Source: Hyphomicrobiales bacterium
GTDB lineage: Bacteria; Pseudomonadota; Alphaproteobacteria; Rhizobiales; Xanthobacteraceae
NCBI GenBank assembly: GCA_017305535.1
Contig: JAFKKN010000011.1
Location: 1-64,000, forward strand
Direction: 5' to 3'
DNA length: 64,000 nucleotides
Part shown: piece after piece, positions 1-64,000 of the stretch
Layout of the letters: every line of letters begins with the position of its first letter
Position numbering within the stretch: the first letter of the stretch is position 1
The notes under the pieces: generated by a model
Database searches by the model: none
Told to the model about the DNA's origin: nothing
Seen by the model: only the letters and a program-made list of their open reading frames with translations
Program-made: the position numbers and the translations under genes

Positions 1-381
1 TATCTGGAGCAGGGCAACGGCGCGGCCGACAGTTTTGCGCTCGGCTATGCGGGACATGACGTCACCGCGACGCGTAGCGAACTCGGCCTGCGGCTCGACC
101 GCACCACGGTGCTGGGCGACACGCTGTTGACGTTGCGCGGCCGTGCCGCGTGGGCGCACAACTTCGACACCGCGCGTAACGCCGCCGCGACGTTCCAGGC
201 GCTGCCGGGCTCCGGCTTCCTCGTCAACGGCGCGGCGACGGCGCCCGACGCCGCGCTCGTCACCGCCGGCGCCGAGGTCGCCTGGCGCAACGGCTTCGCG
301 CTCGCTGCGTCTTTCGAGGGCGAGTTCTCCAACAACGTCACCACCTACACCGGAAAGGGGACGCTCAGATACGCGTGGTGA
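1..381 (+). CDS. Autotransporter beta-barrel domain, C-terminal end (partial)
   Basis: The frame is open from the first base of the window and stops at 379-381, so this is the tail of a gene that begins upstream. The 126 visible residues alternate polar and apolar residues like outer-membrane strands (for example TLLTLRGRAAWAHNF and VAWRNGFALAASFEGEF). They end in LRYAW, the terminal aromatic signature recognised by the BAM machinery. This is the pattern of the autotransporter (type V secretion) translocator barrel that carries an N-terminal passenger across the outer membrane. The passenger cannot be seen, so its function is unknown. No following gene shares its reading direction closely; an IS5 remnant lies 117 bp downstream. 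Confidence 0.8.
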   Translation, partial: YLEQGNGAADSFALGYAGHDVTATRSELGLRLDRTTVLGDTLLTLRGRAAWAHNFDTARNAAATFQALPGSGFLVNGAATAPDAALVTAGAEVAWRNGFALAASFEGEFSNNVTTYTGKGTLRYAW

Positions 382-497
382 GAAGAGCGAAATATCTGAT
401 GACGTGAGCACCGGCCGGCGCTGGCGCGTCAGGCCAACCGCTCAAGTGCCTTTGCCGTCTGGCTTTTGAGCGGTCGATGCAGCCTCTCACACCATTG

Positions 498-822
498 AGC
501 GACCACAAGGGGCGCGTCTGGTGCTTGACGCTCTGCCGCCCGCTTCTGCACTGATCGCAGATCACGGCTACGACTCCAATTGGAGTCCGCGCTGTCCTGA
601 AAGCCAAGGGCATGGAAGTCTGCAGACCGCTCACCAGAAGCCGAAAGCAGTCGCGTCCTTACGACACAAGGGCCTCTATCGTTCGCGTCACAAGATCCAA
701 ATTTGTTCGCCAAGCTCAAGGATTGGGGACGGATCGCTACACGCCACGACCGATGCACCCACACCTTCTTCTCAATTATCTGCGTCTCTGCCGCTGTCGC
801 ATTCTAACTCAATCAATGAGCC
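498..822 (+). pseudogene. Decayed IS5-family transposase, C-terminal remnant
   Basis: Reading across at least two frames gives the recognisable C-terminal half of an IS5-family (IS427-like) DDE transposase. Visible pieces are ARLVLDALPPASALIADHGY, then a shifted AVLKAKGMEVC, then LYRSRHKI, FAKLKDWGRIATRHDRCTHT and FFSIICVSAAVAF followed by a stop. The order and spacing match intact relatives, in which these blocks are continuous. There is no start codon, no N-terminal half, and frameshifts interrupt the frame, so it is not functional. No terminal inverted repeats were recognised. It marks an old insertion between the autotransporter and the GntR module. Confidence 0.75.
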
Positions 823-837
823 CTGACATGAAACTCC

Positions 838-1584
838 TCAGCCACGAAGATTGATCGCGGCCGCAAGACGGCCTCGAGTATAGGCCGCTAACTCATTCAA
901 TGCATCGATGGCGATGGTCTTCTTGCGATCCGAAATCGCGGTGAAGATTCGTTTATGAAACGAAACGATCTCTTGCCGTTCGCGGACGCGGAATATGATC
1001 ATGTTGCTAATCGGCTGGAGTCCCTCGATGACTGAATGCATGAGAAATCGCATCAGGGTATTTGCGCTCGCATCCACAATGGCGCGATGAAAGCGAACAT
1101 CGGAATCACAAAACTCCTCGTCCGTAAGGTTCACCTTCTTCTGCAACTCAAGCTCGGCCCGCATGATTTCCAACTGATCGTTGGTCCGGTGTTCGCATGC
1201 CAGCTTCACGCAAACCGACTCGAGCTCCAGCCGCGCGGTAACGATCTGGTCGACGTTGATATCGCCGACGGCGACCATAAGCGTAGTGGAGTTGGCAAGT
1301 GAACGCCCCGCTTCAGGAAGGCCCGGGGTAGTGACGAAGTTGCCACCCGTCGGGCCACGACGGGATCTGATCAGATGTTGAGCCGCCAAGCGCTTCAAAG
1401 CTTCGCGTATCGTCGGGCGCGAAACGTTGAATTTCGCAGCCAACTCGTCCTCTGACGGCAGCCGGACATCAACTTTGAGTTTGCCTTGCAGGATGGCGGA
1501 TCGAATATTTTCCGCAATTTGCTTGGCCGCGCTCGCAGTTACGACGTCGCCCAAGTCGAGATCGGGCTTCTTCGCGTTCGTCAC
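838..1584 (-). CDS. GntR-family transcriptional regulator, FadR/FCD type
   Basis: The 248-residue protein has an N-terminal winged helix (about residues 12-80; LPSEDELAAKFNVSRPTIRE is the recognition region) and an all-helical FCD effector domain (about 95-235). The FCD domain contains the metal/ligand residues expected in FadR-like GntR proteins (D in CDSDVRFHRAIVDAS, H in FHKRI). FCD regulators usually sense carboxylic acids or acyl-CoAs and most often repress a divergent catabolic operon. This gene is divergent from the acyl-CoA module starting at 1786, which fits that role. The start is GTG at 1584 with GGAGA upstream. A perfect inverted repeat at 1664-1680 is the likely operator. Confidence 0.9.
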   Translation of the reverse strand: MTNAKKPDLDLGDVVTASAAKQIAENIRSAILQGKLKVDVRLPSEDELAAKFNVSRPTIREALKRLAAQHLIRSRRGPTGGNFVTTPGLPEAGRSLANSTTLMVAVGDINVDQIVTARLELESVCVKLACEHRTNDQLEIMRAELELQKKVNLTDEEFCDSDVRFHRAIVDASANTLMRFLMHSVIEGLQPISNMIIFRVRERQEIVSFHKRIFTAISDRKKTIAIDALNELAAYTRGRLAAAINLRG

Positions 1585-1663
1585 TTCGCTGATTCTCCAC
1601 TGAATTTGACTTTACGAGTACCGGTAAGCAGTTCATTCGACAAGCGTATAACTCACTTAAGAA

Positions 1664-1680
1664 TATTTGTTTGACAAATA
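1664..1680. promoter_or_regulatory. Candidate GntR operator overlapping a -35 box
   Basis: TATTTGT-TTG-ACAAATA is a perfect 7-bp inverted repeat around a 3-bp centre, in the divergent region between the GntR gene and the acyl-CoA module. It overlaps TTGACA (1671-1676), a consensus -35 hexamer on the plus strand, and a second TTGAC follows at 1686-1690. A palindrome of this size on a -35 box is what a repressing FCD-GntR dimer would need. Binding by this GntR protein is inferred from position only. Confidence 0.5.
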
Positions 1681-1785
1681 GTAATTTGACGATAGGTTCC
1701 TCTCACAAAATCTAACTTCAATGAAATGTCCGGCTATTGCGGCGCCGTGTCTCGACGGTGCGCGGCTGCGTGGGAGGAGACAGAT

Positions 1786-3027
1786 ATGGTCGACATCGTT
1801 CCAATTGGCGAACTCCCGCCGGTGGGAGTTGTGCCTGTGCGAATGCAGGCGCAGGTCATCCGCAGTTCTCGACTAGGAGATCCTGCCAAGGCATTTCAAA
1901 TCGAGGAAATCGAAACGCCGAAGCCGAAAAAGAAGGAGGTCTTGGTCGCGGTTATGGCCGCGGGCCTCAACTTCAATAACGTTTGGGCCGCTCGCGGCGT
2001 TCCGATCGACGTGATCGCAGCCCGCAAGGCGCAGGGGTCTCTTCACGATTTCCACATCGGGGGAAGCGATGCCTCCGGCATAGTCTACGCGGTGGGAGAA
2101 GGGGTGGCGAACGTCAAGGTCGGTGACGAGGTCGTTATCCATCCAGGTTTTTGGGATCCGAACGATCCGCACGTTCTTGCCGGCCGCGATCCCATGCTCG
2201 CCGGCAGCGCGCAGATCTGGGGATACAACACAAACTTCGGATCGTTTGCGCAGTTCTGCATCGCTTACGATCACCAAATTCTCCCCAAGGCCAAACGTCT
2301 CACTTGGGAGCAAGCTGCTGCTCCGACCTTGGTAGGCACCACGGCTTACCGAATGCTCCACGGTTGGAGAGGGCACACGGTGCAAAAGGGCGACGTGGTC
2401 TTGGTATGGGGCGGCTCCGGCGGCGTTGGATCTCAAGCAATTCAGATCGCCAAAGAAGCAGGTGCTTTGCCAATCGCTGTCGTCTCTGACGCGAAGAAGG
2501 GTGAGTACTGCAAATCGCTCGGTGCCGTCGGCTTCATCGACCGCCGCGAATTCAACCATTGGGGTCAGCCCCCACATTGGACCGACGAAAAAGGGCAGAA
2601 GGCATGGACGGCGCAAGCGCGCGCCTTCGGCAAGAAAATCTGGGATATCCTTGGTGAAAAGCGCAGCCCGCAAATCGTGCTCGAACACCCTGGGGAAGAC
2701 ACGATCCCTACCTCGATCTTTGTGTGCGACGCCGGCGGCATGGTGGTGATTTGCGCCGGGACAACCGGCTATTCGGCGGTCGTGGACCTCCGATACCACT
2801 GGGTTCGCCAAAAGCGATTGCAAGGTTCCCACGGCACCAACACCGATCAAGCCAGAGCTTACAACGAGCTCGTGATAGCTAACCGAATAGATCCTTGCAT
2901 GGGAGAGGTGCGCTCCTTCGATCAAGTCGGCCAAGCCCACCAAGACATGATGAACGGCAAGCTCGCTCACGGCAACACGACCATTTTGGTGGGAGCTCCG
3001 AAGCCAGGCCTCGGGGCGTCAGCCTGA
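1786..3027 (+). CDS. Crotonyl-CoA carboxylase/reductase-like medium-chain dehydrogenase
   Basis: The 413-residue protein belongs to the Ccr subgroup of the zinc-free medium-chain reductases. Ccr enzymes reduce enoyl-CoAs with NADPH and can add CO2 to the enolate (crotonyl-CoA to ethylmalonyl-CoA). Visible hallmarks are the N-terminal substrate region [31 protein letters not shown], the nucleotide-binding loop [11 protein letters not shown] (about 206-216) and QGSHGTN near 349. Two positions differ from characterised Ccr proteins as I know them: the Glu of the WG(Y/F)E motif is Asn148, and the residue after the QGSH histidine is Gly350 rather than Phe. Both lie near the CO2 pocket, so it may reduce without carboxylating. 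ATG 1786 is chosen over the upstream in-frame ATG at 1726 because GGGAGGAGA precedes it. Confidence 0.82.
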
Positions 3028-3131
3028 TTGGATGGTGCGAAGTGCGCCGCCTCTATCGAGGCTGAGCCGGCTCACTCCACGAAAGAGAAATGCGGCTCTC
3101 TGTCGCTGAAATAATATCAAGGGAGGAAGAG

Positions 3132-4337
3132 ATGAAGGTTACCGCGTGTGTGCTGGCTCTCGCGTTGCTTCCGACGTGTGTCAATGCGCAGACAATGCCA
3201 ACCTTTAAGGCTGGCGTCCTTAACGACCAGGCAGGTCTGTATGCGGACATAGACGGGCCCGGCGCCGTCCTCGCTGCAAAGATGGCAGTCGAAGATTTCA
3301 AGCCAGAGAAGCATGGCTTCAAAGTAGAGGTGCTTGCGGCAGATCATCAAAACAAGGCGGATATCGGCGTCAACATCACCCGAAAATGGTTCGACATAGA
3401 TAAAGTGGATGCGGTCGTGGACGTTCCCACGTCTTCGGTGGCTCTCGCGATATCGCAGCTCGTCAAGGAGAAAGACAAGACGTTCTTGATCGATGCCGCC
3501 GGCTCTTCAGATCTCACCGGCAAGGCCTGTACCCCTAACAACGTTCACTGGACCTACGATACCTGGGCTCTTGCGAACGGTACCGCAAAAGCTGTTATCG
3601 GCAAGGGAGGCAAGAGCTGGTTCTTCCTGACGGCGGACTATGCTTTCGGTCACGCACTCGCGCGTGATGCATCAGACATCGTGAAAGCGGAGGGTGGCAC
3701 GGTCGTCGGGCAGGTATCCGCTCCGTTCCAGACATCGGACTTTTCCTCGTTTCTTCTCCAAGCTCAAAGCAGCAAGGCCCAGATCGTTGCTCTCGCGAAC
3801 TCCGGCGGCGACACCGTGACCTCGGTGAAGCAGGCACAGGAATTCGGGTTGACCGCCGGTGGTCAGAAACTCGCGGGTCTCTTGGTGTTCCTCTCCGACG
3901 TCAAGGCCATGGGGTTGCAAGTTGCTCAGGGGTTGCTGCTGACCGAGGCGTTCTATTGGGATCTCAATGACAAGACGCGCGCGTGGTCCAAGCGTTTCGC
4001 TGCCCGCAATGAGGGGCGATTTCCAACCATGAACCAAGCGGGCGTCTACGCGTCGATGTTGCATTGGATGAAGGCCATCGAGGCCATGGACAAAGACAAG
4101 GCGCGATCCGGAACGGCTGTCGTCGAAAAGATGAAGCAGATGCCGACCGAAGACGATCTTTTCGGCAAGGGATCGATCAGGAAAGACGGCCGCACCATTC
4201 ACGACATGTATTTGTTCGAAGTGAAAAAGCCGAGCGAGTCCAAGATGGACTATGACTTCTACAAGCTCGTTGCGACGATTCCCGGAGACCAGGCTTTCCG
4301 TCCGATGGACCAAGGTGGTTGCCCGCTCGTCAAGTAG
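3132..4337 (+). CDS. ABC-type periplasmic binding protein, Leu/Ile/Val family (orphan)
   Basis: This is a 401-residue type I periplasmic binding protein (Peripla_BP_6 / LivK-like). It has a signal peptide (MKVTACVLALALLPTCVNAQ) and the two-lobed fold; the N-lobe begins at FKAGVLNDQAGLYADIDG. It shares an unusual set of motifs with the proteins at 51492 and 56686: DHQNKADIG, GKACTP, FYWDLNDKTRAWSKRF and a C-terminal CPLVK. No permease or ATPase gene lies nearby, so it must use a transporter encoded elsewhere or have a sensing role. Its place between a reductase and an MFS gene suggests its ligand is the acid handled by this module. ATG 3132 follows GGGAGGAAGAG; the in-frame ATG at 3090 lacks a comparable site. 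Confidence 0.85.
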   Translation: MKVTACVLALALLPTCVNAQTMPTFKAGVLNDQAGLYADIDGPGAVLAAKMAVEDFKPEKHGFKVEVLAADHQNKADIGVNITRKWFDIDKVDAVVDVPTSSVALAISQLVKEKDKTFLIDAAGSSDLTGKACTPNNVHWTYDTWALANGTAKAVIGKGGKSWFFLTADYAFGHALARDASDIVKAEGGTVVGQVSAPFQTSDFSSFLLQAQSSKAQIVALANSGGDTVTSVKQAQEFGLTAGGQKLAGLLVFLSDVKAMGLQVAQGLLLTEAFYWDLNDKTRAWSKRFAARNEGRFPTMNQAGVYASMLHWMKAIEAMDKDKARSGTAVVEKMKQMPTEDDLFGKGSIRKDGRTIHDMYLFEVKKPSESKMDYDFYKLVATIPGDQAFRPMDQGGCPLVK

Positions 4338-4346
4338 GAGCGTCCC

Positions 4347-5546
4347 GTGATTTCTGCGCAGTCGAAGACAGTCTCGTTCGCGATACTGCTGATCGCAGAG
4401 ATTGCGGCTATGTCCACCTGGTTCGCGACGAGCGCGTCGATCAACGCAATAAAGGCCTCGTGGCATCTTTCCTTGACCCACGAGGCCATGTTGACCAACG
4501 CCGTACAAGCTGGCTTCGTTGTCGGAACGTTGGTCAGTGCGGTCCTTGCGCTTCCGGACCGAGTGGATTTGCGAAAGCTGTTTGCCGGGTCTGCACTGGT
4601 CGCCGCCGTAGCGACCTTTTCGATCGTATTCTTCGAGCCGACATCACCCGTCGTACTCCTACTCCGGTTCATCACGGGCGCGTGCATGGCCGGTGTTTAC
4701 CCCGTGGGAATGGCAATCGCATCCACCTGGGCCGCCGGGGATCTCGGTTTGCTCATTGGCCTTCTCGTTGGGGGTCTCACGTTGGGCTCTGCTGCCCCGC
4801 ACATGGTCGCCGCAGCGGATTGGAAAGTCCCCTGCGTGATGGCCGGAAGCGGTGCGTTGATCGCGGCCCTCTCGATCTGCTTTGTGAGACTCGGTCCCAA
4901 CGTCTGGGCGGCGCCCAAGTTTGAAGCCTCGCTCATTCTGCAAGGGTGGAAAAACCGCGCCGTCCGAGCTGCAAATCTCGGCTATTTCGGCCACATGTGG
5001 GAGCTCTACGCCATGTGGGCGTGGATTGGTACCTTTATCCTCGCCAGCTTCGCAAGCACCCAACAAAAGCCGCCCGTGAGCGCGAGCTTGGTGACGTTCG
5101 CGATCATCGGGTCGGGAGCGGTGGGCGCGCTGCTTGGTGGTTGGGCGGCGGACCGATGGGGGAGAACGGCCGTAACCAGTCTCTCGATGTTGGTGAGTGG
5201 CTGCTGTGCGATCCTGATCGGATTTACATTTGGTGCCGCGCCGATCGTCACCGTTCTGGTCGGCATGATCTGGGGCATATCTGTGATTGCAGACTCAGCC
5301 CAATTTTCAGCATCAGTTGCTGAACTGAGCGATGCGCCGCTGCGCGGCACGATGCTCACGCTTCAAACGAGTATCGGCTTTCTGATCACACTTGTGAGCA
5401 TTCAGGCCATGCCTTTTGTTGTTAAAATCGTCGGGTGGCATCTGGCCTTTTCTATCCTTGCGATTGGACCGTTTCTCGGCACAATCGCAATGTTACGGCT
5501 GCGTCAGATGCCTGAATCATGCAAGCTTGCCCAGGGACGCCGATAA
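4347..5546 (+). CDS. MFS transporter
   Basis: The 399-residue protein has about twelve hydrophobic segments and the MFS loop signature GGWAADRWGRTA between segments 8 and 9 (about residues 258-270). It is an inner-membrane secondary carrier. It starts at GTG 4347, 9 bp after the binding-protein stop, and is probably co-translated with it. In context it most likely imports the organic acid that the downstream acyl-CoA ligase activates, though export cannot be excluded. The substrate cannot be read from sequence. Confidence 0.85.
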   Translation: MISAQSKTVSFAILLIAEIAAMSTWFATSASINAIKASWHLSLTHEAMLTNAVQAGFVVGTLVSAVLALPDRVDLRKLFAGSALVAAVATFSIVFFEPTSPVVLLLRFITGACMAGVYPVGMAIASTWAAGDLGLLIGLLVGGLTLGSAAPHMVAAADWKVPCVMAGSGALIAALSICFVRLGPNVWAAPKFEASLILQGWKNRAVRAANLGYFGHMWELYAMWAWIGTFILASFASTQQKPPVSASLVTFAIIGSGAVGALLGGWAADRWGRTAVTSLSMLVSGCCAILIGFTFGAAPIVTVLVGMIWGISVIADSAQFSASVAELSDAPLRGTMLTLQTSIGFLITLVSIQAMPFVVKIVGWHLAFSILAIGPFLGTIAMLRLRQMPESCKLAQGRR

Positions 5547-5559
5547 ACGGAGACGGTCA

Positions 5560-6378
5560 ATGAAGCTCGAATACGTCCAGTATAAGAAGGTCGGCGCGAC
5601 GGCGCATATTATTCTCACTCGCCCCGAGCGAACCAATGCGCTCAATGGCCAAATGCTGTCGGAAATCATGACGACGATGGATGCGGCCGAAGCCGATGCC
5701 GAGGTGCGTGTGATCGTGGTGAGCGGCAGCGGAACGGCTTTCTCATCCGGCTTCGATCTCAAGGAGCAGATGGAGAAGCGCCCGACTGGTGTAACGCAGT
5801 GGCGGCCCTTGCTGCAAAAGGACTTCGACGTCGTGATGCGCTTTTGGCGAAGTCCAAAACCGACCATTGCCAGCGTGAGAGGCGCGTGTCTTGCCGGAGC
5901 GTTTGAGTTGATGATGGCGTGCGACGTCACGATTGCCAGCGAAACGGCCTTTTTCGGAGAGCCGGAACTCAAGTTTGGCGCAGGAATTGTAGTGATGATC
6001 CTGCCATGGCTGGTCGGTCCGAAAGTGGCAAAAGAAATCATTCTCACGGGAGAAGATCGAATCTCATGCGATCGCGCGTATCAGCTTGGGTTGGTCAACC
6101 GAATTGTGCCGGATGCGAAGCTTGAAGAGACTGTGAGTGGATTTGCGAAACACATCGCCGCGATCGATCCGGATTTGGTCAAGCAGACAAAGCGAGCGCT
6201 CAACAAAGCTTTTGAAATGCGTGGTCTCACGGAAGCGCTTGATGCGGCACTCGACATCGATCTTCAAATTGAGGGTGGAGGCTCTCCCGACAAGATCCAG
6301 TTCATGGAGATTGCGCGCTCGCAAGGACTAAAGGCCGCTTTGAGTTGGCGCGACAGTCGCTTTCCGGGACGCGGCTAA
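5560..6378 (+). CDS. Enoyl-CoA hydratase/isomerase family protein
   Basis: A 272-residue crotonase-fold enzyme. The oxyanion-hole segment is GTAFSSGFDLKE (about 54-65) and GACLAGAFELMMACD (about 107-121). Both glutamates used by enoyl-CoA hydratases seem present, one in AFELMM and one in FGEPELKFG. The family adds water to enoyl-CoAs, but members also isomerise, dehalogenate or cleave C-C bonds, so the reaction here is not fixed. ATG 5560 follows CGGAGACGGTCA, 13 bp after the MFS stop. The 3' end overlaps the ligase start by one base (TAATG). Confidence 0.88.
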   Translation: MKLEYVQYKKVGATAHIILTRPERTNALNGQMLSEIMTTMDAAEADAEVRVIVVSGSGTAFSSGFDLKEQMEKRPTGVTQWRPLLQKDFDVVMRFWRSPKPTIASVRGACLAGAFELMMACDVTIASETAFFGEPELKFGAGIVVMILPWLVGPKVAKEIILTGEDRISCDRAYQLGLVNRIVPDAKLEETVSGFAKHIAAIDPDLVKQTKRALNKAFEMRGLTEALDAALDIDLQIEGGGSPDKIQFMEIARSQGLKAALSWRDSRFPGRG

Positions 6379-7775
6379 TGACGGCCCGCCTCCATGATTG
6401 GATATTGACGCGGGCAGGTGATGAGGCGGCACTCGAGGGAGCCGGCGCGATATACTCGCGTGCGGCTCTCTCTCGTGAGGCCGAGCTTCTGGCCGCTAAA
6501 CTCCGGGATGCCGGAGTCGTCAGATCAGAACCGATTGTCCTTCAAATAAACAATGAGCCATCGGATGTATTCGGCTTTCTGGCTATCTGGATGGCTGGTG
6601 CAGTCGCCGTGCCGCTGCACGCCGGCGCCGCCGCATCAACCCGCGAGATGGTTGCGAGCCGAACGGGATCTCGCTTCTCGGTGGCCGCGGGGGCGGTGCT
6701 CACAATTGCGCTAGACGCTCCACCCGATCGGCCGTTGCTCAAGGATGCTGCGGTTATCGTATTCACGTCGGGCAGCACGGGTGTGCCCAAGGGCGTGGTG
6801 ATTGGGCACGAAGGCTTTATCGCGAAGCTTGAGATGCTCTCCGAGTTTTTGCCATTGACGAGCGAGGATGTCGTACTCTGCCCGCTGCAACTCACATTCA
6901 TCTTCGGAATGTGGGTGACCTTTTTGGGTCTCGCGCGTGGCGCCCGCGTCATGCTGTTGGCAAAGTTTTCCATGGATGCCGTCGGCGGATTGCTTCGTGA
7001 TTGCACGGTCCTTGCTGCTGTGCCGACGATGCTCAAGATGATCACTGCAAGCCCCAAGCCAGCCCTCTCTCGACTGCGCACCATTTTTACGGGCGGCGAG
7101 TCACTCGGACATACGCTTCCAGGCAAGCTCAAAGAGCATTTTCCGCTCGTCCAGTACTTCGATCTGTTTGGGCTGACCGAAACAGGATCGTGCGATTTCT
7201 GTCTGGCGCCGTCGCATCAGTCCGCGGGCTTGGGAACTATTGGCCATCCGCTCGCCGGTGTGGAATTCAAGCTTGTGCAGACGGAGTTTTCCCAATCGGA
7301 GAATGAGGGGGAGCTCCAGATCAAGACGCCCTCCCGTATGCTCGGCTATCTCGACGATCCGGCGCTGACGGATGCTTCATTTGATGGCGCGTTCTTCAAG
7401 ACGGGAGACTTGGCAAGAATACGCGAGGACGGGCTGGTAGAACTCGTTGGGCGATCCAAGGACATTATATCAAGAGGCGGAAATAAGATTGCCCCGCTTG
7501 AAATTGACAATGTGTTTGCCAGGCACCCGTCGATTGCTGCTGCGATGTGCTTCAGTATCCCACACCCGAATTTGGGCGAAGCATTGCACATGATGGTTGT
7601 GCCACAGCCTTCCGTCGCCATCACTGAACAGGAGCTGCGAGCTTGGGCTCTGACTAAAATCGAAAAATTTAAGATCCCAGACCAGATTCATATCGTTGAG
7701 GCGTTACCCGTTGGACGCACCGGAAAAGCGGATCGGCGGGAGGCCAGAAGTTGGGCGTTGTCCAAGCTTCATTGA
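6378..7775 (+). CDS. AMP-forming acyl-CoA ligase
   Basis: A 465-residue ANL-superfamily ligase that activates a carboxylic acid with ATP and CoA. Motifs are in order: P-loop VFTSGSTGVPKG (about 132-143), FDLFGLTETGS, TGDLARIREDGLVELVGRSK and the C-terminal catalytic-lysine motif GRTGKADRR. It is shorter than most family members (about 500-560 residues), mainly through a compact N-terminal domain. The ATG overlaps the stop of the upstream hydratase gene, indicating translational coupling. It presumably makes the CoA ester that the hydratase and the Ccr-like reductase act on. The gap to the next gene is 124 bp. Confidence 0.87.
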   Translation: MTARLHDWILTRAGDEAALEGAGAIYSRAALSREAELLAAKLRDAGVVRSEPIVLQINNEPSDVFGFLAIWMAGAVAVPLHAGAAASTREMVASRTGSRFSVAAGAVLTIALDAPPDRPLLKDAAVIVFTSGSTGVPKGVVIGHEGFIAKLEMLSEFLPLTSEDVVLCPLQLTFIFGMWVTFLGLARGARVMLLAKFSMDAVGGLLRDCTVLAAVPTMLKMITASPKPALSRLRTIFTGGESLGHTLPGKLKEHFPLVQYFDLFGLTETGSCDFCLAPSHQSAGLGTIGHPLAGVEFKLVQTEFSQSENEGELQIKTPSRMLGYLDDPALTDASFDGAFFKTGDLARIREDGLVELVGRSKDIISRGGNKIAPLEIDNVFARHPSIAAAMCFSIPHPNLGEALHMMVVPQPSVAITEQELRAWALTKIEKFKIPDQIHIVEALPVGRTGKADRREARSWALSKLH

Positions 7776-7899
7776 GAGCGTTTGTGTAACTAATCAACAG
7801 AGAGGAACACGAAGCGAATACGAGCACGGTGGGAGGCCCGCTAGGCGTAGCGGAACTGTCTCCCGGTCCAATGATGTCACATCTCTAATGGAGAGAAGC

Positions 7900-9303
7900 A
7901 TGAAGCAAAATGGGAAGGCCGTGTATGACGCGAAGTCTCGTCAAATGGCCGAACAGATGATTCTGGCGGAGAAGCGTCAACTGGCGCGACAATCCGAGGA
8001 AGATTGCGACTGCAAGGATGGGATGTTCCCGAGCCAACCAACTCCGAGTCGCCGCGGTCTTTTGTTTGCAGCTGGCTCGGTTGTCGGGGTTATTGGCGCC
8101 GCAAGTATCGCGAGGGCTGAACCGCGCAAGGCTCCGCCTGGTGCCACCTTCTATGACGTCGCGGAAGATCCGACGAAGGAGCAGGGGCGCCCGGTAGCTG
8201 GCGACGGTGGATACGGGACACGCTCTCAATTCGAGACTGAGGTTCGCGTTCGTTATCCTACTCCAAACGAGAATACCTCCTGGAGCTTTACTCCGCTCAG
8301 TGCGATGCTTGGCAATACAACGCCTTCCGGGCTTCATTTCGAGCGGCATCATGCTGGTATTCCAACCATCGATCCCGCCCGCCACAATCTGCTCATCCAT
8401 GGGATGGTCAAGAACCCGTTGACGTTTTCGGTGGCTGACATCAAGCGAATGCCGAGCGTTACCCGGAAACATTTCATCGAGTGCTCTGGAAATGGTCTGA
8501 CCGAGTGGAACAAGCCGACCCTGAAGACGGTGCAGGCGACGCACGGACTGCTCAGTACGTCGGAATGGACGGGTGTTCAATTCTCCACGTTCGCCCGGGA
8601 GACGGGTCTTTCGGATGGAGCGGCCTGGGTTCTTGCAGAGGGGGCGGACGCCGCGGTGATGACGCGCAGTATTCCTCTCGAGAAAATGTTGAAGGATGCA
8701 CTAATCGTTTATGGACAGAACGGCGAGGCTATTCGTCCGGAGCAAGGTTATCCCTTGCGCCTTCTGCTGCCGGGATATGAAGGCAATACGCATATCAAAT
8801 GGCTACGAAGGTTACAGGTTAGCGACAAGCCATTTATGACTCGCGAGGAGACGTCCAAATACACCGACCTTCTCGGAAACGGGAAGGCGCGGATGTTTAG
8901 TCTGGATATGGACGCGAAATCGGTGATCACATTCCCATCGGGAGATATGAAGCTGCCTGGCCCCGGCTTCTACAATATCGGAGGCCTAGCATGGAGTGGA
9001 CGCGGGCGCATTCAATCAGTTGATGTCTCCACCGATGCCGGGAAGACATGGTACCCGGCTCGACTGGAATCAACGCCGGAGCCCATGTGCACAGTACGCT
9101 TCAGCTTTCCCTGGATGTGGGACGGAAAGGTCGCGGTGTTGCAGAGCCGGTGCATGGACGAGACCGGTTACGTTCAGCCGACGCTCAAGCAACTGATTGC
9201 CATTCGCGGTGACAACGGACCGTTCGGGTCCGTTTATCACCTTAACGCGATCCAAAGCTGGGCGATCAACGAAGCCGGGGAGGTCAGCAATGTCCATGCT
9301 TAG
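7900..9303 (+). CDS. soxC: SoxC-type molybdenum cofactor sulfite/sulfane dehydrogenase subunit
   Basis: This 467-residue protein is of the sulfite-oxidase fold and closest in type to SoxC. SRRGLLFAAGSV (about residues 49-60) is a twin-arginine export signal, so the folded molybdoenzyme is exported to the periplasm. HFIECSGNG holds the cysteine that ligates molybdenum; the dimerisation domain follows (GLAWSGRGRIQSVDVSTDAG). SoxCD oxidises the sulfane sulfur on SoxY in the Sox system and resembles sulfite dehydrogenases. No soxXYZAB genes are present here, so a role in oxidising sulfite or another sulfur group from an organic substrate is possible. ATG 7900 is preceded by GGAGAG; upstream in-frame ATGs would place a long hydrophilic stretch before the signal. 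Confidence 0.85.
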   Translation: MKQNGKAVYDAKSRQMAEQMILAEKRQLARQSEEDCDCKDGMFPSQPTPSRRGLLFAAGSVVGVIGAASIARAEPRKAPPGATFYDVAEDPTKEQGRPVAGDGGYGTRSQFETEVRVRYPTPNENTSWSFTPLSAMLGNTTPSGLHFERHHAGIPTIDPARHNLLIHGMVKNPLTFSVADIKRMPSVTRKHFIECSGNGLTEWNKPTLKTVQATHGLLSTSEWTGVQFSTFARETGLSDGAAWVLAEGADAAVMTRSIPLEKMLKDALIVYGQNGEAIRPEQGYPLRLLLPGYEGNTHIKWLRRLQVSDKPFMTREETSKYTDLLGNGKARMFSLDMDAKSVITFPSGDMKLPGPGFYNIGGLAWSGRGRIQSVDVSTDAGKTWYPARLESTPEPMCTVRFSFPWMWDGKVAVLQSRCMDETGYVQPTLKQLIAIRGDNGPFGSVYHLNAIQSWAINEAGEVSNVHA

Positions 9304-9853
9304 AACGATTTTTAGCTGCATGATCGGCTTGTGTGTTTCTACGGGTGTAAACGCTCAATCGATCGTGGATCACTTTGGATTTGGCAAGACACCAGCACCA
9401 CAAGATATGGCAAAGTACTTTGCGATCCCTCCCTCAGGTGCTGGATTGCCGCCGGGCAGCGGGACAGGAAAAGCAGGAGCGGATATTTTCGCGGAAAACT
9501 GTGCAGCTTGTCATGGGGACAAGTTGCAGGGCAACCCGGCCGTAGGTCTCGGTGGAGACCGATTGATCGGAGGGCGGGGATCGCTGGCGTCGAAAACACC
9601 GATCAAGACCGTAGAAAGCTATTGGCCCTATTCGACGACGCTGTTTGATTATGTCAAACGAGCGATGCCATTCAATGCCCCGGGCTCCCTGACCGACGAT
9701 CAGGTCTACAGTCTCGTTGCGTACATTCTCTCCGAGGCCAAGATCGTAAAGCCGACGGACGTGATGAATGCAGACACCCTGCCGAAGGTTGTGATGCCGA
9801 ATCGGGATGGGTTCATTCCGGATAGCCGTCCGGAGCTGGAGTTGTACCGTTGA
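9290..9853 (+). CDS. soxD: SoxD-type c-type cytochrome
   Basis: The 187-residue protein has an N-terminal signal peptide and one haem-binding motif, CAACH (about residue 69). The distal methionine is probably in KRAMPFNAPGSL (about 124). It overlaps the SoxC gene by 14 bp and is the natural electron acceptor for the molybdoenzyme. Classical Paracoccus SoxD is a larger dihaem protein; this is a single-haem short form, as in several alphaproteobacterial SoxC neighbours and sulfite dehydrogenase cytochromes. It is the last gene of the module; only degenerate sequence follows. Confidence 0.82.
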   Translation: MSMLRTIFSCMIGLCVSTGVNAQSIVDHFGFGKTPAPQDMAKYFAIPPSGAGLPPGSGTGKAGADIFAENCAACHGDKLQGNPAVGLGGDRLIGGRGSLASKTPIKTVESYWPYSTTLFDYVKRAMPFNAPGSLTDDQVYSLVAYILSEAKIVKPTDVMNADTLPKVVMPNRDGFIPDSRPELELYR

Positions 9854-9882
9854 TTGGTAAAGCGAGCTGTCATCTGGCAATG

Positions 9883-10010
9883 AAAAATTGACCCTGTAAG
9901 CCAGGGGATCGGTGTCAAAAATTGCGCCCCTATGGGTTGGCTGTTGCGCTGCCTGCTTTGTGGTGGTCGGAGATGCTGATCGTGGGGACGATTGCGCGGA
10001 TACGCCAAGT
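9883..10010 (+). mobile_element. IS21-family remnant: left end plus first codons of istA
   Basis: Two similar motifs, AAAAATTGACCC (9883-9900 area) and CAAAAATTGCGCCCC (about 9917), look like the repeated terminal boxes of IS21-type elements. An ATG at 9973 then opens MLIVGTIARIRQ, which closely resembles the IstA start MLIVETIARIRR of alphaproteobacterial IS21 transposases. The similarity stops after about twelve codons and the sequence runs into aldolase-like coding. Only the tip of the element remains. Confidence 0.5.
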
Positions 10011-10071
10011 CGAGTCGCCATCCGGAGTTGGCGACGACGTCCATTGACGATCGCGTCGCGCAATCGAAGGA

Positions 10072-10690
10072 GATGACGATCGTGCAGGACATCGATCGGA
10101 ACCTGGAGCGGACTGTTCGCATCGCCGCGCGTGCTCTGGGACGTCATGGCCTCGCGCACGCTTATGGCCATTATTCTGCGCGGATCGATGCTGATTCATT
10201 TCTAGTCTGCCCAGCCCGGCCGATGGGACTGGTGAAAGTTGCGGAGCCTTGTGTTGTCGTGTCGGTGATGGAAGCTTTGCCTGGTGGTGTATTGGGTGAG
10301 GTTCGCAATCATCAGCAGATCTATCGTAACCGCCCGGAGGTCGGCGGTATCGTGCGCTTCGTCTCGCCGAAGGGGGTGACGCTTGGTGCGTTCGCCAGAG
10401 CGCCGAAGGCCCGATACGCCTTTGGCGCTTACGTTGCGCCGGATACGCCGCTCTGGCTCGATCCGCAATTGGTGCGCGATGAGCGCAAGGCGGAAGGCGT
10501 TGCCGCCACCATGGTGTGCGACCAGAGGTGCTGTTGCGCGGAGGCGGCTCGGTGACGGCCGGCGAGACTCTGGAGGAGGCCGTCGTTCTTGCCTGGTTCC
10601 TGGAGGATGCGTGCTGAAGCGCTGGCTGCAAATTTAGCGGACGAACCGCCCGCGTTCACCGCAGATGAGGCGCGTCAACGCGCGACCAAA
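10072..10690 (+). pseudogene. Class II aldolase/adducin-family protein, frameshifted
   Basis: The frame from about 10072 encodes LERTVRIAARALGRHGLAHA, YGHYSARIDADSFLVCPA and RPEVGGIVRFVSP, typical of the class II aldolase/adducin fold. The metal-site histidine expected in the H-x-H motif after the RPEV block is not seen (the stretch reads IVRFVSPKG). After KAEGVAATM the frame is lost. The continuation LLRGGGSVTAGETLEEAVVL lies in another frame from about 10530, and EALAANLADEPPAFTADEAR in a third from about 10615. At least two frameshifts, and a shortened catalytic region, make it a pseudogene. Intact relatives usually act on phospho-sugars or simply keep the fold; the original function is unknown. 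Confidence 0.7.
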
Positions 10691-10880
10691 GCGGGGCGGC
10701 TATCGCCACCTTTTCATGCATCCGAGCGGAAGCAATCTTGCCGAACTTTCTCGGGTGATCGAACAACGACAACTGAAGGTCATCGTCGATCACGCCTATC
10801 CGCTTGCGGAGATCGGCGAGGCCCTTGCCTATGTTGGGAACGGGCACGTGAGGGGGCGGGGCCGTCGTCAAAATGAGCTG
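10690..10880 (+). pseudogene. Zinc-type alcohol dehydrogenase / quinone oxidoreductase, C-terminal fragment
   Basis: The + frame here reads YRHLFMHPSGSNLAELSRV, then VDHAYPLAEIGEALAYV and GNGHVRG. This is the standard end of NADPH:quinone oxidoreductase-like medium-chain dehydrogenases (normally GHARGKVVV and stop). A one-base shift inside the GGGGCGGGGCC run (about 10854-10864) replaces that ending; the alternative frame would read GAVVKMS-stop. The N-terminal three quarters of the gene are missing, and the fragment abuts the broken aldolase gene directly, so a deletion joined the two. Confidence 0.65.
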
Positions 10881-10896
10881 ACGGCGCGCAAGCGCC

Positions 10897-11313
10897 TCAC
10901 AAATCGACCACGACGTAGTCGTTCTCCACCGAGACCTTCAGGGTCTCGGCGATGTACGGCCCTTTCACCACGCTCGCTCCCGGCTCGACGTTCACCGCAT
11001 AGGCTTTCACTCGAAAACGCCTCGGATCGCAGTAGGATTGCCCGGTGCGGATATCGAATTCCCAGCCGTGCCAGGGGCAGCGGATGATTTCGCCGAGCTT
11101 GGTGTATTCGATCTCGCCGGGCTCGGAGGACTGGGCGAGGCCGATCAGCGGACCTTCGCACAGCGCCGCGCCCTGATGCGGGCAGCGATTGAGCAAGCCA
11201 AAGAATTCGCCCTTGACGTTGAAGACCGCGATCGGCCGCTCGTCGATGGTGAGGAATTTGCGGGAGCCCGGCGGCAGTTCGTCCACCGGGGCAACAACGT
11301 GACGCGCCATCAA
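10897..11313 (-). CDS. Rieske [2Fe-2S] ferredoxin-like protein
   Basis: A 138-residue soluble Rieske protein. The cluster ligands are visible as CPHQGA (about residues 44-49) and CPWHGWEFD (about 79-87), with no signal peptide or membrane anchor. Small proteins of this kind carry electrons to oxygenases or sit beside hydrolases in aromatic or aliphatic degradation clusters. The start overlaps the end of the upstream amidohydrolase gene by 4 bp (ATGA), so the three genes at 10897-13495 form one operon. No oxygenase alpha subunit is encoded next to it. The second Met (11310) is an equally good start. Confidence 0.88.
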   Translation of the reverse strand: MMARHVVAPVDELPPGSRKFLTIDERPIAVFNVKGEFFGLLNRCPHQGAALCEGPLIGLAQSSEPGEIEYTKLGEIIRCPWHGWEFDIRTGQSYCDPRRFRVKAYAVNVEPGASVVKGPYIAETLKVSVENDYVVVDL

Positions 11314-12413
11314 GTTATTCCGTACAGTTCTCGCGCGTTGCCGAGATAGAAAGCCGCGCGGTTGGCATCGCTGACGCCGGCGGGCAGCACCCGTGACGGC
11401 TCATCGTAATCCCAATGCGGATAGTCGGTCGCGAACAGCAGCTTGTCCCAGCCGATCCAGTCGATGGTCTGGAACAGATGATCGCGCCGCTCTGGATCTT
11501 CCATCGGTTGCGTCGTCCACCAGATGTGATCCTTGATGTATTCCGACGGCGGGCGCCTCACATGCGGCACCTCGCTGCGCAACCGTTGCCACACACGATC
11601 GAGCCGCCACGCCAGCGACGGCGCCCAGCCGAAGCCGGCTTCGATCATGATCATCTTCAGCTTCGGAAAGCGTTCCAGCACACCTTCGAGCACGATGCTG
11701 GCAAGCGCGGTCTGCTGGCATTGCGAATGCCCGACCATCTCCTCGATGTAATAACTCGGCCAACCCGACGCGGTGATCGGATTGCCGCCGAAGCCGAACG
11801 CATGCACGCCGATCGGCAAGCCGGCCTCCTGCGCTGCTTCGTAGATCGGCCAGTAGCGACGCTGCCCGAGCGGCTCGACGTTGCGGCTGAGCAGCAGCAC
11901 CTGCACGAAGTTCTTGTCGCCGGCGCGCTTGCGGATTTCGGCGGCGGACGCCTCGCCATCTTCATTGGCGACGACGACCGAGCCCTTGAGGCGCGAATCC
12001 TTGCTGGTCCACTCCGCGATCTGCCAGTCGTTGATCGCCGTCGCCAGTGCGGCGCTGAGTTCCTGATTGCGCAGACCTTGCCCGGTGTTGAGCGGATTCA
12101 GCACCCCGAGCGCCACGTTGTTCGGATCGAGATGCTGCTGCTGCATGAACGACAGCGACGACCCTTGCACGCCGCCTTCCGGCGGATAGGCGTCGCGGCG
12201 CGAGGCGTTGGGCTGCGCCTTCGGATAGGGCGGTCCCACCATCATGCCTTGATAGGCATGGCCACCGTAGGTTTCGAGATGATCGTGCCAGCGCTTCGCC
12301 AGATACGGATAGAGATCTTTCATCGAGCGGCGGGCGGGATGGATGTCGCAATCGGCAATCGCGGTCTTGGCCACGACCGATGCGTCGGCAGAGGAACGGA
12401 ACTGCACATTCAT
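11310..12413 (-). CDS. Amidohydrolase family protein (amidohydrolase_2 / ACMSD-like)
   Basis: The 367-residue protein has the amidohydrolase_2 TIM-barrel pattern. It shows DCDIHP at the N-terminus, a central IGVHAFGFGG histidine, LKMIMIEAGFGWAPSLAWRL and the C-terminal metal-binding DYPHWDYDEP. The family includes metal-dependent decarboxylases (ACMSD, gamma-resorcylate decarboxylase) and hydrolases. It resembles the adjacent protein encoded at 12410-13495 along its whole length, so the pair probably arose by tandem duplication. It is coupled by 4-bp overlaps to both neighbours. The substrate is unknown. Confidence 0.87.
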   Translation of the reverse strand: MNVQFRSSADASVVAKTAIADCDIHPARRSMKDLYPYLAKRWHDHLETYGGHAYQGMMVGPPYPKAQPNASRRDAYPPEGGVQGSSLSFMQQQHLDPNNVALGVLNPLNTGQGLRNQELSAALATAINDWQIAEWTSKDSRLKGSVVVANEDGEASAAEIRKRAGDKNFVQVLLLSRNVEPLGQRRYWPIYEAAQEAGLPIGVHAFGFGGNPITASGWPSYYIEEMVGHSQCQQTALASIVLEGVLERFPKLKMIMIEAGFGWAPSLAWRLDRVWQRLRSEVPHVRRPPSEYIKDHIWWTTQPMEDPERRDHLFQTIDWIGWDKLLFATDYPHWDYDEPSRVLPAGVSDANRAAFYLGNARELYGIT

Positions 12414-13495
12414 GCCGCGCTCTCCTTCGATCCCGCGCCGCCGAGGCGCGTATAAGTCGCGTAGGGATTGTCGATCATGATCTTGCGCACCAATTCGGGC
12501 GACAATCCATCCGGCAGCACCGCGTTACCGTCGAATTGCCAGTGCGGATAATCCGTTGAGAATAGGAGCAATTCGTCCGACTGCATATGATCAAACAGCC
12601 GATTTAATGTTCCCGGATCGGGTGGGGCATCTACGGGCTGCAGCGAGAAGCGGATATTGCTGCGCACAATCTCCATCGGCGCGCGGTCGACCCACGGCGT
12701 CTCCATCCGCACCCCGCGCCAGAACTTGTGCAACCGCCAGACATAGGACGGCAGCCAGGTGAAGCCGGATTCCAGCATCACCATTTTCAGCCGCGGATAT
12801 TTGGCAAACACGCCTTCGACGATCAGACTGGTGAGCTGAGTCTGGAACGCCTGCGCCTGCGCGACATAATCCTCGATGTGATACGAACCCCAGCCGACCG
12901 AGCTCGGCGGATTGTGATAGTTGCTGCCGGCATGCACACCGATCGGTAGGCCATGGCGCTCCGCGGCAGCATAGATCGGCCAATAAGCGCGCTTGCCGAG
13001 CGGCATGTCGCCCATCACCAGCATCAGCACCTGCACGAAACGGCTGTCGCGCGCACAGCGCTCGATCTCGGCGACGGACTTCTCGACGCTCTGCACCGGG
13101 ATGACGATGGAGCCGCGCAGCCGTGCGTCCTTGTCGAGCCATTCCTTCACCAGCCAGTCGTTCAGCGCACGACAGAATGCATCGGCCATATCTTCGCTGA
13201 ACACCATCTGCAAACCGTAGAGGGGATTGCAGATGCCGATGCTGGTGCCGAACGGATCGAGCGCCTGCGTTGTGAGATCGTGCAGGTTCGCACCTGGCTT
13301 GCCTTTTGCGGGGCGCCAGTCGGGCCGCGCCGAGATCGGCGAGTTCGGCGGATAGGATTGCGACTCGAGATCGGTCATGCCGCGCGTCGTCACCTGATCG
13401 CGCCAGTAGTCGTTGAGATACGGCAGCAGGCTGGTGAGATGAGGCAGCGCGGGATGCAGATCGCAATCCACACCGCCTGCGATCGGTGACGTCAT
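12410..13495 (-). CDS. Amidohydrolase family protein (amidohydrolase_2 / ACMSD-like)
   Basis: A 361-residue paralogue of the protein at 11310-12413 and the first gene of this minus-strand operon. The same landmarks are seen: DCDLHPALPH at the N-terminus, IGVHAGSNYH, LKMVMLESGFTWLPSYVWRL and DYPHWQFDGN near the C-terminus. The two proteins could form a heteromer or act on successive intermediates; the sequence does not decide. Translation starts at ATG 13495, and the divergent CinA-like gene begins 138 bp away. Confidence 0.87.
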   Translation of the reverse strand: MTSPIAGGVDCDLHPALPHLTSLLPYLNDYWRDQVTTRGMTDLESQSYPPNSPISARPDWRPAKGKPGANLHDLTTQALDPFGTSIGICNPLYGLQMVFSEDMADAFCRALNDWLVKEWLDKDARLRGSIVIPVQSVEKSVAEIERCARDSRFVQVLMLVMGDMPLGKRAYWPIYAAAERHGLPIGVHAGSNYHNPPSSVGWGSYHIEDYVAQAQAFQTQLTSLIVEGVFAKYPRLKMVMLESGFTWLPSYVWRLHKFWRGVRMETPWVDRAPMEIVRSNIRFSLQPVDAPPDPGTLNRLFDHMQSDELLLFSTDYPHWQFDGNAVLPDGLSPELVRKIMIDNPYATYTRLGGAGSKESAA

Positions 13496-13632
13496 GACGC
13501 TCAGTTTCCTCTCATCTCAGCCCGGCATTCGCCGACAATTGATGGTATTGCCGCATCGGATCGTGCCATATCATACTGCACCACCACCAGCCTGCAATGC
13601 GACGAGGCTGACATGCAAGGGAGCCGAGTGCG

Positions 13633-14115
13633 ATGCAGGAACTGATCGGGATCGCGGAACAGATCGCAGGCAAGCTGATCGCGCGCAAGCAAACCATCGC
13701 GGTGGCGGAATCGTCGACCGGCGGATTGATCTCGGCGTCGCTGCTCGCGGTGCCTGGCGCATCTGCCTATTTTCTTGGATCGGCGGTGGTCTATACGCGC
13801 GAGGCGCGGCGCATCCTGATGGATATTCCGGATGCCGAAATGAAGGGCATTCGCTCGGCCTCCGAGACTTACGCGAAGCTGCTGGCCAGCCAGATTCGAC
13901 AACGCTTCTCGTCCGATTGGGGCTTATCCGAAACCGGTGCGACCGGCCCCACAGGCAATCGCTATGGCGACGCCGCGGGTCATACCTGCATCGGCGTTGC
14001 CGGCGCCCAGTCGACGGCAATCACGCTGGAGACCGGCAAAGCCGATCGGGTCGCCAACATGCATGCTTTCGCAAGCGCTGCGCTGAAGGAATTGCTGCAG
14101 CAAGTCTCGTGCTGA
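13633..14115 (+). CDS. CinA C-terminal-domain protein (nicotinamide-nucleotide amidase type)
   Basis: The 160-residue protein corresponds to the stand-alone C-terminal domain of CinA, also called PncC. PncC deamidates nicotinamide mononucleotide to nicotinate mononucleotide in pyridine-nucleotide salvage. Characteristic motifs are TIAVAESSTGGLISA (about residues 20-34), YFLGSAVVYT and the glycine-rich GATGPTGNRYGD. The length is normal for the single-domain form. One difference from many homologues is SETGATGP where ISGIAGP is common, so activity should not be taken for granted. No obvious functional link with its neighbours. Confidence 0.85.
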   Translation: MQELIGIAEQIAGKLIARKQTIAVAESSTGGLISASLLAVPGASAYFLGSAVVYTREARRILMDIPDAEMKGIRSASETYAKLLASQIRQRFSSDWGLSETGATGPTGNRYGDAAGHTCIGVAGAQSTAITLETGKADRVANMHAFASAALKELLQQVSC

Positions 14116-14118
14116 AGA

Positions 14119-15486
14119 TCACTTCTGGAGCGCCTCGTACACCAGCTTCTTGAATGCGTGCTGGACCTGACCGCGCTTTGCGCCAACTTGCACCATCATG
14201 ACGGCGACGATGTCGTGCTCGGGATCAACGACGAATGCGGGTCCGCTGCCGCTATCCCATTCCAGATTGCCGACCGCGCCCCGCTCCGGAGGCTCCGTCT
14301 TGCCGGTATCGATCCGAACCGCGAAGCCAAAACCGAAGCCAAACGCCGCGCCGGGAAAATAGTCGTCGTCGCGTGCAACGCCAGAGCCCGACCCGATTTG
14401 ATCGGTCGTCATTTGTTCGTAGGATTTCGGGCTGAGGTAACGCTTGCCGTCCAGTTCCCCGCGATGAAGGATCATCTGCGAGAACCGCGCATAATCGGCA
14501 GCGGTCGACACCAGCCCGCCACCACCGGATTGCCATTGCGGATGCGCCAGGCGCGCCTGTTCGGAATCGCGCAGTTCGGAATCGTCGGGCATCGGTTTTG
14601 CCATGCGGGCGCGATCGGCGGCGGTCGCAATCCCGTAACTGGTGTCCATCATACCGAGGGGTTCAAATATCCGTGCGCGTTCGAATTCAAACAGCGACTT
14701 GCCGGAGACCACTTCGATGACACGGCCGAGTATGTCAGTGGAGTGACCATAGCGCCACAGCGTTCCCGGCTGACTTGACAACGGAAGCCCCGCAATCCGC
14801 TCGGCAAACACCTTGTTGTCGAAATTGCCGGTGAACAGGTTGGCGTCCGTGTAAGCCGTCGTGATCAGATCGCTGCCGATATATTCGTAAGTGATCCCCG
14901 ATGTGTGGCGTAACAGATCACGGATAGTGACAGGCCTGTTGGCAGGAACGAGCTTGAGGACAGGCTTACCGTCTGCGGCCACGGCATCGACTCCTACCTT
15001 CATCGCCGCGAAGGCGGGAATGTAGCTGGCCACCGGATCGTCGAGCGAGAGTTTTCCGTCGTCGATCAGCATCATCGCCGCGACGCTGGTGATCGGCTTG
15101 GTCATCGAATGCAGCGCGAACAACGTGTCCGGCGTCATCGGCGTCTTCGTGGCGGCGTCGCGAACACCGAAGCATTTGAAATAGACCGGTTGTCCATGCT
15201 GCTCGATCAGAACGATCGCACCCGGAATGATTCCAGCGTTGGCTTCGCTATTGAACGTCTCGGCCAGATGCTCGAATTTGGTCGGCGATGGCCCTGCTGT
15301 GCCTGCCATGCACACCGGCACATCAGTGACCAACGAAACTACCGCCGCGATGAAAAGCATCGGTAGTCGCGTGGCAGGTCCGAACCGGACCTTCCTGACA
15401 AGGTCACTCAGCAAGTTGGAAATGACCGACGTCACCACCGGGGGTCTCCCGTCATGCTCTCGACCGAACCTTCCGGCAATTCGCAC
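14119..15486 (-). CDS. Exported serine hydrolase, beta-lactamase/esterase (class C-like) family
   Basis: A serine beta-lactamase-fold enzyme. The nucleophile motif SMTK lies in LFALHSMTKPITSVAAMM, and the second motif is YGHS in LWRYGHSTDILG, typical of EstB-like esterases rather than true AmpC (YAN). A hydrophobic export signal is present (MLFIAAVVSLVTDVPVCMAG). The start is uncertain: the frame opens at GTG 15486, but the Met at 15360 directly precedes the hydrophobic core and would give 413 residues. Likely a periplasmic esterase or peptidase of unknown substrate. It follows ureG by 106 bp on the same strand, but nothing ties it to urea metabolism. Confidence 0.82.
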   Translation of the reverse strand: MRIAGRFGREHDGRPPVVTSVISNLLSDLVRKVRFGPATRLPMLFIAAVVSLVTDVPVCMAGTAGPSPTKFEHLAETFNSEANAGIIPGAIVLIEQHGQPVYFKCFGVRDAATKTPMTPDTLFALHSMTKPITSVAAMMLIDDGKLSLDDPVASYIPAFAAMKVGVDAVAADGKPVLKLVPANRPVTIRDLLRHTSGITYEYIGSDLITTAYTDANLFTGNFDNKVFAERIAGLPLSSQPGTLWRYGHSTDILGRVIEVVSGKSLFEFERARIFEPLGMMDTSYGIATAADRARMAKPMPDDSELRDSEQARLAHPQWQSGGGGLVSTAADYARFSQMILHRGELDGKRYLSPKSYEQMTTDQIGSGSGVARDDDYFPGAAFGFGFGFAVRIDTGKTEPPERGAVGNLEWDSGSGPAFVVDPEHDIVAVMMVQVGAKRGQVQHAFKKLVYEALQK

Positions 15487-15592
15487 CGTACAGACAGCGC
15501 GAGGGCAGAGTTAGTAATAACACCGAAACCTGCCACGAAGCGCCCCGTGGGGCCATCTAATAATACTTCACCTGCGAAATCGAAACCGGCTC

Positions 15593-16203
<611 letters not shown>

Positions 16204-16207
<4 letters not shown>

Positions 16208-16878
16208 GAACGGAATACTCGCGAATATTGCGTTTCGTGCCGCATCGACAAGAGATCAGAGAAAAACGTCGCCGAGCCGAGATCGTCGAGCGAGGAGCGG
16301 GCGGCTCGCGACGCCGCCCGCACGATTACGGACTCCAGCGCCGCCAGCGCCGCGACGCCATCACGCTGGCCGAGCGGGACCAGACGAACGGCGGACTGGA
16401 TCAGGTTCGATGTGAAAGCGTGGAGATAGGCGGTCAGCGTTTCAGGTAACGAGAGTGAGTGTCGTGCGGCGGTCATGCCGACGGCAACAGGATACGGAAC
16501 CGGGCGACCTTTCAGGAAAGACTGACGCCCTTCCGGGATGATCCATGCCGCTGCGGCTTCGACGAATGCGGAGCCTTGCAATGTTGTCTCCATATGCCGT
16601 TCCTTCGATCCGGCCATGGCTTCGGCCAGTTCGATCACGTCGTCGCAATCGCCTCCTGCGGATGCTTCTCGCCACCCTTCGGCCAGCAGCACCGCGTCGT
16701 TCCAGCCGGAGCCACGCTCAACGAGATCATCCAACCAGCCGACAAGCGAGGACCGGTCGGAAATCAGTCCGTCATGGATCGCGCGTTCCAGCCCGTGACT
16801 GTAGGCAAAGGCACCGACTGGAAAGGCCGGCGACAGCCAGCTCATCAGCCGCAGGAGGGAGGCAGTATTCTCAGTCAT
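16204..16878 (-). CDS. ureF: Urease accessory protein UreF
   Basis: UreF is an all-helical scaffold that recruits UreG to the UreD-apo-urease complex. The 224 residues from [14 protein letters not shown] contain the family signature [17 protein letters not shown] near the N-terminus and end in [12 protein letters not shown], the conserved tail that contacts UreD. The open frame extends upstream to 16950, but that part lies inside the His-rich end of ureE read in another frame, so ATG 16878 is preferred. It overlaps the ureE stop by 8 bp. Confidence 0.95.
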
Positions 16879-17380
16879 GATCATGGTGATGATCGTGCTC
16901 GTGGTTATGGCCGTGCTTGTGGTCATGGCCATGCACGTGAGCATGGTCATGGTCGTGATGATGGTAGGCCCCGTGCACCGGCTGAAAACGTTCGATCACT
17001 TCGGTCACGATCGCGCCGAGGCCCAGGAGCATGTCGCGGATAACATGATCGCGCCGGATCAGGATGCGTCCCGCCTCGATCTGCGCGGCCAGGTGCCGGT
17101 TGCCGAGATGCCAGGCAAGGTGGCTGAGCGGTACATTCGCGCTCGGCCGTATTTCGTAGAGTTTTTCGCGTGCGGCAATGATTGCGATCGTGCGGCCATC
17201 CTCCAGCACCAGCACGTCGCCATCGGACAACAGTACGGCTTCGGGCAGATCGACCATCACCTTGTCGCCCCGATCGGTGGTGATCACTTTTCGGCGCAGA
17301 TGGCGGTCGTGGGAATCGAGCACGACGGTGCCGAAGGGCTCGGCAGCAGTGTGATGAGCGTGAGAAATGGCGCGGAGCAT
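16871..17380 (-). CDS. ureE: Urease nickel metallochaperone UreE
   Basis: UreE delivers Ni2+ to the UreG complex. The protein has 169 residues: an N-terminal peptide-binding domain (about 1-75), a ferredoxin-like metal-binding domain (about 75-140, with LAWHLGNRHLAAQIE), and a His/Asp-rich tail of about 30 residues (from HGAYHHHDHDHAH). The length and density of the tail suggest nickel storage as well as delivery, as in Klebsiella UreE. The coding DNA for the tail is a run of CAT/CAC/GAC codons, which makes local repeats in the sequence. It starts 7 bp after ureC. Confidence 0.95.
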   Translation of the reverse strand: MLRAISHAHHTAAEPFGTVVLDSHDRHLRRKVITTDRGDKVMVDLPEAVLLSDGDVLVLEDGRTIAIIAAREKLYEIRPSANVPLSHLAWHLGNRHLAAQIEAGRILIRRDHVIRDMLLGLGAIVTEVIERFQPVHGAYHHHDHDHAHVHGHDHKHGHNHEHDHHHDHD

Positions 17381-17387
17381 GATTGCC

Positions 17388-19099
<1,712 letters not shown>

Positions 19100-19100
<1 letters not shown>

Positions 19101-19405
19101 CAGAGTTGTCCCATCACCTGTTGACGGAAGCCGTAAACCGCACGGTTTCCGCTCAAGGGCACGAGGCGCACCTCGCGGCTTTGGCCGGGCTCGAAGCGCA
19201 CCGCGGTGCCTGCGGGAATATCAAGCCGCATGCCGCGCGCAGCCGGGCGATCGAACTCGAGCGCCGCGTTGGCTTCGAAGAAATGATAGTGCGAGCCGAC
19301 CTGGATCGGCCGGTCGCCGGTATTGGCGATCAGCAATGTGATTTGCGCCGCGCCCGCGTTGAGCACGATGTCGCCTCCAGCGGGCAGGAATTCTCCGGGT
19401 ATCAT
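19100..19405 (-). CDS. ureB: Urease beta subunit UreB
   Basis: A 101-residue structural subunit of the (alpha-beta-gamma)3 urease. It begins [13 protein letters not shown] and contains the conserved [13 protein letters not shown] and [15 protein letters not shown] blocks. An open frame continues upstream to 19828, but it overlaps the hupE-like gene in another frame; ATG 19405 gives the normal subunit length and lies 2 bp after the hupE stop. Confidence 0.97.
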
Positions 19406-19407
19406 CG

Positions 19408-19989
19408 TCACATCCCCGCAAACAGCCAGAGTCCTCCGAGCGCCGTCAGCCCACCGGCAAGGCGCGTCACGAAGGCGCCACCAAACCGCGCCGCACCGAG
19501 GCCGATGGCAACGCCGATCCCATGCAGCATCGCGGTCGCGAGTACGAAACCGGCCATGAAGGGCAGCGCACCGGCCCCACCCAGCTCGCCGCCATGCGCA
19601 TAGCCATGAAACAGCGCGAAGAAGCCGACCACCGCCATGCCCACATATGTCGGCACCTGCAGGGCAACCAATGCCAGCAGTCCAAGAATCACAACCGACG
19701 CTGCAATGGTGGGCTCGACGAAAGGCAGTGGGGTGCCTGCCAGCGCTGCCGCGAAGCCGATCATCATCGCGATCAAAAATGCCGCCGGAACCGCCCAGAT
19801 GGCGCGTCCGCCGAGAAGCGCCGCCCACAAGCCGACGCCGACCATCGCCAGGATGTGATCAGCGCCGGAAAACGGATGCGACAACCCGGCGGAGAGGGAG
19901 CCATGCTCGGCGGGGTTCAGGTGCGCGAAAGCGGGGGTTGATGCCAGAAGCATCAGGGCGGTGGTTGTAATGACGAGGCGACGAGTCAT
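19408..19989 (-). CDS. ureJ: HupE/UreJ-family membrane protein, probable nickel permease
   Basis: The 193-residue polytopic protein begins with a signal-like segment ([22 protein letters not shown]) followed by about six membrane segments. HupE/UreJ hallmarks are [16 protein letters not shown] after the signal and [13 protein letters not shown] in the middle, whose histidines are candidate metal ligands. Family members supply nickel to [NiFe] hydrogenases or urease. Its insertion between ureA and ureB strongly favours a urease role. Confidence 0.9.
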
Positions 19990-20001
19990 GTTCTTTTCCC
20001 T

Positions 20002-20304
20002 CTACCGTATCGGCTCATGCACGGTGACCAGCTTGGTTCCGTCCGGAAAAGTTGCTTCCACCTGCACGTCGTGGATCATCTCCGCGACGCCTTCCATCAC
20101 CTGCTGGCGGCGCACCACATGCGCGCCGGCTTCCATCAGGTCGGCGACCGAGCGACCGTCGCGCGCACCCTCCACGACGAAATCGGTAATCAGGGCGATG
20201 GCCTCCGGATGGTTCAGCTTGACGCCGCGCTCCATGCGCTTTCGAGCGACGATGGCGGCCATCGCGACAAGCAACTTGTCTTTTTCGCGCGGCGTGAGGT
20301 TCAT
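20002..20304 (-). CDS. ureA: Urease gamma subunit UreA
   Basis: The 100-residue small structural subunit, full length, starting [17 protein letters not shown]. Conserved blocks include [23 protein letters not shown] (here split by reading length) and [20 protein letters not shown] at the C-terminus. It lies 9 bp after ureD and 12 bp before the hupE-like gene, within the single minus-strand urea unit. Confidence 0.97.
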
Positions 20305-20313
20305 GCGGAATCC

Positions 20314-21147
20314 CTAGAGTTGCCAGGCTTTGGGGAGCGGCTGCCCGCCCAACAGAAGCGTCAGAATGGGCTCGAGCCTTCGTCGGAGCATCAGGCCGCT
20401 GATCGCCGCGAGCCGAACGACGAGCTTGCCGTTCCAAGCGCTGGCACCGCCGTCCTCGCCAAGCGCGGCGCGCACGGGGGCCAGCAAACGCTCGAATTCG
20501 CTCCCGGCATAGAACACGGTCGCGAAGGCGGAGCGGCCGCCCAATGTCGCAGCGCTCGCCGTCATCCCGGCAATATCGCCGTTTAACCGCAAATCGTCGG
20601 CGAAGATGAGCTTGCCGTCGCGGCGAACGCGCCAGCGGTCACGCAGAGAGCCGGCGCGCACGCGCTCGCCCATTGCCGTGCGCCCGAGCAACACCGCCTC
20701 CACCGCGACGAGTTCGGCGTCGCCCTCCAGGCCCAGGTCGAGACGGCGCGACAGCCGCCCGCCGTCGAACAGGATGGTTTCCTGTGGCAGCCAGGCGAGA
20801 CGGGCGCCGCGGGCCGCACGCAAGCTATTCTCAATGACGGCGTCGTTGCCGATGGAACGGTAAACACGCTCACAAGCCTGTGTGGTGAGAACCGCCGCCG
20901 CGCCGACACCAAGCTCCGCCTCGACCCGAAACCGGTCGCCGCCGGTCAGCCCGCCTGCGGTGTTGATGACGATGGCTTCGGGGCACTGACCCGGCAGCGG
21001 CGTCGGCAACCTGATTTTAGCGCAGCCTTCCTGAAACAGCGTCTGTAGCCGGCACGCTCCGTCGCGCATGCCAAAGGCGATACGCGCGCGCCCCTCGGCG
21101 CGCTGCAATCTGCCCGGTGCGTCAGAACATGGGGTGTCGACGTACAT
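20314..21147 (-). CDS. ureD: Urease accessory protein UreD (UreH)
   Basis: UreD binds apo-urease and forms the conduit for nickel from UreG. The protein is about 277 residues from MYVDTPCSDAPG; an in-frame upstream Met (21177) would add ten residues. Family features include LPGQCPEAIVINTAGGLTGG, TTQACERVYRS and WLPQETILFDGGRL. It is the first gene of the urease part and follows urtE closely on the same strand, so urease probably shares the urt promoter. Confidence 0.94.
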   Translation of the reverse strand: MYVDTPCSDAPGRLQRAEGRARIAFGMRDGACRLQTLFQEGCAKIRLPTPLPGQCPEAIVINTAGGLTGGDRFRVEAELGVGAAAVLTTQACERVYRSIGNDAVIENSLRAARGARLAWLPQETILFDGGRLSRRLDLGLEGDAELVAVEAVLLGRTAMGERVRAGSLRDRWRVRRDGKLIFADDLRLNGDIAGMTASAATLGGRSAFATVFYAGSEFERLLAPVRAALGEDGGASAWNGKLVVRLAAISGLMLRRRLEPILTLLLGGQPLPKAWQL

Positions 21148-21245
21148 CCGGATCGTCCAGGACAACGGCTTGGTCAAAATAGATTATCTCGCCTCGGTTC
21201 GTGACTGCAATGCGTTCCCGACCGGAAATAAGACGGCGATACACC

Positions 21246-21941
21246 TCATAGGGCCATCTGTCGGCCGATCTCGGTAGGATCGAGTGCCGCTCGGTCGCAG
21301 CGATATTTCACAGCGCCACGATCCATGACGATGAAATCGTCGCCCAGTTCGCAGGCGAAATCGAGATATTGCTCGACCAGCACGATCGCGATGTTGCCGA
21401 GATTGCGCAGATAGGAAATAGCGCGGCCGATATCCTTGATGATCGAGGGCTGAATGCCCTCCGTCGGCTCGTCCAGCAACAGCAATTTCGGTCGCATCAC
21501 CAGCGCGCGTCCAATCGCGAGTTGCTGCTGTTGTCCGCCCGACAGGTCGCCGCCACGGCGGGGCAGCATCGATTTCAGCACGGGAAACAGAGAGAACACG
21601 TCATCGGGGATGCTCCGGTCGCGCCGCCTCAGCGGAGCATAGCCGGTCTTGAGATTCTCCTCGACGGTCAGCAGCGGGAAAATCTCGCGGCCTTGCGGCA
21701 CCAGCGATATGCCGCGCCGGGCGCGCTCGTAAGGCTTGAGCGACGAGATGCTGGCGCCATCGAGGCAGATCGAACCGCTTGCGATCGCTTGCTGGCCGAC
21801 GAGGGCGCGCAACAGGCTGGTCTTGCCGACGCCGTTGCGGCCCAGCACGCAGGTGACCTTGCCGGGTTCGGCGGTCAGCGAGATGCCACGCAGGGCCTGC
21901 GCCGCGCCATAGAAAAGATTGATGTCCTTGATCTCCAGCAT
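21246..21941 (-). CDS. urtE: Urea ABC transporter ATP-binding protein UrtE
   Basis: A LivF-type ATPase of 231 residues. The Walker A is GRNGVGKTS, the ABC signature LSGGQQQQLAIGRAL, and the Walker B LLLLDEPTEGIQPS; the last motif is characteristic of UrtE/LivF proteins. Together with UrtD it energises the UrtBC permease. The preferred start is the Met at 21941 (MLEIKDINLFYG), although 21947 is also in frame. Confidence 0.94.
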   Translation of the reverse strand: MLEIKDINLFYGAAQALRGISLTAEPGKVTCVLGRNGVGKTSLLRALVGQQAIASGSICLDGASISSLKPYERARRGISLVPQGREIFPLLTVEENLKTGYAPLRRRDRSIPDDVFSLFPVLKSMLPRRGGDLSGGQQQQLAIGRALVMRPKLLLLDEPTEGIQPSIIKDIGRAISYLRNLGNIAIVLVEQYLDFACELGDDFIVMDRGAVKYRCDRAALDPTEIGRQMAL

Positions 21942-21979
21942 GGTCATTCCTTCCGCGCGCGATCTTTCGGGATCATGCG

Positions 21980-22741
21980 CTATCGTCCCAAATAGACGTC
22001 GATCACGCGCTCGTTCGCGGAGACCTGATCGATGGTGCCTTCCGCGAGCACCGATCCTTCATGCAGGCAGGTGACCCGCACGCCGAGTTCGCGAATGAAC
22101 GTCATGTCGTGTTCGACAACCACGACGGTCTTGTCGCGGTTGATGGTCTTGAGCAACTCGGCGGTCTGGTGGGTTTCAACGTCGGTCATGCCGGCGACCG
22201 GCTCGTCGACCAGCAGCAGTTTCGGGTCTTGCGCCAGCAGCATTCCGATCTCGAGCCATTGCTTCTGGCCGTGCGACAGGTTCCCCGCCAATCGGCGGCG
22301 CGCGCCGGTCAGGCGGATGATTTCGAGGACCTGATCGATCCGATCGGCATCGGCCCTGGAGTCCTGCCAGAACAAGGTGGAGCGAACACGATGATCAACG
22401 TTCAAGGCCAGCAGCAGATTGTCTTCGACGGTCTGGCTTTCGAACACGGTCGGCTTCTGAAACTTGCGGCCGATACCAAGCTCGGCGATCTGCGTTTCGT
22501 CCAACCGCGTCAGGTCGGTGACGCCGTCGAACAGGACGTCGCCGCTGTCGGGTCTGGTTTTGCCGGTGATGATGTCCATCATCGTCGTCTTGCCGGCGCC
22601 GTTGGGGCCGATGATCGCGCGCATCTCGCCGGGGGCGATCGTCATCGACAGATTGTTAATGGCATGGAAGCCGTCGAACGAGACATGCACGCCGTCGAGA
22701 TAGAGCATCGCCGAGGTCTTGCGGGTATCCAGTGCGTTCAT
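21980..22741 (-). CDS. urtD: Urea ABC transporter ATP-binding protein UrtD
   Basis: A LivG-type ATPase of 253 residues. Walker A is GPNGAGKTT, the signature LSHGQKQWLEIGMLL, and Walker B LLLVDEPVAGM. The LSHGQKQWLEIGM form is the UrtD version of the ABC signature. ATG 22741 is chosen because it sits 4 bp after the urtC stop; the frame extends upstream within urtC. Confidence 0.94.
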   Translation of the reverse strand: MNALDTRKTSAMLYLDGVHVSFDGFHAINNLSMTIAPGEMRAIIGPNGAGKTTMMDIITGKTRPDSGDVLFDGVTDLTRLDETQIAELGIGRKFQKPTVFESQTVEDNLLLALNVDHRVRSTLFWQDSRADADRIDQVLEIIRLTGARRRLAGNLSHGQKQWLEIGMLLAQDPKLLLVDEPVAGMTDVETHQTAELLKTINRDKTVVVVEHDMTFIRELGVRVTCLHEGSVLAEGTIDQVSANERVIDVYLGR

Positions 22742-22745
22742 CCGC

Positions 22746-23915
22746 TCACTCCGCCATGTGAGGTTTGACTGCGCCGTCTTCGAATGCGGCGCTGCGGGCA
22801 TCTTCCGATAGACTGGTTGCCTGTCGCGCGTCGCGCCATGCATTCCAGGTGCCGACAATTCCCTTCGGCAGCAGCAGGGTGACCAGAACGAACAGTGCGC
22901 CGAGCATGAACAGCCAGTACGGCGCCAGCACGCCCGACGTGAAAACCGTCTTGGCGTAGTTGACCGCGACGGCGCCGAGCGCCGCGCCGATCAGAGTGCC
23001 GCGTCCGCCGACCGCGACCCAGATCACCGCCTCGATGGAATTGCCCGGCGCGAATTCGCCGGGATTGATGATGCCGACCTGCGGGACATAAAGCGCGCCC
23101 GCTATACCCGCGATGCAGGCGGACAGTGTGAACACGAACAGCTTATAGGATTCCACGCGATAGCCGAGAAACCGGGTGCGGGACTCCGCATCGCGAATGG
23201 CGATCAGCACCTTGCCGAGCTTGGAGCCGACCACGGCGCGGCAGATCAGGAAACTGATCGCAAGCGCGAGGCAACTGAGCGCGAACAGCGCCGCGCGCGT
23301 GCCTTCCGCTTGCACATTGAAGCCGAGGATATCCTTGAAGTCGGTGAGGCCGTTGTTGCCGCCGAAACCGAAATCGTTGCGAAAGAAGCCCAGCAGCAAG
23401 GCATAGGTCATCGCCTGTGTGATGATGGAGAGGTAGACGCCGGTGACACGCGAGCGGAAAGCCAGCCAGCCGAAGCAGAACGCGAGCAGGCCCGGCACCA
23501 GCACCACCATCAGCGCCGCGAACCAGAACATGTCGAAGCCCTGCCAATACCACGGCAGCGATTTCCAGTTCAGGAACACCATGAAATCCGGCAGCACCGG
23601 ATCGGCATAGACGCCGCGCGTGCCGATCTGGCGCATCAGGTACATGCCCATGGCGTATCCGCCCAGCGCGAAGAATGCGCCATGACCGAGCGAGAGAATG
23701 CCGCAATAGCCCCAGATCAGATCGATTGAGAGCGCCAGCACGGCGTAACAGACATATTTGCCGAACAACGTCATCAGATAGGTCGGCACATGAAGCATCG
23801 ATGTGTCCGGCAGCAGCAGATTGGACAGCGGCAGCAGCACGCCGACCGTCGCGACGATCGCAAGAAAGATGGTCGCCCGGCGATCGAGCGAACGGGTGAG
23901 GATATGCGGCATCAT
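22746..23915 (-). CDS. urtC: Urea ABC transporter permease UrtC
   Basis: A LivM-type inner-membrane permease of 389 residues with about nine hydrophobic segments. UrtC-type landmarks include the WGYCGILSLGHGAFFALGGYA region (shortened here: GILSLGHGAFFALGG) and AVGGRGTLIGAALGAVAVNY. It pairs with UrtB to form the urea channel. The start at 23915 overlaps the urtB stop (ATGATG), so translation is coupled. Upstream in-frame codons to 24080 belong to urtB sequence. Confidence 0.94.
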   Translation of the reverse strand: MMPHILTRSLDRRATIFLAIVATVGVLLPLSNLLLPDTSMLHVPTYLMTLFGKYVCYAVLALSIDLIWGYCGILSLGHGAFFALGGYAMGMYLMRQIGTRGVYADPVLPDFMVFLNWKSLPWYWQGFDMFWFAALMVVLVPGLLAFCFGWLAFRSRVTGVYLSIITQAMTYALLLGFFRNDFGFGGNNGLTDFKDILGFNVQAEGTRAALFALSCLALAISFLICRAVVGSKLGKVLIAIRDAESRTRFLGYRVESYKLFVFTLSACIAGIAGALYVPQVGIINPGEFAPGNSIEAVIWVAVGGRGTLIGAALGAVAVNYAKTVFTSGVLAPYWLFMLGALFVLVTLLLPKGIVGTWNAWRDARQATSLSEDARSAAFEDGAVKPHMAE

Positions 23916-25558
23916 GCGTCCACCGCCCGGCCCTTGAGCGCGAACAGGCCGCGCGGACGTTTCTGAATGAACAGGATGATGAGAACGAGGATCGCGATCT
24001 TGCCGAGCACCGCGCCCGCCACCGGTTCCAGGAACTTGTTGGCGATGCCGAGCGTGAAGGCGCCGATCAACGTTCCCCACAAATTGCCGACGCCGCCAAA
24101 CACCACCACCATGAAGGAATCGATGATGTAGCTTTGCCCAAGATTGGGACTAACGTTATCGATCTGCGACAGCGCGACCCCGGCAACTCCGGCAATGCCG
24201 GAGCCAAGACCGAAGGTCAGCGCGTCGACCCGCGACGTCGCGATGCCCATCGAAGCCGCCATCCTGCGGTTCTGCGTCACCGCCCGCATTTCCAGGCCAA
24301 GGCGTGTGAAGCGCAACATGGCGAGCAGGATGACGAACACCGTCAGCGCGAAGCAGAGAATCCACAGCCGGTTATAGGTGATGGTGATCTGCCCGAGGTC
24401 GAAGGCGCCGCTCATCCATGACGGATTTCCGACTTCGCGGTTGTTTGGACCGAAGATGGTGCGGACGGCCTGCTGCAGGATCAGCGAAAGACCCCACGTG
24501 GCCAGCAACGTTTCCAGCGGACGGCCGTAGAGGAAACGGATGATGGTGCGCTCGATCGAAACGCCGATCGCGCCGGCGACGACGAAGGCGAGCGGCACGG
24601 CGATCAGTAGCGAATAGTCGAAGGCCGCGGGATAGCTGGTGCGGATCGTCTCCTGCACGACGAAGGTGGTATAGGCGCCGACCATCACCATTTCGCCGTG
24701 CGCCATGTTGATGACCCCCATCACACCGAAGGTGATGGCGAGGCCGATGGCGGCGAGCAGCAGAACCGAACCGAGCGACAGGCCGTACCAGGCGTTCTGC
24801 ACGGTCGACCACAATGCGAGATTGCCTTTGATGGATGTCATCGCGGCGGTCGCGGCGCGCGTAACGGCTGGTGATGCGTCTCCCGGCAAGCCGGACAGCA
24901 GCGCCAGGGCGTCCTGATCGCCGCGCGCCTTGATAGTGGCGACGGCATCAAGCTTGTCGGCCTCGCTGGCATCGGTCTTGAACAGGACGACAGCGGCGCG
25001 GGCCGCGGCAAGGGCCTTTCGCGCCGTGTCGTTGGTCTCGTTCCTCAGGGCGGCGTCGAGCGGCGCCAGCGAACTTTCCTCATGGTTCTTGAAAACGGAC
25101 TGTGCGGCCTGAATCCGAACAGCGACATCGGGTGAAAGCAGCGTCAGGCTGCCCAACGCGGCATCGATGGTCCGGCGCAAGCGATTGTTGAGACGAACAG
25201 GGCTGGCGCTGTCGGGAAGCGTTGCGACGGACTGGCCGTTCGCGGCGTCGACGATCTTGCTGTCTGTACCCTTGATGAAAACCTTCTTGCTGTCTTCGTC
25301 CGCATACAGCCTGCCATCTTTCAGCGCGCTGATGATGGGATAGGCCAGCGGATTGCCGCTGACTTGCAGATGCGAGACGGCGGTTTCTGAATCCGCGAAG
25401 GATCGTGCGGCGAACAGGGCGACGTCGTCTTCGAACGAGGCCGCGTGAGCGGGAACGCCGGACCATCCGGAGCATATCGTGACCGAAAGAGCGAGAATCG
25501 CACCCGCGCGTTTGATGCGGCCGACGATGCGGCGTGAAACGTCCGAATTGAAAAACAC
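23912..25558 (-). CDS. urtB: Urea ABC transporter permease UrtB
   Basis: The 548-residue protein consists of a signal-like N-terminus, a periplasmic helical extension (about residues 40-240, with short Ala-rich helical repeats) and a LivH-type permease domain (about 250-540). Permease motifs are GVMGVINMAHGEMVMVGAY and VVFGGVGNLWGTLIGAF. The long N-terminal extension is usual for UrtB and absent from amino-acid LivH proteins, which supports the urea assignment. It starts 63 bp after urtA. Confidence 0.94.
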   Translation of the reverse strand: MFFNSDVSRRIVGRIKRAGAILALSVTICSGWSGVPAHAASFEDDVALFAARSFADSETAVSHLQVSGNPLAYPIISALKDGRLYADEDSKKVFIKGTDSKIVDAANGQSVATLPDSASPVRLNNRLRRTIDAALGSLTLLSPDVAVRIQAAQSVFKNHEESSLAPLDAALRNETNDTARKALAAARAAVVLFKTDASEADKLDAVATIKARGDQDALALLSGLPGDASPAVTRAATAAMTSIKGNLALWSTVQNAWYGLSLGSVLLLAAIGLAITFGVMGVINMAHGEMVMVGAYTTFVVQETIRTSYPAAFDYSLLIAVPLAFVVAGAIGVSIERTIIRFLYGRPLETLLATWGLSLILQQAVRTIFGPNNREVGNPSWMSGAFDLGQITITYNRLWILCFALTVFVILLAMLRFTRLGLEMRAVTQNRRMAASMGIATSRVDALTFGLGSGIAGVAGVALSQIDNVSPNLGQSYIIDSFMVVVFGGVGNLWGTLIGAFTLGIANKFLEPVAGAVLGKIAILVLIILFIQKRPRGLFALKGRAVDA

Positions 25559-25621
25559 GGCAATACTCCGGCAAGAAAGGAAGGCGGCGCGCAGCCGCCT
25601 TCCGGTGTCAGGTCGCGATCG

Positions 25622-26956
25622 CTACGATCCCTGACCACCGCACTTCTTGGTGATCTTGTTGTAGTTGCCGCACTTCAAGGTCACCCAGTCGGCCTCGAGA
25701 TCCTTGGAGCCCTCGAGGTAGTCCGACCATGCGTCGCCAGGGACCAGCCTGGCTTTCGTCGGATCGTCGGGAGAGACGACGTTGAACTGTCCGTCGCCCT
25801 GGATTTCGCCGATGAACACCGGCTTGGTGATGTGGTGGTTGGGCAGCATTTCCGAGACGCCGCCGGTCAGGTTCGCCTGCTTGATGCCGGGCAATGCTTC
25901 GATCACCTTGTCAGGATCGAATGACTTGGCCTTCTCGACCGCCTTCACCCACATATGGAAGCCGATGTAGTGAGCCTCCATCGGATCATTGGTGGTGCGC
26001 TTCGGGTTCTTGGTGAAGGCGTGCCATTCCTTGATGAAGGCCGTGTTCGCGGGTGTCTTGATCGATTCGAAGTAGTTCCACGCCGCGAGATGACCGACGA
26101 GCGGCTTGGTGTCGATACCAGCCAATTCTTCCTCACCCACCGAGAACGCGACGACGGGAATGTCCGTTGCCTTGATGCCCTGATTGCCCAGCTCCTTGTA
26201 GAACGGCACGTTGGCGTCGCCGTTGATGGTGGAAACGACGGCGGTTTTCTTGCCGGCCGAGCCGAACTTCTTGATGTCCGACACGATGGTCTGCCAATCG
26301 CTATGACCGAACGGCGTGTAGTTGATCATGATATCGTCCTGGGAGACGCCTTTGGACTTCAGGTAGGCTTCCAGAATCTTGTTGGTGGTGCGGGGATAGA
26401 CATAGTCGGTGCCAGCGAGCACCCAGCGCTTCACCTTCTCCTCCTTCATCAGGTAATCAACCGCGGGAATTGCCTGCTGGTTGGGCGCGGCGCCGGTGTA
26501 GAATACGTTGCGCTCGCTTTCCTCGCCTTCGTATTGCACCGGATAGAACAGGATCGAATCCAGTTCCTTGAACACCGGCAGCACGGACTTGCGCGATACG
26601 GAGGTCCAGCAACCGAACACGACGCTGACCTTGTCCTTGGTAATCAGCTCGCGCGCCTTTTCCGCGAACAAAGGCCAGTTCGAAGCCGGATCGACCACCA
26701 CGGCTTCGAGCTTCTTGCCAAGAACGCCACCCTTCTTGTTCTGCTCGTCGATGAGCATCAGCATGACGTCCTTCAGCGTCGTTTCGCTGATGGCCATCGT
26801 GCCCGAGAGCGAGTGCAGAATGCCGATCTTGATGGTGTCATCCGCAGCGTTCGCAGGTGTGAACGCCGATAGACCAAGGCAAAGGCCAGCTACCGCCGCG
26901 AGCCAACTGCGGCGGCTTAACAATCCTGAAGAAAGAGACATCGTTGAACGCGTCAT
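25622..26956 (-). CDS. urtA: Urea ABC transporter substrate-binding protein UrtA
   Basis: A 444-residue periplasmic urea receptor. The export signal SRRSWLAAVAGLCLG carries a twin-arginine-like pair before the hydrophobic core. UrtA features are KIGILHSLSGTMAISE, FGCWTSVSRKSVLPVFK, FYPVQYEGEE and DYVYPRTTNKI, with DPMEAHYIGFHMW further on. ATG 26956 is preceded by GAGGAGAG; the in-frame Met at 27037 would begin inside the promoter region. It heads the whole urt-ure unit. Confidence 0.96.
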   Translation of the reverse strand: MTRSTMSLSSGLLSRRSWLAAVAGLCLGLSAFTPANAADDTIKIGILHSLSGTMAISETTLKDVMLMLIDEQNKKGGVLGKKLEAVVVDPASNWPLFAEKARELITKDKVSVVFGCWTSVSRKSVLPVFKELDSILFYPVQYEGEESERNVFYTGAAPNQQAIPAVDYLMKEEKVKRWVLAGTDYVYPRTTNKILEAYLKSKGVSQDDIMINYTPFGHSDWQTIVSDIKKFGSAGKKTAVVSTINGDANVPFYKELGNQGIKATDIPVVAFSVGEEELAGIDTKPLVGHLAAWNYFESIKTPANTAFIKEWHAFTKNPKRTTNDPMEAHYIGFHMWVKAVEKAKSFDPDKVIEALPGIKQANLTGGVSEMLPNHHITKPVFIGEIQGDGQFNVVSPDDPTKARLVPGDAWSDYLEGSKDLEADWVTLKCGNYNKITKKCGGQGS

Positions 26957-27020
26957 GTGGCAAACTCTCCTCGGCTCGTGGACACGACAGATATTTGTCG
27001 GGTCGCCCAAGCCGAAGGAT

Positions 27021-27036
27021 CGCAAGAAGCATGCCA
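27021..27036 (-). promoter_or_regulatory. Sigma-54 (-24/-12) promoter of urtA
   Basis: The minus strand reads TGGCATGCTTCTTGCG. This fits the sigma-54 consensus TGGCACG-N4-TTGCW with the invariant GG and GC at the correct distance; only the C of GGCAC and the last base differ. It predicts a transcript start near 27010 and a leader of about 55 bases before urtA at 26956. Nitrogen-regulated transport and urease genes of this group are commonly under NtrC/sigma-54. No convincing NtrC dyad was found upstream; TGCAC near 27108 is at best half of one. Confidence 0.65.
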
Positions 27037-27673
27037 TGACCGCTGACGCATATAAGAATTTGAAATAGAAGGGAAATTTCAGATTATCTCGTTTGCTTAA
27101 TTTTTGTGCAAGGCTAGTAATTGAGCAAAACCACTGTCCAGTTCTTGGCGTCAGCGCTTAATGTTTAGGCGAAATCACGTTGGTTCATTAGCGGCGCAAA
27201 ACCGGATCGGTTTTGCCGTGGCTTGCGCGGAAGCCGGACTGACTAGGCCGAGCACGGGAGCAGCTAGGCGGATTGGGATGTCCTTCAGAATCGCATGGCA
27301 CGGCAGACCCCGCTCGATGCACTAGCAGACGTTGGGCATGCGCGTTGCGATCGGCGCAATTCTGATCGTGGAGAAAGTGCCGATACTTTCGCGCAATTCG
27401 AGACTGCACGACGCCTCCTGTTTGGCTTGTGGATCGATATCGCGAGGATTTAGCCAAGCTAAGCTGATCTCACTTCGGAGGGCAGGAGAGTTGGTGTTGC
27501 TTACGGCAACGCCGCTTAATCCGGCGCCCCAACGTCAGCAAGGTGCAGTGTTTCTTGCTAGGTTGAGCGGCGACTGGCACGCGAATGAGCGAAATGTTAT
27601 CGACAGTTCGATTGGATATCGAGCCATGCGCATGTCTGTACGCTTGGCCAGATCGACCGGAGAGTAAACGCCC
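27037..27673. other. Intergenic region between urtA and the enoyl-CoA hydratase gene
   Basis: The stretch from 27050 to 27180 is AT-rich and probably holds the upstream control region of urtA. Several short open frames on both strands between 27188 and 27667 show no recognisable domain, no ribosome-binding site and no continuity, so I do not call genes there. Confidence 0.5.
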
Positions 27674-28450
27674 ATGTGTGCCGCGCTCGTTCACTACGCC
27701 GTTTCGAATGCAATTGCGGAAATCACGCTTGATCGTGCGCCCGTCAATGCGCTGAGCATGCCTTTGATCGATGGATTGCTGGACGCCCTGGGCAAAGCAA
27801 AGGACGATTCATCCGTACGAGCGGTTGTCATCGCCAGCGCTCACAAGGTTTTTTGTGCCGGGCTCGATCTTGATATCGTACGTGGCAAACGCGGGCTCGA
27901 TGCCAAGGCGTTTCTCGAGCGCCTCTATTTCGCGTTAAACGATGTGCAATATCGAATGGGTAAGCCGACCATTGCCGCTGTGGATGGCGCGGCGCGTGCC
28001 GGCGGCATGACGATCGCCGTGTCTTGTGACATGATTATTGCAGGGGACGCGGCAACATTCGGATATCCGGAAATCGACGTTGGTTTGATTCCGGCTTTGC
28101 ATTTTGTGCAACTGCCGCGGCTGGTTGGAAAGCATCAAGCGTTCGGCCCGCTGTTTTTAGGCGATCCGTTTGATGCGTCCACTGCGTTTCGCATGGGCTT
28201 GGTCAGCGAAATCGTTCCGAAAGGATCGGCTCTTGATCGCGCGCGAACCATTGCGCGACGGTTCGCCGAAAAATCACCTGCTATCATGAAGATTGGGCGT
28301 GATGCATTCATGCGTGCGGTCGACGCGGACTATCGCCGCGCGATCGAGCATGCCGCGGATAGTTTCGCTCTTGTCGCGAGCACACAGGATTGCCAAGAGG
28401 GGCTCGACGCTTTCGTTGAAAAGCGCCCGCCAAGATATACGGGGCGCTGA
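27674..28450 (+). CDS. Enoyl-CoA hydratase/isomerase family protein
   Basis: A 258-residue crotonase. The oxyanion segment is HKVFCAGLDLDIV (about 56-68) and GAARAGGMTIAVSCDMII (about 102-119). At the position of the first catalytic Glu of true hydratases the sequence has GGMTIAVSCD, without Glu, so simple hydration is doubtful; FGYPEIDVGL keeps the second. It may be an isomerase, hydrolase or other crotonase. It is a single gene between the urea unit and a truncated IclR gene. Confidence 0.85.
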   Translation: MCAALVHYAVSNAIAEITLDRAPVNALSMPLIDGLLDALGKAKDDSSVRAVVIASAHKVFCAGLDLDIVRGKRGLDAKAFLERLYFALNDVQYRMGKPTIAAVDGAARAGGMTIAVSCDMIIAGDAATFGYPEIDVGLIPALHFVQLPRLVGKHQAFGPLFLGDPFDASTAFRMGLVSEIVPKGSALDRARTIARRFAEKSPAIMKIGRDAFMRAVDADYRRAIEHAADSFALVASTQDCQEGLDAFVEKRPPRYTGR

Positions 28451-28545
28451 CCGGAGTCTTGGGCTGACGACGTGACGTTAGGATGCTCCATCGGTGATGG
28501 ATGACGCCCGGCGAGCGAGTATTGAAGTTTAGAGACGCGCTTTCG

Positions 28546-29118
28546 CTACTTTAGTTCTTCGCCGCTGGCGGCTCTGATATCGGCCATGCCGCGATCAATT
28601 TCTGACCGTAGCGCGGAGACCATTTCGTCCAAGCGATCCCCAACGCGAAAGACCGGTCCTGCCACCAGCAGGCAGAGTTGGCGATCCGCAAGCGGCAGAG
28701 GCATCGCGACACCGAGCAGATCTGGTACGAAGCCGTTGACGTTGAGAAACCAACCGCGCTTGATCGATTTTTGAATGTCGGCTTCGACCTCCTCAGGAGA
28801 CATCAGGCTGTCGGGGGCGAACCGAACGTAGTCTACTTTTCGCAGGAGGCTCGCGCGTTCTTTCGGTGGAATGATCGACAGGATCGCACGCCCGCTCGAT
28901 GTGGCGTGAAGCGGCACACGTTCGCCGACGTGGGTAAAATATCGAATGGGCGAGCGTGACTCGACGACCTCCAGGAATATAGCGTTTTGTCCCGACAACG
29001 CGGCGAGCGCCGCGGTTTCCCCGGTCACCTGCGCCACATGCGCGACCATCTCGCGAAGCCGATCGGGTATTGGGCCGTCAGCCACGATCGTCCTTGCCAG
29101 ATCGAGCAACCGACGCAT
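28546..29118 (-). pseudogene. IclR-family regulator lacking its DNA-binding domain
   Basis: The 190 residues match the IclR effector-binding domain: LEVVESRSPIRYFTHVGER, VPLHATSSGRAIL and GWFLNVNGFVPDLLGVAMPL. A normal IclR protein has about 250 residues with a winged helix first. Upstream of 29118 the same frame continues open for some codons (CLGFPSG just before the Met) but no helix-turn-helix is seen in any frame before an IS3 remnant begins near 29.4 kb. The gene therefore seems to have lost its 5' part. If expressed it could only act as an effector-binding or dominant-negative fragment. Confidence 0.65.
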
Positions 29119-29357
29119 GCCCGACGGGAAGCCGAGGCATTGCTCGCAACGCTGAGCGAATACGAGTGATTTGACCGCATGTTTGTCCAGACTGACCCGA
29201 CGGCTTTCTCGAGAAGGTGAGGATCCTCCGAGGAGACCTGCTCCTGCCTACCCGCCGACGATCGCTCAAATCACAGTATGAGGTGGCATTCAGCCACTCT
29301 TATCGAAATTCCGACGTCCCGGCGATTTGAGCTGCTGCCGGTCTCACGGACAGCCGG

Positions 29358-29564
29358 TTAAGCTAACTTCAGCTTTCGTTCGAGCTGAACCGGGCTGGCG
29401 TATCCGATTATCGGATGACGTCGGGCCGCATTGTAGAACCGCTCGATGTAGTCGAAAATCCACTCTGGTTCGGTCGCTCGGCCGCAATTTTCCGGTCCGG
29501 TAAATTTGATGGCAGGGTTGCGATCTGGCGATCGCCTTCGTCCCTCGCCAGGCGCCGTCGTCAC
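29358..29564 (-). pseudogene. IS3-family transposase (OrfB) C-terminal remnant
   Basis: The minus-strand frame contains IFDYIERFYNAARRHPIIGY and ASPVQLERKLKLA, the well-conserved end of IS3-family OrfB transposases. The upstream DDE core is absent or scrambled. The region 29570-29830 has further open but unrecognisable sequence, possibly part of the same or another decayed element. It adjoins the truncated IclR gene and may explain its loss. Confidence 0.7.
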
Positions 29565-29872
29565 GGCCTGGCCTGCAGGGGTTGCTGGCGCATTTGACGC
29601 TCAACCGATGAAGACCGCAATCAATGCCATTAGTAATCAGGTCCCGCCAGACCCGGCGGGACAATAGGTCCAATCGCTGCTGGTGAAGCCGGCCCTCATA
29701 CGCTGGCCGATCGCTTCGTCGCCAAGGGATCCGGCACTGAGCGAACGTTTCAGCTCGGCTAAATCCCTGTCGCTGCATGACGACTTCCGGCTTCATGAAA
29801 CGCCCAATCTCGGCGTCCATCAAACCGGCGGCAGCTTAGTCGCGCGCGATCTACCGCCGCGCTGCCCGAAGA

Positions 29873-30514
29873 TCATCTGCGTGGGGCCAAGCCCTGAACG
29901 AGCGTGGCCACGCAGCCATCAGCCACGTCTTCCGGTGAGAGCGCTCCTTTGGGATCGAACCACTGTGCGATCCAGTTGAGAGAGCCGGTCAAGGTGAAGG
30001 TCATCAGGCGGGGATCGCCAGTTGCTATCGAACCGTCGATCATCCCTTCCTCAACGACGCGACTGATCGCGCGGTCGATTTCGCGTTTGCTCGCGCGGAA
30101 ACGCTTCCTCGCCGCGGCCGACAATTCGTGATCGGCCGTGCGCGTAACGCAGATTCCGAAATCTGTCGTCACTACGATGGCGTACTCGCGCATGTACGCA
30201 CAGAGGCGCTCCATCGCACTGCCGCCCTTTTTCTCGGCGGCGAGGCCCGCCTGTTGAATGCTGTCGATGCCGCGCCGGACACACTCGAACAGGATTTCAT
30301 CCTTGTTCGCGAAGTAATGATAGATCGTAGGCTTTGTGATGTTCAGTGCTGTTGCCACGTCGTCGATCGACGTCGCATGGAATCCGCGTTCGTTGAACAG
30401 TGTAACCGCGGTCCGCAGAACGGCTTCACGCTTCACTTCGCGCTCGCGTGTCCGTGCCTCGCGCCCAGCCCAGGGCGATTTTCGTCGCAAGGCTGAATTG
30501 GCCGCCATTCTCAA
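29873..30514 (-). CDS. TetR-family transcriptional regulator
   Basis: The 213-residue protein has a TetR N-terminal helix-turn-helix (about residues 28-74; FHATSIDDVATALNITKPTI then YHYFANKDEIL) and a helical ligand domain. It is divergent from the AidB-like acyl-CoA dehydrogenase gene, with 80 bp between the coding regions, and probably represses it. Its recognition region ITKPTIYHYF is close to that of the TetR protein at 56059 (VTKPFIYTYF), and its promoter region holds a site resembling the one repeated at 48-58 kb. Confidence 0.9.
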   Translation of the reverse strand: MRMAANSALRRKSPWAGREARTREREVKREAVLRTAVTLFNERGFHATSIDDVATALNITKPTIYHYFANKDEILFECVRRGIDSIQQAGLAAEKKGGSAMERLCAYMREYAIVVTTDFGICVTRTADHELSAAARKRFRASKREIDRAISRVVEEGMIDGSIATGDPRLMTFTLTGSLNWIAQWFDPKGALSPEDVADGCVATLVQGLAPRR

Positions 30515-30529
30515 AAAGCCCCGGTCTAT

Positions 30530-30562
30530 TTACTATTGCGTAAGTTGTATACTCATGGGTAA
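30530..30562. promoter_or_regulatory. Candidate TetR operators in the tetR/aidB-like divergent region
   Basis: Two inverted repeats lie between the divergent genes: TTACTATTGCGTAA (30530-30543) and ATACT-CATG-GGTAA (30549-30562). The second matches the ATACY-N4-RGTAT consensus described for the 48-58 kb region except in its last base. Either could bind the adjacent TetR protein. Confidence 0.4.
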
Positions 30563-30594
30563 CATTGTGGTCAATGGTACACAGGAAGGCGCCA

Positions 30595-32286
30595 ATGAAC
30601 GACCAATCCATTCATGCCGACGTCATGACCGCGCCGACCGCGCCTCTCTCTTCAACGACGCATGGCGTTGGAAACATGCCATTCGATCTGCCGGACTACG
30701 ATGCTTATGAGTCTGACGCAGTCCTGAAGGGAATCGTTGGACGCGCTGGCGCGCAGTGGGTCGAGGCCGATCTGAGTGCTTTGGGAAGGCGGATCGGAAG
30801 CGCCGAACTTACCGAGTTGGCGCGGCTCGCGAACACCCATAAGCCAGTTCTGCATACGCACGACAGGTTTGGGCGCAGGCTCGACCGCGTCGAGTACCAC
30901 CCCGCCTATCATGAATTGATGCGCCTGGCCTACCAGTCGAGAGTGCATTCGCTGCCCTGGACTGAAACCGGTGAGGGCCGGCAGGTGGCGCGGGCTGCCA
31001 TTTCTTATCTGTGGAATCAGGCTGAGAATGGCATCAACTGCCCGAACACGATGTCGTATTCGATCCCTCCGCTCCTGCGTGCGAACCCCTCGGCGGGCGC
31101 GGCCTGGGAGGCTGGTGTGCTGTCTTCGCACTACGATCCCCGTCACATCCCCGCGCGGCAGAAACGCGGACTGACGGTGGCCATGTCGATGACCGAAAAG
31201 CAGGGAGGCTCCGATATCCGTCTCAACGAGACGCAGGCGGAGCCGACGGGTGTACCGGGCGAGTACGTGCTTCGCGGCCACAAATTCTTTTGTTCGGCCC
31301 CAATGGGCGATGTCTATCTGTTCACGGCGCGCACGAAGTCCGGTGTCTCCCTGTTTCTTGCTCCCCGCCTGCTTCCGGATGGGCGTCACAACCGCGTCTT
31401 CATTCAGAGGCTGAAGGAGAAGGTTGGCAACTGGTCGAACGCGTCGTCGGAGATCGAGATCGACGGAGCGCTGGCGTACATCCTTGGCGAGGAAGGTCAC
31501 GGTATCCGCGAATTCATCAAGCACATGACGCACTACATCCGGCTCGATCTCAGCATCGCCTCGGTGGGCATCATGCGCCGTGCGGTGACGCTGGCGTACC
31601 AGCACGTCCGCAACAGGCGCGCATTCGGATCCCCGATTGCCGATCTTCCACAGATGCGCAATGCACTCGCCGACATGGCGCTCGAATGGGAGGCCGCGCT
31701 CCTGCTCAGCATGCGGATGGCCGGGGCGTATGACGAAGAGAATAAATCCGAGCACGAAAAGCTGCTGCTGCGGGTCGGCGTTCCCATCGCGAAGTATTGG
31801 AATTGCCGGCGCACCAATCAGGTCGTGGTCGAGGCCGTCGAATGCCATGGCGGTATGGGATACGTCGAGGAACAACCGATCGCACGCGTGCTGCGCGAAG
31901 CTCCGCTGAATTCGATATGGGAAGGCACCTCGGCGATGATGGGTTTGGACTTCATCAGGGCCGTCAGGCACAACTCGGGAATCCGGGATGTTTTGCTCGG
32001 CGAGATCCGCGAAGGATCGAGTGGCAACAACGTTTTACGGCGCTTTGCCGACGATTTCGCGAACGACCTCGATCGGACCAATAACGACATGGAGCCGCAT
32101 GCACGGCGTCTGCTGGGCAAGGCGGCCCTCGGCCTGCAGGCCAGTCTGATGGTCCGACATGCGCCGTCCGACATCGCGGATCTCTTCGTGGCTTCGCGCA
32201 TTCAAGGCGGAAGCAGCGAACTCGGAACGCTACCGGCGGAAGGAGCAATTCTCGCGCGGATTTGCGAAAGAGCTTTGCCAAATTAG
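30595..32286 (+). CDS. Acyl-CoA dehydrogenase, AidB-like
   Basis: A 563-residue flavoprotein of the acyl-CoA dehydrogenase superfamily, AidB branch. Signs are the long N-terminal region, VAMSMTEKQGGSDIRLNETQ (FAD-binding), the SVGIMRRAVTLAYQHVRNRRAFG helix, and the catalytic region LREAPLNSIWEGTSAMM. E. coli AidB has isovaleryl-CoA dehydrogenase activity and binds DNA. This homologue lies divergently from a TetR regulator in an acyl-CoA rich region, so a catabolic role is at least as likely as alkylation response. ATG 30595 follows AGGAAGG. Confidence 0.85.
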   Translation: MNDQSIHADVMTAPTAPLSSTTHGVGNMPFDLPDYDAYESDAVLKGIVGRAGAQWVEADLSALGRRIGSAELTELARLANTHKPVLHTHDRFGRRLDRVEYHPAYHELMRLAYQSRVHSLPWTETGEGRQVARAAISYLWNQAENGINCPNTMSYSIPPLLRANPSAGAAWEAGVLSSHYDPRHIPARQKRGLTVAMSMTEKQGGSDIRLNETQAEPTGVPGEYVLRGHKFFCSAPMGDVYLFTARTKSGVSLFLAPRLLPDGRHNRVFIQRLKEKVGNWSNASSEIEIDGALAYILGEEGHGIREFIKHMTHYIRLDLSIASVGIMRRAVTLAYQHVRNRRAFGSPIADLPQMRNALADMALEWEAALLLSMRMAGAYDEENKSEHEKLLLRVGVPIAKYWNCRRTNQVVVEAVECHGGMGYVEEQPIARVLREAPLNSIWEGTSAMMGLDFIRAVRHNSGIRDVLLGEIREGSSGNNVLRRFADDFANDLDRTNNDMEPHARRLLGKAALGLQASLMVRHAPSDIADLFVASRIQGGSSELGTLPAEGAILARICERALPN

Positions 32287-32731
32287 GCTCAGCACCCCTT
32301 AAATTTGTTGCGAGAGTGTTGGCGGATGGATCTCATGGTGATGTCGGGAGGCATCGCCAAGGTTTATGCCGCGAGTGCTGCCGTCGACACTTGGAATCCG
32401 AATGCCAGTGTCGCAGTGTATGGCATCCTTTTGTCAGGCTTTATCTTGTACGCGGCTGGTCTCTTTGCCCGCATTGGAGGGAAACCACGCTTCCGTTTGG
32501 GCGGCGCTCGATCATTCGTCCGTAGTGCCACTTCCTGAAATCCCGCCATTGACGCTTCAGACCCCGGCATTCAAGCGGTCTATGTCTCGAGTTCTACCGT
32601 CTATGTCGGTGGTACCGTGACCTGGCAAACTGGTCCATGTTGAGGGCGGTTTTTTCGGTATGGCGATTTCAGATCAGGGCTCGGCGCGATCCGTTTCGGA
32701 GCTTGTGAGTCACTTAGAGGGTGGAAGTCCA
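32287..32731. other. Intergenic region with no supported gene
   Basis: A short frame at 32305-32538 could encode one hydrophobic helix (VAVYGILLSGFILYAAGLFA) but begins with TTG, has a weak ribosome-binding site and no recognisable family. Nothing else is supported between the acyl-CoA dehydrogenase and the convergent histidine kinase gene. Confidence 0.4.
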
Positions 32732-34126
32732 TTAGCCCGCGCTGGCCCCGTTCTCACTCACTTCGGCTGTCGGAAATGCCATGCGCATGCAGGCGCCGCC
32801 GGAGGGCGACTGGTCGACTTCGACGTGGCCGCCGTGCAGGCGCATGATGGATTGCACGAGGTCGAGGCCGAGACCTGCGCCACGGCCGCCCTGATTCAGT
32901 CGGTGGAACGGCTCGAAGACCTGATCGCGCTCGGCGGGCGGGATGCCGTCGCCGTCGTCGGAAACCTCAATACGGCGGTCGCCCGCTACGCGCACCAGGA
33001 TGGTGCCGCGGCGCCGACCATGGTCGATGGCGTTCTGCACCAGATTGGTAACCGCGCGTTCGAGCGAGGTCTGGTCGCCGGTCACGACGACCGCCTCGTC
33101 GTCATGCTCGAAGGACATCTCGTAGCCTGCGGCGAAGGCGAGCGGTGCCAGTTCCAGTACAACCCGTCGGGCAACGCCCACCAGATCGACGGCGACGAAC
33201 GCGTCCGTACCCTGATCGAGACGTTGGAGATCGAGAAGCTGGCCGGCCAAGACGTTGAGGCGGGTGACATCCTCGAGAAGGCGAATCTTCTCGGGACTTG
33301 CCTCGAGCGAGGACACACGCGTTGAAAGGATCGCGATCGGGGTCCTGAGCTCATGCGCGGCATCGGCGAGGAAGCGCCGGTGACGCTCATAACCCTTGTC
33401 GAGACGACCGAGTGCGTCGTTGACGGCCTTGACCAGCGGAGCAATCTCGATCGGCACCTCGTCGAGCGGCAACTGCACGCCGCGCTTATCGATGTCGATC
33501 CGCTCCGCCTGCGTCGCGGCCTGTCCCAGTCCCTTGATGGCGTGGCGTACCACGAACGGCGTCGCGACCAGCGTCGCCAGCGTCATCAGGACGACGATCG
33601 GGAGAATCACGTTGACGAACAGCACTGGCGTGCTGGCCAGAGCCCGCCAGATGGAGAGGTGACCGTATGTCCCGGTCATGATCTGGATGCGCCCGGCGGC
33701 TGTGTCGACCCATTTGACGAGCCCCGCTGGCGGCGACGGCTCTGCTGCATTCCAGCGCAGCCGCGCTTCGCTCACATGATCGAGCGCGGATGCGATTGGT
33801 GCGAATTCCGATGGGACCGTACCTTCCGAGAGTTGATGGCCATGTGCATCGCGGATCACAAACCAGAGGTCGGAATGCTCGGATCGAAGGGCCGATAATT
33901 CGGGTGTCTGGCGCAGCATCAGTTCGTTGGTCGCGTCGCGCGTGATCGCGTCCTTCAGCGTATCGACCGTATTGCCTTCATAGTCGTTGAGCAGCAGTCC
34001 CGCGCGCAGGAGCACGATCGCAGCGAGCCCGACCAGGAGGATCAGGATCGTCAACATGATCGCCTGCAAGCCTGCCAGGCGCCCGACCAGGCGCCAGGTC
34101 AGGGAACGCGGTCGCAGCGCGCTCAC
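32732..34126 (-). CDS. Sensor histidine kinase (QseC-like)
   Basis: A 464-residue membrane kinase with TM1 at about 21-41 and TM2 at about 168-192. Between them lies a periplasmic sensor of about 125 residues; a HAMP segment follows. The HisKA motif DAAHELRTP places the phosphorylated His at 258. The ATPase domain shows LVQNAIDHG (N box), VSDDGDGIP (G1) and GAGLGLDLV (G2). The start overlaps the regulator's stop by 4 bp. The signal is unknown; the general architecture is that of QseC/PmrB-type sensors. Confidence 0.92.
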   Translation of the reverse strand: MSALRPRSLTWRLVGRLAGLQAIMLTILILLVGLAAIVLLRAGLLLNDYEGNTVDTLKDAITRDATNELMLRQTPELSALRSEHSDLWFVIRDAHGHQLSEGTVPSEFAPIASALDHVSEARLRWNAAEPSPPAGLVKWVDTAAGRIQIMTGTYGHLSIWRALASTPVLFVNVILPIVVLMTLATLVATPFVVRHAIKGLGQAATQAERIDIDKRGVQLPLDEVPIEIAPLVKAVNDALGRLDKGYERHRRFLADAAHELRTPIAILSTRVSSLEASPEKIRLLEDVTRLNVLAGQLLDLQRLDQGTDAFVAVDLVGVARRVVLELAPLAFAAGYEMSFEHDDEAVVVTGDQTSLERAVTNLVQNAIDHGRRRGTILVRVAGDRRIEVSDDGDGIPPAERDQVFEPFHRLNQGGRGAGLGLDLVQSIMRLHGGHVEVDQSPSGGACMRMAFPTAEVSENGASAG

Positions 34127-34797
34127 GTCGTCTCCCGCAGGACATAGCCAAGGCCGCGGACGCCGTTGATCGTCACGCCGGCGTCCGATTCGGCGAGCTT
34201 GCGTCGCAGGCGCGACACATGCGTATCGAGCGCGTTGGGTTGAACGGCGTCATCGAGACCGTAGACCGCCTCCATCAGCACCGAGCGTTGCACCATGCGT
34301 CCCATGCGATGCAGCAGTGCTTCCAGGAGCAGCAGTTCGCGCCGCGGCATATCGAGTGGCCGGCCGTCGATGCTGGCCTCGCGGTGGCCGGAATCGAACG
34401 CCAGGCGGCCGATCCGTGCAATGTCGCTCTGCACATTGGCGGGGCGGCGCAGCAGCGCTCGCAGTCGCGCCAGCAATTCCTCGAATGCAAAGGGTTTGCC
34501 GAGGTAATCGTCCGCGCCCTTGTCGAGACCACTCACGCGGTCGGCGAGCTCACCGCGCGCGGTGAGCACCAGCACCGGAACGGCGTTGCCGCGCTCGCGC
34601 AGTTTCGGGATCAATGACAGGCCATCGCCGTCAGGCAACTGGCGATCGAGCACGATCGCATCGTAATTGCCCTCGGCGGCGATCGCCTCGGCCTCATGCA
34701 GGTGCGATGCGTGATCGACGAGCATGTCGTGGCGCGCGAGCGCAGCGCGCAGCGCTGTAACCATTTCCGGCTCGTCTTCCACCAGCAGTACCCGCAT
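34123..34797 (-). CDS. OmpR/PhoB-family response regulator (QseB-like)
   Basis: The 224-residue protein has a receiver domain with acidic pocket EDE (8-10 region) and phospho-acceptor Asp51 in IVLDRQLPDGDG. The conserved Lys is in YLGKPFAFEEL. The C-terminal winged helix ends in DTHVSRLRRKL and GVRGLGYVL. It is the first gene of a two-gene operon with the kinase and is divergent from the lipid-modification operon starting at 35113, which is its most likely target besides itself. Confidence 0.93.
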   Translation of the reverse strand: MRVLLVEDEPEMVTALRAALARHDMLVDHASHLHEAEAIAAEGNYDAIVLDRQLPDGDGLSLIPKLRERGNAVPVLVLTARGELADRVSGLDKGADDYLGKPFAFEELLARLRALLRRPANVQSDIARIGRLAFDSGHREASIDGRPLDMPRRELLLLEALLHRMGRMVQRSVLMEAVYGLDDAVQPNALDTHVSRLRRKLAESDAGVTINGVRGLGYVLRETT

Positions 34798-35112
34798 CGA
34801 GATGTCTCTCCTTCGCCCCCGTCGCCACCGACTTTATGTCCAATTCATTGCGGCAACCTTGCGGCCTCGCCAGGCGAAAACGTCGCGGACGTTTTTTCGA
34901 CAAATGCGCATTCGCGACAGATTCTCGCAAGCTTCGAGTGAGACTGAAGTCATCATTGGGGCCGGCTTGATCACCCTGCCGTGCCTGACATGGCTCACCT
35001 GGCGAGTGCTTCCGCCTTTCGATGGCGGTCGCAAGCAAGCAGAAAGACATCTAAATGGCTTTGCTACCAAACCCGACCCACGAGACCGACTGCATCGCGA
35101 GGGAGGGCCGGC
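34798..35112. other. Divergent control region between the two-component system and the lipid operon
   Basis: No gene is supported here. I looked for a PhoB box (two CTGTCAT-like units 11 bp apart) because related lipid-remodelling genes are phosphate-controlled, and saw none. A short repeat CGACAAATGCGCATTCGCGA (34890-34910 area) is present but has no known match. Confidence 0.4.
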
Positions 35113-35691
35113 ATGTCAGCTGCTGACATCCTACCGTTCTTTCGCGCATGGGTTCGTAATCCGTTGCGTATTGCCGCCGTCGCGCCGTCGGGTCCGGCAG
35201 CGGCGTCACTGATCGCGCAGGAGATCACGGAGAGCACCGGTCCGATCATCGAGCTCGGTCCCGGCACCGGCGTGTTTACGCGTGAGCTGCTTCGTCGCGG
35301 CATCAGGCAACAGGACCTGACACTGGTGGAGTACGGCTCCGATTTCATTCCGTTGCTGCAGCAGCGTTTCCCCGGTGCGCGCGTGCTGTGGATGGATGCA
35401 GCCTGGCTCGTGAAGGAAAAGCTATTCGAGGGCGCGCCGGTCGGCGCCGTCGTCTCCGGCCTCGGGCTGCTCACAATGCCGCCGGAGAAAGTATTGGCGA
35501 TCCTCGGCGGTGCGTTCGCCTATCTCCGCGCCGAGGGTGCGTTCTTTCAGATTACGTACGGTCTGCGCTGCCCTGTCCCTGACGCGATCCTCGACCGCCT
35601 CGACCTACAGGCAAGCTGTATCGGACAGACCTATCGCAACCTGCCCCCGGCCTCGGTGTACCGGATCAGCCGCCGCCCTCCCTATGTGTGA
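35113..35691 (+). CDS. SAM-dependent methyltransferase, PmtA-like (phospholipid N-methyltransferase family)
   Basis: A 192-residue class I methyltransferase. IIELGPGTGVFTRELL (about 44-59) is the SAM-binding motif I, and VEYGSDFIPLLQQRFPGA carries the acidic residue of motif II. The N-terminal WVRNPLRIAAVAPSGPA and the later FFQITYGLRCPVP are shared with rhizobial PmtA, which methylates phosphatidylethanolamine toward phosphatidylcholine. Similar proteins also include rRNA adenine methylase-like enzymes, so the substrate is inferred. ATG 35113 follows GGGAGGG. The next gene overlaps or follows within 11 bp. Confidence 0.75.
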   Translation: MSAADILPFFRAWVRNPLRIAAVAPSGPAAASLIAQEITESTGPIIELGPGTGVFTRELLRRGIRQQDLTLVEYGSDFIPLLQQRFPGARVLWMDAAWLVKEKLFEGAPVGAVVSGLGLLTMPPEKVLAILGGAFAYLRAEGAFFQITYGLRCPVPDAILDRLDLQASCIGQTYRNLPPASVYRISRRPPYV

Positions 35692-35702
35692 TCGAGGCAA
35701 TC

Positions 35703-36362
35703 ATGGATACGTCGAGCGCAATCGCGATGTTTCTGCACTTCGGCTTGCTGGGCATCGCTTGCCTGGCGGTGGCCGAGAAATTCATTCCACTGTTTCCGTC
35801 CTACGCCTTGCTGATGCTGCTCGGCCTCACGGTGTCCGATGGCGCGATGCTCGCGATGACCATCGTGGCGACGAGTATCGGGTCCGTTGTCGGCGCGATC
35901 GGCTGGTACGGGCTTGGCCGTGCGCTCGGCTCGCGGCGCATCGAGCAACTGGTGGCGACCTACGGAAAATACGTGCTGCTGCGGCCCTCGTTCTATCAGC
36001 AGCTCACCAATGCTTATCGCGGTAACTGTTTCTGGGTGACGCTGATCGGCCAAACGCTGCCAACGGTGCGCATCTATCTGGCGTTGCCGGCCGGCGTGTT
36101 GCGACTTGAGCCATATGCGTTCTTGGCTGCCACTTCGATCGGCACCGTGCTCTGGAATATGCCGTTCCTGAGTCTCGGCTATGCGCTGCGCGACAGTGGG
36201 CAGGACTCCGTCAGCATCGGTTTCTGGGTGGTCGCCATCCTGATCGCCGTGGAGGCCGCGATCGTCCTCGGGCTTCGCTTCTACAACCGCGTGACGGTGG
36301 GACCTCGCCTTGTACCGTCGTCCGCCATCGCTGCCTCCAAACCTGTCGAGGAGACCGCATGA
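35703..36362 (+). CDS. DedA/VTT-family membrane protein
   Basis: A 219-residue inner-membrane protein. The family's re-entrant core is seen in KFIPLFPSYALLMLLG and in IGQTLPTVRIYLALPAGVL, the G-x3-P-x2-R-x5-PAG type motif. DedA proteins are linked to lipid-carrier or phospholipid flipping across the inner membrane. ATG 35703 has GAGG just upstream; a GTG at 35688 overlapping the previous stop is the alternative. Its place between a methyltransferase and a phosphoesterase supports a lipid role. Confidence 0.85.
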   Translation: MDTSSAIAMFLHFGLLGIACLAVAEKFIPLFPSYALLMLLGLTVSDGAMLAMTIVATSIGSVVGAIGWYGLGRALGSRRIEQLVATYGKYVLLRPSFYQQLTNAYRGNCFWVTLIGQTLPTVRIYLALPAGVLRLEPYAFLAATSIGTVLWNMPFLSLGYALRDSGQDSVSIGFWVVAILIAVEAAIVLGLRFYNRVTVGPRLVPSSAIAASKPVEETA

Positions 36363-37471
36363 GAACCCTGTTATCCCGCCTGCGGCCCAGTTCCCACACG
36401 CTCGAGCACTTCACGGCCGCGCTGGTATCCCTGCTCGCAGGCCTTCAGTACGGCGTCGCGGTGTCCGATGGCAGGCATCGCGGCGCGCAGCTCGCGCTAT
36501 TGGCTTTCGCCGTCGGCATCTACTGGCATCGCTCGATCTTCCGGCGCCGCGCCAACCGTGACGTGACGAAAGCCGTCGCGGGATTGGCAGAAGCCACAGC
36601 GATGGCCTTCCTCCGCGAGGGCAATGGTGGCGAGCCGACGGCGCAGCGCCGGGACAAAGCGTCGGCTTCGCAACAGGATGTCGTCAAGATCAGGAGCTTG
36701 TTCATCTCCGACGTCCATCTTGGGACAAGGGGATGCCAAGCCGAACGGCTGATCGATTTTCTCCGTCACCATGATGCGGACACCGTGTTCCTGGTCGGAG
36801 ACATTGTCGATGGTTGGTATCTGCGGTCGAACTGGTACTGGCCGAGCGCGCACAATGGGGTCGTGCAGGAATTCGTCGAGCTCGCGCGGCGCGGCAAGCG
36901 GCTGGTTTATGTGGCCGGTAATCACGACGAGTTCGTCCGCGACTATGTCGGCTCGACCTTTGGTGGGCTCGAGGTGGTCGCGCATGCGATCCATCGTGGT
37001 GTCGATGGCCGCGATTACCTCGTCGTCCACGGTGATCATTTTGATCTCGTGGTGCGTCACGCTCGTTGGCTCGCGCTGCTTGGCGATTTCGGCTACCGCA
37101 CGGCGCTTGCCGCCAATGTCTGGCTCAACCGGATCCGCGGCCGGTTCGGGCTTGCCTATTGGTCGTTCTCGTCCTGGGCGAAGCTGCGGGTTAAAAACGC
37201 GGTCAACCACATCGGCCGGTTCGAAGAGGTGTTGTCGTCAGAAGCGGGGCGCCACAATGCGCAGGGCGTGATTTGTGGCCACATCCACCATGCGGCAATG
37301 CATGACGACTTCGGCATCCGCTACATCAACACTGGCGACTGGGTCGAATCCTGCACCGGTGTCGTCGAACACCATGATGGGCGGTTCGAGATCATTCGCT
37401 GGGCGGAGATGCGGTCCCGGCAGACGTCGGGCGAGGCAAGCGTGGTGCCGTTCGCGCGGGTGATCGCCTGA
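36359..37471 (+). CDS. Calcineurin-like metallophosphoesterase, PlcP/LpxH-type, with N-terminal membrane extension
   Basis: The 370-residue protein has a catalytic domain from about 115. Its dimetal motifs are complete and in order: FISDVHLGTRG, VGDIVDGW, GNHDEF, VHGDHFD and CGHIHHA. The domain resembles UDP-2,3-diacylglucosamine hydrolase (LpxH) and the rhizobial phospholipase C PlcP, which is often annotated the same way. A 110-residue N-terminal part with hydrophobic stretches (residues about 20-60) may anchor it to the membrane. Because a GT4 enzyme follows directly, as agt follows plcP in lipid-remodelling loci, PlcP is the better guess. Overlaps with both neighbours (4 bp and 1 bp). Confidence 0.8.
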   Translation: MRTLLSRLRPSSHTLEHFTAALVSLLAGLQYGVAVSDGRHRGAQLALLAFAVGIYWHRSIFRRRANRDVTKAVAGLAEATAMAFLREGNGGEPTAQRRDKASASQQDVVKIRSLFISDVHLGTRGCQAERLIDFLRHHDADTVFLVGDIVDGWYLRSNWYWPSAHNGVVQEFVELARRGKRLVYVAGNHDEFVRDYVGSTFGGLEVVAHAIHRGVDGRDYLVVHGDHFDLVVRHARWLALLGDFGYRTALAANVWLNRIRGRFGLAYWSFSSWAKLRVKNAVNHIGRFEEVLSSEAGRHNAQGVICGHIHHAAMHDDFGIRYINTGDWVESCTGVVEHHDGRFEIIRWAEMRSRQTSGEASVVPFARVIA

Positions 37472-38508
37472 TGCGTGTGCTGGTGGCAACCGACGCATGG
37501 CATCCGCAAGTCAACGGCGTGGTTCGCTCGCTGGAATATCTCATGAGCGAAGCGCCTTCGTTCGGCGCCAATATCAGCTTCCTCACGCCGGACGATTTCC
37601 GCACCGTGCCGCTGCCGGGCTATCGCGAGATACGCCTGGCGCTTGCCACGGTGAGGCGGATAGAACACGCTCTCAAGAGTTTGCGTCCGAACTCCGTGCA
37701 TATCGCCACCGAAGGGCCGATCGGGTGGGTCACGCGCCATGTCTGCCAGACCCGCGGCTATCCGTTCACGACGAGCTATCACACTCGCTTTCCGGAATAT
37801 CTGGCGGCTCGGCTGCCAGTGCCGTTGAAGTGGAGTTATGCCGCGTTGCGCCGCTTTCACAATAGTGGCGACGGCATCATGGTTGGTTCGCCGATGCTCG
37901 AGCAGGCACTGAAGGCGCATGGCTTCCGCAACCTGATGCGGTGGTCGCGCGGCGTCGATGCCGAGTTGTTTCGTCCGCGCAGTGTGCGGCCGTTGATTTT
38001 CCCCGGGCCGGTGTTCCTCTATGTCGGTCGCATCGCGGTCGAGAAGAACCTTGAGGCGTTTCTCGATCTCGATCTCCCGGGCTCGAAGGTCGTCGTCGGC
38101 GACGGGCCGTTGCGCGTCAGACTGCGAGCGCGTTTTCCGCAAGTTCACTTTCTCGGCACGCGGACTGGACCCGCGCTCGCCGATGCCTACGCGTCGGCCG
38201 ATGTCTTCGTCTTTCCAAGCCTGACCGACACGTTCGGGATGGTGATCCTGGAAGCGCTGGCATGCGGTCTGCCGGTAGCGGCCTTTCCGGTGATGGGTCC
38301 GCTCGATGTGATCGGCAAGTCCGGCTGTGGTTGTCTCGATCCTGATCTGCGCCGCGCCGCGCTCGGCGCCTTGCAGGTGCCGCGTGAAAAATGCCGAGTT
38401 TACGCCTTGACCTACACCTGGCGCGAAAGCGTTCGGCAGTTCCTCGATAACGTCAAACAGGCGCATGGCGTTCTGGCCGACGTCGCACCGCCGTTGTTTG
38501 TGAGCTGA
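37471..38508 (+). CDS. Glycosyltransferase family 4, Agt/MgtA-like
   Basis: A 345-residue GT-B enzyme. The N-domain starts MRVLVATDAWHPQVNGVVRS, typical of SqdX/MgtA/Agt-type lipid glycosyltransferases. The C-domain has VGRIAVEKNLEAFLDL, VVGDGPLR and the donor-binding DTFGMVILEALACGLPVAAF. Agrobacterium Agt makes glycosyl- and glucuronosyl-diacylglycerol from the DAG that PlcP releases; a similar division of labour with the preceding gene is inferred. The ATG shares a base with the previous stop. It is the last gene of the operon. Confidence 0.82.
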   Translation: MRVLVATDAWHPQVNGVVRSLEYLMSEAPSFGANISFLTPDDFRTVPLPGYREIRLALATVRRIEHALKSLRPNSVHIATEGPIGWVTRHVCQTRGYPFTTSYHTRFPEYLAARLPVPLKWSYAALRRFHNSGDGIMVGSPMLEQALKAHGFRNLMRWSRGVDAELFRPRSVRPLIFPGPVFLYVGRIAVEKNLEAFLDLDLPGSKVVVGDGPLRVRLRARFPQVHFLGTRTGPALADAYASADVFVFPSLTDTFGMVILEALACGLPVAAFPVMGPLDVIGKSGCGCLDPDLRRAALGALQVPREKCRVYALTYTWRESVRQFLDNVKQAHGVLADVAPPLFVS

Positions 38509-38991
38509 AGAACCACAGGCAAAAGACCAAGGCTTCGGCGTGAAGTTTGAACTTGGCAACGTCGCAAGATTCGTTTTTCCAAACGACAGGTTTGGCGGCT
38601 GAATTGGCCATTATCCTGGCTGGATAGTTGTCGCGAAATCTTCGGGGCGAGGGCCGAATAACCTTTGGAATCAGGCTTGAGCCTGATGGCGAACAGGACG
38701 TTGACACCGCAAAATGAATGAGATTTACTTAAGCCGCTAAGTGCTTCCCCTGACGATAGGTGTGTGCTTCGAGCGAGAAAGTTTGGGTGCAATGCAGGCC
38801 GCGCTGTTCTTGATCCGTTAGAACGGCGCGCCTTCATCCGAGATGACTCTCCCTTATGTTTGCGGGCTGGCGCTTTCGCGAATTGCGGCATGCTGACAAT
38901 TTCTGGAATTCGCGGGCAAGAACCAATCCCCGATTGAACATCGGTAACTAGTCGTGCACGAGCACGCAAAGAGAGTGGAGAGAAACGCCAG
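38509..38991. other. Intergenic region with no supported gene
   Basis: Open frames on the minus strand here (for example 38412-38969) show no domain, run into the end of the glycosyltransferase gene and lack ribosome-binding sites. The last 60 bases presumably contain the promoter of the binding-protein gene at 38992. No clear terminator hairpin was seen. Confidence 0.4.
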
Positions 38992-40197
38992 ATGAAGAAG
39001 CTGTTGATGTTGGGTGCCTGCTACGTTGCGAGCATAGGCGTTGCCGTGGCCCAAATGCCTGAAAAAAAATACGGCCCCGGCGTTACAGATACCGAGGTCA
39101 AGATCGGGCAGACTATGCCGTACAGCGGACCTGCATCCGCCTATAGCATCTTGGGTCTTGTTGAGCGGGCGTATTTCAATAACTTGAACGCCAAGGGCGG
39201 CATCAACGGCCGCAAAATCAACTTGATCTCCCTCGATGACGCCTATAGTCCGCCCAAGACCGTCGAGCAAACACGCAAGCTTGTCGAAAGCGACGAGGTT
39301 TTGCTGATCTATGGCAGCATTGGCACTCCCACAAATACAGCAGTCCATAAGTACCTGAATGGCAAGAAGGTCCCTCAGGTTCTGATATCTTCTGGCGGAA
39401 GCAAGTGGAATGATCTGAAGAATTTTCCGTGGACCATGGCCTTCTATCCTCCGTACGAGATGGAGGCTCGCATCTACGCAAAATACGTCCTTGAAAATAA
39501 GCCTGACGCGAAGATCGCAATTTTCTCGCAGAATGATGATCTGGGACGCGACTATCTAAAGGGATTTAAAGCGGGTTTGGGTAACAAGGCCAAGTCGATG
39601 ATTGTCGCGGAAGCGACCTATGACACGACTGAGCCCACCGTGGATTCGCAAATCATCAAGCTCAAAGCATCGGGTGCCGATCTTCTGTTCAACGTATCGA
39701 CTCCCAAGTTCGGAGCTCAAGCAATCAAGAGAGTGCATGAACTGGGTTGGAAGCCACTTACAATTCTCGCGAGCGTCGCAAGTTCCATCGATGGCACGCT
39801 AAAACCGGCAGGTCTTGAGGCGTCGCAGGGTCTTATAACGGCGCAGTATAGTAAGGCGCCAAGCGACCCGCTCTGGAAGGACGATCAGGCAATGAAGGAC
39901 TATTTCGCCTTCATGAAGGATAACGGTTTGGAGGCGCGCTCAACCGATAACAATGCCGTTGGCGGATACATCTCCGCGTACCTGATGCACAAGGTTCTGG
40001 AGGCGGCCGGAGACAATCTGACCAGAGAGAATATTATGAGCAAGGTTAAAAGTATCGATGAGAAGACGCTGCCTATGCTTCTGCCGGGAATTACCGCGAA
40101 GACGACTGATGATGATGTCAGTGTGTTCCATGGATTGCACCTTCTGAAATTCGAAGGTGAAAGCTGGGCATTATTTGGCGGCGTCATTACCGAATAG
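38992..40197 (+). CDS. ABC-type branched-chain amino acid-like binding protein (orphan)
   Basis: A 401-residue periplasmic binding protein with signal peptide MKKLLMLGACYVASIGVAVAQ. It belongs to the widespread LivK/BraC-type branch: VTDTEVKIGQTMPYSGPAS, NAKGGINGRKINLISLDDAY, FSQNDDLGRDYLKGFKAGL. It lacks the paired-cysteine motifs of the other three orphan binding proteins in this window. No permease genes accompany it. It leads an acyl-CoA ligase, SDR and kinase set on the same strand, 203 bp upstream of the ligase. GGAGAGAA precedes the ATG. Confidence 0.88.
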   Translation: MKKLLMLGACYVASIGVAVAQMPEKKYGPGVTDTEVKIGQTMPYSGPASAYSILGLVERAYFNNLNAKGGINGRKINLISLDDAYSPPKTVEQTRKLVESDEVLLIYGSIGTPTNTAVHKYLNGKKVPQVLISSGGSKWNDLKNFPWTMAFYPPYEMEARIYAKYVLENKPDAKIAIFSQNDDLGRDYLKGFKAGLGNKAKSMIVAEATYDTTEPTVDSQIIKLKASGADLLFNVSTPKFGAQAIKRVHELGWKPLTILASVASSIDGTLKPAGLEASQGLITAQYSKAPSDPLWKDDQAMKDYFAFMKDNGLEARSTDNNAVGGYISAYLMHKVLEAAGDNLTRENIMSKVKSIDEKTLPMLLPGITAKTTDDDVSVFHGLHLLKFEGESWALFGGVITE

Positions 40198-40400
40198 GGA
40201 GAGTGAGCTGTTAGGGTGGAGATTGTCAGGAGCCCGCGGGCGGTTGCGTAATTGGCGACCCAACGCGACCTGCACTCCACCTGGCTTGCGCTGCGGAGGC
40301 GAGGGGCGGTTTCGCACTTTGCCAAAGCTAGCATGAGGAGAAGGGCCGGACCCGAACCTCGGATAGGGCGGCCTTGAAAAGTCGTTGTGCAGGATTCGAT

Positions 40401-42116
40401 ATGAGCCGCCCTCAGAATAGCTTTTGGCCAGACGGTGTTCCGGAAACGATAGAGCCGCCGGGAAGTTCGCTTTTTTCAAACCTTGTGAACAGTGCTAATC
40501 GCCAGCCGGATAAGGCGGCGCTGTACTTCATGGGCCGAACATACTCCTACGGAGAACTTCTTCAGGCAGCCGAGCGAATGGCTGCGCGCCTGTGGAAACT
40601 GGGCGTTCAGCCTGGAGACCGCGTCGTCGTTAATATGCAGAATTGTCCGCAGCTCATCATTGCACATTTTGCTGTCTTCAGGGCGAACGCGATTGTCGTG
40701 CCTGTCAATCCGATGAGTCGAGCCGATGAGCTTTTGCACTACATCGTAGACTCGGGTTCCAGGGTGGTGATTGCATCCGCGGATGTAGCCGAGCAGGTGG
40801 CGGCGGCAGACGAGAAACTAGGGCATCCCAATAAACTGCGATCGATGATCGTGACGCGATATACCGACGCCTTTGATCCAGATGGGAAAGATGTGCCTGT
40901 AACGCCTCCAGCCTGGAAAAGCTGGCTCTATGCTGAGCCGGAGCTGCCACGTTTGACCGCAGGCGACGTGATGTCCTGGTCGGAAGCCGTCGACAACCAA
41001 CTACCGTTGCCGGAAATCAGAATCGCAGCGAACGATCTCGCGATACTTCCCTACACTAGCGGTACGACGGGCGCGCCGAAGGGATGCATGCACCCTCATC
41101 GCACTGTCAATTTCAATGCTATGGGAATGGCCATCTGGACCCGTGTCGCCGCGGAGTCCGTATGCCTGGTTGCGGCGCCCATGTTCCATGTCACTGGAAT
41201 GATCTCCGTGATGCAGGCGAGCATCTTTGCGGGTGCATCGATGGTGCTGATGCCGAGGTGGGATAGGCAGGCCGCGGGTGCTCTGATTTCGCAATTCCGG
41301 GTGACGCATTGGATAAACGTCCCCACCATGGTGGTTGATTTGCTGTCTTGTCCGGATATCGCATCGATGGATCTGAGCAGCCTGCGGTTTATTGGTGGCG
41401 GAGGCGCGGCAATGCCGCAAGCCGTAGCACAGAAGCTGCTGGAGCAATTCGGTCTCAAGTATTGCGAGGGTTATGGTCTTACCGAGGCTGCGGCTGCAAC
41501 GCACTTCAATCCATTAGATCGTCCCAAGCAGCAATGTATGGGCATCCCTTATATCGGTTGCGACGCTAGAATTATCGATCCGGAGCGGCGTGACGAACTT
41601 CCCGCAGGAGAACAGGGCGAGATTGTGATCCACGGGCCATTCCTGTTTCAGGGATACTGGGGTCAGGCCGATGCCACGAGCGATATCCTGATCGACATTG
41701 ATGGTCGTTCGTTCCTCCGAACTGGTGACCTCGGTTACGTGGACGAAGACGGGTATTTTTACCTGACGGATCGTCTCAAGCGTATGATCAATGCGTCCGG
41801 GTTCAAGGTGTGGCCGGCGGAAGTCGAAACCCTCATGTTCCGTCACCCCGCTATTCAGGAGGCGTGCGTTGTTAGTCGCCACGACGATTACAGGGGAGAA
41901 TCCGTAAAGGCGTTCGTCGTCCTGCGGTCATCTCACTCAGGAGAGGTGACAGAGAAAGACATCATAGGCTGGTGCCGCGAGAATATGGCGGTTTACAAGG
42001 CGCCGTCATCGATCGAGTTCTTGGACGTCTTGCCGAAAACCGCGAGCGGAAAAGTACTGTGGCGCCTGTTGCAGGAGCGCGAGGATCGCACTCGATCCGA
42101 GGCAATTCGTCAATGA
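40401..42116 (+). CDS. AMP-forming acyl-CoA ligase
   Basis: A 571-residue ANL-family ligase of normal length. Its P-loop is LPYTSGTTGAPKG (about 218-230), followed by YCEGYGLTEAAAATH, RTGDLGYVDEDGYFYLTDR, LKRMINASGFKVWP and the catalytic-lysine region LPKTASGKVLWR. It activates a carboxylic acid, probably medium- or branched-chain, imported with the preceding binding protein. ATG 40401 is preferred to the TTG/other upstream in-frame starts because the conserved part begins right after it. Confidence 0.88.
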   Translation: MSRPQNSFWPDGVPETIEPPGSSLFSNLVNSANRQPDKAALYFMGRTYSYGELLQAAERMAARLWKLGVQPGDRVVVNMQNCPQLIIAHFAVFRANAIVVPVNPMSRADELLHYIVDSGSRVVIASADVAEQVAAADEKLGHPNKLRSMIVTRYTDAFDPDGKDVPVTPPAWKSWLYAEPELPRLTAGDVMSWSEAVDNQLPLPEIRIAANDLAILPYTSGTTGAPKGCMHPHRTVNFNAMGMAIWTRVAAESVCLVAAPMFHVTGMISVMQASIFAGASMVLMPRWDRQAAGALISQFRVTHWINVPTMVVDLLSCPDIASMDLSSLRFIGGGGAAMPQAVAQKLLEQFGLKYCEGYGLTEAAAATHFNPLDRPKQQCMGIPYIGCDARIIDPERRDELPAGEQGEIVIHGPFLFQGYWGQADATSDILIDIDGRSFLRTGDLGYVDEDGYFYLTDRLKRMINASGFKVWPAEVETLMFRHPAIQEACVVSRHDDYRGESVKAFVVLRSSHSGEVTEKDIIGWCRENMAVYKAPSSIEFLDVLPKTASGKVLWRLLQEREDRTRSEAIRQ

Positions 42117-42352
42117 TGTGAATCGCGGACGGTTGTGCCGGCGAACCGATCGCATTGATTTCGTGGCGGTGACCAATCGTTTGGAGAAACCGGGTCGAGA
42201 CGCCCTGCGAGCAGCTCTACAGACCGCTGGAATTACCGGTGCTTTGAAAGAGCGGGATCGAGTCAATGTCATCGTGTTCAGCGACGGGAGCTCCAACGCT
42301 GAAATGTTCCGCAGGTCCGGTCGGTAGCAACAGGATGGAATGAGGTTATTCG

Positions 42353-43108
42353 ATGAGAACGAGTTTGTTCGACCTTGATGGAAAGGTGGCACTCGTCACC
42401 GGTGGTAGCCGGGGCCTCGGTCTGCAAATGGTTCGTGCTTTCGCCAAGAACGGCGCGGATATGATTATTGCCAGTCGTAAGCTGGATGCTTGTGAAGAAG
42501 CTGCCAGGGAAGTTCGTGGGCTTGGACGGCGCGCGCTGGCCCATTCCGCTCACATTGGAAAATGGTCTGAGATCGACGGTCTGATTGACGCCGCCTACGA
42601 AACATTCGGTCGAATCGACATTCTCGTCAACAACGCAGGTATGTCGCCGCGTATTCCATCGCATGAGATGCCGGAGACGCTTTTCGACAGCGTAATGAAC
42701 CTGAACTTCAAGGGACCTTTCTATCTGAGCGCACAGGTTGCCAAACGCATGATGGACGGCGACGGTGGCGTCATTATCAACATTTCCTCGAGCGGTGCCC
42801 TCGTGCCCTTGCCGGAGGTGGTTCCTTATAGCGGAGCTAAAGCGGCACTGAACGCCATGACTGTCAGCTTTGCACACGAGTACGGGCCCAAGGTGCGGGT
42901 CAACGCGATTTCGGTCGGACCGTTTCTTACCGATATCGCCAAGGGATGGACGCCGGAGGCTCGCGAACGATCCAATAATGCGCTCGGCCGACCGGCCCGA
43001 CCGGAAGAAATAATCACCACGGCCCTTTATCTTGCCAGCCCAGCTTCTTCGTTCACCACAGCCGCAATAATTCGCGTTGACGGTGGGATGACGGAAGAAA
43101 CTCCTTAA
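42353..43108 (+). CDS. Short-chain dehydrogenase/reductase (classical SDR)
   Basis: A 251-residue SDR with all key motifs: TGGSRGLG (about 15-22) for nucleotide binding, NNAG (about 92-95), catalytic Ser in NISSSGAL and YSGAK (Tyr/Lys). It is similar to gluconate 5-dehydrogenase/3-oxoacyl-type SDRs; the Arg after the glycine loop region (ASRKLD) favours NADP(H). Its place between an acyl-CoA ligase and an APH-type kinase gene suggests oxidation of a hydroxyacyl-CoA. Confidence 0.9.
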   Translation: MRTSLFDLDGKVALVTGGSRGLGLQMVRAFAKNGADMIIASRKLDACEEAAREVRGLGRRALAHSAHIGKWSEIDGLIDAAYETFGRIDILVNNAGMSPRIPSHEMPETLFDSVMNLNFKGPFYLSAQVAKRMMDGDGGVIINISSSGALVPLPEVVPYSGAKAALNAMTVSFAHEYGPKVRVNAISVGPFLTDIAKGWTPEARERSNNALGRPARPEEIITTALYLASPASSFTTAAIIRVDGGMTEETP

Positions 43109-43349
43109 CGTCGCAGAACGTAAGGTTGCGCGCACTTGCCGCTATTCCGTTCAGTTTCTGAATCTATGATGCTTCGATAAATTTCGAACATACCGACAGG
43201 GCAAAGGCATCGATTCGGGCTATTCTTCCAGAAACGACAACCCTCACTCGGTTGAAGATTGCCTGGAGTTGCGGTCTCTGACCGCAGCCCCCGGAATCTC
43301 ATCTGCCGGTCGATGCCACCGCCAGCTAGTGATGCCAGGAAAACTCATC

Positions 43350-44396
43350 ATGATCGATATCGAACGGTTTTCAGGTTATGACATCCCGAATGTCGAAAAC
43401 TGGATTGAACACAATATCAAGAGTTTGAAATGCCCTCTGACCTGGAAGCGCCTTGAGGGTGGCCACTCGAATTTGACCTGCATGATCGATGATGCACGGG
43501 GTAACAAGGCGGTAATTCGCCGCCCACCGCTCGGGGAGCTCCTGCCCAAAGCACACGATATGAGCCGCGAGTGGAAGATAATCAGCGCGCTTGGCCCGAC
43601 CTCGGTGCCTGTACCGGAAGCGCTTGGCTTTTGTGGGGACAAGAGCGTCACCGGAGCTTGGTTTTATGTCATGGGCTACGTCCACGGTAACCCCCTCTAT
43701 ACATCCGATCAAACCCTGCGTTGGATACCCGAGCATCAACGTATCAGGTTGGCGCATTCTTTCATTGATGTATTGGCCGATATCCATGCTGTCGATCCCG
43801 ACGTCGTGGGTCTGGGTGATTTGGGCAAGAGGGATAGCTACATCGGCCGACAGTTACGGACCTGGTACCAGTCGTGGACGTCTTCGATCGATTCCGCCAA
43901 ATTTGATGACGCCCGATCCCACACATTGCAGAAATTCTTCCTGGAGAATCTGCCGGTTCAGAGTTCGGCGCGGATTGTTCACGGTGACTATGGTCTTCAC
44001 AACACCCTTATCGGACCAGACTGCACAATCGTCGCGGTAGTCGATTGGGAGATTTCCACTCTCGGCGACCCACTGGCCGATCTCGCATATGCGCTCAACT
44101 GGTGGTCCGATCCCACCGATCAGGTGAAGCCCGATCCCAAAGCCGCGACCTCCGTACCTGGATTTCCGACGCGCCATGAACTGGCAGCGCGCTATGCGGC
44201 TCGAACTGGTCGAGATTTGTCAAATCTCGACTATTATATCGGCTTCAATCGCTGGAAGACCGCAGCGATTCTCCATGGGGTTTATGCACGTTACGCAGCC
44301 GGCAAGAAGAGCGCGGAAGGTGTCGATCTTGGCGTGATGCGCAGCCGTATCGAAAAGAACCTTCAACTGGCCGTAGAAGCCGTCGCCAGACTGTAG
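43350..44396 (+). CDS. APH-like phosphotransferase (ACAD10/11-type kinase domain)
   Basis: A 348-residue protein of the aminoglycoside phosphotransferase fold. Visible motifs are GGHSNLTCMIDD (glycine loop), the lysine region RRPPLGELLP, the catalytic loop IVHGDYGLHNTLI (HGDxxxxN) and the metal-binding VVDWEISTLGDPLADLA. Such proteins occur beside acyl-CoA dehydrogenases and ligases. The kinase domain of human ACAD10/11 phosphorylates 4-hydroxyacyl-CoAs, so a hydroxy-acid pathway is a reasonable inference. Start 43350 has AGGA upstream; Met codons at 43332 and 43269 are in frame. Confidence 0.87.
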   Translation: MIDIERFSGYDIPNVENWIEHNIKSLKCPLTWKRLEGGHSNLTCMIDDARGNKAVIRRPPLGELLPKAHDMSREWKIISALGPTSVPVPEALGFCGDKSVTGAWFYVMGYVHGNPLYTSDQTLRWIPEHQRIRLAHSFIDVLADIHAVDPDVVGLGDLGKRDSYIGRQLRTWYQSWTSSIDSAKFDDARSHTLQKFFLENLPVQSSARIVHGDYGLHNTLIGPDCTIVAVVDWEISTLGDPLADLAYALNWWSDPTDQVKPDPKAATSVPGFPTRHELAARYAARTGRDLSNLDYYIGFNRWKTAAILHGVYARYAAGKKSAEGVDLGVMRSRIEKNLQLAVEAVARL

Positions 44397-45003
44397 TGCG
44401 AGCAAGCGTTCCCAGGTTGGACAGGCGATATCGGGAGGTGTCTCGACTTCCATGGCATAGACCTTTTCAGGGGGCGCCGTCGACAGTCGAGCGCGGTCAG
44501 TCGGTGTTGTAAGGCGAGACCGCAATTAAATAGTGCAGGATTGCATGTTCGCCTTCGTCGAGCAGGTGGTTTGCCCTGCATCGCGAGTCCGAGAGCTTTT
44601 CGGGCGGTCCGAGCCGATCCTCTGTCCTTGATTGCAATGCCAAGATTGCTCTGGCGTGCTGAAGCTGTGTCTATCTCGGGATCATCCCAATCGCGAACTT
44701 GTCGAGCGTCGCGCAATGCCATCACGACCTGGCAAACCTGCATCCGCATGCAGGTCGATTTGATCGGCCGGTGGCATCTCGAGGCGGCGGTCACACTATT
44801 TTATGAGATGGGATGAGGTTTTCGTTGATGAAAGCTGAAGCGATGGCCAGTTCCTTGAAATATGACTCGGGATTCTTCCGCCAACGCGCGGAATTGACGA
44901 TCAGATAACGTTACAATAACGCTCCGGTACCCCACGCAAACTTATTCAACTGGCAGCGATAGCCGCTTTGTGCGGCAGCATTTTTGCGCGTGGGGGATTG
45001 CTC
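44397..45003. other. Intergenic region, probably degenerate
   Basis: Minus-strand frames such as 44363-44794 are open but have no recognisable family and no ribosome-binding site, and they overlap the kinase gene's 3' end. I see no tRNA, repeat or insertion-sequence end. Confidence 0.35.
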
Positions 45004-45315
45004 ATGACGTTGATCAATGTCGTTGGATTGGGTGAGCGTGCCCGCATTGCATGGCTGTTGTCTACAACCATGCTGACCGGGTTTGTGTTTGCAATTCCGA
45101 CCGTAAGCGGCCATGGGCAAACCATCGTCGGTCAGGGGACCTTGGTAGTGAGTTCTGATGCGCAGCCCGGTGGTGATTCCGTCATTGTCGACAACAGCGC
45201 GAATCTTAATGCCGCGCTACAGATCAATGCCGGTGTCACCATCGGCAACGAAATTCATATCAACAACCAAGGTATCCTGAGCAAACGCGGGCACCATTTC
45301 GCGGGGCGCCAATGA
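45004..45315 (+). pseudogene. Autotransporter N-terminal fragment
   Basis: From ATG 45004 the frame encodes a long signal-like N-terminus (with IAWLLSTTMLTGFVFAIPTV) and then low-complexity repeats of the kind that begin an adhesin passenger (VDNSANLNAALQINAGVTIG, NEIHINNQGI). The frame stops after about 103 codons in unrelated sequence, and no beta-barrel domain follows. The design matches the N-terminal part of large autotransporters such as the one whose tail opens this window. It is most simply a truncated gene. Confidence 0.5.
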
Positions 45316-45928
45316 CGACATCGCGATGCAGCAATGGCTCGTTCGCTGAAGTGAATGTTTGGCCCGTCAACGGGGCGAGCGATTGCAGTGACACGTCTGT
45401 TTCACTGGTCTTGCTGTGATCCTCATGCACGATGTGCGGGACATCGCGGACATCAGGAAACCGACCGGGCGTCAGAATTCGTGCCATTGCTGGCCGGACA
45501 CTCCAGCCGGTTGGTTAGCCTTTCGCAGCTCGGAACCGGCATCGACATCGGCCGCGAGGCGGGGCAGCATTACGTCGAATTGCTCGAACAGGTACTCCTG
45601 CTCGGACCCGTGGGAATGTCCTGCGGCGCGTATTTGAATTTTTGTGTTAATCAAACTCATCGGAACAGGACGGAGGCGCAACGCGTCGAGACCTGCCGAA
45701 GTGGATATCGGGAGAGCCTGTCGGTGCGCTGGCTATGTCAGGATTCGGGCGACTTCGTTTCGTGCTGAACGGTACCAAGATGAGACTCAGCAACGGGCCG
45801 GATTCACTGAAACTATACCAGATATTCGGAAGACCCCCGAATTGTGACGTTCGTCCCTCCTAGATCGCTGCGCCATATGCTAACGGGTTGGCTGCATGAT
45901 CGCATATTAGCGTTTTGGTCGGGGATCG
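45316..45928. other. Intergenic region of unclear content
   Basis: Minus-strand frames at 45260-45487 and 45472-45681 have protein-like composition (IVHEDHSKTSETDVSLQSL, EYLFEQFDVMLPRLAADVD) and together might be a frameshifted gene, but I do not recognise the family. The sequence just before 45929 must contain the promoter of the GGDEF-EAL gene. Confidence 0.3.
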
Positions 45929-48481
45929 ATGGCCGTTCGCAGACTGTCGCAAGAGCAGGTCGCCACGCGAGTAGCACGTCTCCGCTGGCACGAGGAACGC
46001 TTGCTGCGGCGCGCCATCAGGCTGGCCCGCATGGGTTATTGGGAATCGGAGAGTCCTGACGCGACCAGTTTCTGGATATCGCCTGAACTCGCCGCCTTCT
46101 ACGAATTCGAGACCGCCGACGGTTTCATTCCAATCGCCACGGTACGCGAATGTTACCTGCCCGAAAGCCGAGAGGTTCTGGCGGCGCATTACGCGGCCTG
46201 TTGGGCCGGGGGGCGGCCTTATGCAGTGAACACGCGGCTCCGCAGGTTCGATGGCAGCCTGCTCGACTGCGTGGTGCATGGCGAGCCGGAATTCGATACG
46301 CACGGTCGGGTCCAGCGCGTGTCCGGCATTGTTCGCGACGTCACGGAGGAGACCTCCGCGTTGCGGCGCCTGGCGGAGAGCGAGCAGCGGCTGGCCGATT
46401 TCGTCAGCACTGCCTCGGACTGGTGTTGGGAGAGCGACGCTACTCATCGGCTGCTGCCTTATCGCCAGTCGCTTGTGGGCAATGCAGCCTTTCAGTCAGT
46501 GGCGGCCGGCGGGCGGGCGCGTTGGGAGCTCGCCTATGCGCCCGAGGACGCCGACGCCATGGCACGGCATCGGGCCGACATGGAAGCTCACCGTCCTTTC
46601 CGTGACTTCACTTATACGCTGATCGGTCAGGACGGATCGCGGATCAGCATCCGCACCAACGGCAAGCCTATCTTCGCTGAGGACGGCACGTTCCTCGGCT
46701 ATCGTGGCACCTCCAGCGACATCACCGAGTTGAGGGCGGCGGAAGCCAAGCTCGACGAGCGCACTCGGGCTCTGCAAGAGGCGCATCGGCTCGGCAAGAT
46801 CGGCACGTGGAGCTACCGGCTGGACACCGGCCGTTCGGTGTGGGCGCTCGAGCTTTACCAGCTTCTCGGTCTCGACCCCAACACGTTCGAGCCGAGTCAC
46901 GACAGCACCAAACCCTACTTCCTCGGTGACGATGCCGCGCGTTTCCTGGAATTGCAGAAACGGGTCCTCCGCACCCATGGGACCGAGGCTATCGATCTGC
47001 GTATCCAGCATCCGGATGGCACGCTCCAAGATCTGGCGGTTATCTGCAAGGCGGATATCGCCCATGATCGGGTCATTGGCATCATAGGCACGGTGCAGGA
47101 CGTCACCGAGCGCAAGAAGGCCGAGCGCCAGCTCGAACTGCTGGCCTACAGCGATCCGTTGACCGGCCTTGCCAACCGCGCGTTGTTCAAACGCCAACTT
47201 GCCGCTCTGATCGAGGGGCGCGCGGTGGGGAGCCAAGGCGGTGCGCTGCTCCTCATCGACCTCGATCGCTTCAAAGAGGTCAACGATTCCCTTGGCCATG
47301 CCGCCGGCGACGAATTGTTGATCCGGGTGGCGGCTGCGCTACGGTTGGAACTGGGGCCGCGGGCCTTCATTGCCCGGCTCGGAGGCGACGAATTCGCTGT
47401 GCTGGCAGAAGAATGCGGCATGTCCGACGCCGCGCTGACCGGACTTGCCGACCGGCTCATTGCTAGGCTGTCCGGCCCCGTCGATCTCACCGAGGGTGAG
47501 GCCTTTATCGGCGCCACCATCGGCATTGCCCGTCTGCCGGAGCATGGGACTACGGCAGAGACTGCCATGCGCAACGCGGATTTGGCGCTCTACATGGCCA
47601 AGGAGGCCGGCCGCGGCCGGGCGCAACTGTTCGAGCCGATCTATGCCCAGACGGTCGAGCAGAGGCTTGATCTCGGGCGGCATTTGCGTCGCGCCGTGGA
47701 GACCGGCACGCTTCAGGCCCATTACCAGCCGCAGGTGGATTTGAGGACGGGGCAAGTCACCGGTTTTGAGGCGCTGCTGCGTTGGACCCATCCCGAGCGT
47801 GGGCCAATCTCGCCGGCGGAATTCATCCCCATCGCCGAAAGCTCCGGGCTCATCGTCGATCTCGGCCTGTGGGTGCTGCGCGAGGCCTGCCGGCAGGGGC
47901 GCACGTGGCTGGATGCCGGGCTGCCACCGCGCTCCGTCTCGGTCAATGTCTCGCCGGCCCAGATCTGGAGCATGGATTTTGAAACGGCGGTTTCGGCCGT
48001 GCTGGGGGAGACCGGCTTTCCGGCGGAACTGCTCTGTCTGGAACTGACCGAGAGCCTGTTCGTGGACCATACCGAGCAGCGGATCAGCCACACGCTGACG
48101 GCGCTATCACGGCTCGGCGTCCGGCTCGCGCTGGACGATTTTGGGTCGGGCTATTCCTCGCTCGGCTATCTCACGCGTCTGCCCTTCGACCGGTTGAAGG
48201 TGGATCGCGCCTTCGTGGACGGCATTTCCACGGCGCCGGAGAAGCGCAAGCTGCTCGGCGGCATCATCGCTCTGTCGCGCGGACTGGGCATGACGGTGGT
48301 AGCGGAGGGGGCCGAACTGCCGGCCGAGGCGGACGTGCTCGGCGAACTCGATTGCGATCTGGTGCAGGGCTTCGTCTTTTCCCGGCCTGTCGCTCCTGAC
48401 GAGGCGCCGCTGGTGGCCGCCGGCATCGAGCGCGAGATGTGCCGGATGCAGCCTATCCGTCGTCAGACAATTTGCGATTGA
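45929..48481 (+). CDS. PAS-GGDEF-EAL protein (bifunctional c-di-GMP enzyme)
   Basis: The 850-residue protein makes and/or degrades cyclic di-GMP. Three PAS/PAC sensor modules occupy roughly 30-150, 155-270 and 275-395 (each ends in a VRDVTEE, SDITELR or VQDVTERK type PAC end). The GGDEF domain (about 400-560) has an intact RLGGDEFAVL active site and LIDLDRFKEVNDSLGH. The EAL domain (about 575-825) has FEALLRW, ELTESLF, DDFGSGYSSLGYL and QGFVFSRP. Both active sites look intact, so net activity cannot be told. It has no membrane segment, so it senses cytoplasmic signals. Confidence 0.95.
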   Translation: MAVRRLSQEQVATRVARLRWHEERLLRRAIRLARMGYWESESPDATSFWISPELAAFYEFETADGFIPIATVRECYLPESREVLAAHYAACWAGGRPYAVNTRLRRFDGSLLDCVVHGEPEFDTHGRVQRVSGIVRDVTEETSALRRLAESEQRLADFVSTASDWCWESDATHRLLPYRQSLVGNAAFQSVAAGGRARWELAYAPEDADAMARHRADMEAHRPFRDFTYTLIGQDGSRISIRTNGKPIFAEDGTFLGYRGTSSDITELRAAEAKLDERTRALQEAHRLGKIGTWSYRLDTGRSVWALELYQLLGLDPNTFEPSHDSTKPYFLGDDAARFLELQKRVLRTHGTEAIDLRIQHPDGTLQDLAVICKADIAHDRVIGIIGTVQDVTERKKAERQLELLAYSDPLTGLANRALFKRQLAALIEGRAVGSQGGALLLIDLDRFKEVNDSLGHAAGDELLIRVAAALRLELGPRAFIARLGGDEFAVLAEECGMSDAALTGLADRLIARLSGPVDLTEGEAFIGATIGIARLPEHGTTAETAMRNADLALYMAKEAGRGRAQLFEPIYAQTVEQRLDLGRHLRRAVETGTLQAHYQPQVDLRTGQVTGFEALLRWTHPERGPISPAEFIPIAESSGLIVDLGLWVLREACRQGRTWLDAGLPPRSVSVNVSPAQIWSMDFETAVSAVLGETGFPAELLCLELTESLFVDHTEQRISHTLTALSRLGVRLALDDFGSGYSSLGYLTRLPFDRLKVDRAFVDGISTAPEKRKLLGGIIALSRGLGMTVVAEGAELPAEADVLGELDCDLVQGFVFSRPVAPDEAPLVAAGIEREMCRMQPIRRQTICD

Positions 48482-48739
48482 TCTGACGTTTCCAGACGAG
48501 CGTTAAATCGCCGGCTCATTCTCTCGACTTCAGCGCATCGGCATCAACGCCACCAACGCGACGGCGGGCGGGCAATCCGTTCATGAGCGTGCGGAGCAGG
48601 CCTGACTTCGTGCGACCGAAGATCATCAAGAGGGAATCCGGATCACCGAGAAGCGGCGGATTCCCGATTCCAAAGGCAGATAAATCCGGAACCGATTGAA
48701 GCAGAGGGTGCGTCTCCGACGCCCGCGCATTGGCGTCGC
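48482..48739. other. Intergenic region upstream of the monooxygenase promoter
   Basis: A minus-strand frame of 76 codons (48516-48746) ends its 5' side at the operator described next. It has no recognised domain and I do not call it a gene. Nothing else is seen. Confidence 0.35.
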
Positions 48740-48780
48740 TTGACATATACTGTTTAGTATATTTTTATATCCACAAGAAT
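48740..48780 (+). promoter_or_regulatory. Promoter and tandem ATACY-N4-RGTAT operator of the monooxygenase gene
   Basis: TTGACA (48740-48745) and TTTTAT (48763-48768) form a -35/-10 pair with a 17-bp spacer. A perfect palindrome ATACT-GTTT-AGTAT (48747-48760; it extends outwards to ATATACT/AGTATAT) fills the spacer. A weaker copy, ATATC-CACA-AGAAT, begins exactly 20 bp further at 48767. Repressor binding here would block RNA polymerase. The same arrangement occurs near 51.4, 54.6 and 57.9 kb. Confidence 0.7.
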
Positions 48781-48821
48781 ATAAACGCCGCCGACCGCGG
48801 AACCGTCAACGAGGACTGAAA

Positions 48822-50279
48822 ATGGAGCAGGCTTCCTTCAAGGTCGCAATCATCGGCGCGGGCGCCTCCGGTATCGCCACGGCGGTCAATCTGAAGCGCA
48901 TGGGCATTCCATTCGTGATCTTCGAGCGGGCCGACGATGTGGGCGGGACGTGGCGCGATAACGCCTATCCCGGCCTGGCCTGTGACGTGCCCTCGCACCT
49001 GTACCGGTTCTCGTTCGCCCCCAATGCCGAGTGGAGCCACGAATATTCTCCGGGAGGTGAGATCCACGCCTATTTTCGTGATGTCGCGAAACAGCGCGGC
49101 ATCATGGAGCATGTCCGATTTTCCAGCGAAGTGACGGAAGCCCGCTTCATCGGCGAGGGACAATGGCAGATCAGCACCACGAAGGGCGATGGTGGTCTGT
49201 TCAATGCGATCGTGCTCGCCACCGGGATTCTGCACAAAGCCGTTCTACCCAGCATCGAGGGGCGTGACAGCTTCGCCGGAACGGCGTTTCACAGTTCGCG
49301 CTGGGATCGCGATCTTTCGCTCGCCGGAAAGCGGGTCGGCATCATCGGGACGGGCTCGACCGCCACGCAGATCCTGCCGGCGATCGTCGATGACGTCGCA
49401 TCCGTCTCGCTGTTCCAGCGGACGCCGCAGTGGATTCTCAATGTTCCGAACAACCGGTTCGCCGAGGAGAAGAAACAGGCTTTCCGGACGGAACCGGGCA
49501 AGATGGCGGATCTCTACAACCATCTCAACTTCGTCTTCAACGAACGCTTCGCGGCAGCCCTGGTCGGCGAGAATGATGAAGGACTGGCCGAGATGGCGCG
49601 CATGTGTCGGGAGAACCTTGAGCAGAACGTCCACGATCCCGAACTTCGCGATCGTTTGACGCCGTCCTATCAGACCGGCTGCAAGCGCCTGATCGTTTCG
49701 GACAAGTTCTATCCCGCGATCCAGCGCGAGAACGCGCACCTGGTCGATACGCCGATCACGCGCATCGAGCCGACCGGCATTCGGACCGAGGACGGCGTTC
49801 TGCACGAACTCGATGTGATCGTCTATGCGACCGGCTTTGATCCTTTCGCGTTCTTCCGTCCGGCGGTGATCATCGGTCGCGACGGCGTCTCGCTGAACGA
49901 GCGTTGGAGGGAATCCTGTCAGGCCTATCGCTCGGTGGCGGTGCCGGAGTTTCCAAACCTGTTTTTTGTCGGTGGACCGAACAGTCCGATCGGAAATTTC
50001 TCGTACCTGCGAACGGCCGAAGTTCAGATCGGTTACGTGATGGAGCTGATCAGGCGGCTCGCCGACGGAAACTATCGCGAGGTGGAGCCGACGCAGGAGG
50101 CAACCGATGCGTTCAATGCCGAAGTCGAGCAGGCTATCACGCGCACGGTCTGGGTCACCGGCGGATGCACGAGCTGGTACTTCGACAAGCGAGGGAAGGT
50201 CGTGTCCTGGCCATGGTCCTACGGACGGTTCAAGGCTGATCTCGAGCAGCCACGCATGGAAGAGTTCAAGGTCGCCTAA
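48822..50279 (+). CDS. Flavin-containing monooxygenase, Baeyer-Villiger type
   Basis: A 485-residue class B flavoprotein monooxygenase. The first Rossmann motif is IIGAGASGIATA (FAD) and the second IIGTGSTATQILPA (NADPH). Between them FAGTAFHSSRW fits the type I Baeyer-Villiger fingerprint F-x-G-x3-H-x3-W. DDVGGTWRDNAYPGLACDVP and YATGFDPFAFF are also typical of this group. Such enzymes turn ketones into esters or lactones. With SDRs and an acyl-CoA ligase nearby it suggests degradation of a cyclic or branched alcohol/ketone; no lactonase or esterase gene is seen in the cluster. Confidence 0.9.
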   Translation: MEQASFKVAIIGAGASGIATAVNLKRMGIPFVIFERADDVGGTWRDNAYPGLACDVPSHLYRFSFAPNAEWSHEYSPGGEIHAYFRDVAKQRGIMEHVRFSSEVTEARFIGEGQWQISTTKGDGGLFNAIVLATGILHKAVLPSIEGRDSFAGTAFHSSRWDRDLSLAGKRVGIIGTGSTATQILPAIVDDVASVSLFQRTPQWILNVPNNRFAEEKKQAFRTEPGKMADLYNHLNFVFNERFAAALVGENDEGLAEMARMCRENLEQNVHDPELRDRLTPSYQTGCKRLIVSDKFYPAIQRENAHLVDTPITRIEPTGIRTEDGVLHELDVIVYATGFDPFAFFRPAVIIGRDGVSLNERWRESCQAYRSVAVPEFPNLFFVGGPNSPIGNFSYLRTAEVQIGYVMELIRRLADGNYREVEPTQEATDAFNAEVEQAITRTVWVTGGCTSWYFDKRGKVVSWPWSYGRFKADLEQPRMEEFKVA

Positions 50280-50400
50280 AGCGCTTTTGAGCGAAATGGG
50301 TACCGGTTCGCATGAAGACAACGCATCAAGGCAACAGGCTGGAGTCCCGTTCCGATTTCATTGGAACAAAAATGGCTCCAGGCCGAAGTGCGAACATTCG
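50279..50400. repeat. Dispersed intergenic palindromic repeat (Bradyrhizobiaceae type)
   Basis: Starting AAAGCGCTTTTGAGCGAA, then GGGTACCGGTTCGCATGAAG and AACGCATCAAGGCAACAGGC, and ending in the palindrome GTTCCGATTTCATTGGAAC, this matches in form an intergenic repeat I know from Bradyrhizobium/Rhodopseudomonas genomes. It sits right after the monooxygenase stop. Such copies may act as transcript-end structures. Identity rests on memory of the family; only one copy is in this window. Confidence 0.5.
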
Positions 50401-50466
50401 GGTCAAGTGCAAAAAACTCGCAAGCGGAATGACATCGGAGTTCAACGACCGAGGGAGTGAAAGCAG

Positions 50467-51216
50467 ATGAAGCGCACGGTAATGGTGACGGGATCGTCGC
50501 AAGGTGTCGGCCTTGGGATCGCCAGGGTTTTCCTCAATCACGGATGGCGGGTTTTCGGTGTCGACCAGAAGCCCGCCGAGGCGAGCCTTCAGTCCCACGA
50601 GGATTATCAACACGCTGTCGCCGATCTTCGCGACGTCAAGGCGTGCGAGACAGTGATGGAAAGTTGTCTTGCCGGAAGCGGAAAGCTCGATGCGCTGGTC
50701 AACAATGCGGGGCTCGGTAATGCGCGCGGTTTTTTGGAGACGAGCGACGAGGACTATGACCGCTACTACGACATCAATGTCCGTCCGGTTATCCGGCTGT
50801 GTCGCCTGGCGTTGCCAGCACTGAAGCAATCGCAAGGCTCGATCGTCAACATCGCTTCGGCATTCGGGCTCATCGGCGCCGCGGGAAGCGCCGCCTATGT
50901 TCCGACCAAATTCGCGGTTGTCGGGATCACCAAAATGCTGGCGACCGAGTTCGGCCGTGACGGGATTCGCGTTAACGCGGTGGCTCCCGGTCTGATCTGG
51001 AGTCCCGGCACCGACGAGCGGATCAGGACCAACGCTTGGTGGCATCGCATGATGATCGAGGAGTGTCCGCTCGGTCGCGTCGGCCAGCCGGAGGAAATCG
51101 GCGAGGCGTGCGCGTTCCTGGCGTCGAGGGCCGCGAGCTTCATCAACGGCGCCATTCTGCCGGTCGACGGCGGATGGTCCATCGCGAAGTTTCTGCCACT
51201 TCCGGCGGAAGCGTGA
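50467..51216 (+). CDS. Short-chain dehydrogenase/reductase (classical SDR)
   Basis: A 249-residue SDR with TGSSQGVG (about 8-15), NNAG (about 79-82), catalytic Ser in NIASAFG and Tyr-Lys in YVPTK. GVDQKP after the second strand has the Asp that favours NAD(H). It lies downstream of the monooxygenase on the same strand and could oxidise a secondary alcohol to the ketone substrate. GAGGGAGTGA precedes the ATG. It may be transcribed with the monooxygenase, although the repeat lies between. Confidence 0.9.
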   Translation: MKRTVMVTGSSQGVGLGIARVFLNHGWRVFGVDQKPAEASLQSHEDYQHAVADLRDVKACETVMESCLAGSGKLDALVNNAGLGNARGFLETSDEDYDRYYDINVRPVIRLCRLALPALKQSQGSIVNIASAFGLIGAAGSAAYVPTKFAVVGITKMLATEFGRDGIRVNAVAPGLIWSPGTDERIRTNAWWHRMMIEECPLGRVGQPEEIGEACAFLASRAASFINGAILPVDGGWSIAKFLPLPAEA

Positions 51217-51417
51217 CAGGAGGCGATCCCATGATCCGCGCGGTGAGGCTGTTGCGTTAAGCGCCGAGCGGGTCGGGCATAATGTCTGGCAGTAACGCGG
51301 TCGGGTGCACTCGAACGCGTTCGCGCGAACCGTATGGCGGGGCGACGCTGTGACCAAGACGCGCATCCCGACGCTTCGACAGCGTCGGAACGCTTGATAT
51401 CTTGTCGGCCCAAAATT

Positions 51418-51451
51418 ATACTATTGAAGATAAAAAAATACTATTTGGTAT
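51418..51451 (+). promoter_or_regulatory. Tandem ATACY-N4-RGTAT operator upstream of the binding-protein gene
   Basis: Two copies start 20 bp apart: ATACT-ATTG-AAGAT (51418-51431, partial) and ATACT-ATTT-GGTAT (51438-51451, 9 of 10 arm positions). The coding start is 51492, so the copies fall in the promoter region. Confidence 0.65.
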
Positions 51452-51491
51452 AAACGAGAGTCCCCGCTGACATTCTCGATGGAGGAAATTG

Positions 51492-52715
51492 ATGCGTCCC
51501 TTCGCTGTGGTTGCCTTGGTCTGTGGTTTATCGCTCTCCGGCCTGTCCTTGCCCGGACCCGCGCGGGCGGATGGTCCTCCCCTCAAGATTGGTGTGCTTG
51601 AGGATATGGCGGGGCCATATGCCGATCTGTCGGGCAAGGGCTCGGTCATCGCCGCGCAAATGGCGGTCGAGGATTTCGGCCCTGTGCTGGGACGCAAGGT
51701 CGAACTCGTGACCGGCGATCATATGAACAAGGCCGATATCGGGGTCGGACTCGCGAAGCGCTGGATCGACGTCGATAACGTCGAGATGATCACCGGCCTC
51801 AGCAACTCCGCTGTCGCGCTGGCAGTGCGCAACGTGGCGTCGGCGAGCGGCAAGATCGATATCGTCAATGGTGCCGGTTCGAGCGACCTGAGCGGCAAGG
51901 CCTGTACGCCGACCTCGTTCCACTGGGTCTACGACAGCTACGGTCTCGCCAAGACGATCAGCGTGGCGACGGTACGCGCTGGCGGCGATTCGTTTTACAT
52001 GGTTCTGGTCGACTACGCATTCTCGACGGCGATGTCCCGCGACGGCACCCGCTTCGCGGAAGCCGCGGGCGGAAAGTCGGTCGGCAGCGTTCGCGTTCCA
52101 TTGAACACGGCGGACTACAGCTCCTTCATTCTTCAGGCGCAGTCCTCGAAGGCGAAAGCATTCATACTGGCGCTCGCGGGCGCGGACTTCATCAATTTCG
52201 TCAAGCAGGCGCGCGAGTTCGGTCTCGACAGTGGCGGACAGAAGATCGCGTCCTACATCGCCTACAGCAACGACATTCATGCGCTCGGCCTGAAGGTGGC
52301 GCAGGGGTTGCTGCTGTCGGAATCGTTCTACTGGGATCTGAACGACAAGACCCGCGCCTTCTCAAACCGGTTCTATGCCGTGGCCAAGAAGATGCCAAAC
52401 AGCATGCAGGCCGGCGTCTACGGCTCGGTGACGCACTATCTCAAAGCGGTGAAGGCGGCGGGAACCACCGATGCCAAGATCGTGGCCGCCAAGATGCGGG
52501 AAATTCCCGTCAATGATTTCATGACGGACAACGGCAAGATCCGCGTCGACGGTCGGCTGCCGCGCCCGATGTATCTGTTCCAGGCCAAGACGCCGGCCGA
52601 GTCCAAGGGCGAGTGGGATATCATGAAGCCGGTTCAGACACTCTCCGCGGACGAGGCGACGCGGCCGCTGTCCGAAAGCGAGTGTCCGCTCGTCAAGGCC
52701 GCCGATGCGAAGTAA
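51492..52715 (+). CDS. ABC-type periplasmic binding protein, Leu/Ile/Val family (orphan)
   Basis: A 407-residue type I binding protein with a signal peptide ending near ARADG. It is a close paralogue of the protein at 56686-57897 and a more distant one of that at 3132-4337. Shared motifs are KIGVLEDMAGPYADLSG, DHMNKADIG, GKACTPTSFHWVYD, FYWDLNDKTRAFSNRF and the C-terminal RPLSESECPLVK. The Cys in GKACTP and the Cys in CPLV are present in all three and may pair. No transporter subunits are encoded here. GGAGGAAAT precedes ATG 51492. A strong terminator follows at 52791. Confidence 0.9.
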   Translation: MRPFAVVALVCGLSLSGLSLPGPARADGPPLKIGVLEDMAGPYADLSGKGSVIAAQMAVEDFGPVLGRKVELVTGDHMNKADIGVGLAKRWIDVDNVEMITGLSNSAVALAVRNVASASGKIDIVNGAGSSDLSGKACTPTSFHWVYDSYGLAKTISVATVRAGGDSFYMVLVDYAFSTAMSRDGTRFAEAAGGKSVGSVRVPLNTADYSSFILQAQSSKAKAFILALAGADFINFVKQAREFGLDSGGQKIASYIAYSNDIHALGLKVAQGLLLSESFYWDLNDKTRAFSNRFYAVAKKMPNSMQAGVYGSVTHYLKAVKAAGTTDAKIVAAKMREIPVNDFMTDNGKIRVDGRLPRPMYLFQAKTPAESKGEWDIMKPVQTLSADEATRPLSESECPLVKAADAK

Positions 52716-52790
52716 TCGTCAGGCGTGAGACGTTGCGCGAATCCACCTGCGGGCGTAGATATGACGCAGCTTGAGATATCCATAAAACAG

Positions 52791-52816
52791 CCCCGCCTTT
52801 GAGATCAAAGGCGGGG
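52791..52816. terminator. Bidirectional intrinsic terminator
   Basis: CCCCGCCTTT and AAAGGCGGGG form a perfect 10-bp stem with a 6-base loop between convergent genes. TTTTGTTTT follows on the plus strand; on the minus strand TGTTTTATGG follows, so it probably works for both the binding-protein and the ligase transcripts. Confidence 0.9.
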
Positions 52817-52863
52817 CCGTTTTGTTTTCGATCGGCAGTCGTCGCTGAGCCGTTTCGAACGCG

Positions 52864-54498
52864 CTATGCGTTCTCGAGATTCAGATCCAGTTCCCGTAAG
52901 GCGCGGTCGCGCAGGAAAACGCGCTGGACCTTGCCGGATGCCGTCATCGGCAGGACCTCGACCGGCACCACATGATGCGGAATCTTGAAGCTGGCGATCT
53001 TGCCTTTGCACCGTGCCTTCACGTGTTCGAGCGAACACGTCGCGCCCGGCTTCAGGATCACATAGGCACATGGCACTTCCGCAAGCCGCGGATGGGGCAC
53101 GCCCACCACCGCGACCTGCTCGATTTCCGGTACCAGCGCCATCAATTCCTGTTCGAGCGCCGCCGGGGAGACGTTCTCGCCACCGACCTTGAGCATTTCC
53201 TTGTAGCGTCCGAGGAACTGGAGAAAGCCGTCGGGCCGCAAGTAACCGCGGTCGCCGGTGAGCAGCCAGCCGTCAGCGTTGAATGTGGCCGCCGTCGCTT
53301 CGGGGTTGCGAAAATATCCGCGCATGACGGTATAGCCGCGCAGCGCGATTTCACCCTCGACATTGGGAGGCTGCTCCGCGCCGGTGGCGGGATCGAAGAT
53401 CTTGAATTCGAGGCCGCTCAGTGGGCGGCCCGATGTGGTCGTGCGTTGCTCCTCGGTGTCGTCCATCGCACTGATGCAGACGTAACATCCCGCCTCCGAC
53501 ATGCCCCAACCGGTCGCCGTCGGGCACAACGTTTTTTGCACCTGCGCCGCGACAGCGTTGGAGTTCTCCATGCCTGCCGGCAGCCCGCCGAAGCGCAGGC
53601 TTGACAGGTCGCCGTTCAGGCGCGCCTGCGCGCGCATGATGTCGGCGTAATGAACCTCGAAACCGAAGAGCCCGGTGACGCGCTCGTTCTCGATCAGCCG
53701 GATCGCCGCATCGGCATCCCAGTTCTCCATGAGAATCTGCCGCGCGCCGGTATACATGCTGCCGAACATCATTTCCGACATGCCGAAGACGTGGAACATC
53801 GGCAGGAAGTTGAGAACGACGCTGCCTTCCTTCAGCGGCCAGATGTCGTGCCGCTCGCAGATGCTCCGCAGCAGCGTGTGATCGTGCATGGCGGCTTTGG
53901 GGTTGCCGGTGGTGCCCGACGTGAAGACGATCAGCGCGATGTCGTCGAGCTTCACCTCCGCTGCGGCCTTCGCCAGTTCGTCCGGCGAAACCTTGTCGGC
54001 GTCCGCGAGGAACCGCTCCCATGACAAGGGGCCGTTGTCGGGCGTGTCGCTCATGATGACGATATCGGCAAGATGGGGGAAAGTTTCGGTACGCGGCACG
54101 CGCACGCCGTCAAAACCCGGAATCACGGCCTTCAGGATTTCGACATACTCGATCGGGCCGGAACGTTCGACGACGAACAGCAGCTTGCACTCCGCCAATT
54201 GAAGCGCGTAGGCGAGGTCGTGTTCACGATAGCGGGTGTTCATCGGTGCGCCGATGGCGCCGATCCGCAGTACCGCGTACAGCGCGATGGTGAACTCGAT
54301 GCGATTTGTCACCCAGAGGCCGACGACGTCGCCTCTGCGCACGCCGCGCGCCAGCAGCGCCCGCGCGGCGCGGTCGATGGCGTCGTCGAGTTCGCCGAAG
54401 GTCAATCGCGCATCGCGAAAGGTGACCGCGATCTCGCTTCCCCAGCGTCGGGCCGCGATCCCTGGCAGATCACCAAATCTCAATGCTGATGTGGACAT
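52864..54498 (-). CDS. AMP-forming acyl-CoA ligase
   Basis: A 544-residue ANL-family ligase beginning MSTSALRFGDLPG. The P-loop is IVFTSGTTGNPKA (about 173-185), followed by GWGMSEAGCYV, LTGDRGYLRPDGFLQFLGR, YKEMLKVGGENVSP and PMTASGKVQRV. It resembles fatty-acid/cyclohexanecarboxylate-type CoA ligases. ATG 54498 has AGGGAG upstream; the frame to 54579 reaches into the promoter. It is controlled, by position, from the operator at 54598-54631, and could activate the acid made after monooxygenase and ester cleavage. Confidence 0.88.
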   Translation of the reverse strand: MSTSALRFGDLPGIAARRWGSEIAVTFRDARLTFGELDDAIDRAARALLARGVRRGDVVGLWVTNRIEFTIALYAVLRIGAIGAPMNTRYREHDLAYALQLAECKLLFVVERSGPIEYVEILKAVIPGFDGVRVPRTETFPHLADIVIMSDTPDNGPLSWERFLADADKVSPDELAKAAAEVKLDDIALIVFTSGTTGNPKAAMHDHTLLRSICERHDIWPLKEGSVVLNFLPMFHVFGMSEMMFGSMYTGARQILMENWDADAAIRLIENERVTGLFGFEVHYADIMRAQARLNGDLSSLRFGGLPAGMENSNAVAAQVQKTLCPTATGWGMSEAGCYVCISAMDDTEEQRTTTSGRPLSGLEFKIFDPATGAEQPPNVEGEIALRGYTVMRGYFRNPEATAATFNADGWLLTGDRGYLRPDGFLQFLGRYKEMLKVGGENVSPAALEQELMALVPEIEQVAVVGVPHPRLAEVPCAYVILKPGATCSLEHVKARCKGKIASFKIPHHVVPVEVLPMTASGKVQRVFLRDRALRELDLNLENA

Positions 54499-54597
54499 TG
54501 CATTTTCTCCCTCGAAGCTCGCTTCGATTGATATCTTCTCACGGATCGTTGCCGTTGTCGCCGTTGGACGGCCGAACACTTCACCGTCAGAGACTAT

Positions 54598-54631
54598 ATA
54601 CTTATTGGATTTAAAGTATACTTTATAGTAT
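54598..54631. promoter_or_regulatory. Tandem ATACY-N4-RGTAT operator in the ligase/SDR divergent region
   Basis: A perfect copy, ATACT-TTAT-AGTAT (54618-54631), and a partial copy, ATACT-TATT-GGATT (54598-54611), again start 20 bp apart. They lie about 100 bp upstream of the ligase start (54498, minus) and 150 bp upstream of the SDR start (54781, plus), so they may serve both genes. Confidence 0.7.
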
Positions 54632-54780
54632 GCATGATCTCGTTCGGTTACGAAGACATCGATCTCTCAGCCAACGGTTTCCGCACCGAGCGGGCCGACC
54701 ACGGCTGACATTATCCGGTTCCATGACGGCGTTTCAGGTCGCCATGGCATCTGCGCTTTTGAACATGATTTGAGAAACGA

Positions 54781-55833
54781 ATGTATCTTCGATTGTCTCG
54801 CAAGGGCCGCGTCAGTCTGCATCGGCCGGATCGCACGGATGAGGTTACGATTATCGCCGAGCGGAGCGATGATTTATCCGATCTGCGTCGTCGCCTCGAA
54901 ATTTTTGGAGAGATCGAGGGCGATTTTTCGGCTGTGCGCATCGATGTTGTCAGGCTGCGGGAGATCGTCGCGAGTGATGGCACTGGAGGCGGGCGGGACG
55001 TGGCCTCGTGGCTGGATGCGCAGGCGATGGCAACAGTTCGCGCTCCGGTCAAACTGCTTGCATCGCCTTTGCCACGGGACTACCCGGCCGGGCGTGCAAT
55101 CGTTGTCGGCGGAACGGGCGCGATCGGCTCCGATCTGGTGCGCGTTCTGGCAGAGCGGCAGGTAGATGTCGCTTTCACCACCCGCAAGCTGGATCATCGT
55201 GCGGCGGCATTGCGCGATGAAGTGAGCGAAGGCCCGTCGGCGGTCGAGGCGCATCCACTCGACATTACCGAGGACGGCGCGGCCGAACGTCTGTTTGAAC
55301 GGCTTAACGTGGAGAGGGACGTCCACTCCGTGTTCTTTGCCGCCGGCATCCCTGTCCCGCAGCGATCCGTCAGCGCGGTGTCATGGACCGAATGGGAACA
55401 GGCGGTCAACTTCGAGGTCAACGGCTTCTTTCGTGTCGCGCATGCGGCCGTGCGCATCCTGAAAGCGAACGGCGGCGGCGCGCTTGTCGCGATGACCACG
55501 ATTGCGACGTTGCGCTATCCGCCTCGCGACGGTTTGTCGGGCGCTCCGAAAGCCGCGGCCGAGATGCTTGTGCGCGCCATTGCGCGCGAGGAGGGACGTT
55601 TCGGGATACGTGCCAACTGCGTCGCCCCCGGTCTGATCGAGGGCGGCATCGGGCAGGTCATCATCAACGAGTTCGCCGATGCGCGAGTGCTCGAAGGCAT
55701 TCGCGCCGGCACGCCGACGCGACGCCTTTGCACCGCCCGGGATTGCGCGGAAGCCGCGGCCTTTCTGGCATCTTCGGGCGCAGCCTCCATCACAGGGCAC
55801 GTGCTTCCGGTAGACGGCGGCTTTCACATCTGA
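54781..55833 (+). CDS. SDR-family protein with N-terminal extension and altered active site
   Basis: A 350-residue protein. The first 95 residues form a small separate region without known family (MYLRLSRKGRVSLHRPDR at its start). The SDR domain follows: VVGGTGAIGSDLV for nucleotide binding, NCVAPGLIEGG and HVLPVDGGFHI at the end. The active site is unusual: where SDRs have Y-x3-K this protein has SGAPK (Ser at the Tyr position), and the catalytic Ser is Thr in AMTTIAT. It may be a non-catalytic or differently acting member. Transcribed toward the tetR gene. Confidence 0.8.
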   Translation: MYLRLSRKGRVSLHRPDRTDEVTIIAERSDDLSDLRRRLEIFGEIEGDFSAVRIDVVRLREIVASDGTGGGRDVASWLDAQAMATVRAPVKLLASPLPRDYPAGRAIVVGGTGAIGSDLVRVLAERQVDVAFTTRKLDHRAAALRDEVSEGPSAVEAHPLDITEDGAAERLFERLNVERDVHSVFFAAGIPVPQRSVSAVSWTEWEQAVNFEVNGFFRVAHAAVRILKANGGGALVAMTTIATLRYPPRDGLSGAPKAAAEMLVRAIAREEGRFGIRANCVAPGLIEGGIGQVIINEFADARVLEGIRAGTPTRRLCTARDCAEAAAFLASSGAASITGHVLPVDGGFHI

Positions 55834-56058
55834 TTGCCGGGACTGATCGATCCGAGTCATTTCGGAAGATCGCTCCGATCTACCACCCGGTACATTTGCC
55901 TGAACCGCAATTATGCTATGAAGAAGGGGCGGTTTCGCCAATCACGGTGATTCCGGGAGTCCCGAGCGACATCGGCATTGATCGTGCTGGCAGGGCGGGA
56001 TGAAAGACTTGACGGTACGCCCGGAGATCACGCGCGGCTATCGTCATGAAAGGCAGAC

Positions 56059-56658
56059 ATGAGCGTCAAGGAGCACATCAAGGAATACAAGCGCGAACTG
56101 ATTTTGGACGCGGCTTCCAAGCTCTTCTACGAGAAAGGCTTTCAGAAGACGACGATCGACGATATCGGCGCGGCGCTCGGTGTGACCAAGCCCTTTATCT
56201 ACACCTATTTCGAAAACAAGTACTCGATCCTCGAGCACCTGTTCGATCAAGCCTTTCATGATCTCTATGCGGACGTCATCAAGGTTCTGAACAACAAGGA
56301 AGGCAAGCCACAGGATCGCCTGCAGCGATTTGTCACCGTTTATGTCGAGAAGAACATTGAGCGGCAAAAGATCACGGCGATCATGCTCGAGGAAGAAAAG
56401 AACCTTAACGCCAAGAAAGTTGCCGATATCCGGCGCAAGCAACGTGAGTTTGATGCCAAGCTTGCGCGCCTGATCGAAGAGGGCGTCTCAACCGGGGTAT
56501 TTCATGTGAGCGATCCGATGATCGCGTCTCTCGCGATCAGCGGTATGGTGCGATGGACCCATCGCTGGTACTCCCCGCAGGGGCGGCTCTCGGTGTCGGA
56601 ACTGACGAAGAATCTCAGCACTCTTGCTCTCAACCTCGTCGGGTGCACTCAAAACTGA
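56059..56658 (+). CDS. TetR-family transcriptional regulator
   Basis: A 199-residue protein with a TetR helix-turn-helix (about 12-58: LILDAASKLFYEKGFQKTTI, IGAALGVTKPFIYTYFENK). The C-terminal part is helical (TetR_C of the fatty-acyl responsive kind). It lies in the middle of genes whose promoters share the ATACY-N4-RGTAT operator and is the only regulator within this set, so it is the likely repressor. No copy of the operator was found before its own start. ATG 56059 has AAAGGCAG upstream. Confidence 0.9.
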   Translation: MSVKEHIKEYKRELILDAASKLFYEKGFQKTTIDDIGAALGVTKPFIYTYFENKYSILEHLFDQAFHDLYADVIKVLNNKEGKPQDRLQRFVTVYVEKNIERQKITAIMLEEEKNLNAKKVADIRRKQREFDAKLARLIEEGVSTGVFHVSDPMIASLAISGMVRWTHRWYSPQGRLSVSELTKNLSTLALNLVGCTQN

Positions 56659-56668
56659 GCGCACCCGA
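56639..56668. terminator. Hairpin terminator shared by tetR and the convergent binding-protein gene
   Basis: TCGGGTGC (56639-56646) pairs with GCACCCGA (56661-56668), and inside it CTCA pairs with TGAG, leaving an AAAC loop. The stem spans the tetR stop codon. No long T-run follows, so termination may be partial or Rho-assisted. Confidence 0.6.
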
Positions 56669-56685
56669 TCAAGATTGAAAATCGC

Positions 56686-57897
56686 CTATTTCTTCGCGTT
56701 GGTGATCAGCGGGCATTCGCTTTCGGAGAGCGGTCGGAAGGCTTCGTCGCCGGTCAGCTTCTGGATCGGCTTCATGAGATCCCATTCATCTTTGGATTCC
56801 GCGCGCGACTTGACCTGAAAGAGATAGAAATCCCGCAGCAGGCGGCCGTCTTCACGCACGCGGCCGTTCGTTGTCATGAAGTCGTTGACAGGCAGTTCCC
56901 GCATCTTGGCCGCGACCTGCTTGGCATCGGTCGTCCCAGCAGCCTTGACCGCGGTCAGGTAGTGTTTGACGGCGCTATAGACGCCGGCCTGCATGCTGTT
57001 CGGCATCTTCTTCGCAGCGGTATAGAACCGTTTAGAAAAAGCGCGGGTATTCTCGTCGATATCCCAATAGAACGCTTCCGACAGCAGCAGTCCCTGTGCC
57101 ACGTTCAACCCGAGGGCATGGACGTCGTTCACGAAGGCCACCAGCGAAGCGAGTTTCTGCCCTTGCTCGGTGATTTGAAATTCATGTGCCTGCTTGATGA
57201 AGTTGATGACGTCCTGTCCGGCCATGGCAATGAAGATCGCCTTAGCTTTGGAGCCTTGGGCCTGCAGGATGAATGAGCTGTAGTCGGCGGTGTTCAGCGG
57301 CGTGCGAACGCTGCCCACGGCCTTGCCGCCGGCGGCATCGGCGAAGCGCGATGCATCGCGGCTCATGGCGGCGCCGAAAGCGTAATCGACCGCGACGGTG
57401 AAATAAGTGTCGGCGCCGGACCGAATGGTCGCCGTGCCGACCGTTTTCGCCAGCGCATAGGTGTCCCAGACCCAGTGGAAGCCGGTGGGTGAGCAAGCCT
57501 TGCCGGTGAGATCGCCAGCGCCGCCAGCTGTCACGATATCGATCTTGTTGCTCGATGCCGCGAGGCCGTGGACCGCCAGACTGACCGCTGAATTGCCCAG
57601 GCCGGTGATCATCTCGACGCCATCAGCCTCGAACCAGCGCTTCGCGATGCCCACAGCGGTATCCGCCTTGTTCGAATGGTCCGCCGCGACGACTTCCACC
57701 TTGCGGCCCAGCACCGGACCGAAATCCTCGACCGCCAGTCGGGCGGCGATCACCGAGCCTTGCCCGGACAGGTCCGCATAGGGGCCCGACATGTCTTCGA
57801 GGACGCCGATCTTCAATGACGGTTGCTCCGACCAGGCGATGCCCGGCGATAGCAAAATGGCGCAGGCCAGCAGGAGCCCACCGATAGATTGGCGCAT
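56686..57897 (-). CDS. ABC-type periplasmic binding protein, Leu/Ile/Val family (orphan)
   Basis: A 403-residue protein with signal peptide MRQSIGGLLLACAILLSPGI. It is very similar to the 51492 protein: KIGVLEDMSGPYADLSG, DHSNKADTAVG, GKACSPTGFHWVWD, FYWDIDENTRAFSKRF and RPLSESECPLI. The two copies flank the ligase-SDR-tetR group and are transcribed in opposite directions, which suggests duplication within the cluster. ATG 57897 has GGAGGG upstream; the Met at 57915 lacks this. The operator pair at 57920-57953 lies directly upstream. Confidence 0.9.
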   Translation of the reverse strand: MRQSIGGLLLACAILLSPGIAWSEQPSLKIGVLEDMSGPYADLSGQGSVIAARLAVEDFGPVLGRKVEVVAADHSNKADTAVGIAKRWFEADGVEMITGLGNSAVSLAVHGLAASSNKIDIVTAGGAGDLTGKACSPTGFHWVWDTYALAKTVGTATIRSGADTYFTVAVDYAFGAAMSRDASRFADAAGGKAVGSVRTPLNTADYSSFILQAQGSKAKAIFIAMAGQDVINFIKQAHEFQITEQGQKLASLVAFVNDVHALGLNVAQGLLLSEAFYWDIDENTRAFSKRFYTAAKKMPNSMQAGVYSAVKHYLTAVKAAGTTDAKQVAAKMRELPVNDFMTTNGRVREDGRLLRDFYLFQVKSRAESKDEWDLMKPIQKLTGDEAFRPLSESECPLITNAKK

Positions 57898-57919
57898 GAA
57901 ACCCTCCGTTTCCACATTG

Positions 57920-57953
57920 ATACCGATTAGTATTTTTTAATTTATTACGGTAT
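57920..57953 (-). promoter_or_regulatory. Tandem ATACY-N4-RGTAT operator upstream of the second binding-protein gene
   Basis: ATACC-GATT-AGTAT (57920-57933, 9 of 10 arm positions) and a weak copy ATTTA-TTAC-GGTAT (57940-57953) start 20 bp apart. The stronger copy lies 22 bp upstream of the start codon, where it could block transcription start or early elongation. Confidence 0.65.
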
Positions 57954-58090
57954 CTTTGCCGCAATGGCAACAGATGTTGTGCTGAGCCCACCAACGTTTT
58001 TGAACGATGCATCGTGCGCCAGTTCGCGATCATGAGCGATGTGTCGAGAAAGCGGCTCGAGATTCTCTGCGGAAATGTCGTCGGCTTTCG

Positions 58091-59515
58091 TCAGGATGGC
58101 GTCGCATAGGGTTCGAAGTACGATCGCGTTTCATCGACGTTGAGGTCTCGACCGATCGGTGGGAAGGCGCGCTGCGGACAACCCGAGCGTTCGCAGACCT
58201 TGCATCCCATGCCGATCGGTGTTGCCAACGACGGATCGATGTTCAGGCCTTGGGCATAAATGATGCGGTCGGCATAGCGAACGTCGCATCCCAGCGCGAT
58301 TGCAAAGGTTTTGGTGGGCGCGCCGTACCCGCCTCGACTCTGCGATACGGTCCGGGCGATCCATAAGTAGGTGCGTTCGTCCGGCATTCGTGCCAATTGG
58401 GTGAGAACACGTCCGGGGCTGGCGAACGCCTCGTAAACGTTCCACAACGGGCACGTACCGCCGACGCGTGAGAAGTGAAAATCCGTAGCGGATTGACGTT
58501 TCGAAATATTTCCGGCGCGATCGACGCGGATGAAGAAAAATGGAACACCGCGCGCGTTGTGACGCTGCAACGTGCTCAAGCGATGACAAACGGTTTCGAA
58601 GCCGACGCCGAACTGATGGCCCAGCAATTCGATGTCGTAGCGCCTCCGTTCGGCGGCCTCGAGGAACGTCGCGTAGGGGAGTATGAGCGCTCCGGCAAAA
58701 TAATTGGCTAGGCCGATGCGCGCCAACCGGCGGGATGCGTCGCTGGTGAACGCGCCCTTGTCGACGATCGAACGCAGGATATCATCCTGCTCCAGAATCG
58801 CGATCTGTGTGGCGATCTGGAATGCTTGCTGACCCGGTTGGAGATTGGGCGCGAGACGGAGTGTCCGCGCGGCGGGATCATAGATTCGCTGAACCGCCAG
58901 TCCGGCATCGTCGACGTTATCCGTCAGGACGTTGATCCGGTGACGCTCCTCGAGATAAGTGGAGAGTGCTGACGCCGTGCGGCCGACGGGGAATTGCATC
59001 CGTCTCGCGATAGTTTCGGCGGCTTCATCGAGCTCCCCGATATAATTGTGATGCAGGTAAAAGAAATCCCTGACTTCCTCAAAAGGGGTTGACGGCACCG
59101 TCGCCATCACTGCCTGACGATCTTCCCCCAACCGCGCTGACAGAGCGGCGCTTTGTTCGACCGCCTGACGATACTTGCGATTGAGGTTGACGAGGGCGCG
59201 GCCGACAGCGGGCATGTTGGCTGCAACTTCGCGCAGTTCGGCCTTGGCGATGGTTTCGCCCAGCGCGGGATTTGTCAGCACGTCGCGGAGATCCGAGATC
59301 AGCCGCGCCTCCTCGTCTTCGGCGAAGGATTGCACGTCGAGGCCGAAGGCCGAGTTCAGCGCCAGCAGCACGGGCAGCGTCAGCGGGCGCTGATTGTTCT
59401 CAAGCTGGTTGAGATAGCTCAGTGAAATGCCAAGTTTGGCCGCCAATGCGGCCTGGGTCAGCTTCCGCTGTTCGCGGAGTCGCTTGAGCCTGACACCCAT
59501 GAAGGTCTTTTTCAT
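58091..59515 (-). CDS. ScfR/PrpR-type XRE-family regulator of short-chain acyl-CoA genes
   Basis: A 474-residue regulator. The N-terminal XRE helix-turn-helix is at about 6-60 (LREQRKLTQAALAAKLGISL then SYLNQLENNQRPL). The middle has an ImmA/IrrE-like domain (about 150-330, YDIELLGHQFGVGFETVCHR), and the C-terminus the DUF2083-type domain with a cysteine cluster, MGCKVCERSGCPQRAF. Relatives are ScfR of rhizobia and PrpR/RamB of actinobacteria, which sense propionyl-CoA or other short acyl-CoAs; mycobacterial PrpR carries an Fe-S cluster. It is divergent from the methylcitrate operon. Start 59515 is preferred over 59545. Confidence 0.9.
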   Translation of the reverse strand: MKKTFMGVRLKRLREQRKLTQAALAAKLGISLSYLNQLENNQRPLTLPVLLALNSAFGLDVQSFAEDEEARLISDLRDVLTNPALGETIAKAELREVAANMPAVGRALVNLNRKYRQAVEQSAALSARLGEDRQAVMATVPSTPFEEVRDFFYLHHNYIGELDEAAETIARRMQFPVGRTASALSTYLEERHRINVLTDNVDDAGLAVQRIYDPAARTLRLAPNLQPGQQAFQIATQIAILEQDDILRSIVDKGAFTSDASRRLARIGLANYFAGALILPYATFLEAAERRRYDIELLGHQFGVGFETVCHRLSTLQRHNARGVPFFFIRVDRAGNISKRQSATDFHFSRVGGTCPLWNVYEAFASPGRVLTQLARMPDERTYLWIARTVSQSRGGYGAPTKTFAIALGCDVRYADRIIYAQGLNIDPSLATPIGMGCKVCERSGCPQRAFPPIGRDLNVDETRSYFEPYATPS

Positions 59516-59529
59516 GTAGCACCTTTGAC

Positions 59530-59619
59530 TTTGCAAGCTTTGCAATCCGCTCCTATTTCCTTCGCAAAACTACACAATATCAGCCATTTCCTGTTTCAGT
59601 CTTTGCAGATATTGCGAAG
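59530..59619. promoter_or_regulatory. Candidate ScfR/PrpR binding sites in the divergent prp control region
   Basis: Repeated TTTGCAA-like elements lie between the regulator and operon starts: TTTGCAAGCTTTGCAA (59530-59545), TTCGCAAA (about 59561) and the inverted repeat CTTTGCA-GATAT-TGCGAAG (59601-59619). PrpR/RamB-type proteins are known to bind TTTGCAAA-like sequences. The clustering in exactly this 140-bp gap supports the assignment, but binding is inferred. Confidence 0.55.
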
Positions 59620-59653
59620 TTAAGGCCAAATAGCAAGACGTCGGGAGCACTAA

Positions 59654-60085
59654 ATGCTGGCGAACCATGTCGCAGCCAATCCGCCGGACGAGACGCGGTT
59701 CATGGAGATGATTTTTCCCGATCTCGCCAATCACTACGGCACTCTTTTCGGAGGAAATGCGCTGAGCCTGATGGGCAAGGCCGCATTCATTGCCGCGACG
59801 CGTCATGCCCGTCGCAACGTGGTCATGGCGACGTCGGAGAAAATCGAATTCCACGAACCGATACGCGTCGGCGAACTGATCGAGCTGGTTGCTCGCGTCG
59901 AGCGAGTTGGTCGCAGCTCAATGACTGTCGCCGTCGAGATGATCCGTGAAGACGTTGTCAATGGACTGCGCAAATCGGTCGTGCGCGGGACGTTCGAAAT
60001 GGTCGCCGTCAACGACAGCGGTCGTCCCGTCGCTATCCCCAGGACCACGAACTCGCGTCAACCGGGCAAGGAAATCGTATCGTGA
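59654..60085 (+). CDS. Acyl-CoA thioesterase, hotdog fold
   Basis: A 143-residue hotdog-fold protein. [20 protein letters not shown] holds the family's catalytic-site segment (Asn near the start; the usual Asp position reads Gly-Lys), and [20 protein letters not shown] is the typical second block of YciA/BFIT-type thioesterases. It leads the methylcitrate operon and is coupled to prpD (GTG of prpD overlaps this stop). A thioesterase could release CoA from propionyl-CoA or another acyl-CoA when it accumulates. Start ATG 59654 follows CGGGAG. Confidence 0.83.
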
Positions 60086-61626
60086 AGCAACATATCGTTC
60101 GTACCCATAGATCCGCCGAAGACCTGCAACGCAAGGACCAGCTTGCGTGGAAGATCGCGGAGGTCGCGGCCGATCCGGTGACCGTCGCGCCCGACGTCAT
60201 GGAGATGATCGGCAACCGCATCATCGACAATGCGTCGGTTGCCGCCGCCTCGCTGGCGCGACGACCAGTGGCGAGCGCGCGGGCGCAGGCAGAAGCGCAT
60301 CCATTCCAGCCCGGCGCCACGGTGTTCGGTCTGCCGCAGCGGCAGCGTATCTCGCCGGAATGGGCGGCGTGGGCCAACGGCGTCGCGGTGCGCGAACTCG
60401 ACTTCCACGATACCTATCTCGCCGCCGACTATTCGCATCCCGGCGACAACATTCCGCCGATTCTCGCAGTCGCGCAGCATTGCGGCCTTGACGGCAACGC
60501 GCTGGTGCGCGGCCTTGCCACCGGTTACGAGATTCAGGTCGATCTAGTCACCGGCATCTGCCTGCACGAGCACAAGATCGATCACATCGCGCATCTCGGT
60601 CCGTCTGCCGCGGCAGGTATCGGCACTGCGCTCGGCCTTCCGGTGGAGAGCATCTATCAGGCCGTGCAGCAGGCGCTGCATGTGACGACCACGACGCGGC
60701 AATCGCGCAAGGGCGAGATTTCAAGCTGGAAGGCCTATGCGCCGGCGTTCGCCGGCAAAATGGCGATAGAGGCAGTCGATCGCGTGATGCGCGGTGAGGG
60801 CGCGCCGTCGCCCGCGTGGGAAGGCGAGGATGGATTCATCGCCTATCTGCTGTCGGGACCGAAAGCGGAATACGTCGTGCCACTCCCGGAAAAAGGCGAA
60901 GCCAAGCGCGCCATTCTCGATACCTACACCAAGGAGCACTCGGCCGAGTATCAAAGCCAGGCGTTGATCGATCTCGCGCGCAGGCTAGGTAAAAAGATCG
61001 GCGATCTTTCCAAGGTCGAAAGCATCGTCATCCACACCAGTCATCACACGCACTACGTGATCGGCACCGGCGCCAACGATCCGCAGAAGATGGACCCGAA
61101 GGCGAGCCGCGAAACGCTCGACCATTCGATCATGTACATCTTCGCCGTCGCGCTGGAAGACGGCGGCTGGCACCACGAGCGCTCCTATGCGCCCGAGCGC
61201 GCGGGACGACCGGAAACCGTCGCGCTGTGGCGCAAGATCTCCACGGTCGAGGATCCGGAATGGACGCGGCGCTATCACAGCCGTGATCCGAGGGAGAAAG
61301 CGTTCGGCGGCAAGGTCGTCGTGCACTTGAAGGGCGGCTCGGTCATCACCGACGAAATCGCGGTGGCCGACGCGCATCCGCTCGGCGCGCGCCCGTTCGC
61401 CCGCGAGCAATATGTCGCCAAATTCCGCTCGCTGGCGGACGGCATCATCGTGCCTGCCGAGCAGGATCGTTTCCTTGCGCTGGTTGCGCGATTGCCGGAA
61501 CTGCGGGCTGACGAACTGGGTGGACTGACGTTCACCGTCGATACCGCGCGCCTTGGCGGGCACAGGTCGTCGGGCATTTTCGACTGGCACGGCGCCGGTG
61601 CGCGCCGTTCCGATGCTGCCGAATAA
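60082..61626 (+). CDS. prpD: 2-Methylcitrate dehydratase, MmgE/PrpD family
   Basis: PrpD dehydrates 2-methylcitrate to 2-methylaconitate in propionate breakdown. The 514-residue protein has the PrpD layout: a helical N-domain with [20 protein letters not shown] (substrate and active-site region), [20 protein letters not shown], and a C-terminal alpha/beta lid. The start is GTG 60082, overlapping the thioesterase stop, with AAGGA upstream. It is followed by prpC 13 bp later and prpB, giving a complete cycle except for the methylisocitrate-forming step, which can be shared with aconitase. Confidence 0.93.
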
Positions 61627-61639
61627 CAGGGAGGACACG

Positions 61640-62824
61640 ATGACCGCTGAATCTCGCACGCCGTCAAAGCCGGCTCCGAAGAAATCCGTGGCGCTCTCCG
61701 GCATTACTGCCGGAAACACCGCGTTGTGCACCGTGGGACGCACCGGCAACGATCTGCACTATCGCGGCTACGATATTCTCGACATCGCCGAGACCTGTGA
61801 GTTCGAGGAGATTGCGCATCTGCTCGTGCACGGTGTCCTGCCGACATCAGCCGAACTGGCAGCTTACAAAGCTAAACTGAAGGGTTTGCGCGGCCTGCCT
61901 TCGGCGGTGCGTGCGACGCTGGAGACGCTGCCCGCGGCCGCGCATCCGATGGACGTCATGCGTTCGGGCGTTTCGACGCTCGGGTGCGTGCTTCCGGAGG
62001 CGCACGATCACAATCACCCTGGTGCACGGGACATCGCCGACCGGCTGATGGCCTCGCACGGCTCGATGCTGTTGTACTGGCATCATTTCGCCCACAACGG
62101 CCGGCGCATTGAAGTGGAAACCGACGACGACAGCATCGGCGGACACTTCCTGCACCTGCTTCATGGCGTTGCGCCGAAGGCGTCCCATGTTCGTGCGATG
62201 CACACCTCGCTCAATCTCTATGCAGAGCATGAGTTCAACGCATCGACCTTCACCGCACGCTGCATCGCCGGCACCGGTTCGGACATGTATTCGTCGATTG
62301 CAGGGGCCATTGGCGCGCTGCGCGGGCCGAAGCATGGCGGCGCCAATGAGGTCGCGTTTGAAATCCAGAAGCGCTACGGCAATCCGGATGAAGCGGAGGG
62401 GGATATCCGCCGTCGCGTCGAAGCCAAGGAGGTTGTGATCGGCTTCGGGCACCCGGTTTATACAGTGGCCGACCCACGCAATCGCATCATCAAGGACGTG
62501 GCCAAGCGCCTTTCCGCTGAGGTCGGATCGATGAAGATGTACGACATCGCCGACCGCATCGAGACGGTGATGGCGGAAACCAAGAAAATGTTCGCCAACC
62601 TCGACTGGTTCAGCGCCGTATCGTATCACTTGATGGGCGTGCCGACCGCGATGTTCACGCCGCTGTTCGTGATCTCGCGGACCTCCGGTTGGGCCGCGCA
62701 TGTCATCGAACAACGCCAGGACAACAAGATCATTCGTCCGACCGCGAACTACGTCGGTCCGGAGAACCTGACGTTCGTCCCGATCGGAAAGCGTGCGGCA
62801 AAACTGGCGAAACGCGCCGCATAA
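61640..62824 (+). CDS. prpC: 2-Methylcitrate synthase (citrate synthase family)
   Basis: A 394-residue citrate-synthase-fold enzyme of the short type II-like PrpC branch; it condenses propionyl-CoA with oxaloacetate. Active-site blocks are visible: [21 protein letters not shown] (first His), [14 protein letters not shown] (second His) and [15 protein letters not shown], with the catalytic Asp in [12 protein letters not shown]. Context with prpD and prpB sets it apart from housekeeping citrate synthase. ATG 61640 has GGGAGGACACG upstream. Confidence 0.94.
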
Positions 62825-62835
62825 AGGATATCCCG

Positions 62836-63756
62836 ATGCCTTATCTCGTCGCCTCCGACCTTCCGTCCGCGCCTGCCGGGGAACGTTTCCGCGCTCTGGT
62901 GGAGCGGGGCGGGATTTTGCAGCTGCCGGGGAGCCACAACGGCATGGCGGCGCTTCAAGCCAAGGCGGCCGGATTCGAGGGGACTTACCTTTCCGGCGCG
63001 GCGATGACCGCATCGATGGGGTTGCCTGATCTCGGCATTATCACCGTCGATGAGGTCGCCTTCTTCATCCGGCAGGTAGCGCGCGCGAGCGGATTGCCGG
63101 TGCTGGTCGATGGCGACACGGGATACGGCGAGGCGCTCAACGTCATGCATATGGTCCGCACCTTCGAGGATGCAGGGGCGGCGGCGGTGCATATCGAGGA
63201 TCAACTACTGCCGAAGAAATGCGGCCATCTCAACGACAAGAAGCTGGCCGACGCCCACGACATGGCGGCCAAGGTCGCGGCCGCTGCCAAAGCCCGCCGT
63301 CATCTCTATCTGATCGCCCGCACCGATGCCGCCGCCAGCGAAGGTCTCGACGGCGCGGTTGCTCGTGCGAAGCTTTTCATGGAAGCGGGGGCCGATGCGA
63401 TCTTTCCCGAGGCGCTGACCTCAGCGGAGATGTTTCGCGAGTTCGCGCGACGGATGCCAGGTGTGCCGCTTCTAGCAAATATGACGGAGTTTGGCCGTAC
63501 GCCGTTCTTCACCGCTAGTGAATTTGAAGAGATGGGATACCGCATGGTCATCTGGCCGGTGTCGTCCCTCCGGGTGGCAAATAAAGCGCAGGCTGACTTG
63601 TACAAGGCGATCGCGAGCGACGGCGGCACCCACAACATGATCGAACGAATGCAAACTCGCGCCGAACTCTATGCGACGATCGGCCTGCACGATTATGAAG
63701 CGCTCGATGCTTCGATCGTGGAGACCATCATTCCGGAGGCGATGCCGCAATCGTGA
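62836..63756 (+). CDS. prpB: 2-Methylisocitrate lyase
   Basis: PrpB cleaves 2-methylisocitrate to pyruvate and succinate. The 306-residue protein of the isocitrate lyase/PEP mutase family has GTYLSGAAMTASMGLPDLG, the Mg-binding LVDGDTGYGE, VHIEDQLLPKKCGHLNDKK with the active-site KKCGH motif, and LIARTDAAA. The length is normal. It begins 11 bp after prpC and is the last gene of the operon inside the window. Confidence 0.95.
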   Translation: MPYLVASDLPSAPAGERFRALVERGGILQLPGSHNGMAALQAKAAGFEGTYLSGAAMTASMGLPDLGIITVDEVAFFIRQVARASGLPVLVDGDTGYGEALNVMHMVRTFEDAGAAAVHIEDQLLPKKCGHLNDKKLADAHDMAAKVAAAAKARRHLYLIARTDAAASEGLDGAVARAKLFMEAGADAIFPEALTSAEMFREFARRMPGVPLLANMTEFGRTPFFTASEFEEMGYRMVIWPVSSLRVANKAQADLYKAIASDGGTHNMIERMQTRAELYATIGLHDYEALDASIVETIIPEAMPQS

Positions 63757-63875
63757 AATGACGAGCTGCCCACTCCCGATGGGCCGGCTTGATCGCATTC
63801 GATCTTGTCGTCCGTCGTGGGCAAGATTCCACGGTGTCTGCTCTGTCATCCGAACTGATGCTGAGTCAGTATACA

Positions 63876-64000
63876 AAATGTCGAGGTTCTCCGGTTGAAA
63901 TTGATCCGGAGCTAAGAGGGAAGCCGGTGCGCTGAGGTTCACACTGGACCAAGCCAAGCCGGCGCTGCCCCCGCAACTGTAAGCGGTAAATTCACGTTGA
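63876..64000 (+). ncRNA. Cobalamin (B12) riboswitch, truncated by the window edge
   Basis: The conserved core is clear: GAGGGAAGCCGGTG (63916-63929), GCCGGCGCTGCCCCC (from 63958) and the B12 box GCAACTGTAAGCGGT (63973-63987). An arm TCCGG...CCGGA (about 63890-63910) precedes the core. The expression platform and the target gene lie beyond 64000, so the regulated gene is unknown; typical targets are B12 transport or biosynthesis genes or B12-independent isozymes. Confidence 0.92.

Follow-up and report, generated by a model that had tools for sequence, protein, structure and literature searches.

The window, a 64,000-nucleotide stretch of a Hyphomicrobiales contig, contains a cluster of apparently catabolic genes. 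On the forward strand, a gene for an FMO-type/Baeyer-Villiger monooxygenase (BVMO; positions 48822 to 50279) is followed by an SDR gene, SDR1 (50467 to 51216), and by the gene for a periplasmic binding protein, BP1 (51489 to 52715). An AMP-dependent acyl-CoA ligase is encoded on the reverse strand (52864 to 54498; the listed open reading frame runs to 54579, with a likely ATG at 54498), as is a second periplasmic binding protein, BP2 (56686 to 57897; listed to 57915, with a likely ATG at 57897), and the gene for a TetR-family protein, the putative repressor, lies between them on the forward strand (56059 to 56658). The BVMO is FMO-like by Pfam, its best PDB matches are cyclohexanone monooxygenases, and it carries FAGTAFHSSRWD, which we take to be the BVMO fingerprint; of the BVMOs tested against the fingerprint expression, that of locus L046 did not match and the other three did. 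Both binding proteins belong to Peripla_BP_6, and no ABC permease for them was found among the open reading frames scanned. The BVMO/ligase set and these binding proteins hint at an unassigned ketone or lactone pathway.

The TetR protein combines a TetR_N DNA-binding domain (PF00440, 8.7e-16) with a helical TetR C-terminal domain (TetR_C_24, PF17932, 1.3e-31), as expected of the family, and its structure model is all-helical, with a mean pLDDT of 88.8. Its fold neighbors include AibR with isovaleryl-CoA and KstR2, in a search that compares fold alone and adds no functional information. The sequence TKPFIYTYF is common to all seven TetR proteins that we aligned, and Lys44-Pro45 is present in each of them.

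Four promoters of the cluster had been described as carrying the inverted repeat ATACY-N4-RGTAT, and each indeed holds a 14-mer with 0 mismatches to ATACYNNNNRGTAT: 48747 to 48760 in the BVMO promoter (forward strand), between a predicted -35 element (TTGACA, 48740) and the -10 element; 51438 to 51451 in the BP1 promoter (forward); 54618 to 54631 in the ligase promoter (reverse); and 57920 to 57933 in the BP2 promoter (reverse). As the earlier note held, two are perfect palindromes, and in the other two the arms differ (C/T-A/G). When the whole genome (4,726,775 bp in 15 contigs) was searched, the exact motif was found four times, at these sites only, all within 9.2 kb, while the reversed-motif control gave no exact match. 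With one mismatch allowed, the motif was matched 71 times and the control 70 times; these matches thus represent background, and no further regulon members rose above it. In a search of 45 loci, exact matches occurred only in L001 to L004 and L016, all from the window, and the 29 loci of TetR homologues (L017 to L045, 2.0 to 3.6 kb each) had none. Among 60 relatives, the exact motif was not more common than the control (142 versus 201 in total).

The genes assigned to these sites needed some revision. The BVMO, the ligase, and the two binding proteins stand as claimed, but the BVMO site also heads SDR1, whose orthologues are 77 to 80% identical in L046 to L048 and 64% in L049. At 54618, where a ligase/SDR pair had been proposed, the ligase is upheld by its likely ATG and by orthologues (54 to 78%) that also have boxes, whereas the SDR at 54781 found matches of only 27 to 42% in the orthologue loci.

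A weaker copy of the box 20 bp from each strong one had also been claimed, and among the 67 offsets compared (14 to 80), 20 ranked best in the window and in the orthologous loci separately. In the window, it gave a mean of 7.75 of 10 matches (z 5.2), and in the orthologous loci, where the set comprised only the 9 sites with 0 mismatches, its z was 4.2; neither value was reached in any of 20,000 shuffles, which were local for the window. The second box of the BVMO promoter (48767 to 48780, forward strand, downstream of the strong box) has 2 mismatches, and its arms, ATATC-N4-AGAAT, are retained in two Bradyrhizobium promoters with a variable N4; the region of the strong box aligns with four other BVMO promoters. 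The second boxes of the BP1 promoter (51418 to 51431, forward, overlapping a predicted -10 element, TATACT, at 51417) and of the ligase promoter (54598 to 54611, reverse) likewise have 2 mismatches. That of the BP2 promoter (57940 to 57953, reverse), a region included when the BP promoters were aligned across loci, has 3, with a perfect outer half, GGTAT, and a degenerate inner one.

Over 16 tandem pairs, the outer halves of the weak boxes had 10 mismatches in 80 positions and the inner halves 26 in 80, so that the outer half is better kept. These totals leave out 3 of 19 rows, all of tetR promoters, where a second box was not seen; the pair in L060 is spaced 21 bp, the sites at L049 6003 and L074 10100 are absent from the table, and in the BP promoter of L048 and in L049 the two boxes are equally mismatched, so that the choice of the strong one was ours. 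A strong box joined to the outer half-site of the second was found at three places in the genome with 0 mismatches, all of them in the cluster. When one mismatch was allowed, the BVMO promoter was recovered too, together with a reverse match that overlaps 54618 and two matches outside the cluster, and with up to 2 mismatches the genome held no excess (14 forward and 13 reverse matches, versus 19 and 16 for the control). Another tandem pattern, constructed in a different way, matched the genome at the BVMO site alone, versus 3 and 6 matches for the control.

A fifth site, absent from the earlier note, lies in the promoter of the TetR gene: a single box, CTACCACCCGGTAC, at 55880 to 55893 on the forward strand. 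Because the best match in 1 of 20 block-shuffled windows scored 17.5, compared with 16.87 for this box, the case for it rests on its conserved position, 18 bp before TATGCTATGA, which is the same in L046 and L047. A matrix built from 16 sites of other genomes, which had themselves been found with the motif of the earlier note, placed the window boxes at ranks 1 to 5 (48747, 51438, 57920, 54618, and 55880, in this order); the second boxes at 51418 and 54598 followed at ranks 6 and 7, whereas that at 57940 scored poorly, at rank 53.

Among 3,328 palindromic patterns, ATAC-N6-GTAT was the most overrepresented in promoters of the window (corrected P, 7e-6) and of the orthologues (2e-16), with promoter intervals that were drawn manually once the sites were known. 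Without this restriction, codon-like palindromes outranked it, and it ranked 2nd in the cluster, 3rd in the orthologue cassettes, 17th in the whole orthologue loci, 90th in the whole window, and 462nd in control loci. When matches with no more than 1 mismatch were compared with those of 60 rearranged palindromes, the motif was not the top pattern in most loci (rank 4 in the window, of which positions 46001 to 62000 were used, and 3, 1, 4, and 2 in L046 to L049, respectively).

A scan of a genome collection detected four orthologues of the TetR protein (58 to 81% identical), two in Bradyrhizobium, one in Camelimonas, and one in a Burkholderiaceae MAG. All four loci are related ligase/SDR/binding-protein cassettes, three of them with a BVMO, and boxes are present in cassette promoters of all four, with 4, 3, 1, and 0 exact matches in L046, L047, L048, and L049, respectively. 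The sites of L048 and L049 are degenerate: that at L048 7084 has 2 mismatches, and L049 has four one-mismatch matches, three of which (6003, 8656, and 8676) precede TetR/SDR and ligase genes. The TetR orthologue has a box in its own promoter in several genomes; none was found in the stretch of the L048 tetR promoter that was read. In genome G151, each of the four exact matches lies in front of a regulon gene, one of which, a ligase orthologue, is about 18 kb away from the TetR gene, while 4 of 8 exact matches in G150, 1 of 2 in G152, and the single one in G153 lie beyond the cassette. Two divergent TetR proteins (54 and 48%) each have the TACY-N4-RGTA core in their own promoter. Under set E-value limits, orthologues turned up in two of the 265 genomes searched in the genus of G150, both already found, in one of 391 in the window's own family (the window itself), and in two of 74 in the family of G153, with G743 as the only new one. 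A plasmid collection yielded 11 records, each below 60% identity, of which eight (H1 to H5 and H7 to H9) were examined. Among these, the Roseovarius locus L061 has four sites with up to 1 mismatch, all intergenic, where rearranged control palindromes reach 8, and the other seven loci have 0 to 2 sites each.

Since the exact motif is confined to the cluster and accompanies the TetR orthologue elsewhere, since the boxes are paired at 20 bp, and since the matrix ranks them first, that at 55880 included, a TetR regulon that is local, autoregulated, and, as suggested in the earlier note, served by tandem operators is strongly supported. Judged from the DNA, the TetR protein is very probably the local autoregulated repressor of the catabolic cluster, and we infer, now on strong grounds, that it binds these boxes. 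Its targets would be BVMO-SDR1, BP1, the acyl-CoA ligase, BP2, and tetR itself. A TetR dimer would read ATACY-N4-RGTAT chiefly via VTKPFIYTYF, its recognition helix. Each structural promoter would also take another dimer at the weaker box, whose center is 20 bp away, and since this distance is about two helical turns, the two dimers, possibly cooperating, would lie on one face of the DNA. The tetR promoter, with its one box, would take a single dimer. Repression would be relieved by a pathway metabolite, most likely an acyl-CoA ester made by the ligase.

The motif alone cannot name the protein that binds it, because the same palindrome also surrounds an unrelated TetR in G112 (L050). Two other regulators encoded in the window could bind the boxes instead, although we consider this unlikely. 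The gene for a ScfR/RamB-type protein (58091 to 59545) adjoins the BP2 promoter, and a ScfR-type gene occurs somewhere in 5 of 6 genomes; however, tblastn (E 1e-8) matched it in none of the four orthologue loci, in G150 to G153 it is on other contigs, and it was not found in G743, though the TetR-promoter core is present there, and ScfR was rejected as the binder. The TetR paralogue (29873 to 30514) shares TKPxIYxYF with the protein at 56059 and has similar TAC-N4-GTA boxes at 30530 and 30549 in its own divergent promoter, but the box at 30549 ends in GGTAA rather than RGTAT, and it is the orthologue of the 56059 protein that accompanies the boxes in every locus found, partly by design, since the loci were found through TetR.

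That the pairing is a chance product of A+T-rich, promoter-like sequence deserves hardly any credence. The boxes do abut or overlap predicted -35 and -10 elements, and TATACT is -10-like, but such similarity was rejected as the explanation given the confinement of the exact motif to the cluster, the conservation of the arms while N4 varies, the 20-bp offset, and the presence of the boxes alongside the TetR orthologue in different genera; moreover, nine loci of 31 to 37% TetR homologues (19 to 21 kb each) hold just 0 or 1 exact match apiece. An activator, or a protein that binds without regulating all five promoters, would fit the unequal distances between boxes and start codons, yet the predicted core promoter is covered by the boxes, as is usual for a repressor, and most TetR proteins with such sites act as repressors, so that this alternative seems quite improbable. 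Lying across the predicted core promoter, the two boxes would, once occupied, block RNA polymerase, and repression by the 56059 protein is the reading that we retain.

The operator itself is not new, contrary to what had been thought: in Mycobacterium smegmatis, DarR, a c-di-AMP-responsive TetR repressor, recognizes ATACT(N)4AGTAT (PMC10636190), the same 14-bp palindrome, to which two of the four window sites conform strictly and the other two with one C/G variant arm. Thr43, Lys44, Tyr48, and Lys54 have identical numbers in the window TetR, and DarR resembles our model in having two dimers per operator and a site in its own promoter. As described there, however, its two dimers bind overlapping palindromes on one 20-bp site rather than separate boxes 20 bp apart, and its base-reading pair is Lys44-Gly45 rather than Lys44-Pro45; G45V abolishes binding, and any residue other than Gly45 is argued to prevent it (PMC10636190). 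The regulon here is, in addition, catabolic. Orthology to DarR was rejected, given an identity of about 22% in the fold match, the Pro45, and the lack of any detected c-di-AMP synthase (diadenylate cyclase, PF02457) in six genomes, in a search whose controls were positive in 11 of 14 cases. Seven Pro45 proteins adjoining the same palindrome or its core put the Gly45 rule to the test. The chances seem evenly balanced that a Lys-Pro TetR clade reached the 14-bp operator of DarR without Gly45, with two side-by-side dimers 20 bp apart for which three good half-sites suffice (a full box and the outer half of the second), and that regulator and operators travel as a unit with the BVMO/ligase/binding-protein cassette between distant proteobacteria. 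No report in the literature searched names this regulon; besides the regulon itself, new features here are the 20-bp pairing, in which the outer half-sites are better kept, and the patchy distribution of the cassette. A putative catabolic repressor not studied before is thereby presented along with its probable regulon and a sharply defined candidate operator.

Among solved structures, the closest sequences are 3dcf (a Thermobifida fusca TetR, E 5.8e-28) and PfmR of Thermus thermophilus (3vpr, E 2.4e-20), which are also the top Foldseek matches, at 25 to 30% identity. KstR2 appears among the sequence matches only at an E of about 8e-9, and its fold match is 20 to 22% identical; PF17932, a domain linked to KstR2, is present in the window TetR but is broad. 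The KstR2 operator is a different palindrome, and no steroid-specific gene set was recognized among the proteins scanned. KstR2, BkaR, and EdcR are catabolic TetR repressors that act locally, as proposed here, on acyl-CoA or steroid pathways. BkaR is autoregulated with two palindromes in one promoter but recognizes GTTA(N)T(N4)A(N)TAAC (PMC3920632), and the proposed operator of EdcR contains TAC-N5-GTA, overlapping the -10 element (PMC8700777). The LYS-box of Desulfovibrio, a predicted LysX operator (GTGGTACTNNNNAGTACCAC), contains TACT-N4-AGTA but differs in the outer bases, with GG before TACT, and is assigned to a COG1378 regulator rather than a TetR protein and to a regulon for lysine synthesis (PMC545781).

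The earlier note had described a local TetR regulon marked by four copies of the 14-bp motif ATACY-N4-RGTAT, at 48747, 51438, 54618 and 57920, and each coordinate proved exact. When the whole genome was searched (4,726,775 bp), exact ATACYNNNNRGTAT was found at four places, all inside the 9.2-kb cluster, and its reversed control at none. One-mismatch matches represent background genome-wide (71 for the motif versus 70 for the control), and across 60 relatives the exact pattern was no commoner than the control (142 versus 201 in total). In the 16-kb stretch around the cluster, the four exact matches compare with a mean of 0.08 and a maximum of 2 for 59 control palindromes with the same letters rearranged; when up to one mismatch was allowed, the motif ranked only 4th of 60. 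Given this confinement of the exact motif, and boxes in all four loci with TetR orthologues, we regard the regulon as real and well supported; what stands out most is the 20-bp pairing of boxes, the puzzle posed by Pro45 and the patchy distribution.

The four TetR orthologues, identified by a scan of genome contigs, are 81, 79, 72 and 58% identical to the window protein (56059 to 56658, plus strand). Their neighborhoods, also checked by Pfam, contain orthologues of SDR1 (64 to 80%), the ligase (54 to 78%, one ~18 kb off) and the binding proteins (52 to 78%), and three of the four contain a BVMO orthologue (75 to 81%). In every locus, boxes are present in promoters of the cassette, and some of these boxes have a partner at 20 bp. 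The only four exact matches in genome G151 all precede regulon genes, as do 4 of 8 in G150, 1 of 2 in G152 and 0 of 1 in G153. Two remoter TetR relatives (54 and 48% identical) carry the box core in their own promoters, one of which is shared with a divergent BVMO gene. The recognition segment TKPFIYTYF is identical in 7 of 7 TetR proteins; around a same-genus 37% relative with TKRFIYHCF, no site with up to one mismatch was found within 19 kb. Orthologues were present in 2 of 265 genomes searched in the genus Bradyrhizobium and in 1 of 391 in the window's own family. At L049, one of the orthologue loci, a single open reading frame (6807 to 8612) fuses most of the ligase with the C-terminal part of the binding protein, either through a deletion that occurred naturally or through a join made in assembly.

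A matrix trained on 16 sites from outside the window ranked 48747, 51438, 57920, 54618 and 55880 highest in the 64-kb window (28.1 to 16.9 bits), next came 51418 and 54598, and 48767 took ninth place. Among 20 block-shuffled windows, the highest score reached was 17.5. The 55880 box belongs to the promoter of the TetR gene itself and precedes TATGCTATGA by 18 bp, a placement repeated in both Bradyrhizobium loci, and each of these three tetR promoters has one box, not two. In a motif-free test, ATAC-N6-GTAT came first of 3,328 palindromes in window promoters and likewise in orthologue promoters; the promoter intervals were hand-picked, and a mild bias remains.

The proposed second copy at 20 bp also held: with every offset from 14 to 80 scanned on both sides of the box, the second match was strongest at 20, both in the window (8, 8, 8 and 7 of 10 positions) and in a separate set of nine exact sites from orthologous loci, and neither value was reached by any of 20,000 shuffles. 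TTGACATATACT-N4-RGTATATTTTTATATC-N4-AGAATAT is conserved between the BVMO promoter of the window and those of two Bradyrhizobium species, with both N4 centers variable, the pattern expected from two protein-bound palindromes. Across 16 tandem pairs, mismatches in the weak box number 10 of 80 in the outer half versus 26 of 80 in the inner half, and 11 pairs retain its outer TAC/GTA core unchanged. The copy at 57940, the weakest in the earlier note, matches this trend (perfect outer arm, inner arm lost); the BVMO promoters are the exception, with mismatches in both halves.

The boxes lie 42 to 75 bp (BVMO), 38 to 71 bp (BP1), 100 to 133 bp (ligase) and 23 to 56 bp (BP2) upstream of the likely start codons, where they overlap predicted -35/-10 elements or lie right next to them; these elements are good at the BVMO and BP1 promoters and weak at the ligase promoter. 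Steric repression is the mechanism with the best support; two TetR dimers would occupy the same DNA face, one bound strongly and one weakly, with tetR autoregulated via its single box. Since an acyl-CoA ligase belongs to the regulon, the leading candidate for the signal is a CoA ester, at roughly even odds; fold neighbors of the TetR protein include AibR with isovaleryl-CoA and KstR2.

The suggestion that the operator was undescribed fails, since DarR, the c-di-AMP-responsive TetR repressor of Mycobacterium smegmatis, was already known to bind ATACT(N)4AGTAT, with two dimers per operator, according to PMC10636190. In that account, DarR reads the G opposite the C of TxC through Lys44 and the T through Gly45. 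The window protein shares Thr43, Lys44, Tyr48 and Lys54 with DarR under identical numbering but has Pro45 in place of Gly45, and their structural alignment (DarR, 8suk) begins at residue 9 in both. We nevertheless rejected DarR as the protein's identity, since it is a distant relative (phmmer E value of 2e-11 at best, versus 5.8e-28 for the Thermobifida fusca structure 3dcf), the fold match shows ~22% identity, and a search of the 6 host genomes turned up no diadenylate cyclase. The operator is thus already known, and the protein is not DarR; the literature searched contained no mention of this regulator or regulon.

The palindrome also occurs elsewhere. At L050 (contig 1415 of genome G112), sites with up to one mismatch (7590, 8873, 8891 and 10806) surround an unrelated TetR gene (8077 to 8700; YSKGAFYSNF, with a Lys-Gly pair), whose neighbors resemble, by eye, S-formylglutathione hydrolase and alcohol dehydrogenase genes; this TetR may use the palindrome independently. 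A predicted LysX operator (PMC545781) shares the TACT-N4-AGTA core, and its presence in these two settings suggests that the core arose more than once. On Roseovarius indicus plasmid pRIdsm_01 (L061), which encodes a 37% TetR homologue with GVTKPFIYYYM, four sites with up to one mismatch (5639, 5805, 12354 and 12478) are confined to two divergent intergenic gaps in an acyl-CoA catabolic cluster; taken by itself, the number of sites does not exceed that of rearranged controls (rank 6 of 60).

Within the window, a second TetR gene (29873 to 30514, minus strand; TKPTIYHYF) encodes a protein 28% identical to the 56059 protein. Matrix ranks 8 and 10 fall in its divergent promoter, at 30549 (ATACTCATGGGTAA) and 30530 (TTACTATTGCGTAA), 19 bp apart, a putative related operator of the paralogue; the divergent gene appears by eye to be acyl-CoA dehydrogenase-like (region 29873 to 32286). 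Adjoining the regulon, at 58091 to 61626, a ScfR/RamB-type regulator gene and a PrpD-like 2-methylcitrate dehydratase gene are arranged divergently and appear to form a separate propionate module.
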